This document shows, piece by piece, positions 1-64,000 of a stretch of 64,000 nucleotides of DNA. Positions within the stretch are counted from its first letter, which is position 1; the number at the start of each line of letters is the position of its first letter. Origin of the DNA: Liolophura sinensis (taxonomy: Eukaryota > Mollusca > Polyplacophora > Chitonida > Chitonidae); contig NC_088296.1 in the NCBI RefSeq assembly GCF_032854445.1, forward strand, positions 17,783,485-17,847,484, read 5' to 3'. Below the pieces are notes generated by a model. The model was given only the letters and a program-made list of their open reading frames with translations, had not been told where the DNA came from and did not search any database. A program made the translations under genes and the position numbers.

Positions 1-1761
1 ATTAAATCCTGTAGTTGACCCCCTTCCGGCATGAGAATCGGCTGAGAAATCTCTGGTACATATGGAAAATACGGGTCCTCTTCATCAGGACTGGGTAATG
101 CGGATCCAAATTCGGCGTACCGGTGACAGCGCCACAGTGTGTCAGGCACCTACATCTGCGTGGCTGGCTTGTATTCAATCTTGAAATTGAACTGTTGAAG
201 TATTGTCATCCAGCGTTCGTAGATGGCGCCGCGAGATTTTTTCTGAAACAGACGTTTCAAAGCCTGGTGATCACATTCTAGCACAAACTGGCGGCCTCGC
301 AAATATGAAGAGCAATCAGTAATTGATGTAACCATGCCGAGATGTTCAAGTTTCGTTGGTCCGTATGAGCGCTGCCATCCCGCCAAAGCCTTTGAGCCAA
401 ACCGTAGAACATGAAGTTTCGTTATCTGGATAGCGTTGATACAGCATGTATCCAATTCCACGACCTGAAGTATCCACAGTCAGAAAAAAAGGGTAAATCA
501 TATCTGAGAAACGCCAATGCGTCAGAACTCAAAAGAGCTTGTTTTAATACCGTAAACGCTTGTGAATATCCACGTGTTCACACAAAGGGCACATTCTTTT
601 TCAACAAATTATTCAACGGAAAGGCAGTAGCATCAAAGTTGGGTATAAACTTTCTGAACCAATTAAGCAGTCACATGGCTCTACGAGGCTCACGCACAGA
701 CGTAGGTTGCGGAAAGTCTTGCACTGCCTTTATTCTGTCAGGGGGAGGGCGAATACCATCAGCTGATATTCCATGTCACAGAAATATAGCAGAGGACTGA
801 GCAAAGGAACATTTTCTAGGTCCAAGCCTGAGGCCAGCGTTACGTAATCGACCAAAAACCCGGTTTAGGTCAGCAAGGTGGCCCTGAAATGTTTCTGACA
901 GAACCAACACATCGTCTATATAACACAAAACCGACTGAAATTTCAGGCCACGAAAGATCTTGTCATTGAGAAGCTGGAAGCTATTTGGTGACGTACGGAG
1001 GCCCATTGGAAGACGTGTGAACTTATAAATTCCAAAACATGTATTAAACGCAGTGTACTTGGACGATTCAGGACTAATTTTCATCTGGAAAAACCCAGAA
1101 CTTAGATCAATTGAACTGATAAAGTTTGGTGTTTTGGTGGACACGGTCTAATTTAATTCCTGTAAATCCGGTATAGCGTATCGAAAATCCAATGTTTGAC
1201 TGTTCAAGTAACGGAAATCACAACAAAAACGGTTCATGGATAAAGCGGCTTGCTTAGATCCAGGAATAAGACCTTGTTTATGATTTCGTTTAGTCGCAGG
1301 ACAATTGGGCTGGTGATAGGCAAGCCCTCAGTTTCGTTTACTGGAGCAATAACACCCTGTGCCAATAATTCATCCAACTAATGCCTCAACACTTCCCTTT
1401 TATCAGGTGACAACCGATATGGCCTTTGATATTTTGACTTGGCGTCAGGTTTTAAAACAATATTGTGTTCTACCACATGTGTTAATCCTAAACCGGGATT
1501 ATCACTGGTAACAAAAACATCCTTATTATCATACAATACTTTCTGAAGCTGCTTACGATTTTCATTTGACAAATTACAATTAGAAAAATCAAAATGTGAC
1601 AAAAATTCAGGAGGAAAAACACTGGTCTCCAGCTGCGTGTCAGAAACCGATACATTTGAAACATTATTCAACATCTCAGCCTTAGAGATATTGTTAACAA
1701 CATCAACATTTTGAACATTTGAAACATGAGAAAGGGCAACATCCTCCTGTGAAGTATACAC
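1..1761 (-). mobile_element. Decayed Ty3/Gypsy LTR retrotransposon, pol fragment
   Basis: Read on the minus strand from 1761 to 1, this is part of a Ty3/Gypsy pol polyprotein. At 1761-1378 lies the region before reverse transcriptase, ending in a QRPYRLSPDKRE-type motif that precedes RT in this superfamily. At 1144-776 is the RT core: a SSIDLSSGFFQMKI block, a LPMGLRTSPNSFQ block and the catalytic YIDDVLVLSE box, with both aspartates intact. At 461-150 is the RNase H part (DHQALKRLF, then RW...LQQFNFKIEY). The three open segments lie in three different frames and are separated by stops, for example just above 1378 and around 1150, so the copy is dead. No integrase or LTR is visible; the element runs off the left edge. 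Assignment to Gypsy is firm; the clade is not determined. Confidence 0.9.
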
Positions 1762-1879
1762 GGATATCTGGTTTACAACATTAGACCCTCAAAACTACTT
1801 CGGAATTCATCTTCAAGTGAATTACTTATCATTCATTTAGCCATATTTAAAAGACTATAATGTCTGTATTTTTTTTACT

Positions 1880-2136
1880 TATTTGATTGGTGTTTTACGC
1901 CGTACTCAAGAATATTTCACTTATACGACGGCGGTCAGCATTATGGTGGGTGGAAACCGGGCAGAGCCCGGGAGAAACCCACGACCATCCGCAGGTTGCT
2001 AACGGACCTTCCCACGTACGGCCGGAGAGGAAGCCAGCATGAGCTGGACTTGAAATCACAGCGACCGCATTGGTGAGAGACTCCTGGGCCATTAGGCTGC
2101 GCTAGCGCGATATCCAACTGAGCCACGGAGGTCCCT
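1880..2136 (-). mobile_element. tRNA-derived SINE, family A, near full length
   Basis: Read on the minus strand, this begins with a tRNA-like head (CCGTGGCTCAGTTGG box A; GATTTCAAGTCC box B). A conserved body follows (CATGCTGGCTTCCTCTCCGG, then ACCTGCGGATGGTCGTGGGT-like, then CCACCATAATGCTG). It ends in GGCGTAAAACACCAATCAAA with an A-rich tail. It is one of about 20 family-A copies in the window. The conserved centre and tail resemble what has been described as the MetaSINE class; that naming is from memory and needs a consensus search. Confidence 0.85.
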
Positions 2137-2139
2137 ATA

Positions 2140-3470
2140 ATGTGTGTAATTATGCCCGACTTCTTTACACAATACTGGGGCAGTAACTTCTTCAAACGTC
2201 TTTCAGCAGTTTATTTGATGCAAATAAACAATTTAGTAAACAATTTCAATTTATATTGAGAAATGGCTTGCAAGTTACGTGTGGTTGATCTCTGTTAATC
2301 GTATTCAAGTCTCAAAATAGGCTTATTACAAATCATATAAATACAAAGGGAAATCAAGCCACACAGCAGAATGTATGGCTAAGTGACAATAAAGGTAAAG
2401 ATGAAAATCCTGTCTATAGAGTGGATCAGGTATACTATAGTTGTTGCTGTGCCGCTTGAATGCCTATTCACCTGTAGCAGGTGTATATATAACATTTGCG
2501 AGATAAATTCAAGACCCTGCATGATGAATACAATAAGACAAGGCTTTTTCAATGTACTATGGCTCAAACATTATCGGTATATCATCTTGCATCTCTGGGC
2601 GTAATCCTTATATCTCGCGCCGTACACTATGCTTGCGTGTAATTATTACGCCCCGGGACGCTCTGCCTGGTCATAATTTGAATTGTCACCAGCCCAGGCC
2701 ATAACTCTTACGTGCCGGAGGTTGTAGCAAACTGTATGTCCGGGTTAACAAGACAAGCAGTGATCCAGTAACCGCAAAGTTCGTTTCATGAGATTTCCGC
2801 CTAGAAATCACACGGTGTTATAAATTACAGGGTGTTAAAGATGGAGGACGCCATGGACTCAGCGATTTATGCCAGCTTTGCCGTTTTCAAGCTTTACGTG
2901 TATGGCGAGGAGAAGTCGCAAAATTATGCAGCAGGCACCACCAGATAGAAAAAAATGTGCTCTTCAGCATAGTGTCATGTTTTTAAGTTTCCTTCTCCTT
3001 TAACGATTTTACCTCGGCCTACAAACTTACATCACATGAATCAACTGTTCTCTTGAAGAAAGGAATAATGTGTAAGCAAACACCGCTCTAACCCATTGGC
3101 CAAACTGGGCCAATCCGATCTTCAGTCTCTAACTAAGTAAGAGCCAATGTGGAGTGTTGGGCTTGAACATCTCACAAGACCGTTCTCTTCAATTAGGAGT
3201 CGCAACCCAGGACAAACAGGTAGACGTACTCCGCTATGGCCCCTCATACAAATATCGGAGATGTGAGTCCATTATATTTCACCGAGGCCACACGGCAGAG
3301 CTCTAGGTCACGACAAACTTGCCAAGAAAACCGAGCTCCTATTCTTTTCAGCTTGGAGACCCCAAGAGGGTAATGCCGCTTGAATTCGATGGGCAACTAT
3401 TGTAGCTATAGCCTTATCTCATTATGCTGGTCTCATGAAATAGATCCGACAGTTCTCAACTATATTTCCA
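2140..3470. other. Intergenic, no gene recognised
   Basis: No convincing coding sequence. Around 3090-3260 there are two possible eroded tRNA-like pieces on the minus strand (a reverse-complement box-B-like GGGCTTGAAC near 3148), too decayed to call. Otherwise nothing seen. Confidence 0.5.
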
Positions 3471-4325
3471 ATGTATTCTGTTTAGAACTAAACGTGATAT
3501 ATATAAATGATTTGAACCCGTTTGCTGAAGTAATTTTGTGGAAAACTGATTGTTTGGTGCAATGTGATATTCACATATAGGCCTAAAGTTAATGGCGAGC
3601 TGCGGAAACCATTTTTGAGATGTGACAGAGTATAAATGTGTACAAACATACTGATGGGTTTACCTCCCCTGCACAGATCACGTACTCTTCTCAGAGCTAA
3701 GTATTTTCTATTTCAATCTGCTCAGTTTAACCAAGTTGTGAAGCCAGGTGGGATTTGTGTCCACAGGAAAGTTCTGTAAGACGATTATATGTAGTTTGGA
3801 TGGGAACGATCACTCAGATTAAGGAGTTGTCTTTACTTGATCATATTACCGACTGTCAGAAACAGCTTAATTGGTCTGGTCATCCTCAAATCGACACAAC
3901 GTAAATATACGTGAAAAGCCTTGTCTTATTGTAAATGGGACGTTTCCATTTATAGACTTTAACATCAGCCATGTCAGTCTGAGTGTGTGTGAAACGCTGT
4001 CGATATTTGCGTATAAACGAAAACGACTGATTTTTATTCAGGTTCATACTGTTTGATTGTGTCGATCTTGTCACTATGTATACAGGGCAATAGTGTTATT
4101 AATGTGAGGTTCTGAAGCTTTGATCTTGAAAGGCATTATGCGGCTATGCTGAAAGTCGATTACTGGCGGTGACGTGCCGTTTATGGCACACAAACTCCGA
4201 ATATGTTGGCTGTATATATCGCTGTTTGTTTACTTACAACGTTCGCCTGTCTCGTCCAAATACAAAAACTGTGATAGTACAAAAAAATCCTGTTAAGGGT
4301 ATAAGCGTTCTCCTTATCCATGTAC
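3471..4325 (+). repeat. Segmental duplication, copy 1 (~850 bp)
   Basis: This stretch aligns co-linearly with 4925-5795. Shared landmarks include TTACCTCCCCTG (3661 and 5111), TATTTTCTATTT (3702 and 5152), TTGGTCTGGTC, TTCTGAAGCTTTGA.CTTGAAAGGCATTATG (near 4110 and 5571) and ATCGCTGTTTGTTTACTT (near 4218 and 5696). Identity is moderate, with indels, so the duplication is old. No protein is recognisable in either copy. Confidence 0.8.
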
Positions 4326-4368
4326 GTCAGTCCGTCTGTTATATGATATCCTATATCAGTTGCTCATA

Positions 4369-4550
4369 GGGGCCTCCGTGCCCGTGGGTATTAGCACAGA
4401 ACGGCGCAATGACCATAAACCTCCCGGCAATGCGATCGCTGAGAGTTCAAGTCCAGCTCATGCTGGCTGCCTCTCCGGCCGTATGTTTCCTCCCACCATA
4501 ATGCTGACCGCCGTCGTATAAGTTAAGTATTCATGAAACAGCAATCAGAT
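4369..4550 (+). mobile_element. Family-A SINE, internally deleted
   Basis: Plus-strand copy with degenerate head (GGGGCCTCCGTGCCCGTGGG) and box B (GAGTTCAAGTCC). It jumps from CTCTCCGGCCGTA directly to TTTCCTCCCACCATAATGCTG, so the central ~60 bases of the family are missing. A second tail scrap (GGTGTAAAACACCAGTAAAATAAA) lies at about 4690-4720. Confidence 0.8.
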
Positions 4551-4831
4551 AAGTAAATATTGTTAGCGGTAAATTGTTATGACCGTTGATCTGTGAGCCA
4601 TCCGATCAGTTGCAGTTAAACCCTACTCTGTAAATTACGGCCATTGCGAAGGCCAACATTTTTAAGATTATGTACACATTCTTGAGTTCGGTGTAAAACA
4701 CCAGTAAAATAAATAAACAAAATCTATTGCTCATAGCTTCAAAGCTAAGGAATGTGCGTGTATGTATATGGTGCTAAAGGTAAACAGAATCTTAAAGTTC
4801 TGTAAGGATTTGCACACATTATCGTCAGACA

Positions 4832-4834
<3 letters not shown>

Positions 4835-4898
<64 letters not shown>
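4835..4898. repeat. (TA)n microsatellite
   Basis: About 64 bases of uninterrupted TA, lying between the two copies of the ~850-bp duplication. Confidence 0.97.
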
Positions 4899-4900
<2 letters not shown>

Positions 4901-4924
4901 TGCTGTCTCCGTAAGGCTTTTTAT

Positions 4925-5795
4925 TGTACAATGTTTAGACGCAAATCTACATACAGACATTAATGACTTGAACCAAACTGTTCCATTAATTTTAGGGAAA
5001 CGGGTATGTTTGATAAAATGTGGCATTCGCATATAAATTTAAAAGGGAACTCTGCTAACCATTGTGGGGTGTCATAGAGTGTAAATGTGTAAAAGCATAT
5101 TGAGGGAGTTACCTCCCCTGGTCAGATGACGTGTTTTTCTCGGAACCAACTATTTTCTATTTAAATCTGCGCAGTTTTATCAAGGAGTGAAGCACGGTGG
5201 GAACTGTGTCGACGGGTAAGTCCTGTATGATGGGGTACGTCTATGTTTATGTCGGGATGTTTCTATCAGGTGACGGAGTTGTCCTTACTCGATCGTGTGA
5301 CCGACGCTCAGACAACATTTAGTTGGTCTGGTCGTCCTCCAAATGGACACCAAGTCGGCGCACAACTGTAGTGTGAGGGGGGGGGGGGGGGGTGTCTTTG
5401 CATAGGCTCTACTCACGGCCTGTGTGTGAACCTCTGACACTGTCTATAACAAGTGGGAATGTTTTCCTCTCAAGGAAAACGACTGAATTAATTGGGTTCA
5501 TGTACATACTGTCTAATTATGTCGACCTTCTCACCATATCCAGAACGATAGTAGGTTATTAATGTATTTTTCTGAAGCTTTGACCTTGAAAGGCATTATG
5601 TAGGGTTTTGCTAAAGGTCGTTTGTTGACGGTGGTGTGTTGTCTGGGGTTGGGCCAACATACATGTAAACAACCAGAACAACTCGCGTGTATGGATCGCT
5701 GTTTGTTTACTTGCAACGTTCGCCTCTCTGCTCCAGATATAAAAACTGTAATATTCAAAAGATTCTAGTTAGGATATACATGCTCTCATATTCCA
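4925..5795 (+). repeat. Segmental duplication, copy 2
   Basis: Second copy of the 3471-4325 segment, offset by roughly 1455 bp. It differs by a 16-base poly-G run at 5377-5392 and scattered indels. No coding potential is recognised. It lies about 1 kb upstream of the TRIM start codon, so it could include upstream non-coding exons, but nothing proves this. Confidence 0.8.
5377..5392. repeat. Poly-G run (16 G)
   Basis: Sixteen consecutive G, interrupting the duplicated segment copy 2. Confidence 0.97.
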
Positions 5796-6762
5796 AGCGA
5801 GGCAGAAACAAATACCATTTTTGAAATATTTGGTTTGACCCAGACTTGAGTTCGATCTCTGATCTCCCGACTTCGAGGTGGGCTCGAACATAAGGAGTGT
5901 ATTACACTGTACCGGTATAAGTAAAGCGAATCTTAAAATTATGTACTGAATTGCAGACAGGGTTTTCAGTGTTACAGAACTGAAAGGCTACATGCATTAT
6001 TAACTTCCCACTCAGCAAGCATTACCATCTCGCCCACTGATCACCGATAATGGGGGGTGTAACCTGACACAGCTGAGGCATTCAGGGCTGTCCTATACAT
6101 TAGCTCGGGCTGTGTCTATGGAGATATAACTGACGCTGACCTATTTCTACAGTCTACCGAGGGTTACATGTCTCAAAATCCAGGCCTTTTGGTTCACTTT
6201 AAACTGTCCCTGTCATAACACTGTATCTAATTGGACATGGACTTCACACTTCTCCGATGGAGCGAAGTCAGCATTTACGGTTTAAACATCTTATTTGGTC
6301 AGTGTTGATCGGAGGGTGTAGCAGCTCTGCTGTAGTCTGTACTTATGTGGTTCCTGACAACAGCATAATAAAACACTGGGAGCTAGAAGACTTTGACCTT
6401 GATTAACATCTGTTTTAATCAAAGTAAAAACTGTTAGTGTTACTCGTCACTATTAGTAATAGCTTGACCAGAACTTTGTCAAAAAAGTCTCTCGTGCGTA
6501 ATAAAAGATAGAATCGCTAAATTTCTAACTGGCCAGAATGGATTCCTTTTCGGGAGAACGATTTGCGCATACTCTCCTCGTACATGTATAGGTGCCGAAA
6601 TGCTTCTTAAATGAACAATGGAGAATAGCAATAACACGGAAAGAGATGGAGGCTGTGTGCTGTCTTGAACATTGATATTTTTGTAAGTAAGAACACCCTC
6701 ACATGTGCCAGTCTGAGCGATTTGCCGTTTTTTTTTTTAGGAAAAAAAAAACTGAGCGAATA
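5796..6762. other. Upstream region of the TRIM gene
   Basis: No gene seen. A T-run ending in TAG just before 6741 could be a splice acceptor, which would make the bases before the ATG at 6763 the end of a 5' UTR exon. No TATA box or other promoter motif could be assigned. Confidence 0.4.
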
Positions 6763-7422
6763 ATGGCCGCAAGCAAGCAGAGGCGAGTTGATGTTCTCAC
6801 ATGCTCTATATGTTTGGAAACATTCCGGAAACCAGTAGTGCTACCCTGTCAGCACAGTTTTTGTAAGGAATGCATTGGTTTGTACGCTGACAAGTTTAAA
6901 CCTGTACAGATAGATGAGACCTCCGGTAGCACGGACGTTCATCGGCCTATAGCATGCCCTGTGTGCCGGGCACCAACCAGTCTCGGGAGAGAAGGTGTGG
7001 CTGGACTGGCTCCTAACTTTCATCTGGCAGAAATTGTGGAGAGGTTCACGTCTGCTGTAAAAGTTGAGGATGACACCCCATATTGTTCTCTGTGTAAGGC
7101 GGATAATCACACCAAAGCTGTCAAGTTTTGTACCACCTGTGCTGTGTTCTACTGTCAGGAATGTCTTGCAAATTGCCATCCAATGAGGGGGGCTCTAAAA
7201 CGGCATCAACTGATTTCTTCCATGGAGTACCTCTCCCAGGAAACCTCACAGGGTCAAGTCAGCAGGGACCACCAATCAACTGGGCAGCCGTCATGTGCTA
7301 GACACGGTCAGCCATTCGTCTTGTACTGTGAACCCTGTGGGATGGTGATGTGTATGGGGTGTGTGGTTGAGCATCCAGGACACGCTATGCGGGATATACC
7401 ATCAGCAGCTGGGAATGTCAAG
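6763..7422 (+). CDS. TRIM exon 1: RING and two B-boxes
   Basis: Ends ...GGGAATGTCAAG before donor GTAAGG, phase 0, 220 codons. All RING and B-box zinc ligands needed for folding appear present. An open frame continues about 40 nt into the intron, but the donor and the downstream exons favour splicing. Confidence 0.92.
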
Positions 7423-8269
7423 GTAAGGCGAAAAAAAAGTCGTATATCAGCCATCAATCAAAATTGATGTTCTAAGTCATTAATAGTAAGGTCAATTCCC
7501 AAAACAACGATTAACATGAACCAGGAAGAAACTAAGAAATTTTGTAAATTCGAAATTACTTTGGAGTTATGCAAAGAGAAGTAGTAAATACTTTTCAATG
7601 ATGTTGGAAAGACATAAGGAATGTTCTAGGCGAATAACTTAAATCACTGTCTAGATCGTGTACCATACTAGTAAGTCTATAATCAAAATAAATATGGCAT
7701 GATTTGAAACTATATATTGACCATAACTTTGTGATCAATAGTGAAGAACGGGGCTTAGTGTCCTGTATTGTAGTGAGTCATTTGAAAGGCGGATTTGTTA
7801 ATGTAACGTTTTTCCCATTACAGCTAGCTGTTTTGTGCAAGACTAGTGAACTGGAGAAAGTGCTACGAGAAACTAAAGAATCACTGCCAGGAGTTATGAG
7901 GCTGCAGAATAAGATACAGGTTGGTATTGTCCATGACACCTGTTCAGCCAGTGTTATACTACATACCCTGGTGGCTCATTTTGACTATGTAGAATATTGC
8001 TATCATTCACAAATCCAGGTAACATGCAGCTGTCAGTCAACTAGTCTTAATAAAGTTGTCTTCTGTCACATATTATATATGTAGATTACAATTAAAGAAT
8101 TACCCGACCAGTGACGACTTTTTATGAGAACTTAAACAGGGGAATGCACGGACTCTATCGCATCATTAATACGACTTTCTTCTCACTGACACACACGCGA
8201 TATGCCCACCCCAGACAACTCCATTTGATGTATCATCGCTGATCATACGCTGTCACAATAATATCTATG

Positions 8270-8322
<53 letters not shown>

Positions 8323-11300
8323 TGTATATATACGTACACCATTTGATCTGATGACGGGTATGAGCCAGGCCCAGGTACTGTCCGAAGCATCTAAGGCTTC
8401 ACCATCTCGTCCTGCTCAGGGCATCATTTGTGACGGCACGACTCTATTGGGGATTGAACCATGTATCTTTTGGTTTTGAGTGGACACTTACATGTACATC
8501 GCTGGACTAAAGGGAAATCACTTCCACCCCGGAGGTACATTGTAGACAGAGTTGTGTGGCGTTTATAGTTTACCATGTTACACATACATATATAACTTCT
8601 TAAACACACAATTCTAATGGTCTGGATATGGTAATAAAGGATTTTTATGTTTGGCAGAAAAACCAGGAACTTCACTTCCAGGAGGTAGAAAAGGCTTATT
8701 GTGCAGCCTTGGAATCTTTACAAGCCTGGAGACAGCAATCCATAGATGGCATAAAAACCCGATATTCACAGTGGTGTGTGGAGTGTAACGCCATACTTAA
8801 ACATTTCCAGCTACAGGCCCAGGAAATGGAGAGGATGGTACAAGCTTCAAAAGATTTCTTAGCGTCAGTGGACGTCGAGTTTTTACAAGTAAGTTAAACA
8901 TGCACAATCTCTAGCATTGGTTCAGCTGCCTTAACTTCAGATGTTACACATGACCCAGCCACCCTTAGAACCTGTGATAACGTGTTGCTGCCAGATTTAC
9001 TAAAGTTGTAGATCCTGAGTTCAACAGCTTTATTTTGCTTAGTGGTACCCTCCGGTCGCTGACCACTTTTCTACCCATAATAGAACCACTGTCCGATTAA
9101 AGCAAAAAAGTAGTAATATATAATGTCAAACTATATTGTATGCTGTTTTTCAAAAACAAGGTTTGTATGTAAACAGATCTTTGGGGAAAATTGCATTGTA
9201 TGAAACGTCTTGGAATTTATTAACCGAAATTTCGAGCTGATGTGGACTATGTAATAGTTCAGGGAATGGTCTAAATGTTTGTCGTCGTCATATCACTGAA
9301 AAATTGTTAAGTACGACGTTAAACCCCAATCATTCACTCACTGACTCCAAATGTTTGTGGTAAAAGCCAACTGTGACTGTGTACTTGGAGAGATAAGACA
9401 TTTCAATTATAACTATGTCCTTGTTACATGTTGATGTGCAAGTATAGCTACAGTATCTCAGTTTCGGTTATCATCTTTACATGATTTTATATGTGTGTTC
9501 AATTCTGTTTGTTGACAGGGTTCCACGAGCTTCACCAAGACGTATGTATAAATGTTTTATACCTATATAGGTTTGTTATACACGAGCACATGACTGCTGT
9601 CAGCAAATGTGCTTCTGTAACACTGTGTACCAGCACTGTAGTTGTCCAAAACATGACACAAGTGTAAAATATATCTAGTGTTCAAATTTACGCTTGTCCA
9701 GACATATCAGATCTCACCTACTAGGAATAGTACATGATGGCATTCTGATAACTGCGTGGTGCACAACATTACTACACGACTGTGTCTCTTTGTTTTCTCT
9801 CCTGTTCCCACAGAATTGGTGACCAGCTGAATGAGATAGGAGCAAATCTGGAGAGAGATGAGGTCAGCAAACAGAATCTTCAAGGTTTTGTACAACTTGA
9901 CCTTGTTTTGCCTAGACACGTGACGGTAAAAGAGACAGTGCAAGGAAGTCAGGACTTAGAAGCAGCAGTCGGTGGACAAATGTCACGCCCAAGTAGGTTT
10001 TTATATGTATTAAAGGTATAAAGCAGAGTGTGTCCAGATGACATAAACGACTGTAGGGTTTACATTAGTATGTGCACCGAAGACACAAACTAATCTGAGG
10101 TATGCAGTAGGGTGTGCCCAGATGACACAAACTACTGTGAGAGATAAAATGTGGTTGTGTAAAAAAAAAGAAATTACATTGCAGAGTTATATATGAGCAG
10201 CTGTTTAGTTGAAACATGACATATGGTAGTGTATCCCTCAATGTCCCTCGATGTTTACCGTAAGTGTACAAATCAGCAGGTGTAATGTTAAATCAGGACT
10301 GGTGTGTGTGTATTCTTTAGTGTCTGGGTGATATTTACTCCACGCACACAAATCGGCAGGAGTACTTTTAGAACAGGACACATAGTAGTGTACCCTTTGG
10401 TGTCTGTGTAATGTTTACCACATGTGTAGAAATCAACAAGTTCACTGCCAGAGCAGGCCAGATGGCAGTGTACCCGTCAGTACCTGGGTGATATATACAT
10501 CATGTGTACAAATTAGCAAGTGTAATGTAAGAACAGGACAGATGGCAGTGTACCCGTCAGTACCTGGGTGATATATACATCATGTGTACAAATTAGCAAG
10601 TGTAATGTTAGAACAGGACAGATGGCAGTGTACCCCTCAGTACCTGGGTGATATATACATCATGTGTACAAATTAGCAAGTGTAATGTTAGAACAGGACA
10701 GATGGCAGTGTACCCGTCAGTACCTGGGTGATATATACATCATGTGTACAAATTAGCAAGTGTAATGTTAGAACAGGACAGATGGCAGTGTACCCGTCAG
10801 TACCTGGGTGATATATACATCATGTGTACAAATTAGCAAGTGTAATGTTAGAACAGGACAGATGGCAGTGTACCCGTCAGTACCTGGGTGATATATACAT
10901 CATGTGTACAAATTAGCAAGTGTAACGTTAGAACAGGACAGATGGCAGTGTACCCCTCAGTACCTGGGTGATATATACATCATGTGTACAAATTAGCAAG
11001 TGTAATGTTAGAACAGGACAGATGGCAGTGTACCCGTCAGTACCTGGATGATATATACATCATGTGTACAAATTAGCAAGTGTAATGTTAGAACAGGATA
11101 GATGGCAGTGTACCCGTCAGTACCTGGATGATATATACATCATGTGTACAAATCAGCAAGTGTAATGTTAGAACAGGACAGATGGCAGTGTAAAACTCAG
11201 TACCTGGGTGATATATACATCATGTGTACAAATTAGCAAGTGTAATGTTAGAACAGGACAGATGGCAGTGTACCCCTCAGTGCCTGGGTGATATATACAT

Positions 11301-14300
11301 CATGTGTACAAATTAGCAAGTGTAATGTTAGAACAGAACAGATGGCAGTGTACCCGTCAGTGCCTGGATGATATATACATCATGTGTACAAATTAGCAAG
11401 TGTAATGTTAGAACAGGACAGATGGCAGTGTACCCGTCAGTACCTGGGTGATATATACATCATGTGTACAAATTAGCAAGTCTAATGTTAGAACAGGACA
11501 GATGGCAGTGTACCCCTTAGTGCCTGGGTGATATATACATCATGTGTACAAATTAGCAAGTGTAATGTTAGAATAGGACAGATGGCAGTGTACCCCTCAG
11601 TACCAGGGTGATATATACATCATGTGTACAAATGAGCAAGTGTAATGTTAGAACAGAACACATGGCACGGTACCTCTTAGTGTTTAGGTCATATATACAG
11701 CATGTGTACAAATTAGCAAGTGTAATGTTAGACCAGAACACATAGCACAATCCCCCTGAGTGTCTGAGTGATATTTACCTTATGATTGTGTACAAATCAG
11801 CAGGTGTTCTGTTAGGAAAGAAGAAGTAACATATTTTACCCCTGAGTGCCTGAGTGGTATTTACCTCATGATTGTGTACAAATCAGCAGGTGTACTGTTA
11901 GGACAGAACACCTAAGTGTCTGAGTGATATTTACCCCATGTGTACAAATCAGCAGGTGTTCTGTTAGGAAAGAAGAGATAACATATTGTACCCCTGAGTG
12001 CCTGAGTGGTATTTACCTCATGATTGTGTACAAATCAGCAGGTGTACTGTTAGGACAGAACACCTAAGTGTCTGAGTGATATTTACCCCATGTGTACAAA
12101 TCAGCAGGTGTACTGTTAGGGCAGAACAGATAACATAGTGTACCAATGAGTGTGTGAGTGATATTTACCCCGTGTGCACAAATCAACAGCTGTAGTCCAT
12201 TGTTAGGACAGAACAGATGACGTATTGTACCCCTAAGTGTCTGAGTGATATTTACCCCATGTGTACAAATCAGCAGGTGTTCTGTTAGGAAAGAAGAAGT
12301 AACATATTTTACCCCTGAGTGCCTGAGTGGTATTTACCTCATGATTGTGTACAAATCAGCAGGTGTACTGTTAGGACAGAACACCTAAGTGTCTGAGTGA
12401 TATTTACCCCATGTGTACAAATCAGCAGGTGTTCTGTTAGGAAAGAAGAGATAACATATTGTACCCCTGAGTGCCTGAGTGGTATTTACCTCATGATTGT
12501 GTACAAATCAGCAGGTGTACTGTTAGGACAGAACACCTAAGTGTCTGAGTGATATTTACCCCATGTGTACAAATCAGCAGGTGTACTGTTAGGGCAGAAC
12601 AGATAACATAGTGTACCAATGAGTGTCTGAGTGGTATTTCCCCCATGTGTACAAATCAGCAGGTGTACTGTTAGGGCAGAACAGATAACATAGTGTACCA
12701 ATGAGTGTGTGAGTGATATTTACCCCGTGTGCACAAATCAACAGCTGTAGTCCATTGTTAGGACAGAACAGATGACGTATTGTACCCCTAAGTGTCTGAG
12801 TGATATTTACCCCATGTGGACAAATCAGCAGGTGTACTGTTAAGACAGAACAGATAACATATTGTACCCCTGAGTGTCTGAGTGATATTTACCTCACGTG
12901 TACAAATCAGCAGGTGTACTGTTAGGAGAGAACAGATAACATATTGTACCCCCGAGTGTCTGAGTGATATTTACTTCACGTGTACAAATCAGCAGGTGTT
13001 CTGTTAGGACAGAATAGATAACATATTGTACCCCTGAGTGTCTGAATGATATTTACCTCATGTGTACAAATCAGCAGGTGTACTGTTAGAACAGAACATA
13101 TAACATATTGTACCAATGAGTGTCTGAGTGATATTTACCCCGTGTGCACAAATCAACAGCTGTAGTCCATTGTTAGGACAGAACAGATGACGTATTGTAA
13201 CAACGACAAATTAGCAGCTGTACTAGATTCAAATGTAGTCAAACACTTATACCAAAGGGGAAAAAACCACTCATACCTGTTTCATTATAAATTTTAAAGG
13301 GTGGAGATTCCATGTATGTATAGAGTAATAATTGTTTACCTACATGTATTTCCTCACTTGTTCTAAGTTTGTTTTTAATATTTAAACACATTAACTCTCT
13401 TTTAAAAAAATGTATTGAAGAAAACTGAATCCAATACTTCTTTACCCCTAATAATACTGATGGGTTGAATAATCTGTGGGGTATTATGGGAAAAAAAGTC
13501 ACTTGGTAAGTTATATGTCGCCAGTTACCTCCCTTAGTAGACAGACGCGCTTCGGTACTACGCCAAAGGACAACAGGCCTACACTACAGCTTTACAGTGA
13601 ATCGTGTGTTCAAATGTGCCATAAATGACAACTAAAACCAAGTTCCGAATAGAGGAAGGTATTGTTCTTGTTGTAGGTGATAAGTTGCAAACAAATCAGA
13701 GCGCTAAAGTCTGCATTTCAATCCAGTACTTAGCCGATGTCGTATCCGCCATTTAGTGATGGATCCAGTTCTTGTCGAAGCTCAACTTTTTTTAACTGGC
13801 TGAAAAGGACAGAGATCTGTGTATAAATTATATTCTTGTCAGAAATATATGTCATTTTATTCCCAGAGGTTGTGTGGAGAAAGTAAAACCACGGCATGTG
13901 TGCAGGTATTTACACCTCAGTCTTACAGTGTGTGTTTATGCTTTGCTGTTTATGCTGCTTTCTGTTGTGTTTTTGCAGAGCCGACGCTGAGATTCACAGA
14001 GACAGACGACAGTGAGCTGAGAATTGCTGAGAGCGGCTCTGTGATAGAGGGTGACTTCTTGGAGGGGGACTTGGGGAGAGCTGTGACAAACGGCCGTTAC
14101 CAGACGGGCAGGTACTACTGGGAGATAGAGATCACCTGTTCACGTGTATGTGGCTCTGGCTGTGATGTAGGAGTTACACAGGAGAGCTGTGGTGTGAGGG
14201 GGAGGACAGACCCTGGCCACAACAGCTGGTACATTGGGATGCTGTGCCGTGGTGATGAGGTCAGGTGTTATAGTCACCGTGGTGGTGAGATCAAACCTGG

Positions 14301-14550
14301 CTATCTACAGGGGAGACGTTACACACGACCTCTTCGCATGGGTCTGTACCTGGACTGTGATGACCAGTCCCTGACAGTCCTGGATTGTCACAACAACCAG
14401 GTAATAGGCACTGTCAGTGGTGTTGTCGTCACAGAGCCTCTCGTGCCATGGGTTGAGTTTTATGTCTGGTCTGGATCTATGTCTGCGTCTGGATCTGTGT
14501 CTGCTCGTCTGGTAACGGGTGACTGCAGCTCCGCATCAGGTTCGCAGTGA
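6763..14550 (+). CDS. TRIM-family E3 ubiquitin ligase (RING, B-box x2, coiled coil, PRY/SPRY)
   Basis: Join of 6763-7422, 7824-7919, 8658-8888, 9519-9541, 9814-9992 and 13979-14550. This is 1761 nt, giving 586 aa and a stop with consistent phases, and every intron is GT-AG. Residues 14-68 are a C3HC4 RING finger (CSIC ... CQHSFCKEC ... CPVC), the E2-binding catalytic module. B-box 1 is about 108-148 (CSLC ... CHP) and B-box 2 about 178-212 (CARHGQPFVLYC ... CMGC ... HPGH). The coiled coil is about 221-330. The final exon is a PRY/SPRY domain (YYWEIEI, SWYIGM, MGLYLDCDDQSLTVLD). The 96/231/23-bp exon series matches the conserved exon sizes of vertebrate TRIM-SPRY genes. Start: the ATG at 6763 has a strong Kozak context (A at -3, G at +4); the in-frame ATG at 6703 would add homopolymer-encoded F and K and is less likely. 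The family ligates ubiquitin to targets bound by SPRY, often in innate immunity. The target here is unknown. Confidence 0.92.
7824..7919 (+). CDS. TRIM exon 2: coiled coil, 96 bp
   Basis: Acceptor TTTTTCCCATTACAG and donor GTTGGT, phase 0 on both sides. It encodes 32 aa rich in E, K and L (SELEKVLRETKESL). Confidence 0.85.
8270..8319. repeat. (TA)n microsatellite in TRIM intron 2
   Basis: About 50 bases of TA/CATA repeat in the 738-bp intron between exons 2 and 3. Confidence 0.95.
8658..8888 (+). CDS. TRIM exon 3: coiled coil, 231 bp
   Basis: Acceptor TTATGTTTGGCAG and donor GTAAGT, phase 0. It encodes 77 aa of heptad-like sequence (EVEKAYCAALESLQAW ... MERMVQASKDFLASVD), the main dimerisation coiled coil. 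Confidence 0.9.
9285..9350 (+). mobile_element. Family-B SINE, 3' tail fragment
   Basis: Contains GTCGTCATATCACTGAAAAA, then TTGTTAAGTACGACGTTAAA and CATTCACTCACT repeats. This is the 3' end of the second SINE family in the window, inside TRIM intron 3. Confidence 0.75.
9519..9541 (+). CDS. TRIM exon 4: 23-bp microexon
   Basis: Flanked by acceptor TTGACAG and donor GTATGT. It enters in phase 0 and leaves in phase 2, encoding GSTSFTK plus the first two bases of a Thr codon completed by exon 5. A 23-bp microexon at exactly this position is a hallmark of TRIM genes, which supports the call despite its size. Confidence 0.85.
9814..9992 (+). CDS. TRIM exon 5: linker between coiled coil and SPRY
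   Basis: Acceptor CCTGTTCCCACAG and donor GTAGGT. It begins with the last base of the split Thr codon and ends with one base of a Lys codon. It encodes about 60 aa (IGDQLNEIGANLERDEVSKQ ...) continuing helical sequence into a linker. Confidence 0.87.
10020..11760. repeat. 80-bp minisatellite in TRIM intron 5, first block
   Basis: From about 10461 the unit starting CATGTGTACAAATTAGCAAG recurs every 80 bp (10501, 10581, 10661 and on to 11701), about 15-16 nearly identical copies. Diverged units extend left to about 10020. The array is non-coding and lies in the 3986-bp last intron. Confidence 0.95.
11760..13230. repeat. Related minisatellite with ~470-bp higher-order repeat
   Basis: Same monomer lineage (TGTACAAATCAGCAGGTGTA, then GTGTCTGAGTGATATTTACC) but more diverged. 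Multi-monomer blocks are repeated: the block with GGAAAGAAGAAGTAACATAT appears near 11815 and again about 470 bp on near 12285. The block CAACAGCTGTAGTCCATTGT appears near 12185, 12738 and 13155. This shows amplification at two scales. Confidence 0.9.
13979..14550 (+). CDS. TRIM exon 6: PRY/SPRY domain and stop
   Basis: The acceptor ends in TTTTTGCAG. The first two bases complete an AAG codon from exon 5. It encodes about 190 aa with PRY/SPRY landmarks: SELRIAESGSV, GRYYWEIEI, NSWYIGMLCRG, LRMGLYLDCDD, PWVEFYVWSG. It ends TCGCAGTGA at 14550. The tail is Ser-rich (SGSMSASGSVS). Confidence 0.92.
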
Positions 14551-16285
14551 CATGATAATAATTTCCTGACCCTCGGGTAATTATTTATTACATCTTTTAG
14601 ATCATATTATAATTTGTTGATATATACCTTAATTAGGATTTTTTTTTTAAACAAAAGCACCAATTTTCGTACTGATATTTTAGTTAATGTCAGCAGTGTG
14701 GCAAATTCAGTATGTATAGCTTCTTCTGCGAAGTGGTCAGTGATATGTCACAGCTTACAGCTTGGTGTAGTTGTACACATTCTGTCTGACTTGTCCAGAA
14801 CATCAGTGTCAGTTTTCTACCAGACAAAATGCATGTAGATTAAAACTGGGTAATTTTATTTTTAGTAATGGAAACTTGTAAACCAGAATTATCAGGAGTG
14901 TCACTGAGCAAAACAGGTTACAGTTTATACATGAGAATACATATAGTTAACATGGTACATGTAGTAATTGTTGTTGTGTAACTTTAATTCCTAAGAAAAA
15001 AAAGTAAATAAGAGAAATATCCCTTGCCCTTTTGGGTTAGACGAGAGCATTGATTTTCCTTAACAATTATGTAGTAAATCTTCAACCCCAAAAATATACG
15101 TACCCTAACTTTCGCGTTGTACCTTGCCATACCTCCACATGCAGCTTGTACTTATGTCTACAACATTCCTAGCTGCCATTTTCTTAGCTGTAGTGGCTGA
15201 AAGTAAAGAAATAGTATTTTCTTACCTTGGTAACCTCTAGAGAGGTGGGTAATACCAGTGGGGGGAAAGTTTTCCGTTCTATCCAAAAACAAATACATTT
15301 CTGATGTATTCTATTTAGACATGTAAGATGAAAAGTAGCATAGCAGAAATTTATAGTGTATGGACAACTTAATGCCTCTGCATCAGTTTAATCCAATCAG
15401 TTCAGAGGCAAATCTTGGATCCAATATCCTGTGTAACCTATAAACAGGACAAACTTTTTAAATTGTTTGTTAGTAATATCTTTATATGAATTTGGAACTA
15501 AAACCAAAATCTTACATGGCTAATGGCAAAAGTCAAATTTCAGGGCTAGTGGCCCACCTGGGTTGATACTCTACACCAAAGTGTCTGGGATAGGATGTTT
15601 TGTGGGGAACGGGGTTTAAATTTCTTTTGTGTCAAGACGAAAATCTGCAGAAATTAAAATTTACTTTTTGCATTTCCGCAAATGCAATACTTGTCGTCCT
15701 TAGATGCTAAAATTTTACCATTTCTCCCCATCAACGCAGAAGTTATGTAAGAATTGCTAAGCCTATCCCCGCTTGTACCTGTGGAAATGAATTAAAGATC
15801 TGATCAAATTTTTATTATTATTGTTGTACAGACAACACTTTTAATCAAATTTCATCACAGATAGGAAGCAGATCAACTTTCAGACCTATTTTGAAACACA
15901 GCATTAGCGTATTTAATGTTGTAAAGTCACTTCGCGCATAACAAAATTGCAATACATATTTGTGCATTGCCATACTAAGTGTCATACATGTATGTAGGTG
16001 TTTTAGAATATGTGATAAAAATAACTTCCTGCGTCTATCTATATACATCCTGGAACAGTTCTGGTTAATTAAGTGCCATCTTATACTCACCTGTGTAAAC
16101 GAAATTTGGAAATACATGCCTTATGAGTAGGAGGCGGAAATTTTAAACAGCAGGATGGGGGTGGGTAGTGGGCTAGACAGGTTTGGGGTTGTAATGGTAG
16201 CGGATAACTCATTGTTTTTTCTATGCTCGTTCACACTTCAGTTCGGAAAAAAATCTTGGACCCAATTGCCTGAATTGCGCATGTG
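14551..16285. other. TRIM 3' flank and intergenic DNA
   Basis: Presumably the 3' UTR and beyond. ATTATTTATTACATC follows the stop closely, but no textbook AATAAA can be assigned as the poly(A) signal with confidence. No other gene seen. Confidence 0.4.
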
Positions 16286-16515
16286 TAACCAATAAGGTGT
16301 ACTGGAGGTATACTTGAGGTACATCTGAGATGTACCATTGAGGTGTAACATATCTGATGGTGTGCCTGAGGTATAGATGTACTTGAGGGTGTAAGCCTAC
16401 ATCTATGTGAGATGTATTGAAGGTGAATCTGAGGTACTGTGGCTGGTAAAAAGATGATGCTTGAGGTGTACCTGAGGTACAGGTGGAGGTATAGCTCAGG
16501 TATATGTTATTGACA
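16285..16515. repeat. Degenerate short tandem repeat (TGAGGTGTACC-like)
   Basis: Repeated variants of TGAGGTGTACCTGAGGTACA and TTGAGGTGTAAC over about 230 bases, irregular spacing. Confidence 0.7.
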
Positions 16516-16555
16516 AGGTGGATGTACCTAATTGTAACATTTAGCACACTGTTTT

Positions 16556-16640
16556 CATAATGCTGGTCGCCGTCACATAAGTCAAATATTCTTGACTACG
16601 GTGTAAAACACCAATCAGATAAATAAGTAAATAAATTGAA
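16556..16640 (+). mobile_element. Family-A SINE, 3' fragment
   Basis: Starts at CATAATGCTGGTCGCCGTC and runs through GTGTAAAACACCAATCAGAT to an AAATAAGTAAATAAAT tail. The head and body are missing. Confidence 0.85.
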
Positions 16641-17190
16641 GGATTTTGTTCAGAAGATAGATTGTGTTTGGCTTAAATGTGCTTATTCCGGTGAACTGAG
16701 GTGTGTATACTTGATAGTTTTTCTTTTTTAAGTTTGATGTAAACAATTCTGTCCACATTTTTTCAATTTTTGATCAATTTTTGTTGTAGTTGTACTGAGC
16801 ACTAATTCTCTTTTATTGCATACGTGTATGAATAACTACATGAGCTGTCTCCTTATGTTTAATTAACTTCATTCAGATCTGTGGACCTACACGTGCTTAA
16901 GTTAAAGTAAATTGACATGTATGATATACACCCTGACATATCTGCTTGTAACACACTCACAGCCAGCTTGTAATGGCACGTATCACCATGTGTCCTCTAC
17001 AGAATTGGTAGATAGTTCCATTTTAAGTTAACCTCAAAGATCACCATTCGTCTCCAAGTTGATGTGCAGCTCATGTATCCAAGCGCTTAATATGTTGCCA
17101 TGTGTGACTTTGTCAGGGTGTTTTGTTTCAAAATCTCCATACATGTATGTTAAAACACACAACAATGTGTCCATCTAAAACCAGCTGGAA
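16641..17190. other. Intergenic, nothing recognised
   Basis: AT-rich, without coding signal or a repeat I can classify. Confidence 0.4.
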
Positions 17191-17194
17191 AATC

Positions 17195-17500
17195 ATCTTT
17201 GATTTCTGAATTTCGCAAATGTGAAAGTCTGGCTTTGAGTAATTCTAGACCAGTGACGTCTAACAAATTGCAATTAACATCGCTGCATTTTTTTGCCTAA
17301 TTCTGCTGAAGCCATATTGTAAGAGGGTGTGTAAATTGCTGCTGTTTATGCATTTACATGAAGAGTTAGACTCAACCCCTGGCTGAGGTAAATTGGCAAG
17401 AGGCCGTATTTCGTCGGTTACGTGTGACCATTTGCCAAGTATCGTACTCTTGTCGCTGCTCGGGTTTATTCTCCATGCTGTGCGTCTTTAATTATATTGT
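17195..17500 (+). repeat. Dispersed repeat family C, copy 1
   Basis: Shares order and sequence with 47760-48350 and 52410-52700: TTTGAGTAATTCTAGACCAG, then a TTGCAATTAACATCGCTGCA-like block, then TTCTGCTGAAGCCAT, then GTCGCTGCTC.GGTTTA. The class is unknown; no terminal repeats or coding region are visible. Confidence 0.75.
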
Positions 17501-17829
17501 ACCTGATTTACGTCGTCATCACTAGTACTGTAACTATGACAACCAGTGGTTAAGATTATGAGGTCATCTAATAGCGCTTTGCGCTATTGCATCTGCTTGC
17601 TGTTATTTTGATGTCAGTTGTATTGTATTCATCTACATGCATGATATAGTGATATTTTACCACTTTCTGTCCTTTGTGTTCCAACTTCTAAGAATTGTGC
17701 TAAAAAAATGAACGATTGTGTATTATGTAATTCTCGTTTTAATGATTGAGTTAGTGTCAATGAAATGTAATAATACACACTTAAAATCATGAACCATGCG
17801 TAGTATTTGTTACACGAATTTTTGGACGT

Positions 17830-19060
17830 ATATGGACTTCATATTCAACATATTTAAGTTGCCTGATGGGTATCTTATCAGTAGTGCCGGGTTTACTCTC
17901 AAATACCGAGTTCACACATTACCTGATCTGTGTCTTCTCAGGAGAGATGGCTTTCCCCTCTCTCTAATACCAGGTCCACACATTACCTGATGTGTAACTT
18001 CTCAGGAGAGCTGGTTTTCCTCTCTCTTTAATAACGGATCCACGCATTATACATGATGTGTTACTTCTCAGGAGAACAGGTTTTCCCCTTCTTTTTAATA
18101 CCGGGTCCACACATTTCCTGATGTGTAACTTCTCAGGAGAGCCCCTCTACTAATACCGAGTCGACGCATTATACATGATGTGTAATTTCTCAGGAAAGCT
18201 GGTTTCCTCTCTCTAATACCGGGTTGGCACATTATACATGATGTGTAACTTCTCAGGAGAGATGGTTTCCTCCCTCTAATACCGGGTCCACACATTGTGC
18301 ATGATGTGTAACTTCTCAGGAGAACAGGTTTTCCCCTTCTCTTTAATACCGGGTCCACACATTTCCTGATGTGTAACTTCTCAGGAGAGCCCCTCTACTA
18401 ATACCGAGTCGGCACATTATACATGATGTGTAATTTCTCAGGAAAGCTGGTTTCCTCTCTCTAATACCGGGTTGGCACATTATACATGATGTGTAACTTC
18501 TCAGGAGAGATGGTTTCCTCTCTCTAATACCGGGTTGGCACATTATACATGATGTGTAACTTCTCAGGAGAGATGGTTTCCTCTCTCTAATACCGGGTTG
18601 GCACATTATACATGATGTGTAACTTCTCAGGAGAGATGGTTTCCTCTCTCTAACACCGGGTCCACACATTTTGCATGATGTGTAACTTCTCAGGAGAGCT
18701 GGTTTTCCTCTCTCTTTAATAACGGATCTAGGCATTATACATGATGTGTAACTTCTCAGGAGAGCTGGTTTTCCTCTCTCTTTAATAACGGATCCACGCA
18801 TTATACATGATGTGTAACTTCTCAGGAGAACAGGTTTTCCCCTTCTCTTTAATACCGGGTCCACACATTTCCTGATGTGTAACTTCTCAGGAGAGCCCCT
18901 CTACTAATACCGAGTCCACACATTATACATGATGTGTAACTTCTCAGGAGAGCTGGTTTTTCTCTCTGCCTAAGAACGGCCCCACACATTACCTGATGTG
19001 TAACTTCTCAGGAGAACTGATTTTGCTTTCTCTCTAGTATAATACCGGGTCCCCACTGGT
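17830..19060. repeat. ~62-bp minisatellite
   Basis: About 19 units of 58-66 bp built around GATGTGTAACTTCTCAGGAG and CTCTAATACCGGGTCCACAC, with optional TATACA. Blocks of several units are themselves repeated: the set near 18095-18358 recurs near 18343-18864. Diverged units trail to about 19290. The long minus-strand open frames here (repeating LLRSYTSCIMC) are repeat artefacts. Confidence 0.95.
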
Positions 19061-19439
19061 GTATCTTTCAACGTCTGCCAGGTTTCCTCTCTTGCTGACA
19101 CCTGATTTGCACCATACATGGTACATGTATCCGTCTTGTCTGCTGTGATGCCTTTCCTCTCTCCGTGACACCTGTTCCACATTCATGGCTACCTGATTTA
19201 TATTTCCTCAAGTGTGGACAGTTTCGTTTCTTTCTGATTCCGGGCCCATATGTTACATGAGTTGTAACTTCTCGGGCGTACTTTGTTTCTTCTCCGCCTA
19301 ATTCCTGGTCCTCCTATCTGTTGTCTTGTGTACACGTGGTTCAGATTTTAATTTAGTCTGTGAAAGAAGCCAGAGAGGAGACTCTGGGAAAAAGATGTAA
19401 ACTATCTCATATGGCTTGTTGGCTTCCACAACAAGCTCG

Positions 19440-19570
19440 TGCATATCGGATGCGGATCGTCGTGGGATTCTCTCGAGCCCTTCTCTCTTTCCTCCCACCA
19501 TAATGCTGGCCGCCGTCATATAAGTGAAACATTCTTGAGTGCGGTGTAAAACACCAACCAAACATATATA
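19440..19570 (+). mobile_element. Family-A SINE, partial
   Basis: Body and tail only: GCGGATCGTCGTGGGATTCT, TTTCCTCCCACCATAATGCT, GGTGTAAAACACCAACCAAA. Confidence 0.8.
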
Positions 19571-19574
19571 TTTA

Positions 19575-20475
19575 AAGAAGGCTCCTTATTAACTCTTCAG
19601 CTGTGAGTTTTGAAAAGCATCAAGGCTGAGCTTCAAACTTTGGTGAATGGCGGGATCCAACATTTTAACTCATGATTACCTTGTGGAGTCGTAACTGATA
19701 GACCCACAGTGCATGTACTGGCTCACTTCCTACCTGCTGGAAAGCGACGAGTTTAGTTTAGCCGCGTCTCGTGCCTTGTGAATGATGATGTGATTTATTG
19801 CTGGAGTGAAGTTGTGAAGTCACATGATGAACGCGAGATGTTGACGTTACAAAATTAGCAAAAAGAAAGTTCGATAAGTATTTATCTTACACATTTAGAA
19901 GCCATGCGTCAAGATATTAAGATTTAAAGCATGACAAATCAAATATATCGCGCCTGGCGGTGAATGTATGTATATAAAAACACATCAAATTACCGCGTAA
20001 AAATTCATGACATTCGGAGTTAAATCAATGGACGAAATGACGAGCAACTTTATGTTCTCCAGTCTTAAAACATACATTTGGCCGCCTGCTAACAATAGCT
20101 GAACAGTGCATTATCGCGTGCCGGCGGAGGTATATATTAAGGAAGTTGGAAGACGAAACACCTGTTTATAGAACGCATGTCATTTTTGTCACCTAACTTA
20201 CCAAAATACCATGATATACCATGATCAGATGTTTGACGAGAACACAGTCGCTTTCGATTTCAACAATAACATGTGCGGCATTCATCAATAAATGTATCTC
20301 ATACAAATTTTACACAGTTTCGTGATATGAACACAGCAGAAGTTTAATTTATGCTTAATTCAACTCACGCTGAAGGAGGAATCTGACGAGATTCGAGTCT
20401 GTGACACGAGGCCTATGTCGTCCGTGTTCAAAGCTAAACGTCCGATTTAGCTGCCAGTTGACTTACAAGACCATA
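19575..20475. other. Intergenic, nothing recognised
   Basis: No coding, RNA or repeat feature could be supported. Confidence 0.4.
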
Positions 20476-20477
20476 TC

Positions 20478-20745
20478 AAGGAATAGACAGTAGCGTCCAG
20501 TTTAGACCTCACCAAAGATGGTTATATTGTTAGTAAAACAAATCAGATACCTTAATATCGAAAGTCTTTAATGTTGTCAATATGTGTTCAATGTGATGAC
20601 CATGTTCCGGACATTTTAACGTCTGAAACAACGTTCTGTCAGCAAGAGCGTCCCTTGGACTTAAGTAATCGGTAACCTTTTAGCTCCAAAATACGAATTT
20701 GTTTTAAGTTATCATTAGTAGGACAATGATGTGTACAGCATTTCA
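20478..20745 (+). repeat. Direct repeat pair, copy 1
   Basis: Aligns with 21488-21700. Shared blocks include TTTAGACCTCACCAAAGAT, CTGAAACAACGTT.TGTCAG, AAGAGCGTC.CTTGG and TTATCATTAGTAGGACAAT. The copies lie about 1 kb apart in the same orientation. Confidence 0.8.
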
Positions 20746-21123
20746 TGTCCTTTATGGCTTCAAGACAGTCCTTGTCGTGTTGGGATGTCCATTTTGTTTT
20801 TCAGATTTGTCAACATCTTATGAGTAGCCCTATCCGCTGATCTTGGAATAATTCCATTCAATGTGAACGAAGAACAATCAAAACAGCTCCAGATCTGAGA
20901 CTTGTAACCTGCCTTTTCCATTCAGCACAACCTGCAGTGCTCTTGTCTAAAGCAAAGACTTTTTTGGATGCTGGCTTTTCTCTATTTTTTGTCGTGAGAA
21001 TCAAGAAAGCAGGCCAAAGATGCAACAGAGCTTCATTTACCTTTCTCTAAGCACTAAGTGAAGATTTAGGCTGAGAGTGAGGCACCTTTAGTTGTAGGTA
21101 CATCAGAAAAGGTAGAAGAATGA

Positions 21124-21313
21124 GAACTGGAAGACGACATCAGAAAACAAATACAAGAATTCATAGCGTCGTGTTTCTCACCCGCCACAGAGGATCAACT
21201 ACGGTGAACCCCCTTCTGCGAGTAACCAGCAGAAAGAGAAACAAGAACTCCACGCCATCCTCGAGAAGAGGGTTTTATCCCTTATACTCGGTCAGGCCAA
21301 ATCTAAACAATAA
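21124..21313 (+). pseudogene. Possible coding remnant, unknown family
   Basis: Two adjacent plus-strand stretches in neighbouring frames look protein-like. 21124-21201 reads ELEDDIRKQIQEFIASC and on to a stop. 21191-21313 reads RINYGEPPSASNQQKEKQEL and ends ILGQAKSKQ before TAA. The second is preceded by TTTCTCACCCGCCACAG, a plausible splice acceptor. It sits between the two direct repeats at 20478 and 21488. It could be a terminal exon or a frameshifted scrap of a mobile element. I do not recognise the family. Confidence 0.25.
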
Positions 21314-21487
21314 GAAATAACCTACTCGACAGACTGTACAGACTGTAAAGACTCTCGTCTGTAAAGATGTCGGGACCAAAGCGCAGTGTGGGGCGTTAGG
21401 GTCCCGTAGGGCCAACCAGCCATCAGCTCCCACGGAAGACCGCTTTCGCCGCCAATTGCCTGCAGTGATAATATTCACGACAAGAGC

Positions 21488-21700
21488 ACACCAAGAAATA
21501 GACGGCGGTGTCCAATTTAGACCTCACCAAAGATCGATATAATGTTAGTAAGACCTTTTAACGTCATATCTGAAACAACGTTTTGTCAGTAAGAGCGTCT
21601 CTTGGTCTTAAGTAATCGGCAAACTTTTAACTCTAACAAGCTGTTTTAAATTATCATTAGTAGGACAATAATTAAAACTGTGTACAGAATTGACGACAAA
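21488..21700 (+). repeat. Direct repeat pair, copy 2
   Basis: Shorter second copy of 20478-20745, lacking about 60 bases after GTTAGTAAGACC. Confidence 0.8.
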
Positions 21701-22955
21701 CGACGTCATATTGACATGGCCATTATGACGGAGATGACGCAGAAAGACGAAATCTGTTATGTCACACGGAATGAAGCTTGCCACCAAGCTTTCGTAAGAT
21801 TATAGAATATGGTGCAGAACAATCCTTTCTATGTTCACAAGGCTGTAGTCAGTCTACTTATCCCCATGTTTAAGAAATCTGGAAGCTGATATGGTTTTGG
21901 CACGAAAACATATAGCAGTCTGATCCAAACCTTACGGCAATGAGTAAACTGTTGGTCATCAAAAACAGGTTGATCGCCGTGAAAACCAGGTTAGAACAGA
22001 GATGGAGACGCTCTCAGCTAATCAAACCAGAAGTTGTTATCCATGCATTTGTAGTATGATTTACTGCCTTATAGTTACCAGCTTCAAAACGTCATTGAAA
22101 TATGTTAACGATTAGGTAAATACTAATGTGCCCGAGACTTCATTTTTGGCAAAAATCACTGCGGGCGAATATGCCCCATGGGTCACAAAGTAGCAATAAT
22201 AAATCTCATCAACTATCAGCATCGTGCAATAACCCACGATGTTCACACATAAAAATATTTGAGGAATGTGCAGGCTGGCGATTTTAACTATGAAGTTAAT
22301 GCCAAGGTTTGGAAGGTAACTTACCCTTGAAAAATTGGTACTACCTTTAATGAATTGATAAAGAGTGTATGTCGTTTGTAGAAGATACGTAAGTTGGAAA
22401 ATGTTACAAGTAACTGAATGTGATTGATTTAATATTGATACCAGGACCAACTGCTTGTTGAAGAAAGGGATACTATGTAATCAAACATCACAATACTTTA
22501 TTATCATTTGAAGGGTCCTTTTATGGCAGAAAATAAAAAAGGCAATTATATGGGCGAACAAAAGCAAATTAATCTAAGTCTAAATGTAAACTTAGACATG
22601 AAAAAGGTTTGAAAAGGAATATATCTTTTCTGGTGGACACGTTTGTCAGTGATTGATACTTCATATTTAACGACATTTCGTGATTAGCTCATAACACTGA
22701 GTACAAAATTATACTGACTGGTGGAAGACTGGAGGAAACTGAGAACCTGAGCACATAAAGCACTTAGATTGTTACAGATATTACATGATCACTTAAACAC
22801 AAATGACAATGTAACTTTATTTGTTTGTTACAATATTAATAAGCATTAAGACCATTGCCCAATTTTATGCTATGTACAATTTTTCTCCACATGTTAATAG
22901 CCTAGGTCAACCCCCAAAATGGAAAGTACATAAATCCGTTTGAGATCTATGTAGA
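21701..22955. other. Intergenic, nothing recognised
   Basis: No gene or classifiable repeat seen. The end of this stretch may already belong to the 5' part of the retrotransposon starting near 22960. Confidence 0.4.
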
Positions 22956-22959
22956 CATG

Positions 22960-25170
22960 AATGTAGAAAGTCTTTTATAAAGTCCTTAATGAAGATACTG
23001 ATATATTTAGTAACAATATACTTAAAACTATGTCCACTGCGGCCAATAACTCTGCTCCAAAATCATCCGGAGTAGTTCATTCCAAGAAGCCGATACCGTG
23101 GAGGACGAATGAGTGTTCAGCAGCTATCAAAGAGCGCCTTTGCCGGAAGAACCGAGCACAACGTAATAGATTAATAGATGATATCATATTATACAAGAAA
23201 GCTAAAGCTATAGCACAGCGTAAAGTCAAGCGAACACAGAAGGAATACTGGCGGAAGTATTGTTCTAGTCTTAATGTCATGGCTACCATTAAATCTGTGT
23301 GGAATAAAGGTAATTCCATTAAAATTAAAACAACTAAAGGTAATATTTCCACAATTATATCTGATGGGGTAGAAAATGTGACCAGTGAGGACAAAGTTAA
23401 TATACTGGTTGATACGTTCTATTTTGTATTCTCTTCGGACAACTATAATCTAGATTTTGTCCCACATAAAAATGATCATGAAGACATGCACCCTTAGATA
23501 TAGCGTTTAATACCTTACTATTACTGACGACTTTAGCATTACAGGCCTGAATCAGTCTTTGTCTTTACCTGCGGATTCTTCCCTTGGGGAAGACGGCATT
23601 ATGTATTCAAAGATTACAAAGTTACCTGACCACTGTCTCAACACTTTACTTTTGTTGTATAATACTGTATGATCAAGCATGAAGTTAACGTCCACATGGA
23701 AGAGAGCCGTAGTCACTCCGGTCCCTAAACCTGGAAAAGATGATTCTCTCCCATCTTCACATCGGCCCATAGCTCTGACGTCATGCATCTGTAAAACTAT
23801 GGAAAGAATGATTAATTCCTGTCTAATATATTTCTTACCTAAAAATAATGTTCTGACCTCCGTACAGAGTGGATTCAGGTTTGACATGTGATAACACTCG
23901 AAACCGATATTCGTAATTGTTTTTCAGTTAAAGAGTATTTATTTGCTGGGGTACGGCCTGGAGGACGGGTGTGTTGATGAAACTGAAAATGTTAGGATGC
24001 ATCAAGGATTTTTATCTGATCGTTTAATTTAAGTTCGTGTTGGTCGGCATTTCTCTCATCTTCGTCCTGGAGAGAATCGGGTGCCACAGGGGAGTGTTTT
24101 GTCACCCGCTCTTTTTAATATAGCTGCTAATGATCTCCCGGAAGCTATACCTCCTAGCATTAAATGTTCATTGTTTGCTGATAATAAAGCTTTATGGATT
24201 CATTCTCGAAATATCAATGTTTGCAAAATATATATTCAGCAAGGAATAGATGCCATCATTGAATGAGGTGATAAATAGGTTCTTTCCGGTATCTTGGGGC
24301 AATACTCGATAAGCATTTAACTTGAAATACCAACATAGAACAAATAATTAATAAATCTCATCAAGTATTAAATATCATGAGAAGTGTATCTGGGAAATCC
24401 TGGAGGAGGGGGAGGGGAGCAGACAGATAATACATTCTTTTACTATATCGTTCCTTAATTCGTTCTCGACTTGAAAACTGCCGGGAAGCGCATGACTCTG
24501 CTTGTAAGACACTTAAGGGTGGGCTGGTTTCGATTCAGTGCGGTGCGGTGCGGATTTGTACCGGGTGTATACGATCGACGCCACTAAACGTCATGCGGGC
24601 TTTCTGTAAGGAGTGGCCCTTGTACATCCGTTAGATTCCCTCTCGTCCTTAGGTCGTTTGTTAATAAGTCTGCTGGTCTTCAATCTTCATGTTATGACTG
24701 TTCATATGATTTACAGGATTCTCATGCAGTGCCTTTCAGTTTAAGATCCAAACAAATTTCTTCTTTATTGCAGTGTAAGGATTTAAATCTTCAGTTATCT
24801 TTTGTACCTCACTTCCTCCTGTGGTAGATCAAGGATCAATTTTATTGTAATTGGTCAAAATATCTTCACGTGTTTACAGACGCTTCAAGATGCCCCGATA
24901 CCTGATTAGTGGATGCATCCTTCACCAAACCAGAGTTAAAGTATAATAAATCGTTTAGTTTATCTGATTTAATTTCAGTTTTTACAGCTGAACTGAGTGC
25001 CATTATATGTGCTTTAAATTTTCTGTTAGATTTAAAACCGGTCCGAGCTGTTATTTTTACAGATTCATTGTCTTCCATCACCAGTTGTACCAGGGAAACG
25101 TCATACAGTACAGTGCGAAATTTAGATGACTCACCTAAGAAGTATGTAAAAGGCGGTCAGGTGTAATTCT
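22960..25170 (+). mobile_element. Dead non-LTR retrotransposon (RT and RNase H remnants)
   Basis: 23030-23497 is the linker before RT (IPWRTNECSAAIKERLCRKN ... KEYWRKYCSSLN), typical of Jockey/I/CR1-type LINEs. A different frame carries RT: about 23560-23890 (ITKLPDHCLNTLLLLYN, WKRAVVTPVPKPGK, HRPIALTS) and 24081-24266 (MPQGSVLSPALFNI...NDLPEAI). The catalytic box reads FADN instead of F/YADD, so the second aspartate is lost. 24909-25100 is an RNase H remnant (VFTAELSAIICALNFL, IFTDSLSS). The RNase H domain points to an I-group or related clade. Frameshifts and stops make it inactive. The endonuclease is missing, so it is 5'-truncated. Confidence 0.88.
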
Positions 25171-25377
25171 TAATGTAAACAATCCCTGTTTTAAAAAACT
25201 CTTTCTAACCAATGAGTCAGACAAGCGTTTCAGGGCATGAAAAGACTTCGTAAAAAATGTCAACTAAGTACATGAACAAGAGGATGGTTTCCAGCCTATA
25301 TCACGTGCTCTCCTCCATTTAGTAAAGGTAATGGCTGTGACGTTGTAGTTCAACGAGTGAATCTAAGCTGACACATC

Positions 25378-25510
25378 TACACTCAAAAAATGAGTCTGTT
25401 AAATTTAACATGGAGTCTGATGTCTGAGTGATACTAGAATGTATTCTGTTTTTACATTCTGGCATCACTCAGATAGCAGACTTTCTGTTAACATTGACAG
25501 ATTAATGTTT
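25378..25510. mobile_element. MITE-like palindromic element, copy 1
   Basis: Starts ACTCAAAAAATGAGTCTGTT with an internal CTGTTAAATTTAACA palindrome, and ends with CTGTTAACATTGACAG. It resembles 47325-47535 and, weakly, 45043-45146. Confidence 0.6.
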
Positions 25511-25682
25511 AAGTCTATGTAGGGCTGGAAAAGTGAGCCCAGGGAAGCCGGGCATTTCATTTACTAAGCGTTAACACAGACACTGTAGAGGCACTGTCCG
25601 TTAATGTACCTGTTACTGCAATAACTCTGTATCATAAGTTAGTATACAGGCTATAAAACGCAAGTAGTCAGTTATAATATTT

Positions 25683-25920
25683 TATTTGTTTATTTGATTG
25701 GTGTTTTACGCCGTACTCTAGAACAATTCACTTATACGATGACGGACAGCATGATGGTGACTGGAAACGAGCAGAGCCAGAGGGAAATCCACGGACATCC
25801 GCAAGTTGTTGGTAGACCTTCTCACGTACGGCCGGCCGGAGAGGCCGCCATCATGAGCTGGATTTGAACTCATGGCGACCGCATTGGTGAGAGGCTTCTG
25901 GGTCATTGCGCCGCGCTCTC
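25683..25920 (-). mobile_element. Family-A SINE, near full length
   Basis: On the plus strand it reads TTTGATTGGTGTTTTACGCC to GAGGCTTCTGGGTCATTGCG. That is a minus-strand SINE with tail at 25683 and an eroded tRNA head at the right. Confidence 0.85.
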
Positions 25921-26760
25921 TGTTGTGATAAGTAGAATGAAAACGTAAAAAATAACAGTCACTAACTTGAAACACGCGATGATATGATAAATAACGTAAG
26001 GCTTGGCATTGACATACAGCATATTTTCCACATTTTTGGTTAAACAGTAAGGAGATAGGTACTGGGGCTGTGGTAGATGCCGATTGAGCAAGGCGTGCTA
26101 AGGTGTGCTAAGATGTGCGCACTTTTAACAGCAACTGGGGATACCCGGGTTAAAAGGAAAGGAAAAGCATACCAGGATATGGGCTAATCCTACCTCAGCG
26201 GTATTATATACGCTTACTGTTAGCTGACGTCACATACATATTCTCGTCCATCGCTCCGTACTCTGTAGACAACTAGCTACTCTGTACTCATCTTCGCATC
26301 ATCGGTACACAATTTTTAAAACATCTGTATTTTAAAAAATGCAGTTTATCAGAAGATGTCAGGAATCAGTAACAATCATTCATCGCACAGAAAATGCTGT
26401 TCTTTCTCCACGTCAACGGTATAAAGACAAACCCGTCAAATGTTACGAGGGCAGCCCATGAATACAAATGTGCAGGGGGCTCTCGCAATATTGCATCAAT
26501 TTCTGTCTTTTTTCTGATATGATGTTATGATTCTTCTGGTTCTGATAAAGTGGGGGCTTATAAATTGAAAGACTCCGACTGCAGAAGACCAAGAAATAAA
26601 AATGCACAGTTGAAAAGAAGGAAAAAGAAAGAAATTAAAACGCACAGTTGAAAAGAAAAAAAAAACGCTATGTCCCATTTACGGCTCCGTATAGTTTTGC
26701 TCTGATTGTTCATTATACCGTGAAAACTGACAATGTATACAGCCCCTGGCTTAAACAGAG
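25921..26760. other. Intergenic, nothing recognised
   Basis: No supported feature. Confidence 0.4.
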
Positions 26761-26764
26761 TGAG

Positions 26765-26930
26765 TTAAGTATTTACGCCTGGGGTTTTACGTGGTAAAGA
26801 ACAATTTTCATATGTCAACGAGGAGTCATTGTGTGTGTACATATACCGTGTCTTCTTGCTGTTGCCACTGAAGTATCATGCCGTAGACACCAGACATGAC
26901 ATATCACACTGACACAGTATACCGACTGAC
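26765..26930 (-). mobile_element. Family-B SINE, diverged
   Basis: The plus strand reads TTACGCCTGGGGTTTTACGT, then GAACAATTTTCATATGTC, then GTATCATGCCGTAGACACCA. The same series occurs at 53700-53900. This is a minus-strand copy of the SINE seen head-on at 40423-40710. Confidence 0.65.
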
Positions 26931-27262
26931 TGACTGAGGTATAACCTTTTTAACACGTGACTGAGCTGTAACCTCTGTGACATCAATGGGGTTTAACCTT
27001 TATGACATGAATGAGGTTTAACCTTTATGGCACGAATGAGCTGTAACATTTTGCACATGACAGAGGTATAACCTTTATAACATGAACGGATTATAACCTT
27101 TGTGGCATGACAGAGGTATAACCTTTATGGCATAAATGGGGTATAACATTTATTACATGACAGAGGAATGACCTTTATGACACGAATGGGCGTATAATCT
27201 TCATGACTTGACGGAGGTGCAGTGTATAATCTCTATGAAATGAATGAGTTTTAAACTTTCAA
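26931..27262. repeat. ~30-bp tandem repeat
   Basis: About eleven units of the form GAGGTATAACCTTTATGACATGAATG, imperfect. Confidence 0.85.
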
Positions 27263-27344
27263 ACATAATAGGCGGCAAGCTTTACAACGAGAGATTCTAG
27301 GATTGCTCGCAATCAGATAAAGTCAGCTATATGTACAAATTTCT

Positions 27345-27499
27345 TCACCTCTTGTTAGGTGCTTCTTGAAATAAACGGCAGTAGAAGTTGCAAGAGCAAA
27401 CAACAGCGTCGTTGATGAAGGGCCTGACCGTTGCAGTTAGGCAGCGTTTTTTGACCCTCTGCTCCACAGACTTTGGATCACACAGCTTTGAGCAGGGAA
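27345..27499 (-). CDS. Candidate terminal exon of a cysteine-rich peptide, unknown
   Basis: Read from 27499 down, after a possible acceptor (AGTTCGCAG) in phase 1, an open frame gives PCSKLCDPKSVEQRVKKRC, then an acidic/hydrophobic stretch, then VVCSCNFYCRLFQEAPNKR and a TGA at 27347-27345. Six cysteines in about 45 residues (spacing C-3-C-12-C-13-C-1-C-3-C) suggest a disulfide-rich secreted module. The acceptor has a poor pyrimidine tract and no partner exon was found, so this may be chance. No family is recognised. Confidence 0.3.
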
Positions 27500-27939
27500 C
27501 TGCGAACTTCTGGCCGTGTCACAATGCGTACACAACTGGGTAGGATACAGCAGTAGCGTGTCAGGGTGAGCTAGCAAGAAAACCGCCTCTGGACAGTTAT
27601 TGCCTTAACAAGAATATTGTGACTTTGCATTATTTTTGTTCACAAAAGTCAGACTTCTTACGAAAAAATCTGAATGAAAGACTGTTATAATTGAGGAGGT
27701 ACTTCTATGTTCGGTGCAGTTCCCTGAAGTCGGTGTAGTCAGCTAGATCAAATTCATACACCCATGCAGAACCGCTAAATTACGACGCTTGTGTGCACAA
27801 TCATCAACCTGAAAGAGCGCCAAACTAAACAATCGACCCCTTAAACAAGGAATTCATTGGCTGGGTATCAGGCATTTTTTGTATTTTCTCATTGTCACAT
27901 AGCTTAACACCGATAGTACGGGAGAGCGCCTAGGTTTTG

Positions 27940-27947
27940 TGACGTCA
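27940..27947. promoter_or_regulatory. CRE-like palindrome TGACGTCA
   Basis: A perfect CREB/ATF consensus 26 bp upstream of an ATG in good context at 27973. This spacing is common in CRE-driven promoters, but no downstream gene is established, so its activity is uncertain. Confidence 0.35.
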
Positions 27948-27972
27948 CTCTACATAGCTCTAACTTGGCAAA

Positions 27973-28032
27973 ATGGCGTCACCAGTACTGAGAGCCCAGG
28001 TACTGGGGATAGTTCGCTATTTACTGTGTTGA
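27973..28032 (+). pseudogene. Short ORF resembling the start of LYRM4/ISD11
   Basis: The ATG is in strong context (A at -3, G at +4) and encodes MASPVLRAQVLGIVRYLLC then TGA. RAQVL.(x)(x)R..L matches the start of LYR-motif proteins such as LYRM4/ISD11, the partner of the cysteine desulfurase NFS1 in mitochondrial iron-sulfur cluster assembly. The signature LYR is IVR here and the frame stops at 19 codons, with no second exon seen. It would be a decayed first exon at best; nineteen residues are too few to exclude coincidence. Confidence 0.2.
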
Positions 28033-28509
28033 TAAAAAGTGTAGATTTTTAAAATAAATATTTTTATAACATCTCTGGAATACTACTTTATTAAATAATT
28101 CAGTTTTAATGGCTGACTTTATCTTCACTTAAAAGTTAATTCACCTTGAATAATGAACTTTAAGTGGCTTGAAAGAAACAACATTGTTGTTTCATGTATC
28201 TGTGGTTATGTATCATTGCCAAAGTGTCCTGGTATATGGAGGACCCCTGGGTGACTGGAGTAAACCATACAACCCTCGCCATGCACGTGACAAACATCTT
28301 CAACCAAATCCCCTGCTGGCACAGCAATAGATAGATTCGAGAAAACAATGGAGCCATTCTATCCTATCAGAAATTTATATCTATCTTAGCCAGAACTTTT
28401 AAGATTCTTTTCATTTGTTTTATTTAACAAACATTTAGAAATGTACATGTAACAAATCCTGAATAAATATGTACCATAATTATTACAAAAAGATATGAAT
28501 ATCAAGTAT

Positions 28510-29010
28510 GATGGTTGCAATATGTGATATTAATGCTATTCCTGACTGTACCGGTCATGAAATTAAGGCAAATGGTGGCAATGTGTGATATTAATGCTAT
28601 TCCTGACTGTACCGGTCATGAAATTAAGGCAAATGGTGGCAATGTGTGATATTAATGCTATTCCTGACTGTACCGGTCATGAAATTAAGGCAAATGGTGG
28701 CAATGTGTGATATTAATGCTATTCCTGACTGTACCGGTCATGAAATTAAGGCAAATGGTGGCAATGTGTGATATTAATGCTATTCCTGACTGTACCGGTC
28801 ATGAAATTAAGGCAAATGGTGGCAATATGTGATATTAATGCTATTCCTGACTGCACCTGTCATGAAATTAAAGCAAATGGTGGCAATGTGTGATATTAAT
28901 GCTATTCCTGACTGCACCTGTCATGAAATTAAAGCAAATGGTGGCAATGTGTGATATTAATGCTATTCCTGACTACACCTGTCATGAAATTAAAGCAAAT
29001 CACGGAAGGA
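28510..29010. repeat. 61-bp minisatellite, 8 copies
   Basis: TGTGATATTAATGCTATTCC recurs every 61 bp (28522, 28583, 28644 and on to 28949). The first copies carry GTACCGGTCATG and the last three CACCTGTCATG or ACACCTGTCATG, so the two ends evolved separately. A second direct repeat (AATCACGGAAGGATTTCAA) follows at about 28999 and 29121. Confidence 0.95.
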
Positions 29011-29354
29011 TTTCAATAAGATTAAGTATTGCATTAAAACCAAGGCATGAAAATACAAAGCTTACGACGGCTGAGTAATTTGTTTTATTCCGGTAGATTT
29101 TACTATGTACATGTATGTGCAAATCACGGAAGGATTTCAAAGCGATTAAATATTCCAGTAAAACAAAGATATGGAAGTACAAACCCAACGTTGTGGGGGA
29201 GGTGGGGATAAGAGACGTAATTGTAGGTCTGCTAGGTCATTTCACGATCTTTCATCTTCCGTCTGCTTGGACACCTGAAGATGAAGTATAAAGTATTTAA
29301 TTTCTAGTTTCCTTAAAACTGTCACAACTACACACAGATGGAATTTGGCTTTCC

Positions 29355-29850
29355 CTACTTTTACATCTTATTGAATCTAGATTACCATCACATTTGTCAT
29401 TTGAAGCAGTCATCATTTTTGTTTTTTTTTTCCATTCCACACATCAAATGACTCATTACACTTTGTCATCACTTTTGTCCTTGCCTAATTTTACATCACA
29501 TTTGTCATTTTACTCTGCCATCACTTTTGTCTTTTTCTAATTTAACATCACAATTGTCATCTTACTCTCTCATCACTTTTGTCTTCCTCCAAATCTCATG
29601 TGTCATTTTGCTCCGCCGTCACATATGTGTTTTGTGTGTTTTTGTTATCTAACATCAGATTTTCCAAACACTTCACTGACGTCACACGTGACATTTGTCC
29701 TTCAGTCCACTGACATTAACTTCATTGGGCTAATGTTATGTATGCTCCTTCATAGTCTCACATTACGTTTGTCGTTTTCTATTCCTCGATCATGTTTGTC
29801 CCTCATTTCATTGACGTCACATTTGCCCTGTCCTAACGCTTGCGTCTTAC
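29355..29850. repeat. Degenerate ~60-bp repeat (TTGTCATTT/CATCACTTTTGTC)
   Basis: Repeated pyrimidine-rich units such as TTTACATCACATTTGTCATT and CTGCCATCACTTTTGTC, imperfect. Confidence 0.75.
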
Positions 29851-29854
29851 ATTC

Positions 29855-30290
29855 GTCTTTAGTTCGTGGTAGTCGTGGTAGTCACGAATCAAGGTATCCT
29901 AGTGACAGTCACGGACAAGGGATTCCAGTGGTGACCTCAGGGTCAAGGGATTCAAGTGGTAGTCAGTGAATCCAGAGATTCCAGTGGTAATCAGGGAGTT
30001 GAGGGATGCCAGTGGTAGTCACGGAATCAACGGAGTCCAGTGGTAATCATGGGGTACAGGGATCCAATGGTAGTCACGAAGTCAAGGAATACCAGTGGTA
30101 ATCACGGAATCAAGGGAGTCCTGTGGTAATCACGAAGTCAAGGAATACCAGTGGTAGTCACGGAATCAAGGGAGTCCTGTAGTAATCACAGAGTCAAGGG
30201 ATTCCAACAGTAGTCACGGAATCAGATCATCAGATCACCAGTTCAGTGGAGTCAAAGTGTCAAGGGAGTCTTGGTCACATATTGGTTGGA
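29855..30290. repeat. ~40-bp repeat (AGTGGTAGTCACGGAATCAAGG)
   Basis: About ten imperfect units of CAGTGGTAATCACGGAATCA and variants. Confidence 0.85.
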
Positions 30291-30508
30291 GTCAAGAAGT
30301 CAGTGTTACATCTCCGATTTCATTTCCTTCACGGAACGCGTAATATGCAAGGCTTTGACGCTTCATATTCATCAACAATGCAAACTGATCATCCACGAAT
30401 ATAGAAATATCTTAGAAAAAACAGTGCCCTAACAAGCATTCGAGGACCAGTGTTTTTTGAAAGGAGATGAGGTTTATTGCACAAGGGCCACATCAGTTGT
30501 ACTCTTAC

Positions 30509-30690
30509 CTCAGTGATTCGATAAAAAGGATTCATCCCTTGACGCAGTCTTCTGTACCAGCGGTGTCCCTTGACAGTGGCGATGACTGCATACAAAATCA
30601 CCGCGGCGCAAATTACCGCCATTACAATCACGCCAGTCAGAAGACCATTCGATGACCGTTGATTTTTAGAGTTAGTAGGTCTATCTACCG
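30509..30690 (-). CDS. Receptor exon 11: transmembrane and NPFY
   Basis: Acceptor TTTGTTGTAG; enters in phase 1 and ends in phase 0 before donor GTAAGA. It encodes a short Ser/Asn stalk, a helix of about 24 residues (LLTGVIVMAVICAAVILY ...), KGHRWYRRLRQG and MNPFYRITE. If the donor were ignored the frame would run to a stop at 30389, adding about 40 unconvincing residues. Confidence 0.85.
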
Positions 30691-33600
30691 CTACAACAAA
30701 GGATATACAGTTTGCAATTACATGTTTTAGGAAGCGCAGAAACACGAATGTTTTCCTAACACTGTAAAGCCAAATTGTTAAGTTCAAAGCAAACTTCCTT
30801 AATGATTACATTCAGATTATGTTTCTTTATTTATTTTTTATTTAATTGCTGTTTAAAACCATATGTAAGATCTAGTTTTGCGTATATGATAAAGGTCAGT
30901 CTAATGGGCGAGCAATGCCCTGGGTAAAAAGCATTGACCTTTGGCATTTGTTTGACCAAGGGTAGTATTTAACGAAGTAGTGATTGCCATTTCTTACAAA
31001 TATAATACATGTAAAGCTGGCACTCGTCACAGTCAACTGCAATGCTCTTCTCTGCTGTACGCGATCGCTGTCCTTCACCGTGTCTTATGTGTACATGCAT
31101 TTTTCACGTCGAGTGGCATGTTCTTCATACCTGTCCTTGTGAAGTCTACGTGTTGTCTGTCCAATATGTTTAATAAAATGCGTAAGTTAAGGCAAGGGGA
31201 GTTTCTATACTTGTGGTTGTTTAAATATACTGTGCTTATTAGAAATCACTTTTATTGCTGCGTTTTTTTTTACACTTATTTAACGAAATTTGACAGCTAC
31301 AAGAGGACAGGTCATGGTTGATTGCTGTATTTCAGTTAGAATTTACCATGCGCATTTGGAATTGCTATTTGTCTAATGTAGGCGGTAAACAGCTGGCGGT
31401 GATGTAGTAGTCGACGGTGCTTGCCTTTAAATGTCTGGGACGTGCTAGTTGGGGATTCACAGAGGGAGTGTATAGACTTCCAGCCTTCACTGTTTTGTTT
31501 ACACTTGCTCATTGCTTGCGCAGCCAAGGCCTCGTTGAACACCAACTGCATTGCAGGTATACGGTACGCATGTCGGTATATCGCACGGCTGAAAATTCAC
31601 AGGGTTTGTCAAAGGTCCACACCTATGTACACTGTAACCTACACCATGGGTGAAACGTCTTTCTCCGCCAGTTGTATACAAGTTTAGAATCGTCATACAA
31701 AGGTTGATACTTATATATGATATTACGTTGTTCTATCTTTTCGCCTTTCATCTCTGTGAAAACTAAGGAAAAAAAAAACCCATCTGACTCGTAAATCGAC
31801 ATCTTGGTTCCGAGTTAGGCCTACAGGCGATATCACGTTCGTTTTCCATTTCACCGGCCTCAAATATTTAACAGAACGTGATCATATCTTCGAGTAGTCA
31901 AACTTACTTTCTTGGCAGATGTCTCCTTTATATCCGGCAGCGCAGGCGCTTTCATCACACGTTCCGTTGATATGGTTACAAGAGAAAACGTTTTTACAGT
32001 GACATTCGTTCTTACATTTATCTCCGAAACGGCCGGTCGCACATTCTAAAACAAGACAATGATATACAAGTACGTGGAAAAATAATGTGCCATTTGTGCA
32101 AAAGAGAAAATTGACATCGTTCTCAACGAACCAGAGATTCGTCGTTCTCATCAAATCAGACATTCTTTGTTCTCACCAAAGTAGACATTCATTGTTCTCA
32201 GGAAATCAGACATTCTTTGTTCTCACCAAAGTAGACATTCATCGTTCTCATCAAACCAGACATTCATCACAAACAGTGACTTGAACATCATAATTATTAT
32301 ATAATTATGCAACATTTTAATGCTTGGATATTAGTTAGCACAATCTCTTTGTTATATTTGTTTTCTGGCTTCGCTCTGAGAAGATAAAATGAAACACAAA
32401 TGATGCCATAGCACCCAAATTCACGTGTGGTCACGTGCGCATGCGACTGTCTGTGTGTATGTTATCTGTTACTATAATTTTCTGACTAAGTATTCCTAAA
32501 TGGTCAAACCTTCTTGGCAGTTATCTCCCTTGTATCCAGCAGCGCACCCATATTCATCGCATGTTCCGTTGGCATGGTTACACGAGGTAGCGTTCTTACA
32601 GTGACAGAAGAACTGGCATTTTTCTCCAAACCGACCGGTTTCACATGCTAATGAAAAAAAAAGTGTACAAAAAATATAAACCTGGGAAAATTTTCCACAA
32701 TGTTCTAAAGAATCGTTTCCCGTGTGCGTCGTCAATATTACAAATTCAGTTTGTTGCAGCACTCTGATCATTGACTCATAGGCTATTTATCTACATACTC
32801 CTCACATCGCATGCGCCGTTCATTACGTTTGCTTTACATCACTGCCAAATTTTCAACAGAAATCCTGCACTACCTCTGAGTGACTGTGCTCATTTTGATG
32901 GGGCAGGAATTGATGTCAGAAAGCACAAAAACTCTCTTTCTCTCTCAACTCTTTCTTCTAATAATGCTTGATACACATGTACATTCTCTTTATCTAAATC
33001 TCACAAAGGTGCACACGGACACATTAAATAATTTTATTTTAGAGTGTTGATTAAATGTACACGTGCGGACATCAGTAATGATGTTCAAACAAGCCCATGT
33101 TTGTCGAGCAATCTCCTAAGTCCAAGCTTCTCTACTGGTCTTCATGGTGACAGTGATGTATAGTGAGCTCAGCGACACAGGTGGTAAAAGAAGTATGACT
33201 TCGCTTTTGCTTTGTCCCCAATATCTGTGTTCAAACGCTTCGATCTTCGAATTTTTGCAAAAGTTTTGGATATAGAGACTCATGACTCATAGTGTCACAT
33301 GAACAGGTGAGACAGATCTGTATCCATGTCAGCCTCCATTGAGTCTTGTCTGTCAGCAGAGAACACAGATCTCCATGGTGAGAACACAGCGAACGACAGA
33401 TCCAGAGTCTAGCCTCCTTATGCTACACATTTACAAGACTCCCACCGTCCCGGCCGCCAACCCAATGAATGAGAGCCCCAAGTGAGTCCGGCCTACACAT
33501 GGCACAACCCGGATAACCTGGCTTACAACTCATCGTATTACAGCCTTAAATGAGTTCGGCCCACACATGCGACAAGAATCTAGAAATCCCGGTTGACAAA

Positions 33601-36600
33601 CCAGTATGTGACAGCCTTAAATTAGTGTGACCTGCACATGCCACAAGAGAACCCTGACATCCCGGCTTACATCCCATTATGTCACAGTCCACGTCAAACG
33701 CGACTTACCTCTATCACAAGATGGCTGTTGCTATTCCGCTTCACACCTCAGTATATTACAGTCTACAACAAATTCGAGGTGTCCCTTGATGTCCGGCTTC
33801 ACGTCCAAGTGTGTCACAGTCTGCATCAAACATGACTTCCCTCTATCACAAGATGACCCTTGGTATCCCGTTTAACAGCCCAGTGTGTCACAGTCCACAT
33901 CAAATGTGACCTACCTCTGTCACAAGATGACCCTTGTTATCCCGCTTAACAGCCCAGTGTGTCACAGTCCACATCAAATGTGACCTACCTCTATCACAAG
34001 ATGACCCTTGGTATCCCGCTTAACAGGCCAGTGTGTCACAGTCCACATCAAATGTGACTTCCCTCTATCACAAGATGCCCCCTTGTATCTCGCCTAATAG
34101 CCCAGTGTGTCACTGTCCATATTAAATGTGACCTACCTCTATCATAAAATGACCCTTGGTATCTCGCTTAACAGCCCAGTGTGTCACTGTCCACATCAAA
34201 TGTGACTTACCTCTATCACAAGATGCCCCCTGGTATCTCGCCTAATAGCCCAGTGTGTCACTGTCCATATTAAATGTGACCTACCTCTATCATAAAATGA
34301 CCCGTGGTATCTCGCTTAACAGCCCAGTGTGTCACAGTCCACATCAAATGTAACTTACCTTGATCACAAGAGGACCGTTGGTATCCAGCTTAACAAACCA
34401 ATGTGTCACAGTCCATATCAGATGGGACTACCCTCTATCATAAAATGACCCTTGGTATCTTGCTTAACAGCCCAGTGTGTCACAGTCCACATCAAATGTG
34501 ACTTACCTCGATCACAAGATGACCCTTGGTACCCCGCTTCACAGACCAGTGTGTCACAGCCCACATCAAATGTGACTTACCTCGATCACAAGATGACCCT
34601 TGGTACCCCGCTTTACAGCCCAGTGTGTCACAGCCCACATCAAATGTGACTTACCTCTATCACAAGAACGCCCTTGATATCCCGGTTCACAGCCAAGTGT
34701 GTCACAGGTTCCGTCAACTTTGTTACAAGACTCCTGGTTCTTGCAGTGGCAAATTTTCTGGCAATTCACATGGTACCTTCCTGTATCGCATTCTGGAACA
34801 TTCAGGGCGAAGGAGTTTTCGTCTACACATAATAAAATTTACTTGATTTCCACATACTACAATCGTGTTTAAGTGAAAAAAAAAAGAACAAAGAGAAGAA
34901 AGTAAAAATGATATGATTTACCTATTTTATGGTCGTTCAGAACGGCCTTTTACGTAGTCTTTTGATGTCGGTCATAATTCATATTGCAATTCTGGAGAAC
35001 TGTTTTGTGTAAGTGCAGAGAGGCTGAAATTATTTAAAAGCATTTGGAGAATTGTTGTGTGTGAGTGGAGAGAAATAATATAACTTCTCAAGGATGAATA
35101 AGGGATAAAAGTGTTTTTTCTTCTCAACTTCCTGAGAAGGAGTGTTTTGTGTGTATTTGTGGCATTCGTTACATGGAATTGATTTTTTACAACAGAATGA
35201 AAATAAAGTCGGACGGCGATTCCGAGGGTCGGCTCTATACGCCGTGCAAATATCAATGATAACTGCTCTAAAAAGCAAAAATTAGAGACGAAAAAATACT
35301 GGATTTGAACCCGGGACTTCCAGGTAACGCATACTTTAGGTCCAATACTAAGACTTCTTCTCACAGCCGAGAGCGAAAGACAGAAAGAAAGCGCTGTTGC
35401 AAGTTTAACGCCCATCCCCACAATGAACTCCTGTAATTAGTTTGATGCAGTCTGGCACGAAGCTCCCGTGTTAAGTACATGAGAGACTGTCAAGCAGTTT
35501 GAAAACATTTGCTGCTAATTTCATGAAAAACTATACAACACAGGTGAAAACAATGAGCAATTGGAAATCAGTGGCCTTAAATGCAGCAGAATAATCGTTG
35601 ATTGTCAACGCCAATTTTTCAAGCTTTATGTACCTATGGTCAGAGTGAACAAGAATATAAATTTTTTTTAGGAAAATCAGTTCAATAGTTGTTGAGAAAA
35701 AAGGCTTTTAATTTCGCAATGGTCCTCAAACCACGCGGCCAATTTACAGAGGGCCGATCTACTAATTACCATATTTTTGTGAGACTTCGAGTTAAGAATA
35801 AACATACCGATCGAAGAAAGCTTATATGTGCAATATAATTAAGAATGTCACTTTCATTTCGGTCTGCGTCGAGTATTTTATTGAAACGATAAAAATCCCC
35901 AGACTGGTTAATTTTTGTCCATGTCTGTATTATGCCACAGTAAATAAACAGTAAGAATAAAAACAAGACAAATACCTTGCTGGCAGTTGTCTCCTGTGTA
36001 TCCTGCGTAACAACCACGCCCGCAATGCCCGGTGGTTCTGTTGCAATCTGAATGACTCGGATAACAGTGACATTTACCCTGGCATCCCTCTCCAAACTCA
36101 CCATAATAGCACTCTGCAAAAGAATAGATTGACTGAATCCCCTGTCGCCTGTACCTGACGAAGCTTCTGACGTCAGCTTGTAATGACTCGGTAGCGGACA
36201 AACTTTGTGAAGTCACCCCTACTGGTGCAAGCACCTAACAAACCTTCTGACATCACCTCGACCGGTGTCGGTATCAGACAAGCTTGGTGACGTCACCTGT
36301 GCTGATCCAGACACCTGGAAAACCAGCTGACCTCACACTTTCAGGTCCGGGTAGCACACAAACTTTTTAATGTCACCTCTCCTGGTGCAGGTACATAGCA
36401 AAGCCGCTGATGGCATCTCGTCCAACAACAGTCGCTGTACGCTTTAATTAAATTGCGCATGCGGAGCAAATATAAAATAAATGTATATACATAGGGCCTA
36501 TACTCTCAAGTCAGTAGAATAACCATCCTTCATTGACTGAATCATACATATACTGGCGCAAAACACTTTTCTGCTTTTAATGAACGTAAGTACATGTTGC

Positions 36601-39600
36601 AAATGTACTTACATTGTACAAAAATGTCGCTTTTGACTCTTTTGGTTCCGACAACTGTCGTCTATCTCCAGTAACTCACGGCAGACGGAGGCTGATCTGG
36701 CCACCAGGTGTCGCCTGTGTCAATAGCTTTGGGGAATCCCCGCCATTACAATGAGTCATATTAAATAAATAATAAAGGTTTAACTTGTTAAATTGTAAGT
36801 CAGTCTTTATTCTATAACGATTGCTCTTCTCAATTAGCCTATGCCATCGTCAGTTTGTCACCACAGACCCAGGAATAATACATGACTTTACGTCACTCTT
36901 TCATCGCGATCGTGATTTTATGGGAACAAGAACAACATCGACAGTTTACGACAATGCATATTTACTCTATATGAATGCATTTTATGTGATTAAAAGGATT
37001 TGCTAAATTATTTTATGTGGATGGTACACATAGGGATTTTAGACATCGAACATATATGTAAGCTGGACACACGTATATAGCTTAGCAGCAGACGTTTAAC
37101 AGATTGTGGGTCATTCAAGGGGAGTAACTCGTGTATTTAATTGCCGCAACAAACGGAAATATAAGCCTATTTTCTTTCAATTATGCCGAGCAGAATCCAA
37201 AATAATTATGCCTTTAGCCTTTGCATACTATTAGAGCAATGTCTAAACATTATGAAATGATCCGTCGATAATGATAATAATCAAGGAGATGCTAACTATG
37301 GACATTTTAAAACCATTGTTTCCTAAAATTTCTTAATTAATTAAATTTTAAAAAATCCAAACAGGATTCAATTTTTTGTCGACATGTCAGCAAGATACTC
37401 ACAGAAGTTATCTTCATCCTGGATATAATTCTGATAGGCTAATTTGCACCATCTTGCGTACATTTGTTAAAATACAAAAACCTGGAAAATCTAAGACACT
37501 CTCGGTTACCATGACAACTGTCAGTGTGAACAATGCGTGTTGGCTAGGTATGTTTTTGGGCGAGTTTTATGCAAATTAGGCTTGAGCTGCTTGTGATATG
37601 AAGTGAATATAATACCGCGGTTGAAGGAAATGGAGTACATGTGGAACACACCTTTGCTTGAGATAGTGCATCTATCTCATGTCAAGATGGTATTGTAAAA
37701 ACTTTGAATATTATCTACTTTTATAAAAACGTGGTACAGTTGTGATTGTGTGCGTGGGTTATTATCCGTTGTTCGCTGCGTACCACTTTGGCAGTTGTGT
37801 CCCTTGTACCCGGCCGCACAACCTTGGACATCGCAAGTTCCGTCAGATTTGTTACAGGAGGACTCGTTTTTGCAATGGCAGACAGAGTTGCAACTGAATC
37901 CAAAAGTACCTTCTGGGCATTCTGAGCAAAACAGAGAAAAAAACACATGAAAGAATTGCTTGGTATAACCCTGCATGAATCCTAGCTGTTCATTTCCCGT
38001 ATTTTTTTTCCTAAATGACGATGCCTAAGATTTATAACTTCGCCACAAGGCGACGAGATTTGAGAGCACTTTTGGGAAAAACTCATTTAACAAAATTTTG
38101 TTAACGACTCAATTAAGCCATTACAAAGGTGACCATGTAGGGCCATCTAACATCTCAACCGTGTTTATGCGAACAGTTACAATAAAAGCGTTACTGAGAT
38201 AGCTTTACACCTCGTCTTGCTTTGTGCCAAGATCTCATAAATCTCATTTTGGTGAACTCATAAACGGACCATCCAATGATTAAACGTGAAATATGATTGG
38301 CTATGTAGCGGATTTGACCCGTTGGATAGCATACAGCAATATCTCTCCGAGGTGACTGGAAATAGTTGGCTACCTAGTTAACAAGGTCACTATCTAACTC
38401 TAATTTTATTAACACAGTTGGGCTTTGAGAACTGTACTTTTGATATTTTTCTACCGATTGACGGCTTCGCTCACAAGGTTGTGAACATAATCGGTATAAG
38501 GACATTGTTTACCTCTTCGCAGCCTGAGCTGTGGTTTGGACACTTCAATTACCTGTATAACAGTCGGTTCCGTTGAATCCAGATCGACATCCATAGTAGC
38601 AATCTCCCGTTATTCCATCACAGTTGTGATTATGTGGTTGACAGTTACAAAGACGGTCACACTGGTCGCCAAACCAGAACACTCCACACCCTGGCAAATA
38701 GACATGATCAATATGGCACCTGCACGACACAGGCAGGATTTAAAATACTTCACACACAGGTACCACTACCAGTAATCGTATCTGGCGACAGGTAAACTTT
38801 GAAAATGTTCCATCGCTCTACAGACAATTTCCAAGATTACAGAGAGAATACTACAGGTGAACTATGATTACAGTATGGACATTGTCATTCGTCGTACATA
38901 CAGTTAAAATTAGAAAAAGTGAAATCAAGGGAGGTAATTCAGTACATCTGTATTTATCAAGCGTTTAAACGTTGCTGTAAGTCTTTAGGTGTTTTTTCAA
39001 ACAACGAAATAACGGATTTTTTTTCTCGACAACTCGGCTTTGTATATCCCAGAAATGCATAATTACCATGGTAAGATAAATATTCTAATGAAGTCATCAA
39101 CAATATTAATGACAGATCAGCACAGTGGTGTACACTTGGTGCGTCCTATAAATTGTGACTCTTGTGTGTTGACTTGACACAGAGTCCTATCTTCAGGTCG
39201 TTTATTACCTACTTATCATTAACAACAGCTCCCAGGGTATCTCGCAAACCATCATAAATTTGGTCTAGGTATTTTGTCGACCATGACTCGAGGTGTTTAG
39301 TGACTGTGGAAAATTTCTTATCAAGAGCTGACAGTTTCCAGGCTGTATAGTTAATTTTACCGAGAAGAAAAAGTTTAATAATAAAAAAGAATTTTCACGT
39401 CTGTCGACAGGTTAAATTCCTAGCTTTGTTTGCCGAGGCTTTCTTGAGAAATCCATCGCCCTACCGTTACAGACAATTTGACGGCAAGAGGAGATAACTG
39501 CAAGAGAATTATTAAACTTCACGACAAGGCACCTATCTGTTACCCGTGCGCATGGGCTATATTTCTTAACTTCCGGACAAACAAGTATTGTATTGAGCAA

Positions 39601-42600
39601 CGACAACAAAAACTCGCTGTATTAAGCATATTATGATCCATTTCTTTTGACAAGTCGCCTATATTCAGCTCTCTATATATCAGTCATTCTCACAACCAAA
39701 ATCGCCTTTAGTCAGTAAGACGTAGGAACGAAAGCTCCACCCATCAATATGTTGGAAGTCAATATTCTTGCAAAGAAAATGGAATAAGAGAACTTTTTCT
39801 AATGTATAATATAATTTATAATTCTTCCCAAGCCTTTTTAGGCACCAAGAAATCATTACTTCGGGTGACATCAAAACCAGTGGCATGCTGGATACTGGGC
39901 GGAGTAAATTTAAACCCTGTTTCTGACATTACCATATTTGCACGTTTGCACTTTTTGGTATAATATAACCATCATAAATGAGGTTTGTTTTGTCTCTTGT
40001 AGTATAGGATCCCACAGCAGTAGGGTTGCATGTCATGAAATTCTGTTACACAAAAAACAATGCAGTCTCTTTGCTGAGACAGTAGTGTAACTGTATTACT
40101 GCATGGAGTTTGTTCAAACTGCATGCTGATCTAGCTATTGCAAAACAAACTACTCCCCACGCCCATTCCCCAGCATTCCACCTGTCTTTGAATAATTATG
40201 ACGTCCCCCGGGGCAATGATTTCTTGATGTTGAGATCAGTCTCATGGAGTTTAGCAAGATGAAACAGAAAAAGGATTCTAACTGTATTTTACTTGCAATA
40301 ATATAGATGTACAATGCATCAATGTGTAGGGCTTGTGTTACGTGTGATTGATTAAATGAAATTTTCGTAGCAAGTATGACTGATGACAGCTGGATATAGG
40401 CAATAAGTGCTATAATCCGACCCCTATGGCCCAGTTGTTAGATCGTCCGCTTCACGGGTGAGATCCAGGGCCAATGCTGGGTTGTGTCACACCAAAGACT
40501 TTAAAGGAGTAAGTTATAACTTCCTCGCTTGGCGTTAAACATTAAAGGAAAGAACAACCACTGGTTGACCCGTATCAGCATAATGGTTCGGGTGGGGCGC
40601 CTTGCTTGCCTTTGGTAAGTCGTATTCAGTGAAACAGCACTAGATAAAAGAGCGGTGGGAATTCGTCTTGCAGCAAGGAGACATATTACATGCATTCACT
40701 CACTCTCTCGCTAAATAATGTACTACAATACACATTATTATACTTCCTGGAGTAATGTCCACACGGTTAAATGATGTTCCTGGAAACATGATATACAACC
40801 ACCACGCACTCAAGTAAGGCAGCGTCACGCTCACAAAAGCAATGCCGCTCCTTCATCAGGCAACCGCCATCGATGTTGTGATAACATTCAAAGAACACGT
40901 GCGTGTTTTCTGCTTGATTGCAACGTAAAAAACCGAACGATGGCTTGCTCAGCCATCGATATAGACATTTATAGATTTATAACACCAGTCTCACACATTT
41001 TATATCATATCTGATGTTGTATGACACAGTCAGTGCTGCCATGAACCGTGCGTGACACAATCACATACATTGAATTTAAAAAAAAATAGAGATCTACGCA
41101 TTCATTTACTCACTGTATATTTCCATTTCGCGAATAGCAAGGCTCGTTGTCTTGGGAACGCGTAGTTTAACGTATAGACCATTCAGGGGTTGAGTACAGT
41201 TGATGACGTATTCTGACTGGCCAATAGTTGTGTTATCCCTGTAGCACAGTTTGGAGTTAATGAAATCGCTGGTTTCACTGACGTAAATCTCAAACCCGGA
41301 TATGTTGTTCAGGTCTGTGGCTGCATAACAAAAATGTTAAAACGTGAGAGACACCAAACTGCACATATGTACATATCTCCGTCGTTTCTCCTACTCCCTC
41401 ATTAGGTCCAAGTTTATTATAATTTAGCTTAATCAACTTTTCCTAAAAGCTGCATATTACTATACCTACATTTGACAGTCTGTAGTCGTCATATGACTGA
41501 AGAATTGTTAGGTACGACGTTACGCCCAAAGCATTCATTCATGTTACCGTTTGTTTGATTGGTTTGCTTGTTGTTTCATTGATTTGCCTGTTTGGTCCGC
41601 TGACTAGGGTTTCAGGTAGGTTTCAACATTATTTCAGTCATATCACAACATGCTTGCGGCGAACACCATGCCAAAGTCACGACCGTGCCTTCCTGTAATA
41701 GGCCGGATTCAGTGTCGACATGTCGACACTGGTGGATCATGCAAAACTGTAAGTGAAAATATTTGTTTATTTCATTGTTATCTAACGCTATTCTTCCTAA
41801 AATTATCCGACAAGGGGGTGGAAACAATAAATGGCTGTGTGGATCTTTTTTTGCTTAACTTATATGAAAGCAAATTTTTTTTGTCACCCCAAATTTTATT
41901 TTTATGAAGTGTATTCATTTATCTATTTCTTTTTTGTTTCTGTTTCACGTTATCCGAAAATGATGCATATAATATTACAGGTAAATTATAATAAAACAGT
42001 TTATTCAATGTGATTAGGCAAAAAACAAATCTTTCGAAAAATTCAGTACGCCAAAAAATTAAGTTTTAATCAATTCTTACAATGTGAACTGTTTTATCAC
42101 CTGGTGGTCTTGGTGCGAAGTACATGTACATTGTTCGACATCGCTGTCAAGGAAACTGCTAAAGCAGTCTAACCCCTAAAGGTTCTTCACTGAAACCTAA
42201 AGTTTCACAGAGAACATATGACAGATCTTCATTTCCGAGAGTGCACCTGTCGCATGCAATTCTGCAACCACTGAACTCACCAATGCAGTCGCTGTGTGTT
42301 GAACTCCAGATCATGCTGGCTTCCTCTCCGGCCGTAAGTGGGAAGGTCTTCCAGCAACCTTCGGATGGTCGTGGGTTTCCCTCGGGCTATGCCCAGTTTT
42401 CTCCCATCATAATGCTGGCCGCCGTCGTATAAGTGAAATATTTTTTAGTGCGGCGTAAAACACCTATCAAGTAAATAAATAAATTGAACGCCACGTTCCT
42501 TGAAATCTTTTCGTCCCTACAATTTAAGCACGAACCATATATCATTAAAATTTAGTAAAAAAGAATGATATAAATTTCTGCAATGGCGCGCCGGGTCCAA

Positions 42601-45600
42601 GGTACTCTGATCGCTGTTGGAGACCTACGTGGCTTAGTGGAAGGTTTGACATCAACCTGCGGATGGTTCGGGGGTTCCCCGGGCGCCGCCCACATTCCTC
42701 CCACCGAAATGCTGGTTCCCATTGTTCAAGTAAAATACTGTACTCTTGGGTACAATGTAAAACACCAATGAAATGTATTAGCATATAGTAAAGGTTTACT
42801 ACGATACCAATGTGCAGGCAAATCGTCACGACAAAGGCGGAATTGCGTTGTGAGTTCAAGTCTGTCTCATGCTGACTCCTCCGGCCGTGGTTAAGAATGT
42901 TTTCCTGCCACCTGCGGATGGTTGTGGGATTCTACCAGGCTCTGCCCGGTTTCCTTTCAACCTGGCGCCGTCGTATAAGTGAAATATTCATATTACAGCG
43001 TTGGACATCAAATAAATAAATAAATAAATAAATAAACAATAGACTACACAGATTCGGCTCAAAGGTGGAAGAGATTCGCATTGAAGATCTGATGTACTGT
43101 ACCTCCGTTATATATCCTCATGGAATAGATAGTAGTACGAAAGTTCCACCTTTTGATCCACACTGTTAGATACGGGTTTGCTTCTTCCCGAGAACGAAAT
43201 ACCGTGGACAAGTTCCCGTCAAAAGCCATGGAGTCTATGTTGTCTATGTGAAATTCGCTGCTGGAATCCACATTCCATTGCAAAAAAGCAATGTTTTCTG
43301 TAGAACAAGAATAAAAAATGTCACATTTTAGTTAATAGTGAATAGTTAATGAGGGCTCGTGTTATTTTGTGCTACGAAATTTTATTCATTTTTGCTTTGC
43401 GTAAACCACCGACTTTGCAAGTTACTTACGATTGATTTCATTTATTTGATTGGTGTTTTACGCCGCACTAAAGAATATTTCACTTTTTCGACGGCGACCA
43501 GCATTATGGTGGGAGGAAACCGGGCAGTGCCAGGGGGAAACCCACGACCATCCACAGGTTGTTGCCAGACCTTCCCACTTACGGCCGGAGAGGAAGACAG
43601 CATGAGCTGGACTCCAACTCATTGCGACTGCATTGGTGAGAGACTGCATGTGTTCAATAGTTGCAGAATTGCATGCAACAGGTGCACTCTCGGAAATGAA
43701 GATCTGTCATATGTTCTCTGTGAAGCTTTAGGTTTCAGTGAAGAACCTTTAGGGCTACAATGCTCAAGCAGTTTCTTTGACAGCGATGTCGAACACTGTA
43801 CATGTACTTCGCACCAGGACCACCAGGTGATAAAACAGACGGTTTTCTGGGTCAGAATATAAGCTGTGTTTATTTATTGATTTATTTTCATTCTGTCAGA
43901 GAATTTACAACCATCCAACTACACCACGTTCACAGTTATTAATATTCGTGTCACCGTATAAGGTGCAATCTTAAATTGAAATGTCATAAATCCAACATTT
44001 TCTCAGTGGTGAAGGGGGTGGAGAAGCGTTTATACTGCCAAATTAACACTGGGTAAAGTCATTCAAATTTAACAATTTACAAAATGGTACTAAAATGTTG
44101 TAATCTAACTTTATCGTAACGCAGTTTAAACATATTTTGGTATATTTTGTTTCAAAACATTTGGAGATTCTGAACACGTATTTATAGCAAATGAGTTTAA
44201 TGACAGAGCTGTTTTAGCTCACACCTGACTTGAACGCATTTTTAATATTAATTTCGATAATTTAATATGGTGACAAACAACTCTTTTTAAGCAGTTTACG
44301 AACACGTTTCTCAATAGGAATTTCTTAGGTATCACGAAAAAATAAGTTGAACAGCGTTCATTTGTAAAGGTCGTACACATGGTTAACATGCACCAAAACA
44401 TGACTACATGATTCTTGTTTTCTTGATGGACGCGGCTGTTTGTAGAGTTGTATGTACATAGCTTTCAGCAATGCCTTTACATTAATACCTTCTCCCCAAC
44501 GGTGTGATTTCTTTTATAGGAAAGGCTAACACTATTTGTATAATCATCATCATCGCACTGTAAATATTTCTTTGGGGCGAAGAGCCTTAACGCCATAGAA
44601 GACACTAACGTTAAGTATATGGAAGATAGCAAACCGTTAAACTCAATGCACAGTGACAGTTTGACTTATTTTATTAGAATCTGTTCAATCTTGTAAAATA
44701 CATTGAAAGTTTCATTTTTCTAAGATGGCCTTTTCTAAGATGAAAACGTTCATAGAGTGTTAACTATGCTGTTGTTCTGTGCTACACCGAGGCGAAGGAG
44801 GCCTAGACCGGGCTATACGTCAAATATCGCCATAGTGGCATATCTGCCGCATTGGGTGTTTAGGAAGGAGGTTTTGCCGATCTGGGTGTATGAGACACCC
44901 AATAAGAGTTCTGGTCAGAGGGCAATTGACCGGACAGCAAAGAAAGTACTCTGAGGGATAATAAATATACAGCAGGCTTCGTGCAGTCTCTAGACGACAT
45001 AATTCCCGACATGTCCGATCACATCTTTGTCACGTAGGCCTACTCTCCAAAAAATAATGTGTTAAGATTCCTTGATCCCAGAATGTATTCTATTATTGCG
45101 CCAGAGTAGTCTGTTAAACATAGTATTGATTTTCTATTAATTCAACATGAAGACTGCTTTACACCGACATGATATTATGCTGAACATGACAAAGTCTATG
45201 GCAAACATAATGTAATAACATAAAGAGTGCATGCTCGCATCACCAAGACAACAGACCTTTCTGTCACAAGAAACAGATTGTTATATCGTGAGTTTATTTA
45301 TTTATTTATTTATTCATTTGATTGGTATTTTACGCCGTAATCAAGAAATATTTCACTAATACGAACGGCGGCCAGTGTTATGGAGGGTGGAAACCGGGCA
45401 CAGCCCGGGGGAAACCCTCTACCATCCGCAGGTTGCTGACAGAACTTACGGCCGGCCGGAGAGGAAGCCAGCATGAGGTGGACTTGAACTCACAGCGACC
45501 GCTGGGTCATTACGCTGTGCTAGCGCGCTAACCAACTCAGCCACGAAAGCCCCTATTTCTTGTGTATACAGTAAAATAGGTGTTGTCCCTTATTAAGAAG

Positions 45601-48600
45601 TACACGATTAGCATAGTTGTACTCTAGCTCTGAGATCGGGTGGCCATGTTCCCGGTTTAGCTTCTATACTAACAACCCGCTCTAAATCGTTACATTCGCT
45701 AACATGGAACTCGGTCCTCTCGCCTATGCTGTCCTCAAAGTCGCAACGTTGTGGTCCACAAAAAGAGGTGTCCCATGATCTTGAAGTAAACCATTATGCG
45801 GGTATAAATAAGGACCACAACATGGCAAATAACGCAAATCTACCCCCCTCGGACAGTATCAGAACTTCGCAAACTGCCCATTTTCGAATCACGTAACTCC
45901 GTTGTTATGGTGAAACTCGGGTGCACTTCCCAAATGTAAGATCATCTACTTTTTTCACAATAGTTGATTATAGCTCCTTTCTTTTTTGTTCATTATTAAC
46001 ACGTAAATTAAAGTTAAGACTTCCAAACAATTTGTCAATCTCCTTTTAGATCGGATATAGTTCATTGATTTCAACCAGATCTTTCCACTACAATATCTTT
46101 TTCCAGACAATGCCGAGTGCGGCCGACTCAAATTGAAAATGGCGGTTAGCGACGTTTACCTTGCTATAGATGCAACAGGTACATTTGTGTTAATTGTGAC
46201 GTTGTGGTCTCTATTATTTAGGAATAACAAGGCGTCATGAAGTAAGAACAGCAGAAGCATTACAGGAAACATGTTTCTGTATCGTACATCTTCGACATGT
46301 TGAGAACAGCACAAGCGAAAAAAACGTGAGAAAAAACAGATCTCAGATCTATGTTGTACTCACCCCTCTGACACGTGGGACCGCTCCACCCCGGCTGACA
46401 TCCCAGATCCCCACACCCCATCACATGCTCAGGCAGACAATTCTTCTCGGACGTGTTACAGCGGCAGGTTAGTTCACAGGGAGAGCGATGGGTGTTACAT
46501 TGACCTATAGAGACGGATTGGTTGACTGCTTGTTACAGTTACAGGTAAAGGATGTTGTTAATAACGCGATCAAAAATTACAGCTTAAGATGGCTCTTAAG
46601 AATATTTCACTCATAGTTGTACCCAAGGCAGCCACCAGCTTTTGGCTAGAAACTGACAAATCTTTTCACTGGTGACGAACATCTGTCCACCCGATGCCAT
46701 TGTGAGCTCTAGGTGTATGTCATATTATTTTGTGGAATCAAATGATCTCTAACTAACTTCCAAAAAAGTCATTTTACCGTATACATGTAGGGGTGGCCGA
46801 TAATTTATTTCTCTGATGTTATTTTCTACTTGATATTTTTATTTTCGTCTGTTTTTCTTTTACAAGGAAAAGAAACAACCGAAAATACATAGAGGCCTAC
46901 ATGCAGGATTGCGAGGTGGCTATCTGGTATAACCTTTGGTCTCATGTAGAATTTCCTTCAGCACTTTGGCAAACTAGAATTTAACATATTCAAATTTTAA
47001 TGTTTAATCATGAAAATAAGACAATATTTATATATTACCTATATGTGTTCACATCAGCAGCAGGGATACGATAAAAAAAGAAAACAAAGCAAAATTAAAT
47101 TGACCGGCCTCAGATATATTACATTTTTTTTATTACAAACTCCAGTCCAAAAAAAAATCCCTAATTCCACGACAAGAACGCTACAGTTCCTGTTCGACAG
47201 TATATTATATTCTGTGAATACACAACTGAAGTAGACTGTTGACATGGATGACGATTAAATGCATTGTTCAAACAATCTAGTATTTTTTTACAGAAATATT
47301 TTGCGATCAGTCTTGGTTACTGTACACTAAAAAAAAACTAATCTGTTAAAATTAACAGAAATTCTGTTATCTGAGTAATGCCACAATGTGTTCTGTTACT
47401 GCAGCAGATCAATCTGTTAAATATAACACACATATTCTATCAATTCAAAGTGACCATTCTGTTAGACTCACATGGCATTATGTTTAATTTGACAGAATAG
47501 CCTTTCTGTTTAATTTAACACATTCATTTTTTGCGTTTACATTCACAGCCAGTTATTGGGTTACACAGGCACGGTGTTCCAGACATTGCTTCATGACTGT
47601 CCAGCCAAAGTGCAGTAAAGGCACAAATAACAGTGAAATCTTTAGGCACATGATGGGAAGTTAATTTTGAAATGAGTGTACACAAGGCAATGGTAGTTCA
47701 ATTCCGCAAACCTATTGCAGATACGTGTATTTGAACAATATATTTTGGTAAAAACTATTTTATTTCTTTAAGCATCCTCTAAGTCTGGTTCCTTAGCATT
47801 GTTTTCATGTTACTGTACGTGAAATCCAACAAGAACACAGCATTTTGAGTAATTTTACACCAGTCACGTCTCGTAAATTGCAGGTAACTTCACTGAATTG
47901 TTTTTGTTTTTTCCATTAATTCTGCTTAAGCCAAAGGGCTATATGGGAGGCGCAATTTGCTACTATGTGGGGCAGAGGTGGTTAGCGTGTCATGCTGCAA
48001 TCACTCAGGGACCTCTCATCTATGCTGTCGCTATCAGCGTGTCCAGCTTATGTTGGCTTCCTCAGTATATCACAATGCCTGCCGGCAATCTGCAGATGAT
48101 CGTGGGATTCCACCGGGTTCTTCCCGGTTTCCTCCCACCATCATATTGCTGGCCGGTTTCGTATAGGTGAAGTATTCTTCAGTACGGTATAAAACGCCAA
48201 TCAATTAAATAAATACATTTGCCATTAATTAAGTATTTACGTAAACAGACAGAACAAACTCAAAGTAAATTAATAAGAGACCGTATTTCATCGGTTACGT
48301 GTGACTATTTGCCGGATATCACACAGTCGTCCCTGCTCTGGTTTTACTCTCTATGCTACACGTCTGTCACACTGTCGTCCCTGCTCTGGTTTTACTCTCT
48401 ATGCTGTACGCCTATCACACTGTGGTCGCTGCTCTGGTTTTACTCTCTAAACTCCACGTCTATCATATAGTCTTCGCTGCGGTGGTTTTACTCTCTATGC
48501 TGTACGTCTATGACAATGTCGTCACTGCTGTGGTTTTACTCTCTATGCTGCACGTCTGTCACACTGTCGTCGCTGCTGTGGTCTTACTCTCTATGTTGCA

Positions 48601-50260
48601 CGTCTGTCACACTGTCGTCGCTGCTCTGGTCTTACTCTCTATGCTGCACGTCTGTCACACAGTCGTCGGTGCTCTGGCTTTACTCTCTATGCTGTAAGTC
48701 TATCACACTGTCGTCGCTGTTCTGGCTTTACTCTCTATACTGTTCGTCTATCACACTGTCGTCGCTGCTGTAGTTTTACTCTCCATGCTGTACGTCTATC
48801 ACATTGTCGTCACTGCTGTGGTTTTACTCTCCATGCTGTACGTCTATCACACAGTCGTCGCTGCTGTGGTTTTACTCTCTCTGCTGTACGTCTATCACAC
48901 TGTCGTCGCTGCTGTGGTTTTGCTCTCTATGCTGCACGTCTATCACACTGTCTTCGCTGCTGTTGTGGTTTTACTCTCTATACTGTACGTCTATCACACT
49001 GTCTTCGCTGCTGTGGTTTTACTCTCTCTACTGTACGTCAATCACACTGTCAACGCTGCTGTGGTTTTACTCTCTCTGCTGTACATCTATAACACTGTCT
49101 TCGCTGCTGTGGTTTTACTCTCTGTGTTGTGCGTCCTAATGGCATTATTTTGTAAAGTATTTCTCAGTGGTAAAATTCAGCCAAATATTGCGTGTACATG
49201 TATTCATTGTAAAACGTACTTCAGATAACTCACCTACAAAATATCCGTTGTGCTGTTGTCTGTCTCTAATGTGAGGGGTTGGGGTGGGGGGTGGGGGGTG
49301 GGGGTGGGGGATCCCTGACTCAGTCGGTAAGGGCGCTAGCGCAGCGTAAAGACCCGGCAGCCTCTCACCAATGCGGTCGCTGTGAGTTTAAGTCCAGCTC
49401 ATGCTGGCTTCCTCTCCGGCCATAAGTGGGAAGGTCTGCCGGCAAACTGCGGATGGTCGTGGGTTTCCACCGGGGTGTGCCCGGTTTCCACCCACGATAA
49501 TTCTGGCCACCGTCGTATAAGTAAAATATTCTTGAGTACGGTGTAAAACACCAATCAAATAAATAAATAAATAAATAAATCTAATGTGAGGAGAATCCAC
49601 ATAAAAAAATCCTCTTCTTCAACTATAAACTTATCTGACTAGCGAGTCAACTGAGTTCAATAAGGCATTTCATAATACAAAAACGCTTCGTTAAGCAGAT
49701 CAGCTGGGTAAAGGAACACTAGGATGAGTTCCGTTCTACATTACGTGACCCAATTTAGCAAGTACAGTAGATTAAGGGAAAATTTGACACAGTCTGTTTA
49801 TTTTCTAGCATTTGTCAGTTACGCCACTTAAGGCACTGCCTGCTAATAGACATGTAGTCTGAGTCAGATGGCAAATATGGTTCGAAATATATTGTTTCTG
49901 AAGTGTTATCTAACTATCACCGCCAAGAGAGTGATGTTTTTGCCTGATGGATAGAGCATTCAGATCTGCTGATCTGTGCCATAGTTCCGTCAATTCTCCT
50001 TATCTCAAGATTAGTGGCTGTACATGCAGCTATGCTCATTACATCCATGTGCTTATTTGAACAGTTCCAAACAAAGCCCGACTATCTCTGTACTTGATCT
50101 GAGAATTATCCGTGACTTACGACAATACATTTTCAATTTGATGTCATGCCTAAAATCTCGACAGTCTTTTCGAAAGCTAAGAAAGTTACTTACCAGAAAT
50201 ATCCAATGGCATGATGAAGACGACAAAAATTGATATCAGCAGACATAATATTTTCTCCAT
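30509..50260 (-). CDS. MEGF/Draper-like receptor: galactose-binding and EGF repeats, transmembrane, NPFY
   Basis: Minus-strand join, 5' to 3': 50260-50194, 46504-46364, 43297-43103, 41320-41114, 38690-38553, 37921-37784, 36113-35976, 34792-34655, 32647-32510, 32045-31908, 30690-30509. This totals 1620 nt (540 codons), GT-AG throughout, all internal junctions phase 1. Residues 1-22 are a signal peptide; 23-69 an EGF-like unit; 70-203 a fucolectin/F5-8C-type galactose-binding domain; 204-479 six EGF-like units; 496-519 a transmembrane helix, followed by a basic stop-transfer segment and NPFY at 533-536. NPxY binds PTB adaptors, and in CED-1/Draper/MEGF10 it recruits CED-6/GULP for engulfment. 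The ectodomain suggests a glycan- or debris-recognising surface receptor. The last exon ends in phase 0 at a GTAAGA donor, so cytoplasmic exons must follow but were not found. Molluscan receptor tyrosine phosphatases with similar ectodomains are an alternative. Confidence 0.88.
30790..31905. other. Receptor intron 10, no further exon seen
   Basis: Intron between exons 11 and 10. Several long overlapping frames occur on both strands at 31330-31690, but none has splice signals or recognisable motifs. Nothing is called. Confidence 0.45.
31908..32045 (-). CDS. Receptor exon 10: EGF-like unit 7
   Basis: 138 bp, phase 1-1, acceptor CTTGTTTTAG and donor GTAAGT. Pattern ECATGRFGDKC...C.C ... NGTCD ... 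CAAGYKGDICQ, a laminin/MEGF-type EGF unit. Very similar to exon 9. Confidence 0.88.
32090..32275. repeat. Short tandem repeat in receptor intron
   Basis: Units of about 30 bp: CATTCTTTGTTCTCACCAAA, GTAGACATTCATTGTTCTCA, repeated about six times. Confidence 0.8.
32510..32647 (-). CDS. Receptor exon 9: EGF-like unit 6
   Basis: 138 bp, phase 1-1, acceptor TTTTTTTTCATTAG and donor GTTTGA (weaker than the other donors). Pattern CETGRFGEKCQFFCHCKN ... NGTCDEYGCAAGYKGDNCQ. Confidence 0.86.
33440..34700. repeat. 74-bp tandem array derived from the 3' end of receptor exon 8
   Basis: Units recur every 74 bp; for example GTGTGTCACA starts at 33883, 33957, 34031 and 34105. On the minus strand each unit reads like the last ~50 bp of exon 8 (TGTGACACACT.GGCTGT, then TCTTGTGATAGAG) followed by GTAAGTCACATTTGATGTGG, that is, the splice donor and the start of the intron. 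About 14 units are well preserved (33650-34700), and more diverged ones extend left to about 33440. The array abuts the real exon at 34655. Confidence 0.9.
34655..34792 (-). CDS. Receptor exon 8: EGF-like unit 5
   Basis: 138 bp, phase 1-1, acceptor GAATGTTCCAG and donor GTAAGT. Pattern ECDTGRYHVNCQKICHCKN ... DGTCDTLGCEPGYQGRSC. Its 3' end and donor seed the 74-bp array immediately downstream, so the true donor competes with many copies. Confidence 0.88.
34800..35970. other. Receptor intron 7, nothing coding recognised
   Basis: Contains a tRNA box-B-like sequence on the minus strand near 35304-35316 (GGTTCAAATCC), possibly an eroded SINE head, too weak to call as a gene. Otherwise nothing. 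Confidence 0.4.
35976..36113 (-). CDS. Receptor exon 7: EGF-like unit 4
   Basis: 138 bp, phase 1-1, acceptor TTCTTTTGCAG and donor GTATTT. Pattern ECYYGEFGEGCQGKCHCYP ... TGHCGRGCYAGYTGDNC. Confidence 0.87.
36135..36420. repeat. ~60-bp degenerate tandem repeat
   Basis: About five units with GACAAGCTTGGTGACGTCACC and CTGGTGCAGGTACATAGCAA variants, just upstream of exon 7 in the gene's sense. Confidence 0.7.
36425..37780. other. Receptor intron 6, nothing recognised
   Basis: AT-rich; no exon, repeat array or SINE seen. Confidence 0.4.
37784..37921 (-). CDS. Receptor exon 6: EGF-like unit 3
   Basis: 138 bp, phase 1-1, acceptor TCTGTTTTGCTCAG and donor GTACGC. Pattern ECPEGTFGFSCNSVCHCKN ... 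DGTCDVQGCAAGYKGHNC. Confidence 0.87.
38553..38690 (-). CDS. Receptor exon 5: EGF-like unit 2
   Basis: 138 bp, phase 1-1, acceptor TATTTGCCAG and donor GTAATT. Pattern CGVFWFGDQCDRLCNCQP ... TGDCYYGCRSGFNGTDC. The FWFGDQC start is the family's usual entry after the galactose-binding domain. Confidence 0.88.
38700..40420. other. Receptor intron 4, part; nothing recognised
   Basis: Scanned for EGF signatures on the minus strand; none found. No classifiable repeat. Confidence 0.4.
40423..40710 (+). mobile_element. Family-B SINE, near full length
   Basis: Begins with a tRNA-like head (TATGGCCCAGTTGTTAGATC). Its body includes AAAGACTTTAAAGGAGTAAG, CTTCCTCGCTTGGCGTTAAA, AACCACTGGTTGACCCGTAT and CTTGCTTGCCTTTGGTAAGT. 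It ends near CATTCACTCACTCTC. The family's TTAAGTACGACGTTAAAC tail is replaced or eroded here. Confidence 0.8.
41114..41320 (-). CDS. Receptor exon 4: galactose-binding domain, second half
   Basis: 207 bp, phase 1-1, acceptor TGTTATGCAG and donor GTGAGT. Reads NNISGFEIYVSETSDF ... CYRDN ... VINCTQPLNGLYVKL ... AIREMEIY, matching the C-terminal half of fucolectin/tachylectin-4/pentraxin-1-type domains. Confidence 0.86.
41490..41555 (+). mobile_element. Family-B SINE, 3' tail fragment
   Basis: GTCGTCATATGACTGAAGAA, TTGTTAGGTACGACGTTACG, CATTCATTCATG. Confidence 0.75.
42088..42483 (-). repeat. Inverted repeat, left arm (unique block and SINE)
   Basis: 42088-42274 is the reverse complement of about 43660-43852, about 94% identical by eye over ~185 bp. 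It continues into a family-A SINE (42275-42483, plus) that matches, in reverse, the SINE at 43438-43640. The arms are separated by about 950 bp that contain receptor exon 3. Confidence 0.9.
42275..42483 (+). mobile_element. Family-A SINE, head-truncated
   Basis: Starts at CTCACCAATGCAGTCGCTG, lacking box A. The body is complete (CATGCTGGCTTCCTCTCCGG) and it ends with GCGGCGTAAAACACCTATCA. Part of the left arm of the inverted repeat. Confidence 0.85.
42590..42775 (+). mobile_element. Family-A SINE, diverged
   Basis: GTGGCTTAGTGGAAGGT, ACCTGCGGATGGTTCGGGGG, CATTCCTCCCACCGAAATGCT, ACAATGTAAAACACCAATGA. Confidence 0.75.
42820..43040 (+). mobile_element. Family-A SINE
   Basis: TTGTGAGTTCAAGTCTGTCT box B, CTCCGGCCGTGG, ACCTGCGGATGGTTGTGGGA, GCGCCGTCGTATAAGTGAAA, then an (AAAT)n tail to about 43038. 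Confidence 0.8.
43103..43297 (-). CDS. Receptor exon 3: galactose-binding domain, first half
   Basis: 195 bp, phase 1-1, acceptor TTGTTCTACAG and donor GTACAG. Reads NIAFLQW ... AFDGNLSTVFRSREEANPYL ... VWIKR ... SMRIYNG, with the DGN.ST metal/ligand-site signature and the strand ending in the IYN motif of FTP/F5-8C folds. It is bracketed by the inverted-repeat arms. Confidence 0.86.
43430..43852 (+). repeat. Inverted repeat, right arm
   Basis: Reverse complement of 42088-42483. The non-SINE part (43655-43852) has an open plus-strand frame with several cysteines (IACNRCTLGNEDLSYVLCEA, ending VEHCTCTSHQDHQ). The same frame is broken in the left arm. Confidence 0.9.
43438..43640 (-). mobile_element. 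Family-A SINE, head-truncated
   Basis: Minus-strand SINE from TTTGATTGGTGTTTTACGCC to GCATTGGTGAGAGACTG, truncated at nearly the same head position as the copy at 42275. Part of the right arm of the inverted repeat. Confidence 0.85.
43860..45040. other. Receptor intron 2, part; nothing recognised
   Basis: No exon or repeat identified. A plus-strand open frame at 44757-44954 has no recognisable motif and no splice evidence. Confidence 0.4.
45043..45146. mobile_element. MITE-like element, copy 2 (diverged)
   Basis: CTCCAAAAAATAATGTGTTAAG, then AGAATGTATTCTATTATTG, then TCTGTTAAACATAG. Shares the order seen at 25378-25510. Confidence 0.4.
45292..45554 (-). mobile_element. Family-A SINE, full length
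   Basis: The tail (ATTT)n is at 45292. The minus-strand head near 45550 reads GGGGCTTTCGTGGCTGAGTT then GGTTAGCGCGCTAGC, a well-preserved tRNA-like box A. Box B (GAGTTCAAGTCC) is present. Confidence 0.88.
46364..46504 (-). CDS. Receptor exon 2: EGF-like unit 1
   Basis: 141 bp, phase 1-1, acceptor CTCTATAG (short pyrimidine tract) and donor GTGAGT. Reads QCNTHRSPCELTCRCN ... CGDLGCQPGWSGPTCQRG, the N-terminal cysteine-rich unit that precedes the galactose-binding domain. The phase match to the signal-peptide exon supports the model. Confidence 0.82.
46510..47320. other. Receptor intron 1, part; nothing recognised
   Basis: No exon or classifiable repeat seen. Confidence 0.4.
47325..47535. mobile_element. 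MITE-like element with terminal inverted repeats, copy 3
   Basis: The left end CACTAAAAAAAAACTAATCT, followed by GTTAAAATTAACAG, is mirrored by the right end (GTTTAATTTAACACATTC, then ATTTTTTGCG). This gives imperfect terminal inverted repeats of about 30 bp, with internal CTGTTAAAT palindromes. No coding capacity; about 211 bp. Confidence 0.65.
47760..48350 (+). repeat. Dispersed repeat family C, copy 2 (split by a SINE)
   Basis: 47760-47965 and 48223-48350 are the two halves of a unit that is continuous at 17195-17500 and 52410-52700. The SINE at 47969-48215 sits between them. Confidence 0.75.
47969..48215 (+). mobile_element. Family-A SINE inserted in repeat C
   Basis: AGGTGGTTAGCGTGTCATGC head, GATGATCGTGGGATTCCACC, TTTCCTCCCACCATCATATT, ACGGTATAAAACGCCAATCA and an AATTAAATAAATA tail. 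Confidence 0.8.
48300..49140. repeat. 48-bp minisatellite
   Basis: About 17 units of CTATCACACTGTCGTCGCTG followed by CTGTGGTTTTACTCTCTATGCTGTACGT. Because 48 is divisible by 3, long plus-strand frames with a repeating 16-residue hydrophobic peptide (YHTVVAAVVLLSMLYV) appear. These are not genes: no signal, no splice sites, and equal openness in another frame. The array begins exactly at the 3' end of repeat C. Confidence 0.95.
49275..49310 (+). other. G-quadruplex-prone tract
   Basis: Six G-runs of 4-6 separated by T or TT (GGGGTTGGGGTGGGGGGTGG...). It adjoins the 5' end of the next SINE. Confidence 0.7.
49308..49582 (+). mobile_element. Family-A SINE, full length
   Basis: CTGACTCAGTCGGTAAGGGC box A, GAGTTTAAGTCC box B, full body, GGTGTAAAACACCAATCAAA and an (AAAT)n tail ending at 49582. 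Confidence 0.88.
50194..50260 (-). CDS. Receptor exon 1: signal peptide
   Basis: Start codon at 50260-50258, preceded by TTAACAAAAA (A at -3). Encodes MEKILCLLISIFVVFIMPLD, then IS and one base of the next codon, before donor GTAAGT. A Lys followed by a ~15-residue hydrophobic core is a standard signal peptide. The phase-1 exit matches exon 2. Confidence 0.85.
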
Positions 50261-50264
50261 TTTT

Positions 50265-51520
50265 TGTTAACACTGTTATGGGACGGTATAGTCGATGTTC
50301 TAGGATTTGTTGACTGTGCAAAATGCTGTAGTTTGTGCATATTTTTTATCTAAAGTCGGGAATATCCGCTTTGAAGAAAGGGGTACATAACAGGATGTGT
50401 GTTAACCTTGTGCAATAGACATGCAACACATCAATATCTTTATAGCACAAACCGTAACGGCTAACTAACAGGATATCCGTATCCTTGATTCATATACCCT
50501 GTAGATCGTGTTTTTTTCAATTCGTGAGCAGCTACTTAGATATGTGCATCGTCGAGTCGCGCTTTCTTAGTTTTTTTAATTATTTAATGTTTTGAAGACA
50601 ACGGTACAATCATACGTCAGGTTATACATATCAGTACGACAGTGAAACAAAATCAGTGATAACATTGTCTTCAGTGAGTCCTCCAGTTTCATTTTTTGGC
50701 TAAAAATCCTACAGGTGTTTTACAATCACTGTCTTCTGAGGTTTCCATTAAGGTATGGAACAGACCATATATATTTACGAGTATATTGTCATTTCATAAA
50801 CTGACAGCCAAAAGAAACTTTACAAAGAGTTCAAATCAATTTACTTTGCCAAAGCGGTTTCCGGTTTCTCCCACCACAATGATAGCCGCCGTCGTATACG
50901 TGAAATATTCTTGAGTACGGTGTACCAATCAATTCTTGAAAACACCAATCAATCAAAAAATAAAATCTTCTATGTCATTTTTAATGCATGGGGTAATTTC
51001 TCTTCCTGTCACATCTATAAGTGTTTTGTTTGAAACAAGTTTTCGTTTTCCCAAGCCATGCGGATCTGACGCCGGGCTGCCGTGAGTGTCATTAAACACT
51101 GCAGGTAGTTTTGACATCAGCAACGGGTTAGTCCTAACTAAGCCATACAACCAAATCTCTCAGCACAAATCTTCAGCCACATGTTCTTCCTATAGAAACC
51201 CAATTTGCGACATCATGTAGCCTTAGGTTCGTGGTGCACGGAAGACGGACACTGCGTTTCGCCCTCACAGTTCATTGGTACAAATGCTCTGCGTGTATAT
51301 GAACTCGAATTACCCAGCAAGCTCTGTTATTTCTGTATCTGTACCCATATCTCACGTGTGTTATTTATCTCATTTGTTACTTCTAAATCATAATTCTTAC
51401 TCTCAAGTAAATACATTCTTTAATGTATACGAATCACCAAAGCATATAATGTTTAAAAAAAAAACACATAAACATAATGTGCATATATAAATAGATAATA
51501 CATGATGTCAATTGTACTGT
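50265..51520. other. 5' flank of the receptor gene, with a SINE scrap
   Basis: No TATA box or initiator is assignable upstream of 50260. A family-A SINE 3' fragment lies at about 50860-50962 (TTTCTCCCACCACAATGATA, GCCGCCGTCGTATACGTGAAA). Otherwise nothing is recognised. Confidence 0.4.
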
Positions 51521-51521
51521 C

Positions 51522-51778
51522 TGTGGCTCAGTTAGTTAGCGCGTTAGTGCAGCGTAATGACCCAGGAGCCTCTCTCCGATGCGCTCGCTGTGAGTTCAAG
51601 TCCAGCTCATGCTGGCTTCCTCTCCGGCCGTACGTGGGAAGGTCTGCCAGCAGCCTGCGGGTGGTCATGGGTTTTCCCCGGGCTCGTCAAGGTTTTCTCC
51701 CACCATAATGCTGGCCGCCGTCGTATAAGTGAAATATTCGTGAGTGCGGCGTAAAACACCAATCAAATAAATAAATCA
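51522..51778 (+). mobile_element. Family-A SINE, full length
   Basis: TCTGTGGCTCAGTTAGTTAG, GTGAGTTCAAGTCCAGCTCA, CTCTCCGGCCGTACGTGGGA, CCACCATAATGCTGGCCGCC, GCGGCGTAAAACACCAATCA and an AAATAAATAAAT tail. One of the best-preserved copies. Confidence 0.92.
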
Positions 51779-51779
51779 A

Positions 51780-52405
51780 TGTAAACTCAGAAATTAATTA
51801 TCAATGTAAAATGTATGAATTAAAGTGCTGATCTTACTCCACGTGATATCCGCATGGGAAGACACCCATAAACCAGCATTCCAACACTAACCCTGATCAA
51901 CGCTGATGAGATGAAGAGCCTTGATCATAGCGGGAATGTCTTGTCATTACCTGCACTAGGATGCCCATTTAGACGTTTTGTATAAAATGCAGGGGAATGT
52001 GACTGGCACATATTTCGAGCTTTTGCCTCAGTCAGGTTCCAAACAGGTGGTGTAAGAAATCAGCCCTAAACTTACAGCGCTTTTGGTGTTTGTCTGTTGT
52101 TTATTTGCACGATTTTCATTTCTGTGTAAAAGCTCAATTCCACGATAGCTTTGCCATTTTTAAGAACGGACAAAGTATAATGTCTTTAGGAACCACACAC
52201 TTTACACACTACACATTCTCATTATATGGCAAGTATGGTTAACTAAGTCCTCGAGGCTCATGTGTTTAATTTTTGTTAGACAGAAGCTGAGGCCAGCGAC
52301 CCGGATTTACGATTGCACAACTAGTTTACACGTACACCTATTGCAGAGTGCGCTGATTTAGCATGCCATCTCAGCTATATAAATATATATGTAAAGATTC
52401 TACTT
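51780..52405. other. Intergenic, nothing recognised
   Basis: No supported feature. Confidence 0.4.
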
Positions 52406-52409
52406 GTGG

Positions 52410-52700
52410 ACAAAAGCATCCCCGAGCCCAGTCCCTTTGCATTGTTTTAATGTTATTGTATGTTAAATGTAATGACAACACAGTGTTTAGAGTAATTCTA
52501 GACCAATGACTTCTGATAAACTACTATTAATATCAGCGCATTTTTAAAACCTAAATCTGCTTAAGCCATGGTGCTACTATTTATAGGATATAGCATTTTT
52601 AGGAACAGTTAAAATAAAAATACAACTCAGGTAAATTGACGAGCGTCGCTGCTCTGGTTTAACCTCGATCCTTTAATTATATTCTGACCATACTGGTTAA
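52410..52700 (+). repeat. Dispersed repeat family C, copy 3
   Basis: AAAGCATCCCCGAGCCC, CATTGTTTTAATGTTATTG, GAGTAATTCTAGACCAATGA, AAATCTGCTTAAGCCAT, GCGTCGCTGCTCTGGTTTAA. Same order as 17195 and 47760, without the 48-bp expansion. Confidence 0.75.
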
Positions 52701-52909
52701 TACCTGAGCATCCTGCCCCCTATCCCCCCACTGTCTCCTATCTTTCTGCACTCACCGACCCACCTCACATCCACTCGCGATCTTGACAACATTTATTAAA
52801 TTAGGTCACGCGGAATTTCATGACGACGTCCCTTTATGAATGAACGTTCTCGAGTTGTCAGTGGCATTTGTGTTGACATTTACTTCACCAGTTTACACTA
52901 GATACGAGG

Positions 52910-53150
52910 GGCCATCCGTGGTCGAGGGAGTTAGCACGCCAGCACGGCACAATAACCCAGGTACCTCTCACCAATGCGGTCGCTGTGAGTTCAAGTCTAG
53001 CTCATGCTGGCTTCTTCCCCGGCCGTAAATGGGAAGGTCTTGCAGGAGCCTCCGAATAGTCGTGTGTTTCCCCCAGGGCCCACCATAATGCTAGCCGCTG
53101 TTGTATGAGTGCAATATTTTTGAATACGACGTAAAACACCAATCAAATAA
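52910..53150 (+). mobile_element. Family-A SINE
   Basis: CCATCCGTGGTCGAGGGAGT head, GTGAGTTCAAGTCTAGCTCA, GCCCACCATAATGCTAGCCG, ACGACGTAAAACACCAATCA. Confidence 0.85.
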
Positions 53151-53669
53151 ATACATATGTGAAAAAATGAAGCACTATAGCATAAAGAATAAACAGAGGA
53201 CAGGGACGAGAGTATCAGTTGGTAAAAAGCCACAAATAACGGGTGAAATCAAATAAATAGGTAAATAAAATACACCAGGTACGTGTAGCAATAACTCTCA
53301 AGATGTACAGTTGTGTTTTGTGTTAATATTTACCATATTGCCATAAAATGTTTCATTTTTCTGCTCTTTTATGCACATGCTATTGAACGCGGGGTAAACG
53401 GAGATGTTAGTACTTTCTCACTGGAACAGCATGTGTCCGACACCCAAAGAGATGCCCAACCAGTCACACTACATTATCATAATACCGGGTCGAGCCAACA
53501 TGGCATGTAAAACTATGATTGTCGGGAACAATTAAGAATGTACATTGTGTGAGCTCACAATGTTACCCTTGAAGTCCAATTAGATTTTAGTAGGCGTTAC
53601 TGGCTTTACTGAGTAAATACGTTTGCCCACCATTCTGAGGAGGTGTTTGAAAAACGCCGAATGTGAAGC

Positions 53670-53900
53670 TGATGTATGTATGTATGTGTGTATGTATGTA
53701 TGCTTGGGGTTTAACGTGGTACTTAACAATTTTTCAGTCATGTGTGTGCATATACTGAGTCTTCTTTTGACATCACGAGCGCATGCCGTCAAAGTGCTTC
53801 CACCACTAAAGCATCATGCCGAAGGCACCAGACACGACAAACCATCCAGTCTCATTATACTGACAGCTGGCCAACCAGTCATGTTTCCTTGCCCTAACCT
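53670..53900 (-). mobile_element. Family-B SINE with (TATG)n tail
   Basis: The plus strand reads (TGTATGTATG)n, then CTTGGGGTTTAACGTGGTAC, TTAACAATTTTTCAGTCATG, AGCATCATGCCGAAGGCACC and CATTATACTGACAGCTGGCC. The TATG repeat is the SINE's 3' tail. Confidence 0.75.
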
Positions 53901-53904
53901 ATTA

Positions 53905-55215
53905 AGTTAAGTTTTCTCATTGTGGACATCATTTTTTATTATTGTCCTTGCAAGCATTTTAGTACAAATTGTATTTTGCCATTTATTTAATAAAATAAAC
54001 ATTTTTGCAGTCATAAGTGAAAGGGATATTTTCACAGTTTAATATATTTATAAATTTCATTTGGTAACACGTTAATAGATGATTATGACGTACTCTGTGT
54101 ATGCATACATTGTGTTGGCAAATGTGAATACACCGTGACTGTGAGCAGTAATTTCACAAACGCTGCCCCTGCAATTCTCCAACTTTAGCCACCCACTCAC
54201 CCAACCCAGAGATATTAACATGACGTTATTTGAAAAGCACAAATGGTTAACAGGAATAAGAGAATACCAAAAGAAAAGTAGTAGTGTCCTTTTGTGGCTG
54301 GCACATGGATTTGGCATTTGCAATTTTTGAAAGTCTGAGTTCATATGTAGTGCCCAGATTAATATACTTAATATTCCCAATATATTTTAAAATTCTTTTT
54401 CTTAACCTTTTATTTTTGTAGTTTTAACAAAACAAGTCCTGCCTGTTTTACCTGACCACTAATTATCCCCCCCCCCCCCCTCTCCTTCCTTCCACTTACC
54501 TCTCCCCCACCTCCACTCAGAGGGATGTGGGGGCAGCTTTGATTTGCTTTAAAACTGGACCTGATACATTTCACACTTTGCCTCCAGGCCAACAGAATGT
54601 GTTTTGTATCTTGAATTCTTTAGGCTTAGCTTTAATGCATTCTACATAGGTGGGGTGGGGTGGGGGGGTTGGGGGGTAGCAAAAATTCCCCCCCCCCTTC
54701 TATGTCTAACTATGTCTAAACCCCTTAACATAACTGTCCAAAAAAAGGATTTTCATTCCATAGGGATATTAACAAGTGAATATAACATTACTCTAACAGT
54801 TTGCAGCACCACATAGTTTATCAAGAAATACGAAATTCTACAGCATTTATGTACAAGTCTAAATCCTAACACATGACATTGTATATTGGAATCCTGATCT
54901 GGTTGCATACATATCAGAGCATATATAATATGAACTAGAATTATGTTCAGTTTTACCCCTTTTATGGAGTTTCCACATCCGGTTTTGATGCTTTGGCTTT
55001 AGTATAGATATGTTTTAGGATGAAAGCAGTTGAGGCTTCCATACTTAGTTGTAACGTTTACATTTCCAGTGGTTAATTCTTGAAAAAAAGTCACCTAATG
55101 AAAACATAAACAAATTATCAATTTACTGTTTATCATAAATGTTGACAAATTTAATTTGTATATTTATGTATGTATGTAGACAACAAGCCCACATACATGG
55201 ATTTATGTTTTTGTT
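53905..55215. other. Intergenic with homopolymer tracts
   Basis: C14 at 54467-54480; a G-rich tract at 54649-54677 (GGTGGGGTGGGGTGGGGGGG) followed by C10 at 54688-54697, able to form a G-quadruplex or a G/C hairpin. No gene recognised. Confidence 0.6.
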
Positions 55216-55216
55216 T

Positions 55217-55460
55217 AATTAATTGTTGTTTTATTGTATATTCAAGAATATTTCAGATGTACAACGGGGCTAGTCTTATGGTGAGAGAAAACAGAACGCA
55301 ACACACAATGATCCGCAGGCTGCTTGCAGATCTTTCTACTAATGCCTGGGAAAGAAGGCAGCAAAAGTTGGGCTTGAGCTTGCAGCAACTGCATGGGTGA
55401 CAGGCTCCTGAGGCATTGCGCCGTACTGGCACATTAACCACGTGGCACACGTGGATTTAT
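55217..55460 (-). mobile_element. Family-A SINE, strongly diverged
   Basis: TTGTTGTTTTATTGTATATTC, CTTATGGTGAGAGAAAACAG, GATCCGCAGGCTGCTTGCAG, GGGTGACAGGCTCCTGAGGC, GCATTGCGCC. Family order kept, many substitutions. Confidence 0.7.
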
Positions 55461-55646
55461 AATGTTTGGTTAAGATCTAAACAGTCAAATAAATGAACAA
55501 ACAAACAAATAAATAAACTAAATCATGCATTTTCAATTACTGGTGAAATTCTGTCAAATTCTGTGAAAGTCTGTGAGAGATTGTAATATAGAGTGTGGAG
55601 AAAACCCAACTAGAGATGTCCTTATGCTGTACGTGTACTTGACCCA

Positions 55647-55740
55647 CTAGTTCTTCAGTGAGACGTTCTGCGATTTAAGGAACCGCGTACAGTTCACACC
55701 AGAACAGTCAAGACCATTTCCGCCGGATTCACAACTGCCC
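55647..55740 (-). CDS. Weak candidate terminal exon, cysteine-rich
   Basis: Read from 55740 after a good acceptor (GGCTTTTTTTGTCTCAG). The frame reads GSCESGGNGLDCSGVNCTRF and ends with a TAG at 55649-55647. It contains three cysteines and no recognised domain. No partner exon is known and a SINE fragment lies just upstream, so this may be accidental. Confidence 0.15.
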
Positions 55741-55797
55741 CTGAGACAAAAAAAGCCTTTTCTGACCATTCCTGCTGACACTTCAACCATAAATACT

Positions 55798-55872
55798 TCA
55801 TTATGGAGAGAGGAAACCGGAAAGAGCCCGGGGAAACACACGACCATCCGAAGGTTGCTGCCAGAATGCAAA
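55798..55872 (-). mobile_element. Family-A SINE fragment
   Basis: TTCATTATGGAGAGAGGAAA, CGACCATCCGAAGGTTGCTG. Confidence 0.7.
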
Positions 55873-55969
55873 GCTACAGTGTGGCATACTGGGATAGGGG
55901 GACGGGCCTGCATTAAAGATGTTCCCAGTGATGTCCATTTTATTTACTGGTACTTTTTTGTGGTGATAG

Positions 55970-56262
55970 TCATTTGATAGATGGCCCTTTTTGATATATG
56001 CGTAGCACTGTGTCGCACAAATTCAGTTTGCTACCCCTTTTTAATCTTAGTTTTCTTAACTTAATTTTAATCGGTTTGGCATCACCCGTATTCATCTATA
56101 GTTTGACCAAATGGGTTTTACCGGGCTTCCAATCGGGAGCCTCAGTACCTTCTCTAAGGTGCACAGGTTTATCTATAGTATTAACAACTGTCAAGACCAC
56201 TTTCTCTGGGTTAACAACTGATCTTGATATTTCGTTATAATCCCATTTATTTCACCTGACAA
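55970..56262 (-). mobile_element. Ty3/Gypsy pol scrap (protease-RT junction)
   Basis: On the minus strand, broken frames read KVVLTVVNTIDKPVHLREGT (post-protease region), then THLVKL, then NTGDAKPIKIKLRKLRLKRG, the N-terminal RT landmark (x.TGDAKPI...R.LP) of Gypsy elements. Stops interrupt it. It is a different copy from the one at 1-1761. Confidence 0.65.
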
Positions 56263-56264
56263 CC

Positions 56265-58160
56265 TGCTCAAAGTGGTTATTGATCGTGCCATCTTAGAAT
56301 CCTGGTCACGGCACCAGTGTAATGGCTGAAGGATTTCACCAAGTGGGTTACACGCGGATTCGAACTCGGGTCTCACCGACCGAATTTCAGCGTTCCACCA
56401 ACGTGACTTGTGATTTACGAATATCCAAGGTACTTTTCACCAACACGACGGTGCCAATATTATCCTTTGATGAAACTCGGGAGATTTACCAGTTTAAACA
56501 GGATCAACTCGTGTTACACATCACACTCTGTTAACCTATACCAGTTGAACAATTTGTTATACTTTTCTGGTTCAAACCCGGCCTTTGTCGGAGATTTTTT
56601 AACACCCTCACTCTCACCGCTTGTGATGACAATAAGGAGCTGACGACACTTGCGTGGCATAATCTAACGTTCGAATTGCCTCTGGTAAAGGTTATCAAAG
56701 ATTTTTCAAATGTCATTGGTCGTTAACAGGCACTCTCTCGTTTCTTCCAGAACGCCTATTTTTTATCTCTTCAATATTTATGAACTTATTATTTTATTTA
56801 AATCTTGTTTAAGGCAATAATCAAGAAGTATTCACTTTCATGGAGGAGAGGAATACGGGGTGGCAATGTAAACCCAAGAACTTTGGAAAAATACTCATAA
56901 ACTTTCCTAGACTTTTTAATACAGAAGTGTGTTCCATACTTGTGGAAGACAAGTTGTATTCAACAAACGGCCAGACAGGAGTTATCGAGGCATATTGCCG
57001 TTAGACCACGGCGCGCTTCGCCCAAACCATGTTAAAATCATCATGTAAAGTAGACGCCTGTCTACAACAACACGTATAGAACATTTTGACCAAAAAAGTT
57101 ACAGGAGTACATCGCATGGTGTTTGTTTTTCAAAAAGGAACAACCCTGACAAGGGTTTAATGGCATGAAAAAAAAAAATACATAAGATCACAATAATCAG
57201 GTGCAATGCTTTTGAAAAATTGATTAGCATGTTTCTACATTCTTGTCGTCAGAATTTATTCTGTATGTAGTTGGGTTTTGGTAAAAAGAATGTATTAAAT
57301 TTAAAAAAAAAATCAAAACAGCATCGCTTCCGAGCGTTTACCTATGACAAGTATAGTTACGTTTCAAAGGCTTAAGATTAGTGAAGCGCAAGAAAAGACC
57401 TGCAAATGCTCTCTTTAGTAAATTTAACATCAAATCCTGATAGCACTTTTCCGGCAATTATACATGATAGGCATCCATCACGTGATTTTAATGTTAGCCG
57501 GTTCATTAAACATTAAGGTGTTCATTCTTTAGCTTTTAAACGTTTGGATAATGCAACACATTACCTCGATACGACAGTTCCTTGTGAATGATCAAGATAT
57601 TGTTAAAAATAATCAACGAAAAAATCTTGCCACTATGAGATAAATTCGTTTTAAAAACCCACCGCTGTCTTAAGAGATCTTTGCAAATTGTGTACCAAAA
57701 AAAATCGGCTTAGTGTGCAACAGCGTTAATTAAGATTTTCTGATCTAACAGCTTTAGGATATTCTGAGCTTTTTTTTTTTTTCTTTGTTGTATAAGTGAA
57801 ATATTCTTGAGTACGGCGTAAAACACCAATCAAATAAATCAATTTTTTTTCTCCTCATGGACGTATTAATAATGATCCGACCGATGTCATATAAGCATTA
57901 GAAGTGTGCTGTCTATTACGTCTTCAAACAGACCGCATATAGGATAATTTGCCCACTGAATATAAATTAAAATGAATGACTAGGCTACATGCACAGTAAC
58001 TCGTAAGGCATGCCAACCCCAGTTCTATGAACACCAAAGAATGGAGGTAAGGATGCTAAGTAATATTTTACAATGGTTCTCCTAATTTGTGAGTTATTTA
58101 AGTTAATTAATGACTTGATGGAGTTTTAACTTGTATCCATTCTAGAATGCAATGTACTTA
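56265..58160. other. Intergenic, mostly unclassified
   Basis: Two tRNA box-B-like sequences (GAGTTCGAATCC on the minus strand near 56353; GGTTCAAACCC on the plus strand near 56570) may be SINE relics. A family-A SINE 3' scrap lies at 57786-57843 (AAGTGAAATATTCTTGAGTA, GGCGTAAAACACCAATCAAA). Nothing else. Confidence 0.45.
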
Positions 58161-58165
58161 TCTTA

Positions 58166-58292
58166 TTTATTTGATTGGTGTTTTACGCTGTACTCAAGAA
58201 TATTTCATTTATACGACGGCAGCCAACATTATGGAGGGAAGAAACCGAGGAAAGCTCGGGGGAAACCCACGACCATGCGCAGGTTGCTGTTC
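58166..58292 (-). mobile_element. Family-A SINE, truncated
   Basis: Minus-strand tail and body (TTTGATTGGTGTTTTACGCT to CGACCATGCGCAGGTTGCTG), then ends abruptly before the tRNA head. Confidence 0.85.
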
Positions 58293-58337
58293 GGAGAGAG
58301 AATGTAATGTACTTACACTGTACTGTACTGCTCATTA

Positions 58338-58480
58338 GTCTTCACTCGCTCACTCTCACACTCCATCCCTTCTTCCCTCCCTCCCTCCCTCCCTTCTTCA
58401 TTTATTCACTTACTCACTCATTCGTTCACTCACTCACTCACTCACTCACTCACTCACTCACTCACTCACTCATTCACCTA
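58338..58480. repeat. (ACTC)n/(CTTC)n microsatellite
   Basis: CTCACTCACTCACTCACTCA and preceding CCCTCCCTCCCT repeats. Confidence 0.95.
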
Positions 58481-58559
58481 CATAGTCAATTTTCAATCTG
58501 ACTTATATACCCACTTACTCATTCACTCACACACTTGCCAATTAATCAGTCTTTCAATC

Positions 58560-59458
58560 AGTAAGCCAGTCAGTCAGTGGTCAAATTGAATCAAACGATT
58601 AAACGAATATACATGCGCTCAGTCATTCATCCAGTCAGCTAGTCAGCAAATCAGCCAGTCAGTCCGCAAGTCAAACAGTCAGAGTGTCCGTAAGTCAACC
58701 GATGAGTCAACAAGTTAACCAGTCTACCAGTCAGTAAATCAACCGATTGATAAATCAGGCGTACAGTCTGTGATGCAATCAGCCAGTCAGTCAGTCTGCC
58801 TGTCGAAGAATCCACCGATCGATGAGTCAAGCGTTCAGTCTGTCAGGCAGGCAGCCAGTCAGTCAGTCAGTCAGTCTGCCTGTCAGTGAGTCCACCGATC
58901 GATGAGTCAAGCGTTCAGTCTGTCAGGCAGGCAGCCAGTCAGTCAGTCAGTCTGCCTGTCAGTGAGTCCACCGATCGATGAGTCAAGCGTTCAGTTTGTC
59001 AGGCAGGCAGCCAGACAGTCAGTCAGTCAGTCTGCCTGTCAGTGAGTCCACCGATCGATGAGTCAAGCGTTCAGTCGGTCAGGCAGGCAGCCAGTCAGTC
59101 TGCCAGTCCGTGAGTCCACCGTTCGATGAGTCAAGCGTTCAGTCAGTCAGGCAGGCAGCCAGTCAGTCAGTCAGTCAGTCAGTCTGCCAGTCCGTGAATC
59201 CACCGTTCGATGAGACAAGCGTTCAGTCTGTCAGGCAGGCAGTCAGTCAGTCAGTCACTCTGTCAGTCTGCCAGTCCGTGAATCCACCGATCGGTCAGTC
59301 AGCGTTCAGGCTGTCAGGCAGGCAGTTAGTCAGCCAGTCTGCCTGTCAGTGAGTCCGCCGATCGATGAGTCAAGCGTTAATTCTGTCAGGCAGGCAGCCA
59401 GTCAGTCAGTCTGCCTGTCAGTGAATCCACCGATCAATCAGTCAAGCGTTCAGCCTGT

Positions 59459-59489
<31 letters not shown>

Positions 59490-60120
59490 CCAGTCAGTCA
59501 GTCAGTCAGTCAGTCAGTCAGTCAATCCGTGAATCCACCGTTCGATGAGTCAAGCGTTCAGTCGGTCAGGCAGGCACCAGTCAGCCAGTCAGTCAGTCAG
59601 TCTACCATTCCGTGAATCCACCGTTCGATGAGTCAAGCGTTCAGTTTGTCAGGCAGGCACCAGTCAGTCAGTCAGTCAGTCTACCATTCCGTGAATCCAC
59701 CGTTCGATTAGTCCAGCGTTCAGTCAGTCAGTCAGTCAGTCTGCCTGTCAGTGAGTCCACCATTTGATGAGTAAATCGTTCAGTCTGTCAGGCAGACAGC
59801 CAGTCAATCTGTCTGCCTGTCAGTGAGTCCACCGTTCGATGAGTCAGTCAGTCAGTCAGTCTGCCTGTCAGTGAATCCACCGATCGATGAGTCAAGCGTT
59901 CAGTCTGTCAGGCAGGCAGCCAGTCAGTCAGTCTGCCTGTCAGTGAGTCCACCGATCGATGAGTCAAGCGTCCAGTCTGTCAGGCAGGCAGCCAGTCAGT
60001 CAGTCAGTCAGTCTGCCTGTCAGTGAGTCCACCGTTCGATGAGTCACCGGAATCAGTCAGTCAATATGTCAGCCTGTCACTCAGCAAGCGTATCAGTGAG
60101 TCGATCAGTCAGTGCAGGTC
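58560..60120. repeat. CAGT-rich VNTR with ~75-85-bp units
   Basis: Units contain CGATCGATGAGTCAAGCGTT, CAGTCTGTCAGGCAGGCAGC and a variable (CAGT)n block, then CTGCCTGTCAGTGAGTCCAC. About 16 units occur from 58790 to 60090, preceded by looser CAGT sequence. The plus-strand frames repeating SQSVSQSVCQSV are repeat artefacts. Confidence 0.95.
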
Positions 60121-60199
60121 ACTGAACTACACGTTTTTATCTAAGATACAATTGATGAGCTGCCATCGTACACGATTTGGATACTGATTGATTTCTTTC

Positions 60200-60472
60200 G
60201 GGGGGCACCCGTGGCTCAGTTGGTTAGCGCTCTAGCACAGCGTAATGACCCAGGAGTCTCTCACCAACGCGATCGCTGTGTGTTCAAGTCCAGCTCATGC
60301 TGGCTTCCTCTCCGACCGTAAGTGGGAAGGTTTTTCAGTAACCTGCGGATGGTCGTGAGTTTCCCCTGGGCTTTGCCCGGTTTCCTCCCAGCATAATGCT
60401 GGCCGTCGTCGTATAAGTGAAATATTCTTGATTACGGCGTAAAACACCAATCAAATAAATAAATAAATAAAT
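60200..60472 (+). mobile_element. Family-A SINE, full length
   Basis: GGGGGGCACCCGTGGCTCAG then TTGGTTAGCGCTCTAGC, GTGTTCAAGTCCAGCTCATG, CTGCGGATGGTCGTGAGTTT, TTTGCCCGGTTTCCTCCCAG, GGCGTAAAACACCAATCAAA and an (AAAT)n tail. Inserted between two CAGT-rich blocks. Confidence 0.92.
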
Positions 60473-60639
60473 ATTTATTTCGCCTATATACTCGACCAGT
60501 TGTTTTAAGGATCCACCCTTAATTTGTGCCATTAAGGCCATTGTTCAACAAACTGGATGATTTGTTTACTTGATTGGCAATACTATCATAGAGGGGTGCA
60601 GTGTGCTTGGCGACATTGTGCTATCAGTGGTCTGTGGAG

Positions 60640-61010
60640 CAATCCAGTCAGTTCGTCAGCCATCCAGTCAAGCAGGCCGTCAAACAATCACCCAGTAAAT
60701 CATTCAACCAGTCAACCAGTCAGTTATTTAGTCAGCTAGTCAATCTATAAGCCATTCAGTCGGTGAGTGAGTGAGTGAGTGAGTGAGTGAGTGAGTCAGT
60801 CAGTCAGTCATTTATTAGAGTCATTCTAACGATCAGCCAGGCAGTCAGTCAGTCACTGAGTCAGTCTGTCAACCAGTTAGACAGATTGTCAGTCAGCTCG
60901 TCGGTCATTCAGCTAAACAGTCAACCAGTCAGTTAGTCAGCCAGTCAGTCCGTGAGTCCATCAATTGACCACTCATGAATTCAATCTGTCTGTCAGTTAG
61001 TCAATCAATA
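60640..61010. repeat. CAGT/GTGA-rich repeat, second block
   Basis: (GTGA)n at about 60759-60797 and imperfect CAGTCAGT sequence on both sides. Probably the continuation of the VNTR at 58560-60120, separated by the SINE. Confidence 0.85.
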
Positions 61011-61014
61011 GAGC

Positions 61015-61944
61015 ACTGACTTGCACATTTTTATCAATGACAATTTACCAACTATCATGGTATACGACCTGTGTATTGATTTAATTATATCGGCTATATA
61101 ATCATTCAGTTCTTTTAATGACCCACCCTTCATTTTTATTGGTATTCCTCAACAAATTGTGTAAGGCGCTCATGTGTTTTTTTTTATGTTTTCGGTAATA
61201 AAGTCCTGAATGTGTATAGTTTTCTTCAGAACGTATAGATTCCCTGTCACTGTCCAAAGGGCCTTGGGGACAAGTCACAAAAACTGACCGCCATCGCAGA
61301 AGAAATATTCTTGAGTATGACACTAAGCAGCACCCCTGCTAAATGTTCCCCAAAATAATTAGATGCATCCATGTGACGCGCGTAAACTTTGTCTGAATCG
61401 TGTACGCCCGCTACCCCTTTGGTGATCAGGAACGATTCCTCTTAGATAGCGTACATACCTTATTTCACAGCGACAATCACAAATGTGGTATTTGTTAATA
61501 ATAACTCTCACTTTCTTTACGCAGAAACAACGGCGATTGGTTAAATTGCCGGAAGGAAACCAAGGAAACCGCATCGCTTTGGCAGATAACCGTCGTTTTA
61601 GTCTCACCCGCCTTAGATAAAGTAGTTCACAACACGTTCTACTCTGGCCCAATTATTGTCATGGATACGTTGTACATATATGTCGGTGTTATCGGTAGGA
61701 AACCAGTGGTACCGGAGAGAGTTTTCATCGGTTTGATTGAAACTCTTTTTATTTTTGTAGGTATTTAACGCACGTGGAACAGAGAAACAGGTGGTCGTGT
61801 CTTTTATGTATAACAGTGGGTCTTTTTCGAACCAACAAACCTAAGCATTTGAAGATAAATCATATGAAGAAGCATTAACTCGTGGACGCTGGGAGGAAAA
61901 TGGACAACGACTGTTAGTTTGAATGCTCAGTAGTCAATGTCATG
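61015..61944. other. Intergenic, 3' of the antistasin-like gene
   Basis: No gene established. A plus-strand frame at about 61525-61620 (KQRRLVKLPEGNQGNRIALA...) follows a TTTACGCAG acceptor-like sequence but has no partner. A weak SINE tail scrap may lie at 61283-61328. Confidence 0.35.
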
Positions 61945-61950
61945 TTTATT
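61945..61950 (-). terminator. Probable poly(A) signal AATAAA
   Basis: TTTATT on the plus strand reads AATAAA in the gene's sense, 67 bp downstream of the stop codon at 62017. Confidence 0.5.
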
Positions 61951-62016
61951 ACAGGACAGATATACCTACGAACGTCTCTTAGCGTCCAGTCGGAGGTTTG
62001 AACGATTGCGGTCATA

Positions 62017-62185
62017 TCAGTGGCTGTGGCGCCTCTGATGTCTGTTACGTCTGCGACCTCCGCGACGTTTGTAGCCACGGTGACGTTTGTAACCACGGTG
62101 ACGTTTGTAACCACGGTGACGTCGACCACGGCCCCATTTACGTGGAAAGCGACGGACGCACTTGGCAAAGCAGTTACAGTACCGT
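62017..62185 (-). CDS. Antistasin-like exon D: YCNCF module and basic tail
   Basis: Acceptor TTCTATTTTCAG; the first base completes a Lys codon. The tail repeats are encoded by an 18-bp tandem repeat (plus strand GTGACGTTTGTAACCACG) at about 62080-62125. Stop codon at 62019-62017. Confidence 0.78.
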
Positions 62186-63886
62186 CTGAAAATAGAAAAG
62201 AATAAGGATGTATTGTTAAGTATTCTTGTCTGAATTACTGCAGTTAAAAAGGCCTCTATGCCGCATACCCTTAGAATAAAATCAGTCACTGCTAAGTTAA
62301 CATGGCTGACTGTCGTTTTATTGCCACCAATATGTATTTTTTGGCTAAACGAATCTACCATCTGAGCGCAAGCGCCTACAGTAGCTGGTATTGAATGTCT
62401 GTCGGTCACATCTTTGTCACACCATGTGATCTTCAAAAGGTAAAATGACCGAAGACGACGTTTGCCGTAAACTCCAAACTACTGTTGAAATGCGAGCGAT
62501 TTATGTCAGACATACAAAAAATGTCTAAGGGATTCTGTCAATGTGGTGAGGATCAGTGCTATTGTTCTCAACATTGAGAGCCTACATCCGCTGAAAATGT
62601 CTCTGAGACTACTCACTTGCAGACTTTGAAGAAGCCACAGTGGTAGTGAGCACACGGATCTTCACAGGGCTGAGACAACGCGCTGTTGGGACAACCTGGA
62701 AAATGGTATTGAACACACACTGTAAATATGTGAGTTTATGCATACTGAGAGAAGCTTCTGGGCACATTTCTATAGCCCTGTCACAAGGCCGAGCTTCGAC
62801 TGTTTTGCTCTTTAAAAGAATGTAGAAGACATTTAACTAGAACGATTACTAAATTGGATGCCACGACTCACTGCATATCGCTTCTATATTTCGGTTTTAT
62901 TAAATCCGTTGCTTCTCCACAATGGGGCATTCGCCTATTACATAATAGTATTAAAAAAAGAATTACGGGCTGCAGGAAAAGATTTTGAAAAAATGAATAC
63001 TATTCCATGTTGTTAATACATCACAACGTTTATTAATGGATAACAACTTTTGATTTATTTTTACCGACCTTTTGGTGTACATTCTTTATTAAGCATGTTA
63101 GAATGTGTATCGGAACATCGGTAAAAATAGATCAGAAGTTGCTATCCATAAGTCAGCTTCTTTATGCCTCTTCAAGAGCTGTTAATATATGTAGTTTTTA
63201 AGGCACTGACCTGGTAATGATTTTGTCTACAGTATTTCTGAAAGGAGTCGCCAAGGTAACAACATTCAACCAAACGCTATCGGTAATATTTGTAAAACAG
63301 TCTCGTTTCAGAGATAACTTTTAAACGACAGCTATCAGTAACAATTGTAAAACGGTCAAGTCCGGCCTAGAGCTATCAGTGGTACATCCATTCTTTCTTT
63401 AATTGGCAGTATCATACTACAGATGGGCTTAATTCGTAAGCTTAATATCAGTGGCCATATTAGTGACAGTATATACGTACATTTTCCGTCAATACAAGTG
63501 CATCCCCTCTCACACGTGACCCGCTGTGAAGAAGCAGACAAACATAGCCCCATAAATACTTCATAAAAGTCAATAGAAAGATACGTTCCAAATAAAATCA
63601 ATGTTGTGATATTATTTACCTTAGGGTCATAATCAGCATCGTCGTTAGTTTTGTTACTATTGTTGTTTTTATCAGAGTTATTATATTGTTATGACCTCAT
63701 ACCAAAGCTATGGACGACGTATCTGTAACGCAAGACAGTATATCTGGGAACAAGGAAGACCCCAGAGCTGGGTCATTTTTCTCACCTCACATTTCGGGTC
63801 TTTGCAACGGCACGTTGGGCAGCCATTTTTGTCGATGACATAGCCAGTTTTACACGGCTGGCACTCACATTTTGGACATACAGGGC
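62017..63886 (-). CDS. Antistasin-domain secreted protein with basic RHRGYK tail, 5'-partial
   Basis: Minus-strand exons 63886-63786, 63523-63481, 62695-62617 and 62185-62017, GT-AG, phases 1/0, 0/1, 1/2 and 2/stop all matching. They give 129 complete residues plus a split first codon. The first exon carries an antistasin-type domain (VCPKCECQPCKTGYVIDK, NGCPTCRCKDPKC), a fold known from leech factor Xa inhibitors and other serine protease inhibitors. Then come RVTCERGCTCIDGKC and CPNSALSQPCEDPCAHYHC, then YCNCFAKCVRRF, a further cysteine-rich module I cannot name. The C-terminus is extremely basic, with three RHRGYK repeats followed by an RRGGRRR and His-rich end. It probably binds heparin or other polyanions, as the short basic tail of leech antistasin does (inference). 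The first exon enters in phase 1, so the signal peptide and any further domains lie beyond 64000. Confidence 0.78.
62190..62612. other. Intron of the antistasin-like gene, nothing recognised
   Basis: Intron C-D; the long minus-strand frame running up to 62436 from exon D has no motif outside the exon. Confidence 0.45.
62617..62695 (-). CDS. Antistasin-like exon C: cysteine-rich module
   Basis: 79 bp, acceptor CATTTTCCAG, donor GTGAGT; enters phase 1, leaves phase 2. Encodes CPNSALSQPCEDPCAHYHC and GFFKVC. The C..PC...C...C spacing recalls WAP/chordin-like extracellular modules, without a firm match. Confidence 0.72.
63036..63149. repeat. Long imperfect hairpin (fold-back element)
   Basis: ATGGATAACAACTTTTGATT, followed by TATTTTTACCGA, pairs with TCGGTAAAAATAGATCAGAA, followed by GTTGCTATCCAT. 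Inside, TACATTCT pairs with AGAATGTG around AAGCATG. The whole 114 bp is nearly palindromic. It lies in the intron between exons B and C. Confidence 0.85.
63278..63357. repeat. Short direct repeat
   Basis: GCTATCGGTAATATTTGTAA at 63278 recurs as GCTATCAGTAACAATTGTAA at 63331, each followed by AACAGTC or AACGGTC. Confidence 0.7.
63481..63523 (-). CDS. Antistasin-like exon B: 43-bp exon
   Basis: Acceptor TGCTTCTTCACAG and donor GTACGT. Encodes RVTCERGCTCIDGK plus the first base of a Cys codon (T|GT) completed by exon C. Small, but phase-consistent on both sides and cysteine-rich like its neighbours. Confidence 0.72.
63786..63886 (-). CDS. Antistasin-like exon A: antistasin domain
   Basis: Acceptor ACATTGCCAG and donor GTGAGA. 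Encodes PVCPKCECQPCKTGYVIDKN then GCPTCRCKDPKCE. The CxC..C..GYv.D.nGCp.C.C spacing is diagnostic of antistasin/hirustasin domains. Confidence 0.82.
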
Positions 63887-64000
63887 CTGGCAATGTGTAC
63901 AACAATGAGAGCGTGTTTACTTTCCCGGGACCATGGCATGAAGGTCATCGACAGTTTATAAACTAAGGCAAAATAGCGCTGGATGGCAAATTTGTGTCCA

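Follow-up and report, generated by a model that had tools for sequence, protein, structure and literature searches.

Minisatellites that span an exon-intron boundary, termed mirages, have been described in the amphioxus gene Adh3 and the globin genes BflGb6 and BflGb9; as that account has it, the splice signal recurs in many but not all copies, copy number is variable, and units at the array edges escape homogenization (PMC3087553). Length instability between alleles or cells and undisturbed regular splicing are further traits of the class. Other intronic minisatellites are reported from intron 3 of an abalone TSSK1-like gene (27-bp unit; PMC6905558) and from earthworm metallothionein introns (PMC12783039). 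The literature we searched held no mirage from a mollusc. Here, we describe an array of 74-bp units behind an EGF-like exon of the chiton Liolophura sinensis, in a stretch of 64,000 nucleotides (the window).

Table 1. Features of the host gene and its array, in window coordinates.
Feature	Position	Strand	Basis or remark
EGF-like exon (exon 8), 138 bp, phase 1-1	34655..34792	-	Open frame, splice signals, tblastn to sister exons
Genuine 5' splice site and initial 21 bp of intron (intronic part of unit)	34634..34654	-	
Proximal array: 11 full 74-bp units (34633-33820) and a truncated unit (33819-33762)	33762..34633	-	
Diverged unit at the distal edge, with Glu (GAA) and GAG/GTAAGT retained	33688..33761	-	
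Older diverged repeat layer	33380..33671	-	blastn 73% over 302 bp, E 1e-45
Exon 9, EGF-like, splice target of genuine donor	32510..32647	-	
Exon 10, EGF-like, same receptor-like gene	31908..32045	-	
Approximate exon with transmembrane-like hydrophobic stretch	30509..30690	-	Reading frame and tblastn; acceptor approximate

Exon 8 (Table 1) has the acceptor TTCCAG and the genuine donor GAG/GTAAGT (the slash marks the splice point), with the intron starting at base 34654 and extending 2007 bp to exon 9. We read the host protein as EGF-like by its cysteine pattern, plus a hydrophobic stretch, and nothing further; Pfam EGF_STAB1-2, EGF_PEAR1L and EGF_laminin all scored below their curated cut-offs for it. 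A receptor tail with a kinase or phosphatase was also considered and rejected, as no such motif was present in the window or in 16 further stretches examined. The exon with the hydrophobic stretch has counterparts in six sister copies by tblastn. Over exons 6-10, comparison of the window gene with its nearest sister gave a dN of 0.066 and a dS of 0.160 (ratio 0.42 over 219 codons; one gene pair, without a significance test), which is what prevailing normal splicing would give. By single exon the signal is weak, with ratios of 0.78 for exon 6 and 0.65 for exon 8 itself.

The original prediction held that the units are copies of the end of exon 8, its donor and the start of the intron, running in the same orientation as the gene and placed downstream of its genuine donor, and alignment to the exon 8 boundary bears this out. 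Each unit joins 53 bp of exonic sequence, corresponding to the terminal 53 bp of exon 8 (34655-34707), to 21 bp of intron, in an exact 74-bp register on the minus strand. Units 1-11 are 77-88% identical to the real boundary (74-87% in the exonic 53 bp and 71-100% in the intronic 21 bp). TRF reported 12.5 copies including the exon's own, with 86% matches, no indels and a score of 1290, and a BLASTN comparison of the boundary with the 1.5 kb downstream returned 15 matches, the best with an E of 7.5e-25, far from chance. The predicted tally of about 14 good copies has to be revised to 11 full units, one truncated unit and one edge unit; the donor GT is kept in 8 of the 11 full units and in 9 of the 12 scored units, the truncated one being left unscored. 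The older layer, whose lower limit of 33380 merely reflects where the query stopped, has its counterpart in a 12-copy, 73-bp array in a sister gene (L043:8182-9056, by TRF).

Five further gene copies on the same scaffold, one of them broken, also carry the array behind exon 8. A genome-wide search found it at six places only, all behind exon 8 (these counts are lower bounds), and a dispersed repeat was rejected on this ground. Its presence in six gene copies indicates that the array is older than those duplications. TRF copy numbers across the six are 12.5, 9.0, 8.8, 7.0, 4.9 and 1.9, the exon's own included; these are differences between paralogues, taken from one haplotype. We detected no exon 8 and no array in a further gene copy, 17967952-17973111. 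Two unit subtypes are common to sister loci L002 and L004, near-identical unit pairs occur within arrays, and diverged edge units are present in four of the six loci (the window, L002, L003 and L006) and in neither L004 nor L005. The copied exonic part is EGF-like coding sequence that also occurs in EGF-like exons without an array, and the units carry a derived stop; both observations support copying from exon to array, and on the first we rejected the array as the source of the exon.

We also rejected the idea that the array has converted the end of its own exon, since in five of six loci the real boundary is nearer to the units of another locus. The boundary of L002, for example, scores 0.821 to the units of L005 but 0.775 to its own; only L005 departs from this, with 0.838 to its own units, the highest of its row. 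Between L006 and L002, the copied 3' exon part differs at 12/48 positions versus 8/87 elsewhere (p 0.02, uncorrected), and L006 and L004 show a similar pattern. The window and L005 show no excess difference in the copied exon part (p 0.75), and comparisons of the window with L002, L004 and L006 point in the opposite direction.

Among 30 EGF-like exon loci, a boundary array adjoins 5 and none adjoins 25; this tally does not assign every more distant match, the nearest of which lies 403 bases away. Across 222,485 bases, we counted 72 EGF-like or membrane exons, recognized solely by likeness to this gene family, and 62 merged arrays of period 20 or more, with six overlaps; matches of fewer than 30 residues were excluded, which drops the broken exon 8. 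Five overlaps are copies of exon 8 and the sixth is the end of the membrane exon in the broken copy. That exon end is present there as a 137-bp double. Genome-wide, AGGTAAGT triples spaced 22-52 numbered 672, versus 509 in a reversed control, no clear excess in counts that include overlapping windows.

At one codon, where all six real boundaries encode Glu, 34 of 39 scored units have TAA or TAG (Fisher p 6e-5, for units that are not independent). That this derived stop is shared across units indicates that their coding capacity was lost before the gene copies diverged. The unit length of 74 bp is not a multiple of 3, and all decoy donors that we tested lead to a stop or a frameshift. Use of decoy 1 in the window would add 24 foreign residues and then put exons 9 and 10 out of frame. 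With decoy 2 or any later one, translation that begins with exon 8 would meet a stop after 75 residues (29 past the end of the exon), and the same holds from decoy 2 on in L002, L004, L005 and L006.

Several decoys match the real donor in strength. GT is kept in 33 of the 39 scored units at the six loci, a set from which four units with fewer than 55/74 matches (one in L002, one in L006 and two in L003) and the truncated window unit were excluded. The donors of window units 1, 2 and 6 have the sequence of the genuine donor and its U1 duplex energy (-10.2 kcal/mol), that of the edge unit has the same sequence, and AAG/GTAAGT decoys of the window, L002 and L004 outscore their genuine donors on a small family matrix. 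Among equally strong copies of a 5' splice site, the intron-proximal one is often favoured, so that some decoy use would be expected. Concealment of the decoys by RNA structure was tried as an account and rejected: the sites are mostly predicted to be paired, but so are the genuine donors. As to conservation, the donor GT pair scores 0.846 against a median of 0.872, with 39 of 73 adjacent pairs better kept, and 58 of 66 nine-base windows (its own included) are kept as well as positions -3 to +6 or better. The broken copy retains GT in 6/7 units, versus 27/32 in the other copies (p 1.0). The donor pair is as prone to change as other parts of the unit and the broken copy behaves alike; no constraint is visible, in a test weakened by units that are recent duplicates and thus not independent.

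These results bear on several functional readings. Regulated use of the decoys might send transcripts to a stop within the array and on to degradation, setting receptor dose. The retention of GT, the equality of several decoys with the real donor, the persistence of the array in six copies and the recurrence of the 75-residue stop once two units are included, in the window and the same four sister loci, would all suit such a switch. We nonetheless consider it unlikely: donor positions are conserved no better than other positions of the unit, GT is just as frequent in the broken copy, L006 has GT in one of its two scored units, the gene copy at 17967952-17973111 appears to do without exon 8 or array, and the stop lies within the copied intron start GTAAGTCACATTTGA, so that it comes along with the unit. 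Unlikely, too, is a view of the array as a preserved store of rival 5' splice sites, the choice among which adjusts how much receptor is made and differs with unit number from one gene copy or individual to another; in that case, the real donor would give receptor and any decoy a stopped or frameshifted transcript. Five apparently intact receptor genes keep downstream decoys equal to or above the real donor.

The proposal that the sites act as U1 snRNP decoys or sinks, recruiting U1 without splicing and, for example, curbing premature intronic polyadenylation or strengthening exon definition, could draw on nine GT-bearing sites in ~0.9 kb of the window, eight of them in full units with U1-end duplexes of -9.9 to -10.2 kcal/mol. 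It appears very improbable given the absence of donor-specific conservation and a predicted site accessibility as low as that of the genuine donor. Isoforms in which the EGF module is extended, a possibility raised originally, are scarcely credible: although donors are strong and the unit adjoining exon 8 (unit 1) is open, none of the 11 window units tested gives an extension that continues into exon 9 in frame, as unit 1 shifts the frame and units 2-11 meet the stop first, like their counterparts from unit 2 on in L002, L004, L005 and L006. Recursive splicing, with the AG/GTAAGT of each unit as a ratchet point, would profit from the AG joined to GT at the exonic end of most units, but it can hardly be entertained when the pyrimidine fraction upstream of AG/GT is 0.35-0.60 (12 window sites, genuine donor included) and the five genuine acceptors of the gene reach 0.70-0.90. 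Misassembly, to which tandem repeats are prone and which a HiFi coverage of only 14X might invite, is highly implausible for arrays that each have their own unit variants and are far exceeded in length by reads averaging 8.3 kb, the figure given for this assembly (PMC11068029).

The array is instead probably an exon-intron-boundary minisatellite, inherited with the gene cluster and tolerated without a selected function. It would trace back to an ancestor of the cluster in which a stretch spanning the donor was duplicated in tandem; slippage or unequal exchange would then have expanded, contracted and layered it, and gene duplications would have carried it along. The spliceosome presumably stays with the first, exon-defining donor, and any decoy-spliced transcripts, frameshifted or stopped, would yield no receptor and probably decay, leaving the array as tolerated intron filling.

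The array had been called unusual, which is true within this gene family, though not of the class, already represented by amphioxus mirages (PMC3087553) and human 6-16. Within the literature searched, it extends mirage-type minisatellites from lancelets to a mollusc. The sister genes form a graded natural series in which exon 8 is followed by 2, 4, 6, 8 or 12 scored extra units, with the broken copy as a neutral yardstick, and this series could be used to test how the spliceosome chooses when many 5' splice sites are nearly equal, and whether arrays at exon boundaries do no harm.

The human 6-16 minisatellite reportedly consists of 12-bp units that span the boundary, some of whose donors are used. 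It places many splice donors in one transcript, as here (G1P3/IFI6; Turri, Cuin and Porter 1995), whereas the chiton units are not short (74 bp against ~12 bp) and mostly contain stops. Intron gain by tandem genomic duplication, as outlined for potato RdRp, likewise copies a segment bearing a splice site, but the chiton copies lie inside an existing intron and we saw no new one (PMC4974935). Tandem exon duplication with mutually exclusive splicing, as summarized in PMC9013439, also yields coding-derived tandem copies; the chiton units, in contrast, include neither a complete exon nor a good acceptor, and most have a stop. The abalone and earthworm arrays are lophotrochozoan intronic minisatellites like the chiton array but, unlike it, are not described as spanning an exon boundary (PMC6905558, PMC12783039). 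The closest counterparts are the amphioxus mirages. As far as the published description goes, the chiton array differs from these in its host, which is not a cephalochordate, in being common to a gene cluster and in having two age layers (PMC3087553). It resembles them in its tandem boundary copies with a splice signal in the adjoining intron (PMC3087553): the unit spans the exon-intron boundary, the array begins in a real exon, the splice dinucleotide is present in many but not all units (33/39 over six loci), and a homogenized interior is accompanied by diverged edge units at four of the six loci.

Exon 8, an EGF-like exon of the receptor-like gene, is followed by an intron that carries tandem copies of the exon's end. 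The genuine donor places the first intron base at 34654 on the minus strand. Beginning at 34633, 74-bp units follow one another in exact register; every one corresponds to the final 53 bp of exon 8 together with the opening 21 bp of the intron. Identity to the real exon/intron boundary is 77-88% for units 1-11, numbered from the exon outward. This register and identity bear out the original prediction that the units are copies of the exon end with its donor, both as an observation and as a reading of their origin. The tandem array it described also stands, but its figure of about 14 good copies does not: there are 11 full units, a truncated unit 12 and an edge unit, with the donor GT intact in 9 of the 12 scored. 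According to the accessible part of the Liolophura japonica assembly paper (609.5 Mb, 632 scaffolds, scaffold_10 of 28,395,274 bases; PMC11068029), HiFi reads average 8.3 kb, so that the ~1-kb array is spanned by single reads.

A whole-genome search with four units as the query returned at least 21 matches at six loci. Each lies on scaffold_10, behind exon 8 of a sister gene; these genes form a useful graded series of unit numbers behind one exon. The L003 gene is a broken copy, as its exons contain stops. Both exon 8 and the array went undetected in another gene copy (L048/L049, scaffold_10 17,967,952-17,973,111), as did the exon that precedes exon 8 in the L002, L004 and L006 copies; all three were either lost or never gained there.

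Features of the window and of the sister loci (window positions unless scaffold_10 is named; copy numbers by TRF for the 74-bp arrays)
Feature	Position	Strand	Details
Exon 8, EGF-like module	34655-34792	minus	ECDTGRYHVNCQKICHCKN...SCDRG; acceptor TTCCAG, donor GAG|GTAAGT, both normal
Window array			12.5 copies, 86% matches, 0 indels
Edge unit of window array	33761-33688	minus	after truncated unit 12
L005 array (nearest sister)	scaffold_10 17772694	plus	4.9 copies
L004 array	scaffold_10 17890786	minus	7.0 copies
L006 array	scaffold_10 17918138	minus	1.9 copies
L002 array	scaffold_10 18009708	minus	9.0 copies
L003 array	scaffold_10 22802576	plus	8.8 copies
Double of membrane exon end	L058:575-847 (scaffold_10 ~22,806,574-22,806,846)		GTAAG donor, 137 bp apart; in broken gene copy
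61-bp tandem array	28511-29000		8 copies, 98% matches; highest uniformity among the large minisatellites of the window
Further large minisatellites	10264-13199, 17898-19036, 48317-49135, 58775-60046
Reverse transcriptase domain RVT_1	779-1147	minus	E 2.6e-23; left window end

At 6 of 6 real boundaries, the Glu codon of exon 8 is GAA or GAG. The same position in 39 intronic units (four matching at fewer than 55 of 74 positions were excluded, as was the truncated one of the window) reads TAA in 32, TAG in 2, GAA in 3, AAA in 1 and GCA in 1. From the sequences, a stop here is a derived state common to the arrays of separate genes, which suggests that the array was founded, and coding constraint lost, before these genes parted. 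GAA persists in the edge units at the distal ends of the window, L002 and L006 arrays, which fits an order in which the exon would have yielded first copies, then a nonsense unit, and finally the spread of that unit.

An older repeat layer is present below 33671; a 302-bp alignment at 73% identity links it to the region of a 73-bp array in the nearest sister gene. The 73-bp consensus can still be aligned to the 74-bp unit across 33 bases, scoring 31 against a maximum of 26 in 300 shuffles, from which we infer that the 73-bp array represents an earlier generation of the 74-bp repeat. Layer sizes are reversed between the two genes: in the sister (L043:8182-9056, scaffold_10 ~17,773,181-17,774,055) the older layer has 12 copies of 73 bp and the proximal layer only 4.9, while in the window the proximal layer exceeds the older one.

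The units had been proposed to yield isoforms with a longer EGF unit, a proposal that the reading frame does not support, since 74 is not divisible by three. A transcript using the donor copy in unit 1 (decoy 1) would keep an open frame, gain 24 foreign residues and pass out of frame into exons 9 and 10, with no stop encountered in those two exons. Window decoys 2-11 would lead to a stop 75 residues after the start of exon 8, within the copied intron start (GTAAGTCACATTTGA); lying in unit 2, this stop would be included with every donor farther on. When exon 8 and the array are read without joining exon 9, the same stop is reached from decoy 2 on in L002, L004, L005 and L006. As predicted from these frames, no in-frame lengthened EGF module would result from decoy use.

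Over the six loci, 33 of 39 units retain an intact GT. The conservation of GT (0.846) is exceeded by 39 of 73 adjacent pairs (median, 0.872). Among nine-base windows, 58 of 66 are kept as well as -3 to +6 or better, counting that window itself. Retention in the broken copy L003 is 6/7, compared to 27/32 at the other loci. These figures give no indication that the decoys are selected for or against, although weak selection would also be compatible with them because the units lack independence. The role as U1 snRNP decoys that had been proposed would be hypothetical, and the analysis yielded no positive evidence for it. Three window decoys match the genuine donor in U1 duplex energy, and with a matrix from 27 family donors, AAG|GTAAGT decoys of the window, L002 and L004 outscore their own genuine donors. 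Donor strength alone would be insufficient to explain the choice, if splicing is normal; we infer that the first donor wins through exon definition. Predicted RNA structure failed to distinguish genuine donors from decoys.

The window gene looks constrained in a coding comparison of exons 6-10 with L005 (dN 0.066, dS 0.160, ratio 0.42; 219 codons, one pair without a significance test). By exon, again for this one pair, dN/dS is 0.78, 0.35, 0.65, 0.29 and 0.17 for exons 6 to 10, which places exon 8 itself among the less constrained.

Arrays are abundant in the 222,485 bases examined (28,129 bp), and boundary arrays are few: 72 EGF-like or membrane exons and 62 merged arrays gave six overlaps, five of them exon-8 copies and one a 137-bp double of a membrane exon end with its donor (the count leaves out matches under 30 residues, so the broken exon 8 drops out). 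This double, at L058, is perhaps the first stage of an exon-boundary array; as we read them, boundary arrays of the receptor-like gene family have two origins. The four further large minisatellites of the window do not overlap detected EGF-like or membrane exons, the only exon kinds sought. A genome-wide search for donor-motif spacing gave 672 matches against 509 in the reversed control, counting overlapping windows, with no clear excess. By eye, contig C1 carries ~20 separate arrays with repeated AGGTAAGT between 325,004 and 93,393,022; some look like the end of an exon followed by a donor (e.g., CCTGCAG|GTAAGTACTGTG) and could be further mirages, the amphioxus term for exon-intron-boundary minisatellites.

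Elsewhere, the RVT_1 stretch is probably part of a retrotransposon. A mitochondrial gene order nad3-S-nad2-cox1-cox2-D was found (cox1 by Pfam, the other genes by reading), an order known from chitons and other molluscs. Contig C99 has seven cox1 matches in a single orientation at ~15.5-kb spacing, reflecting head-to-tail mitochondrial genomes, perhaps an assembly product.

A minisatellite of the human 6-16 gene reportedly offers multiple splice donors (Turri et al. 1995), and amphioxus mirages are said to have been originally reported by Canestro et al. in 2002. Among the top matches listed in the open-access literature, we found no exon-boundary minisatellite in a mollusc. The accessible parts of an abalone paper (PMC6905558) and an earthworm paper (PMC12783039) describe intronic minisatellites not said to cross an exon boundary; the term "tandem repeat" is absent from the accessible part of the L. 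japonica assembly paper (PMC11068029), as is "minisatellite" from the main text of a comparative chiton paper (PMC12005716). The closest kind to the chiton array is the amphioxus mirages, which, in the accessible part of their description, are minisatellites of unstable length across exon-intron boundaries of Adh3 and globin genes, with splice signals in many copies and regular splicing reported as undisturbed (PMC3087553). Like them, the chiton array has a unit that spans an exon-intron boundary and many copies with a splice signal; the class is already known, and the phylum is, as far as we searched, new for mirages.
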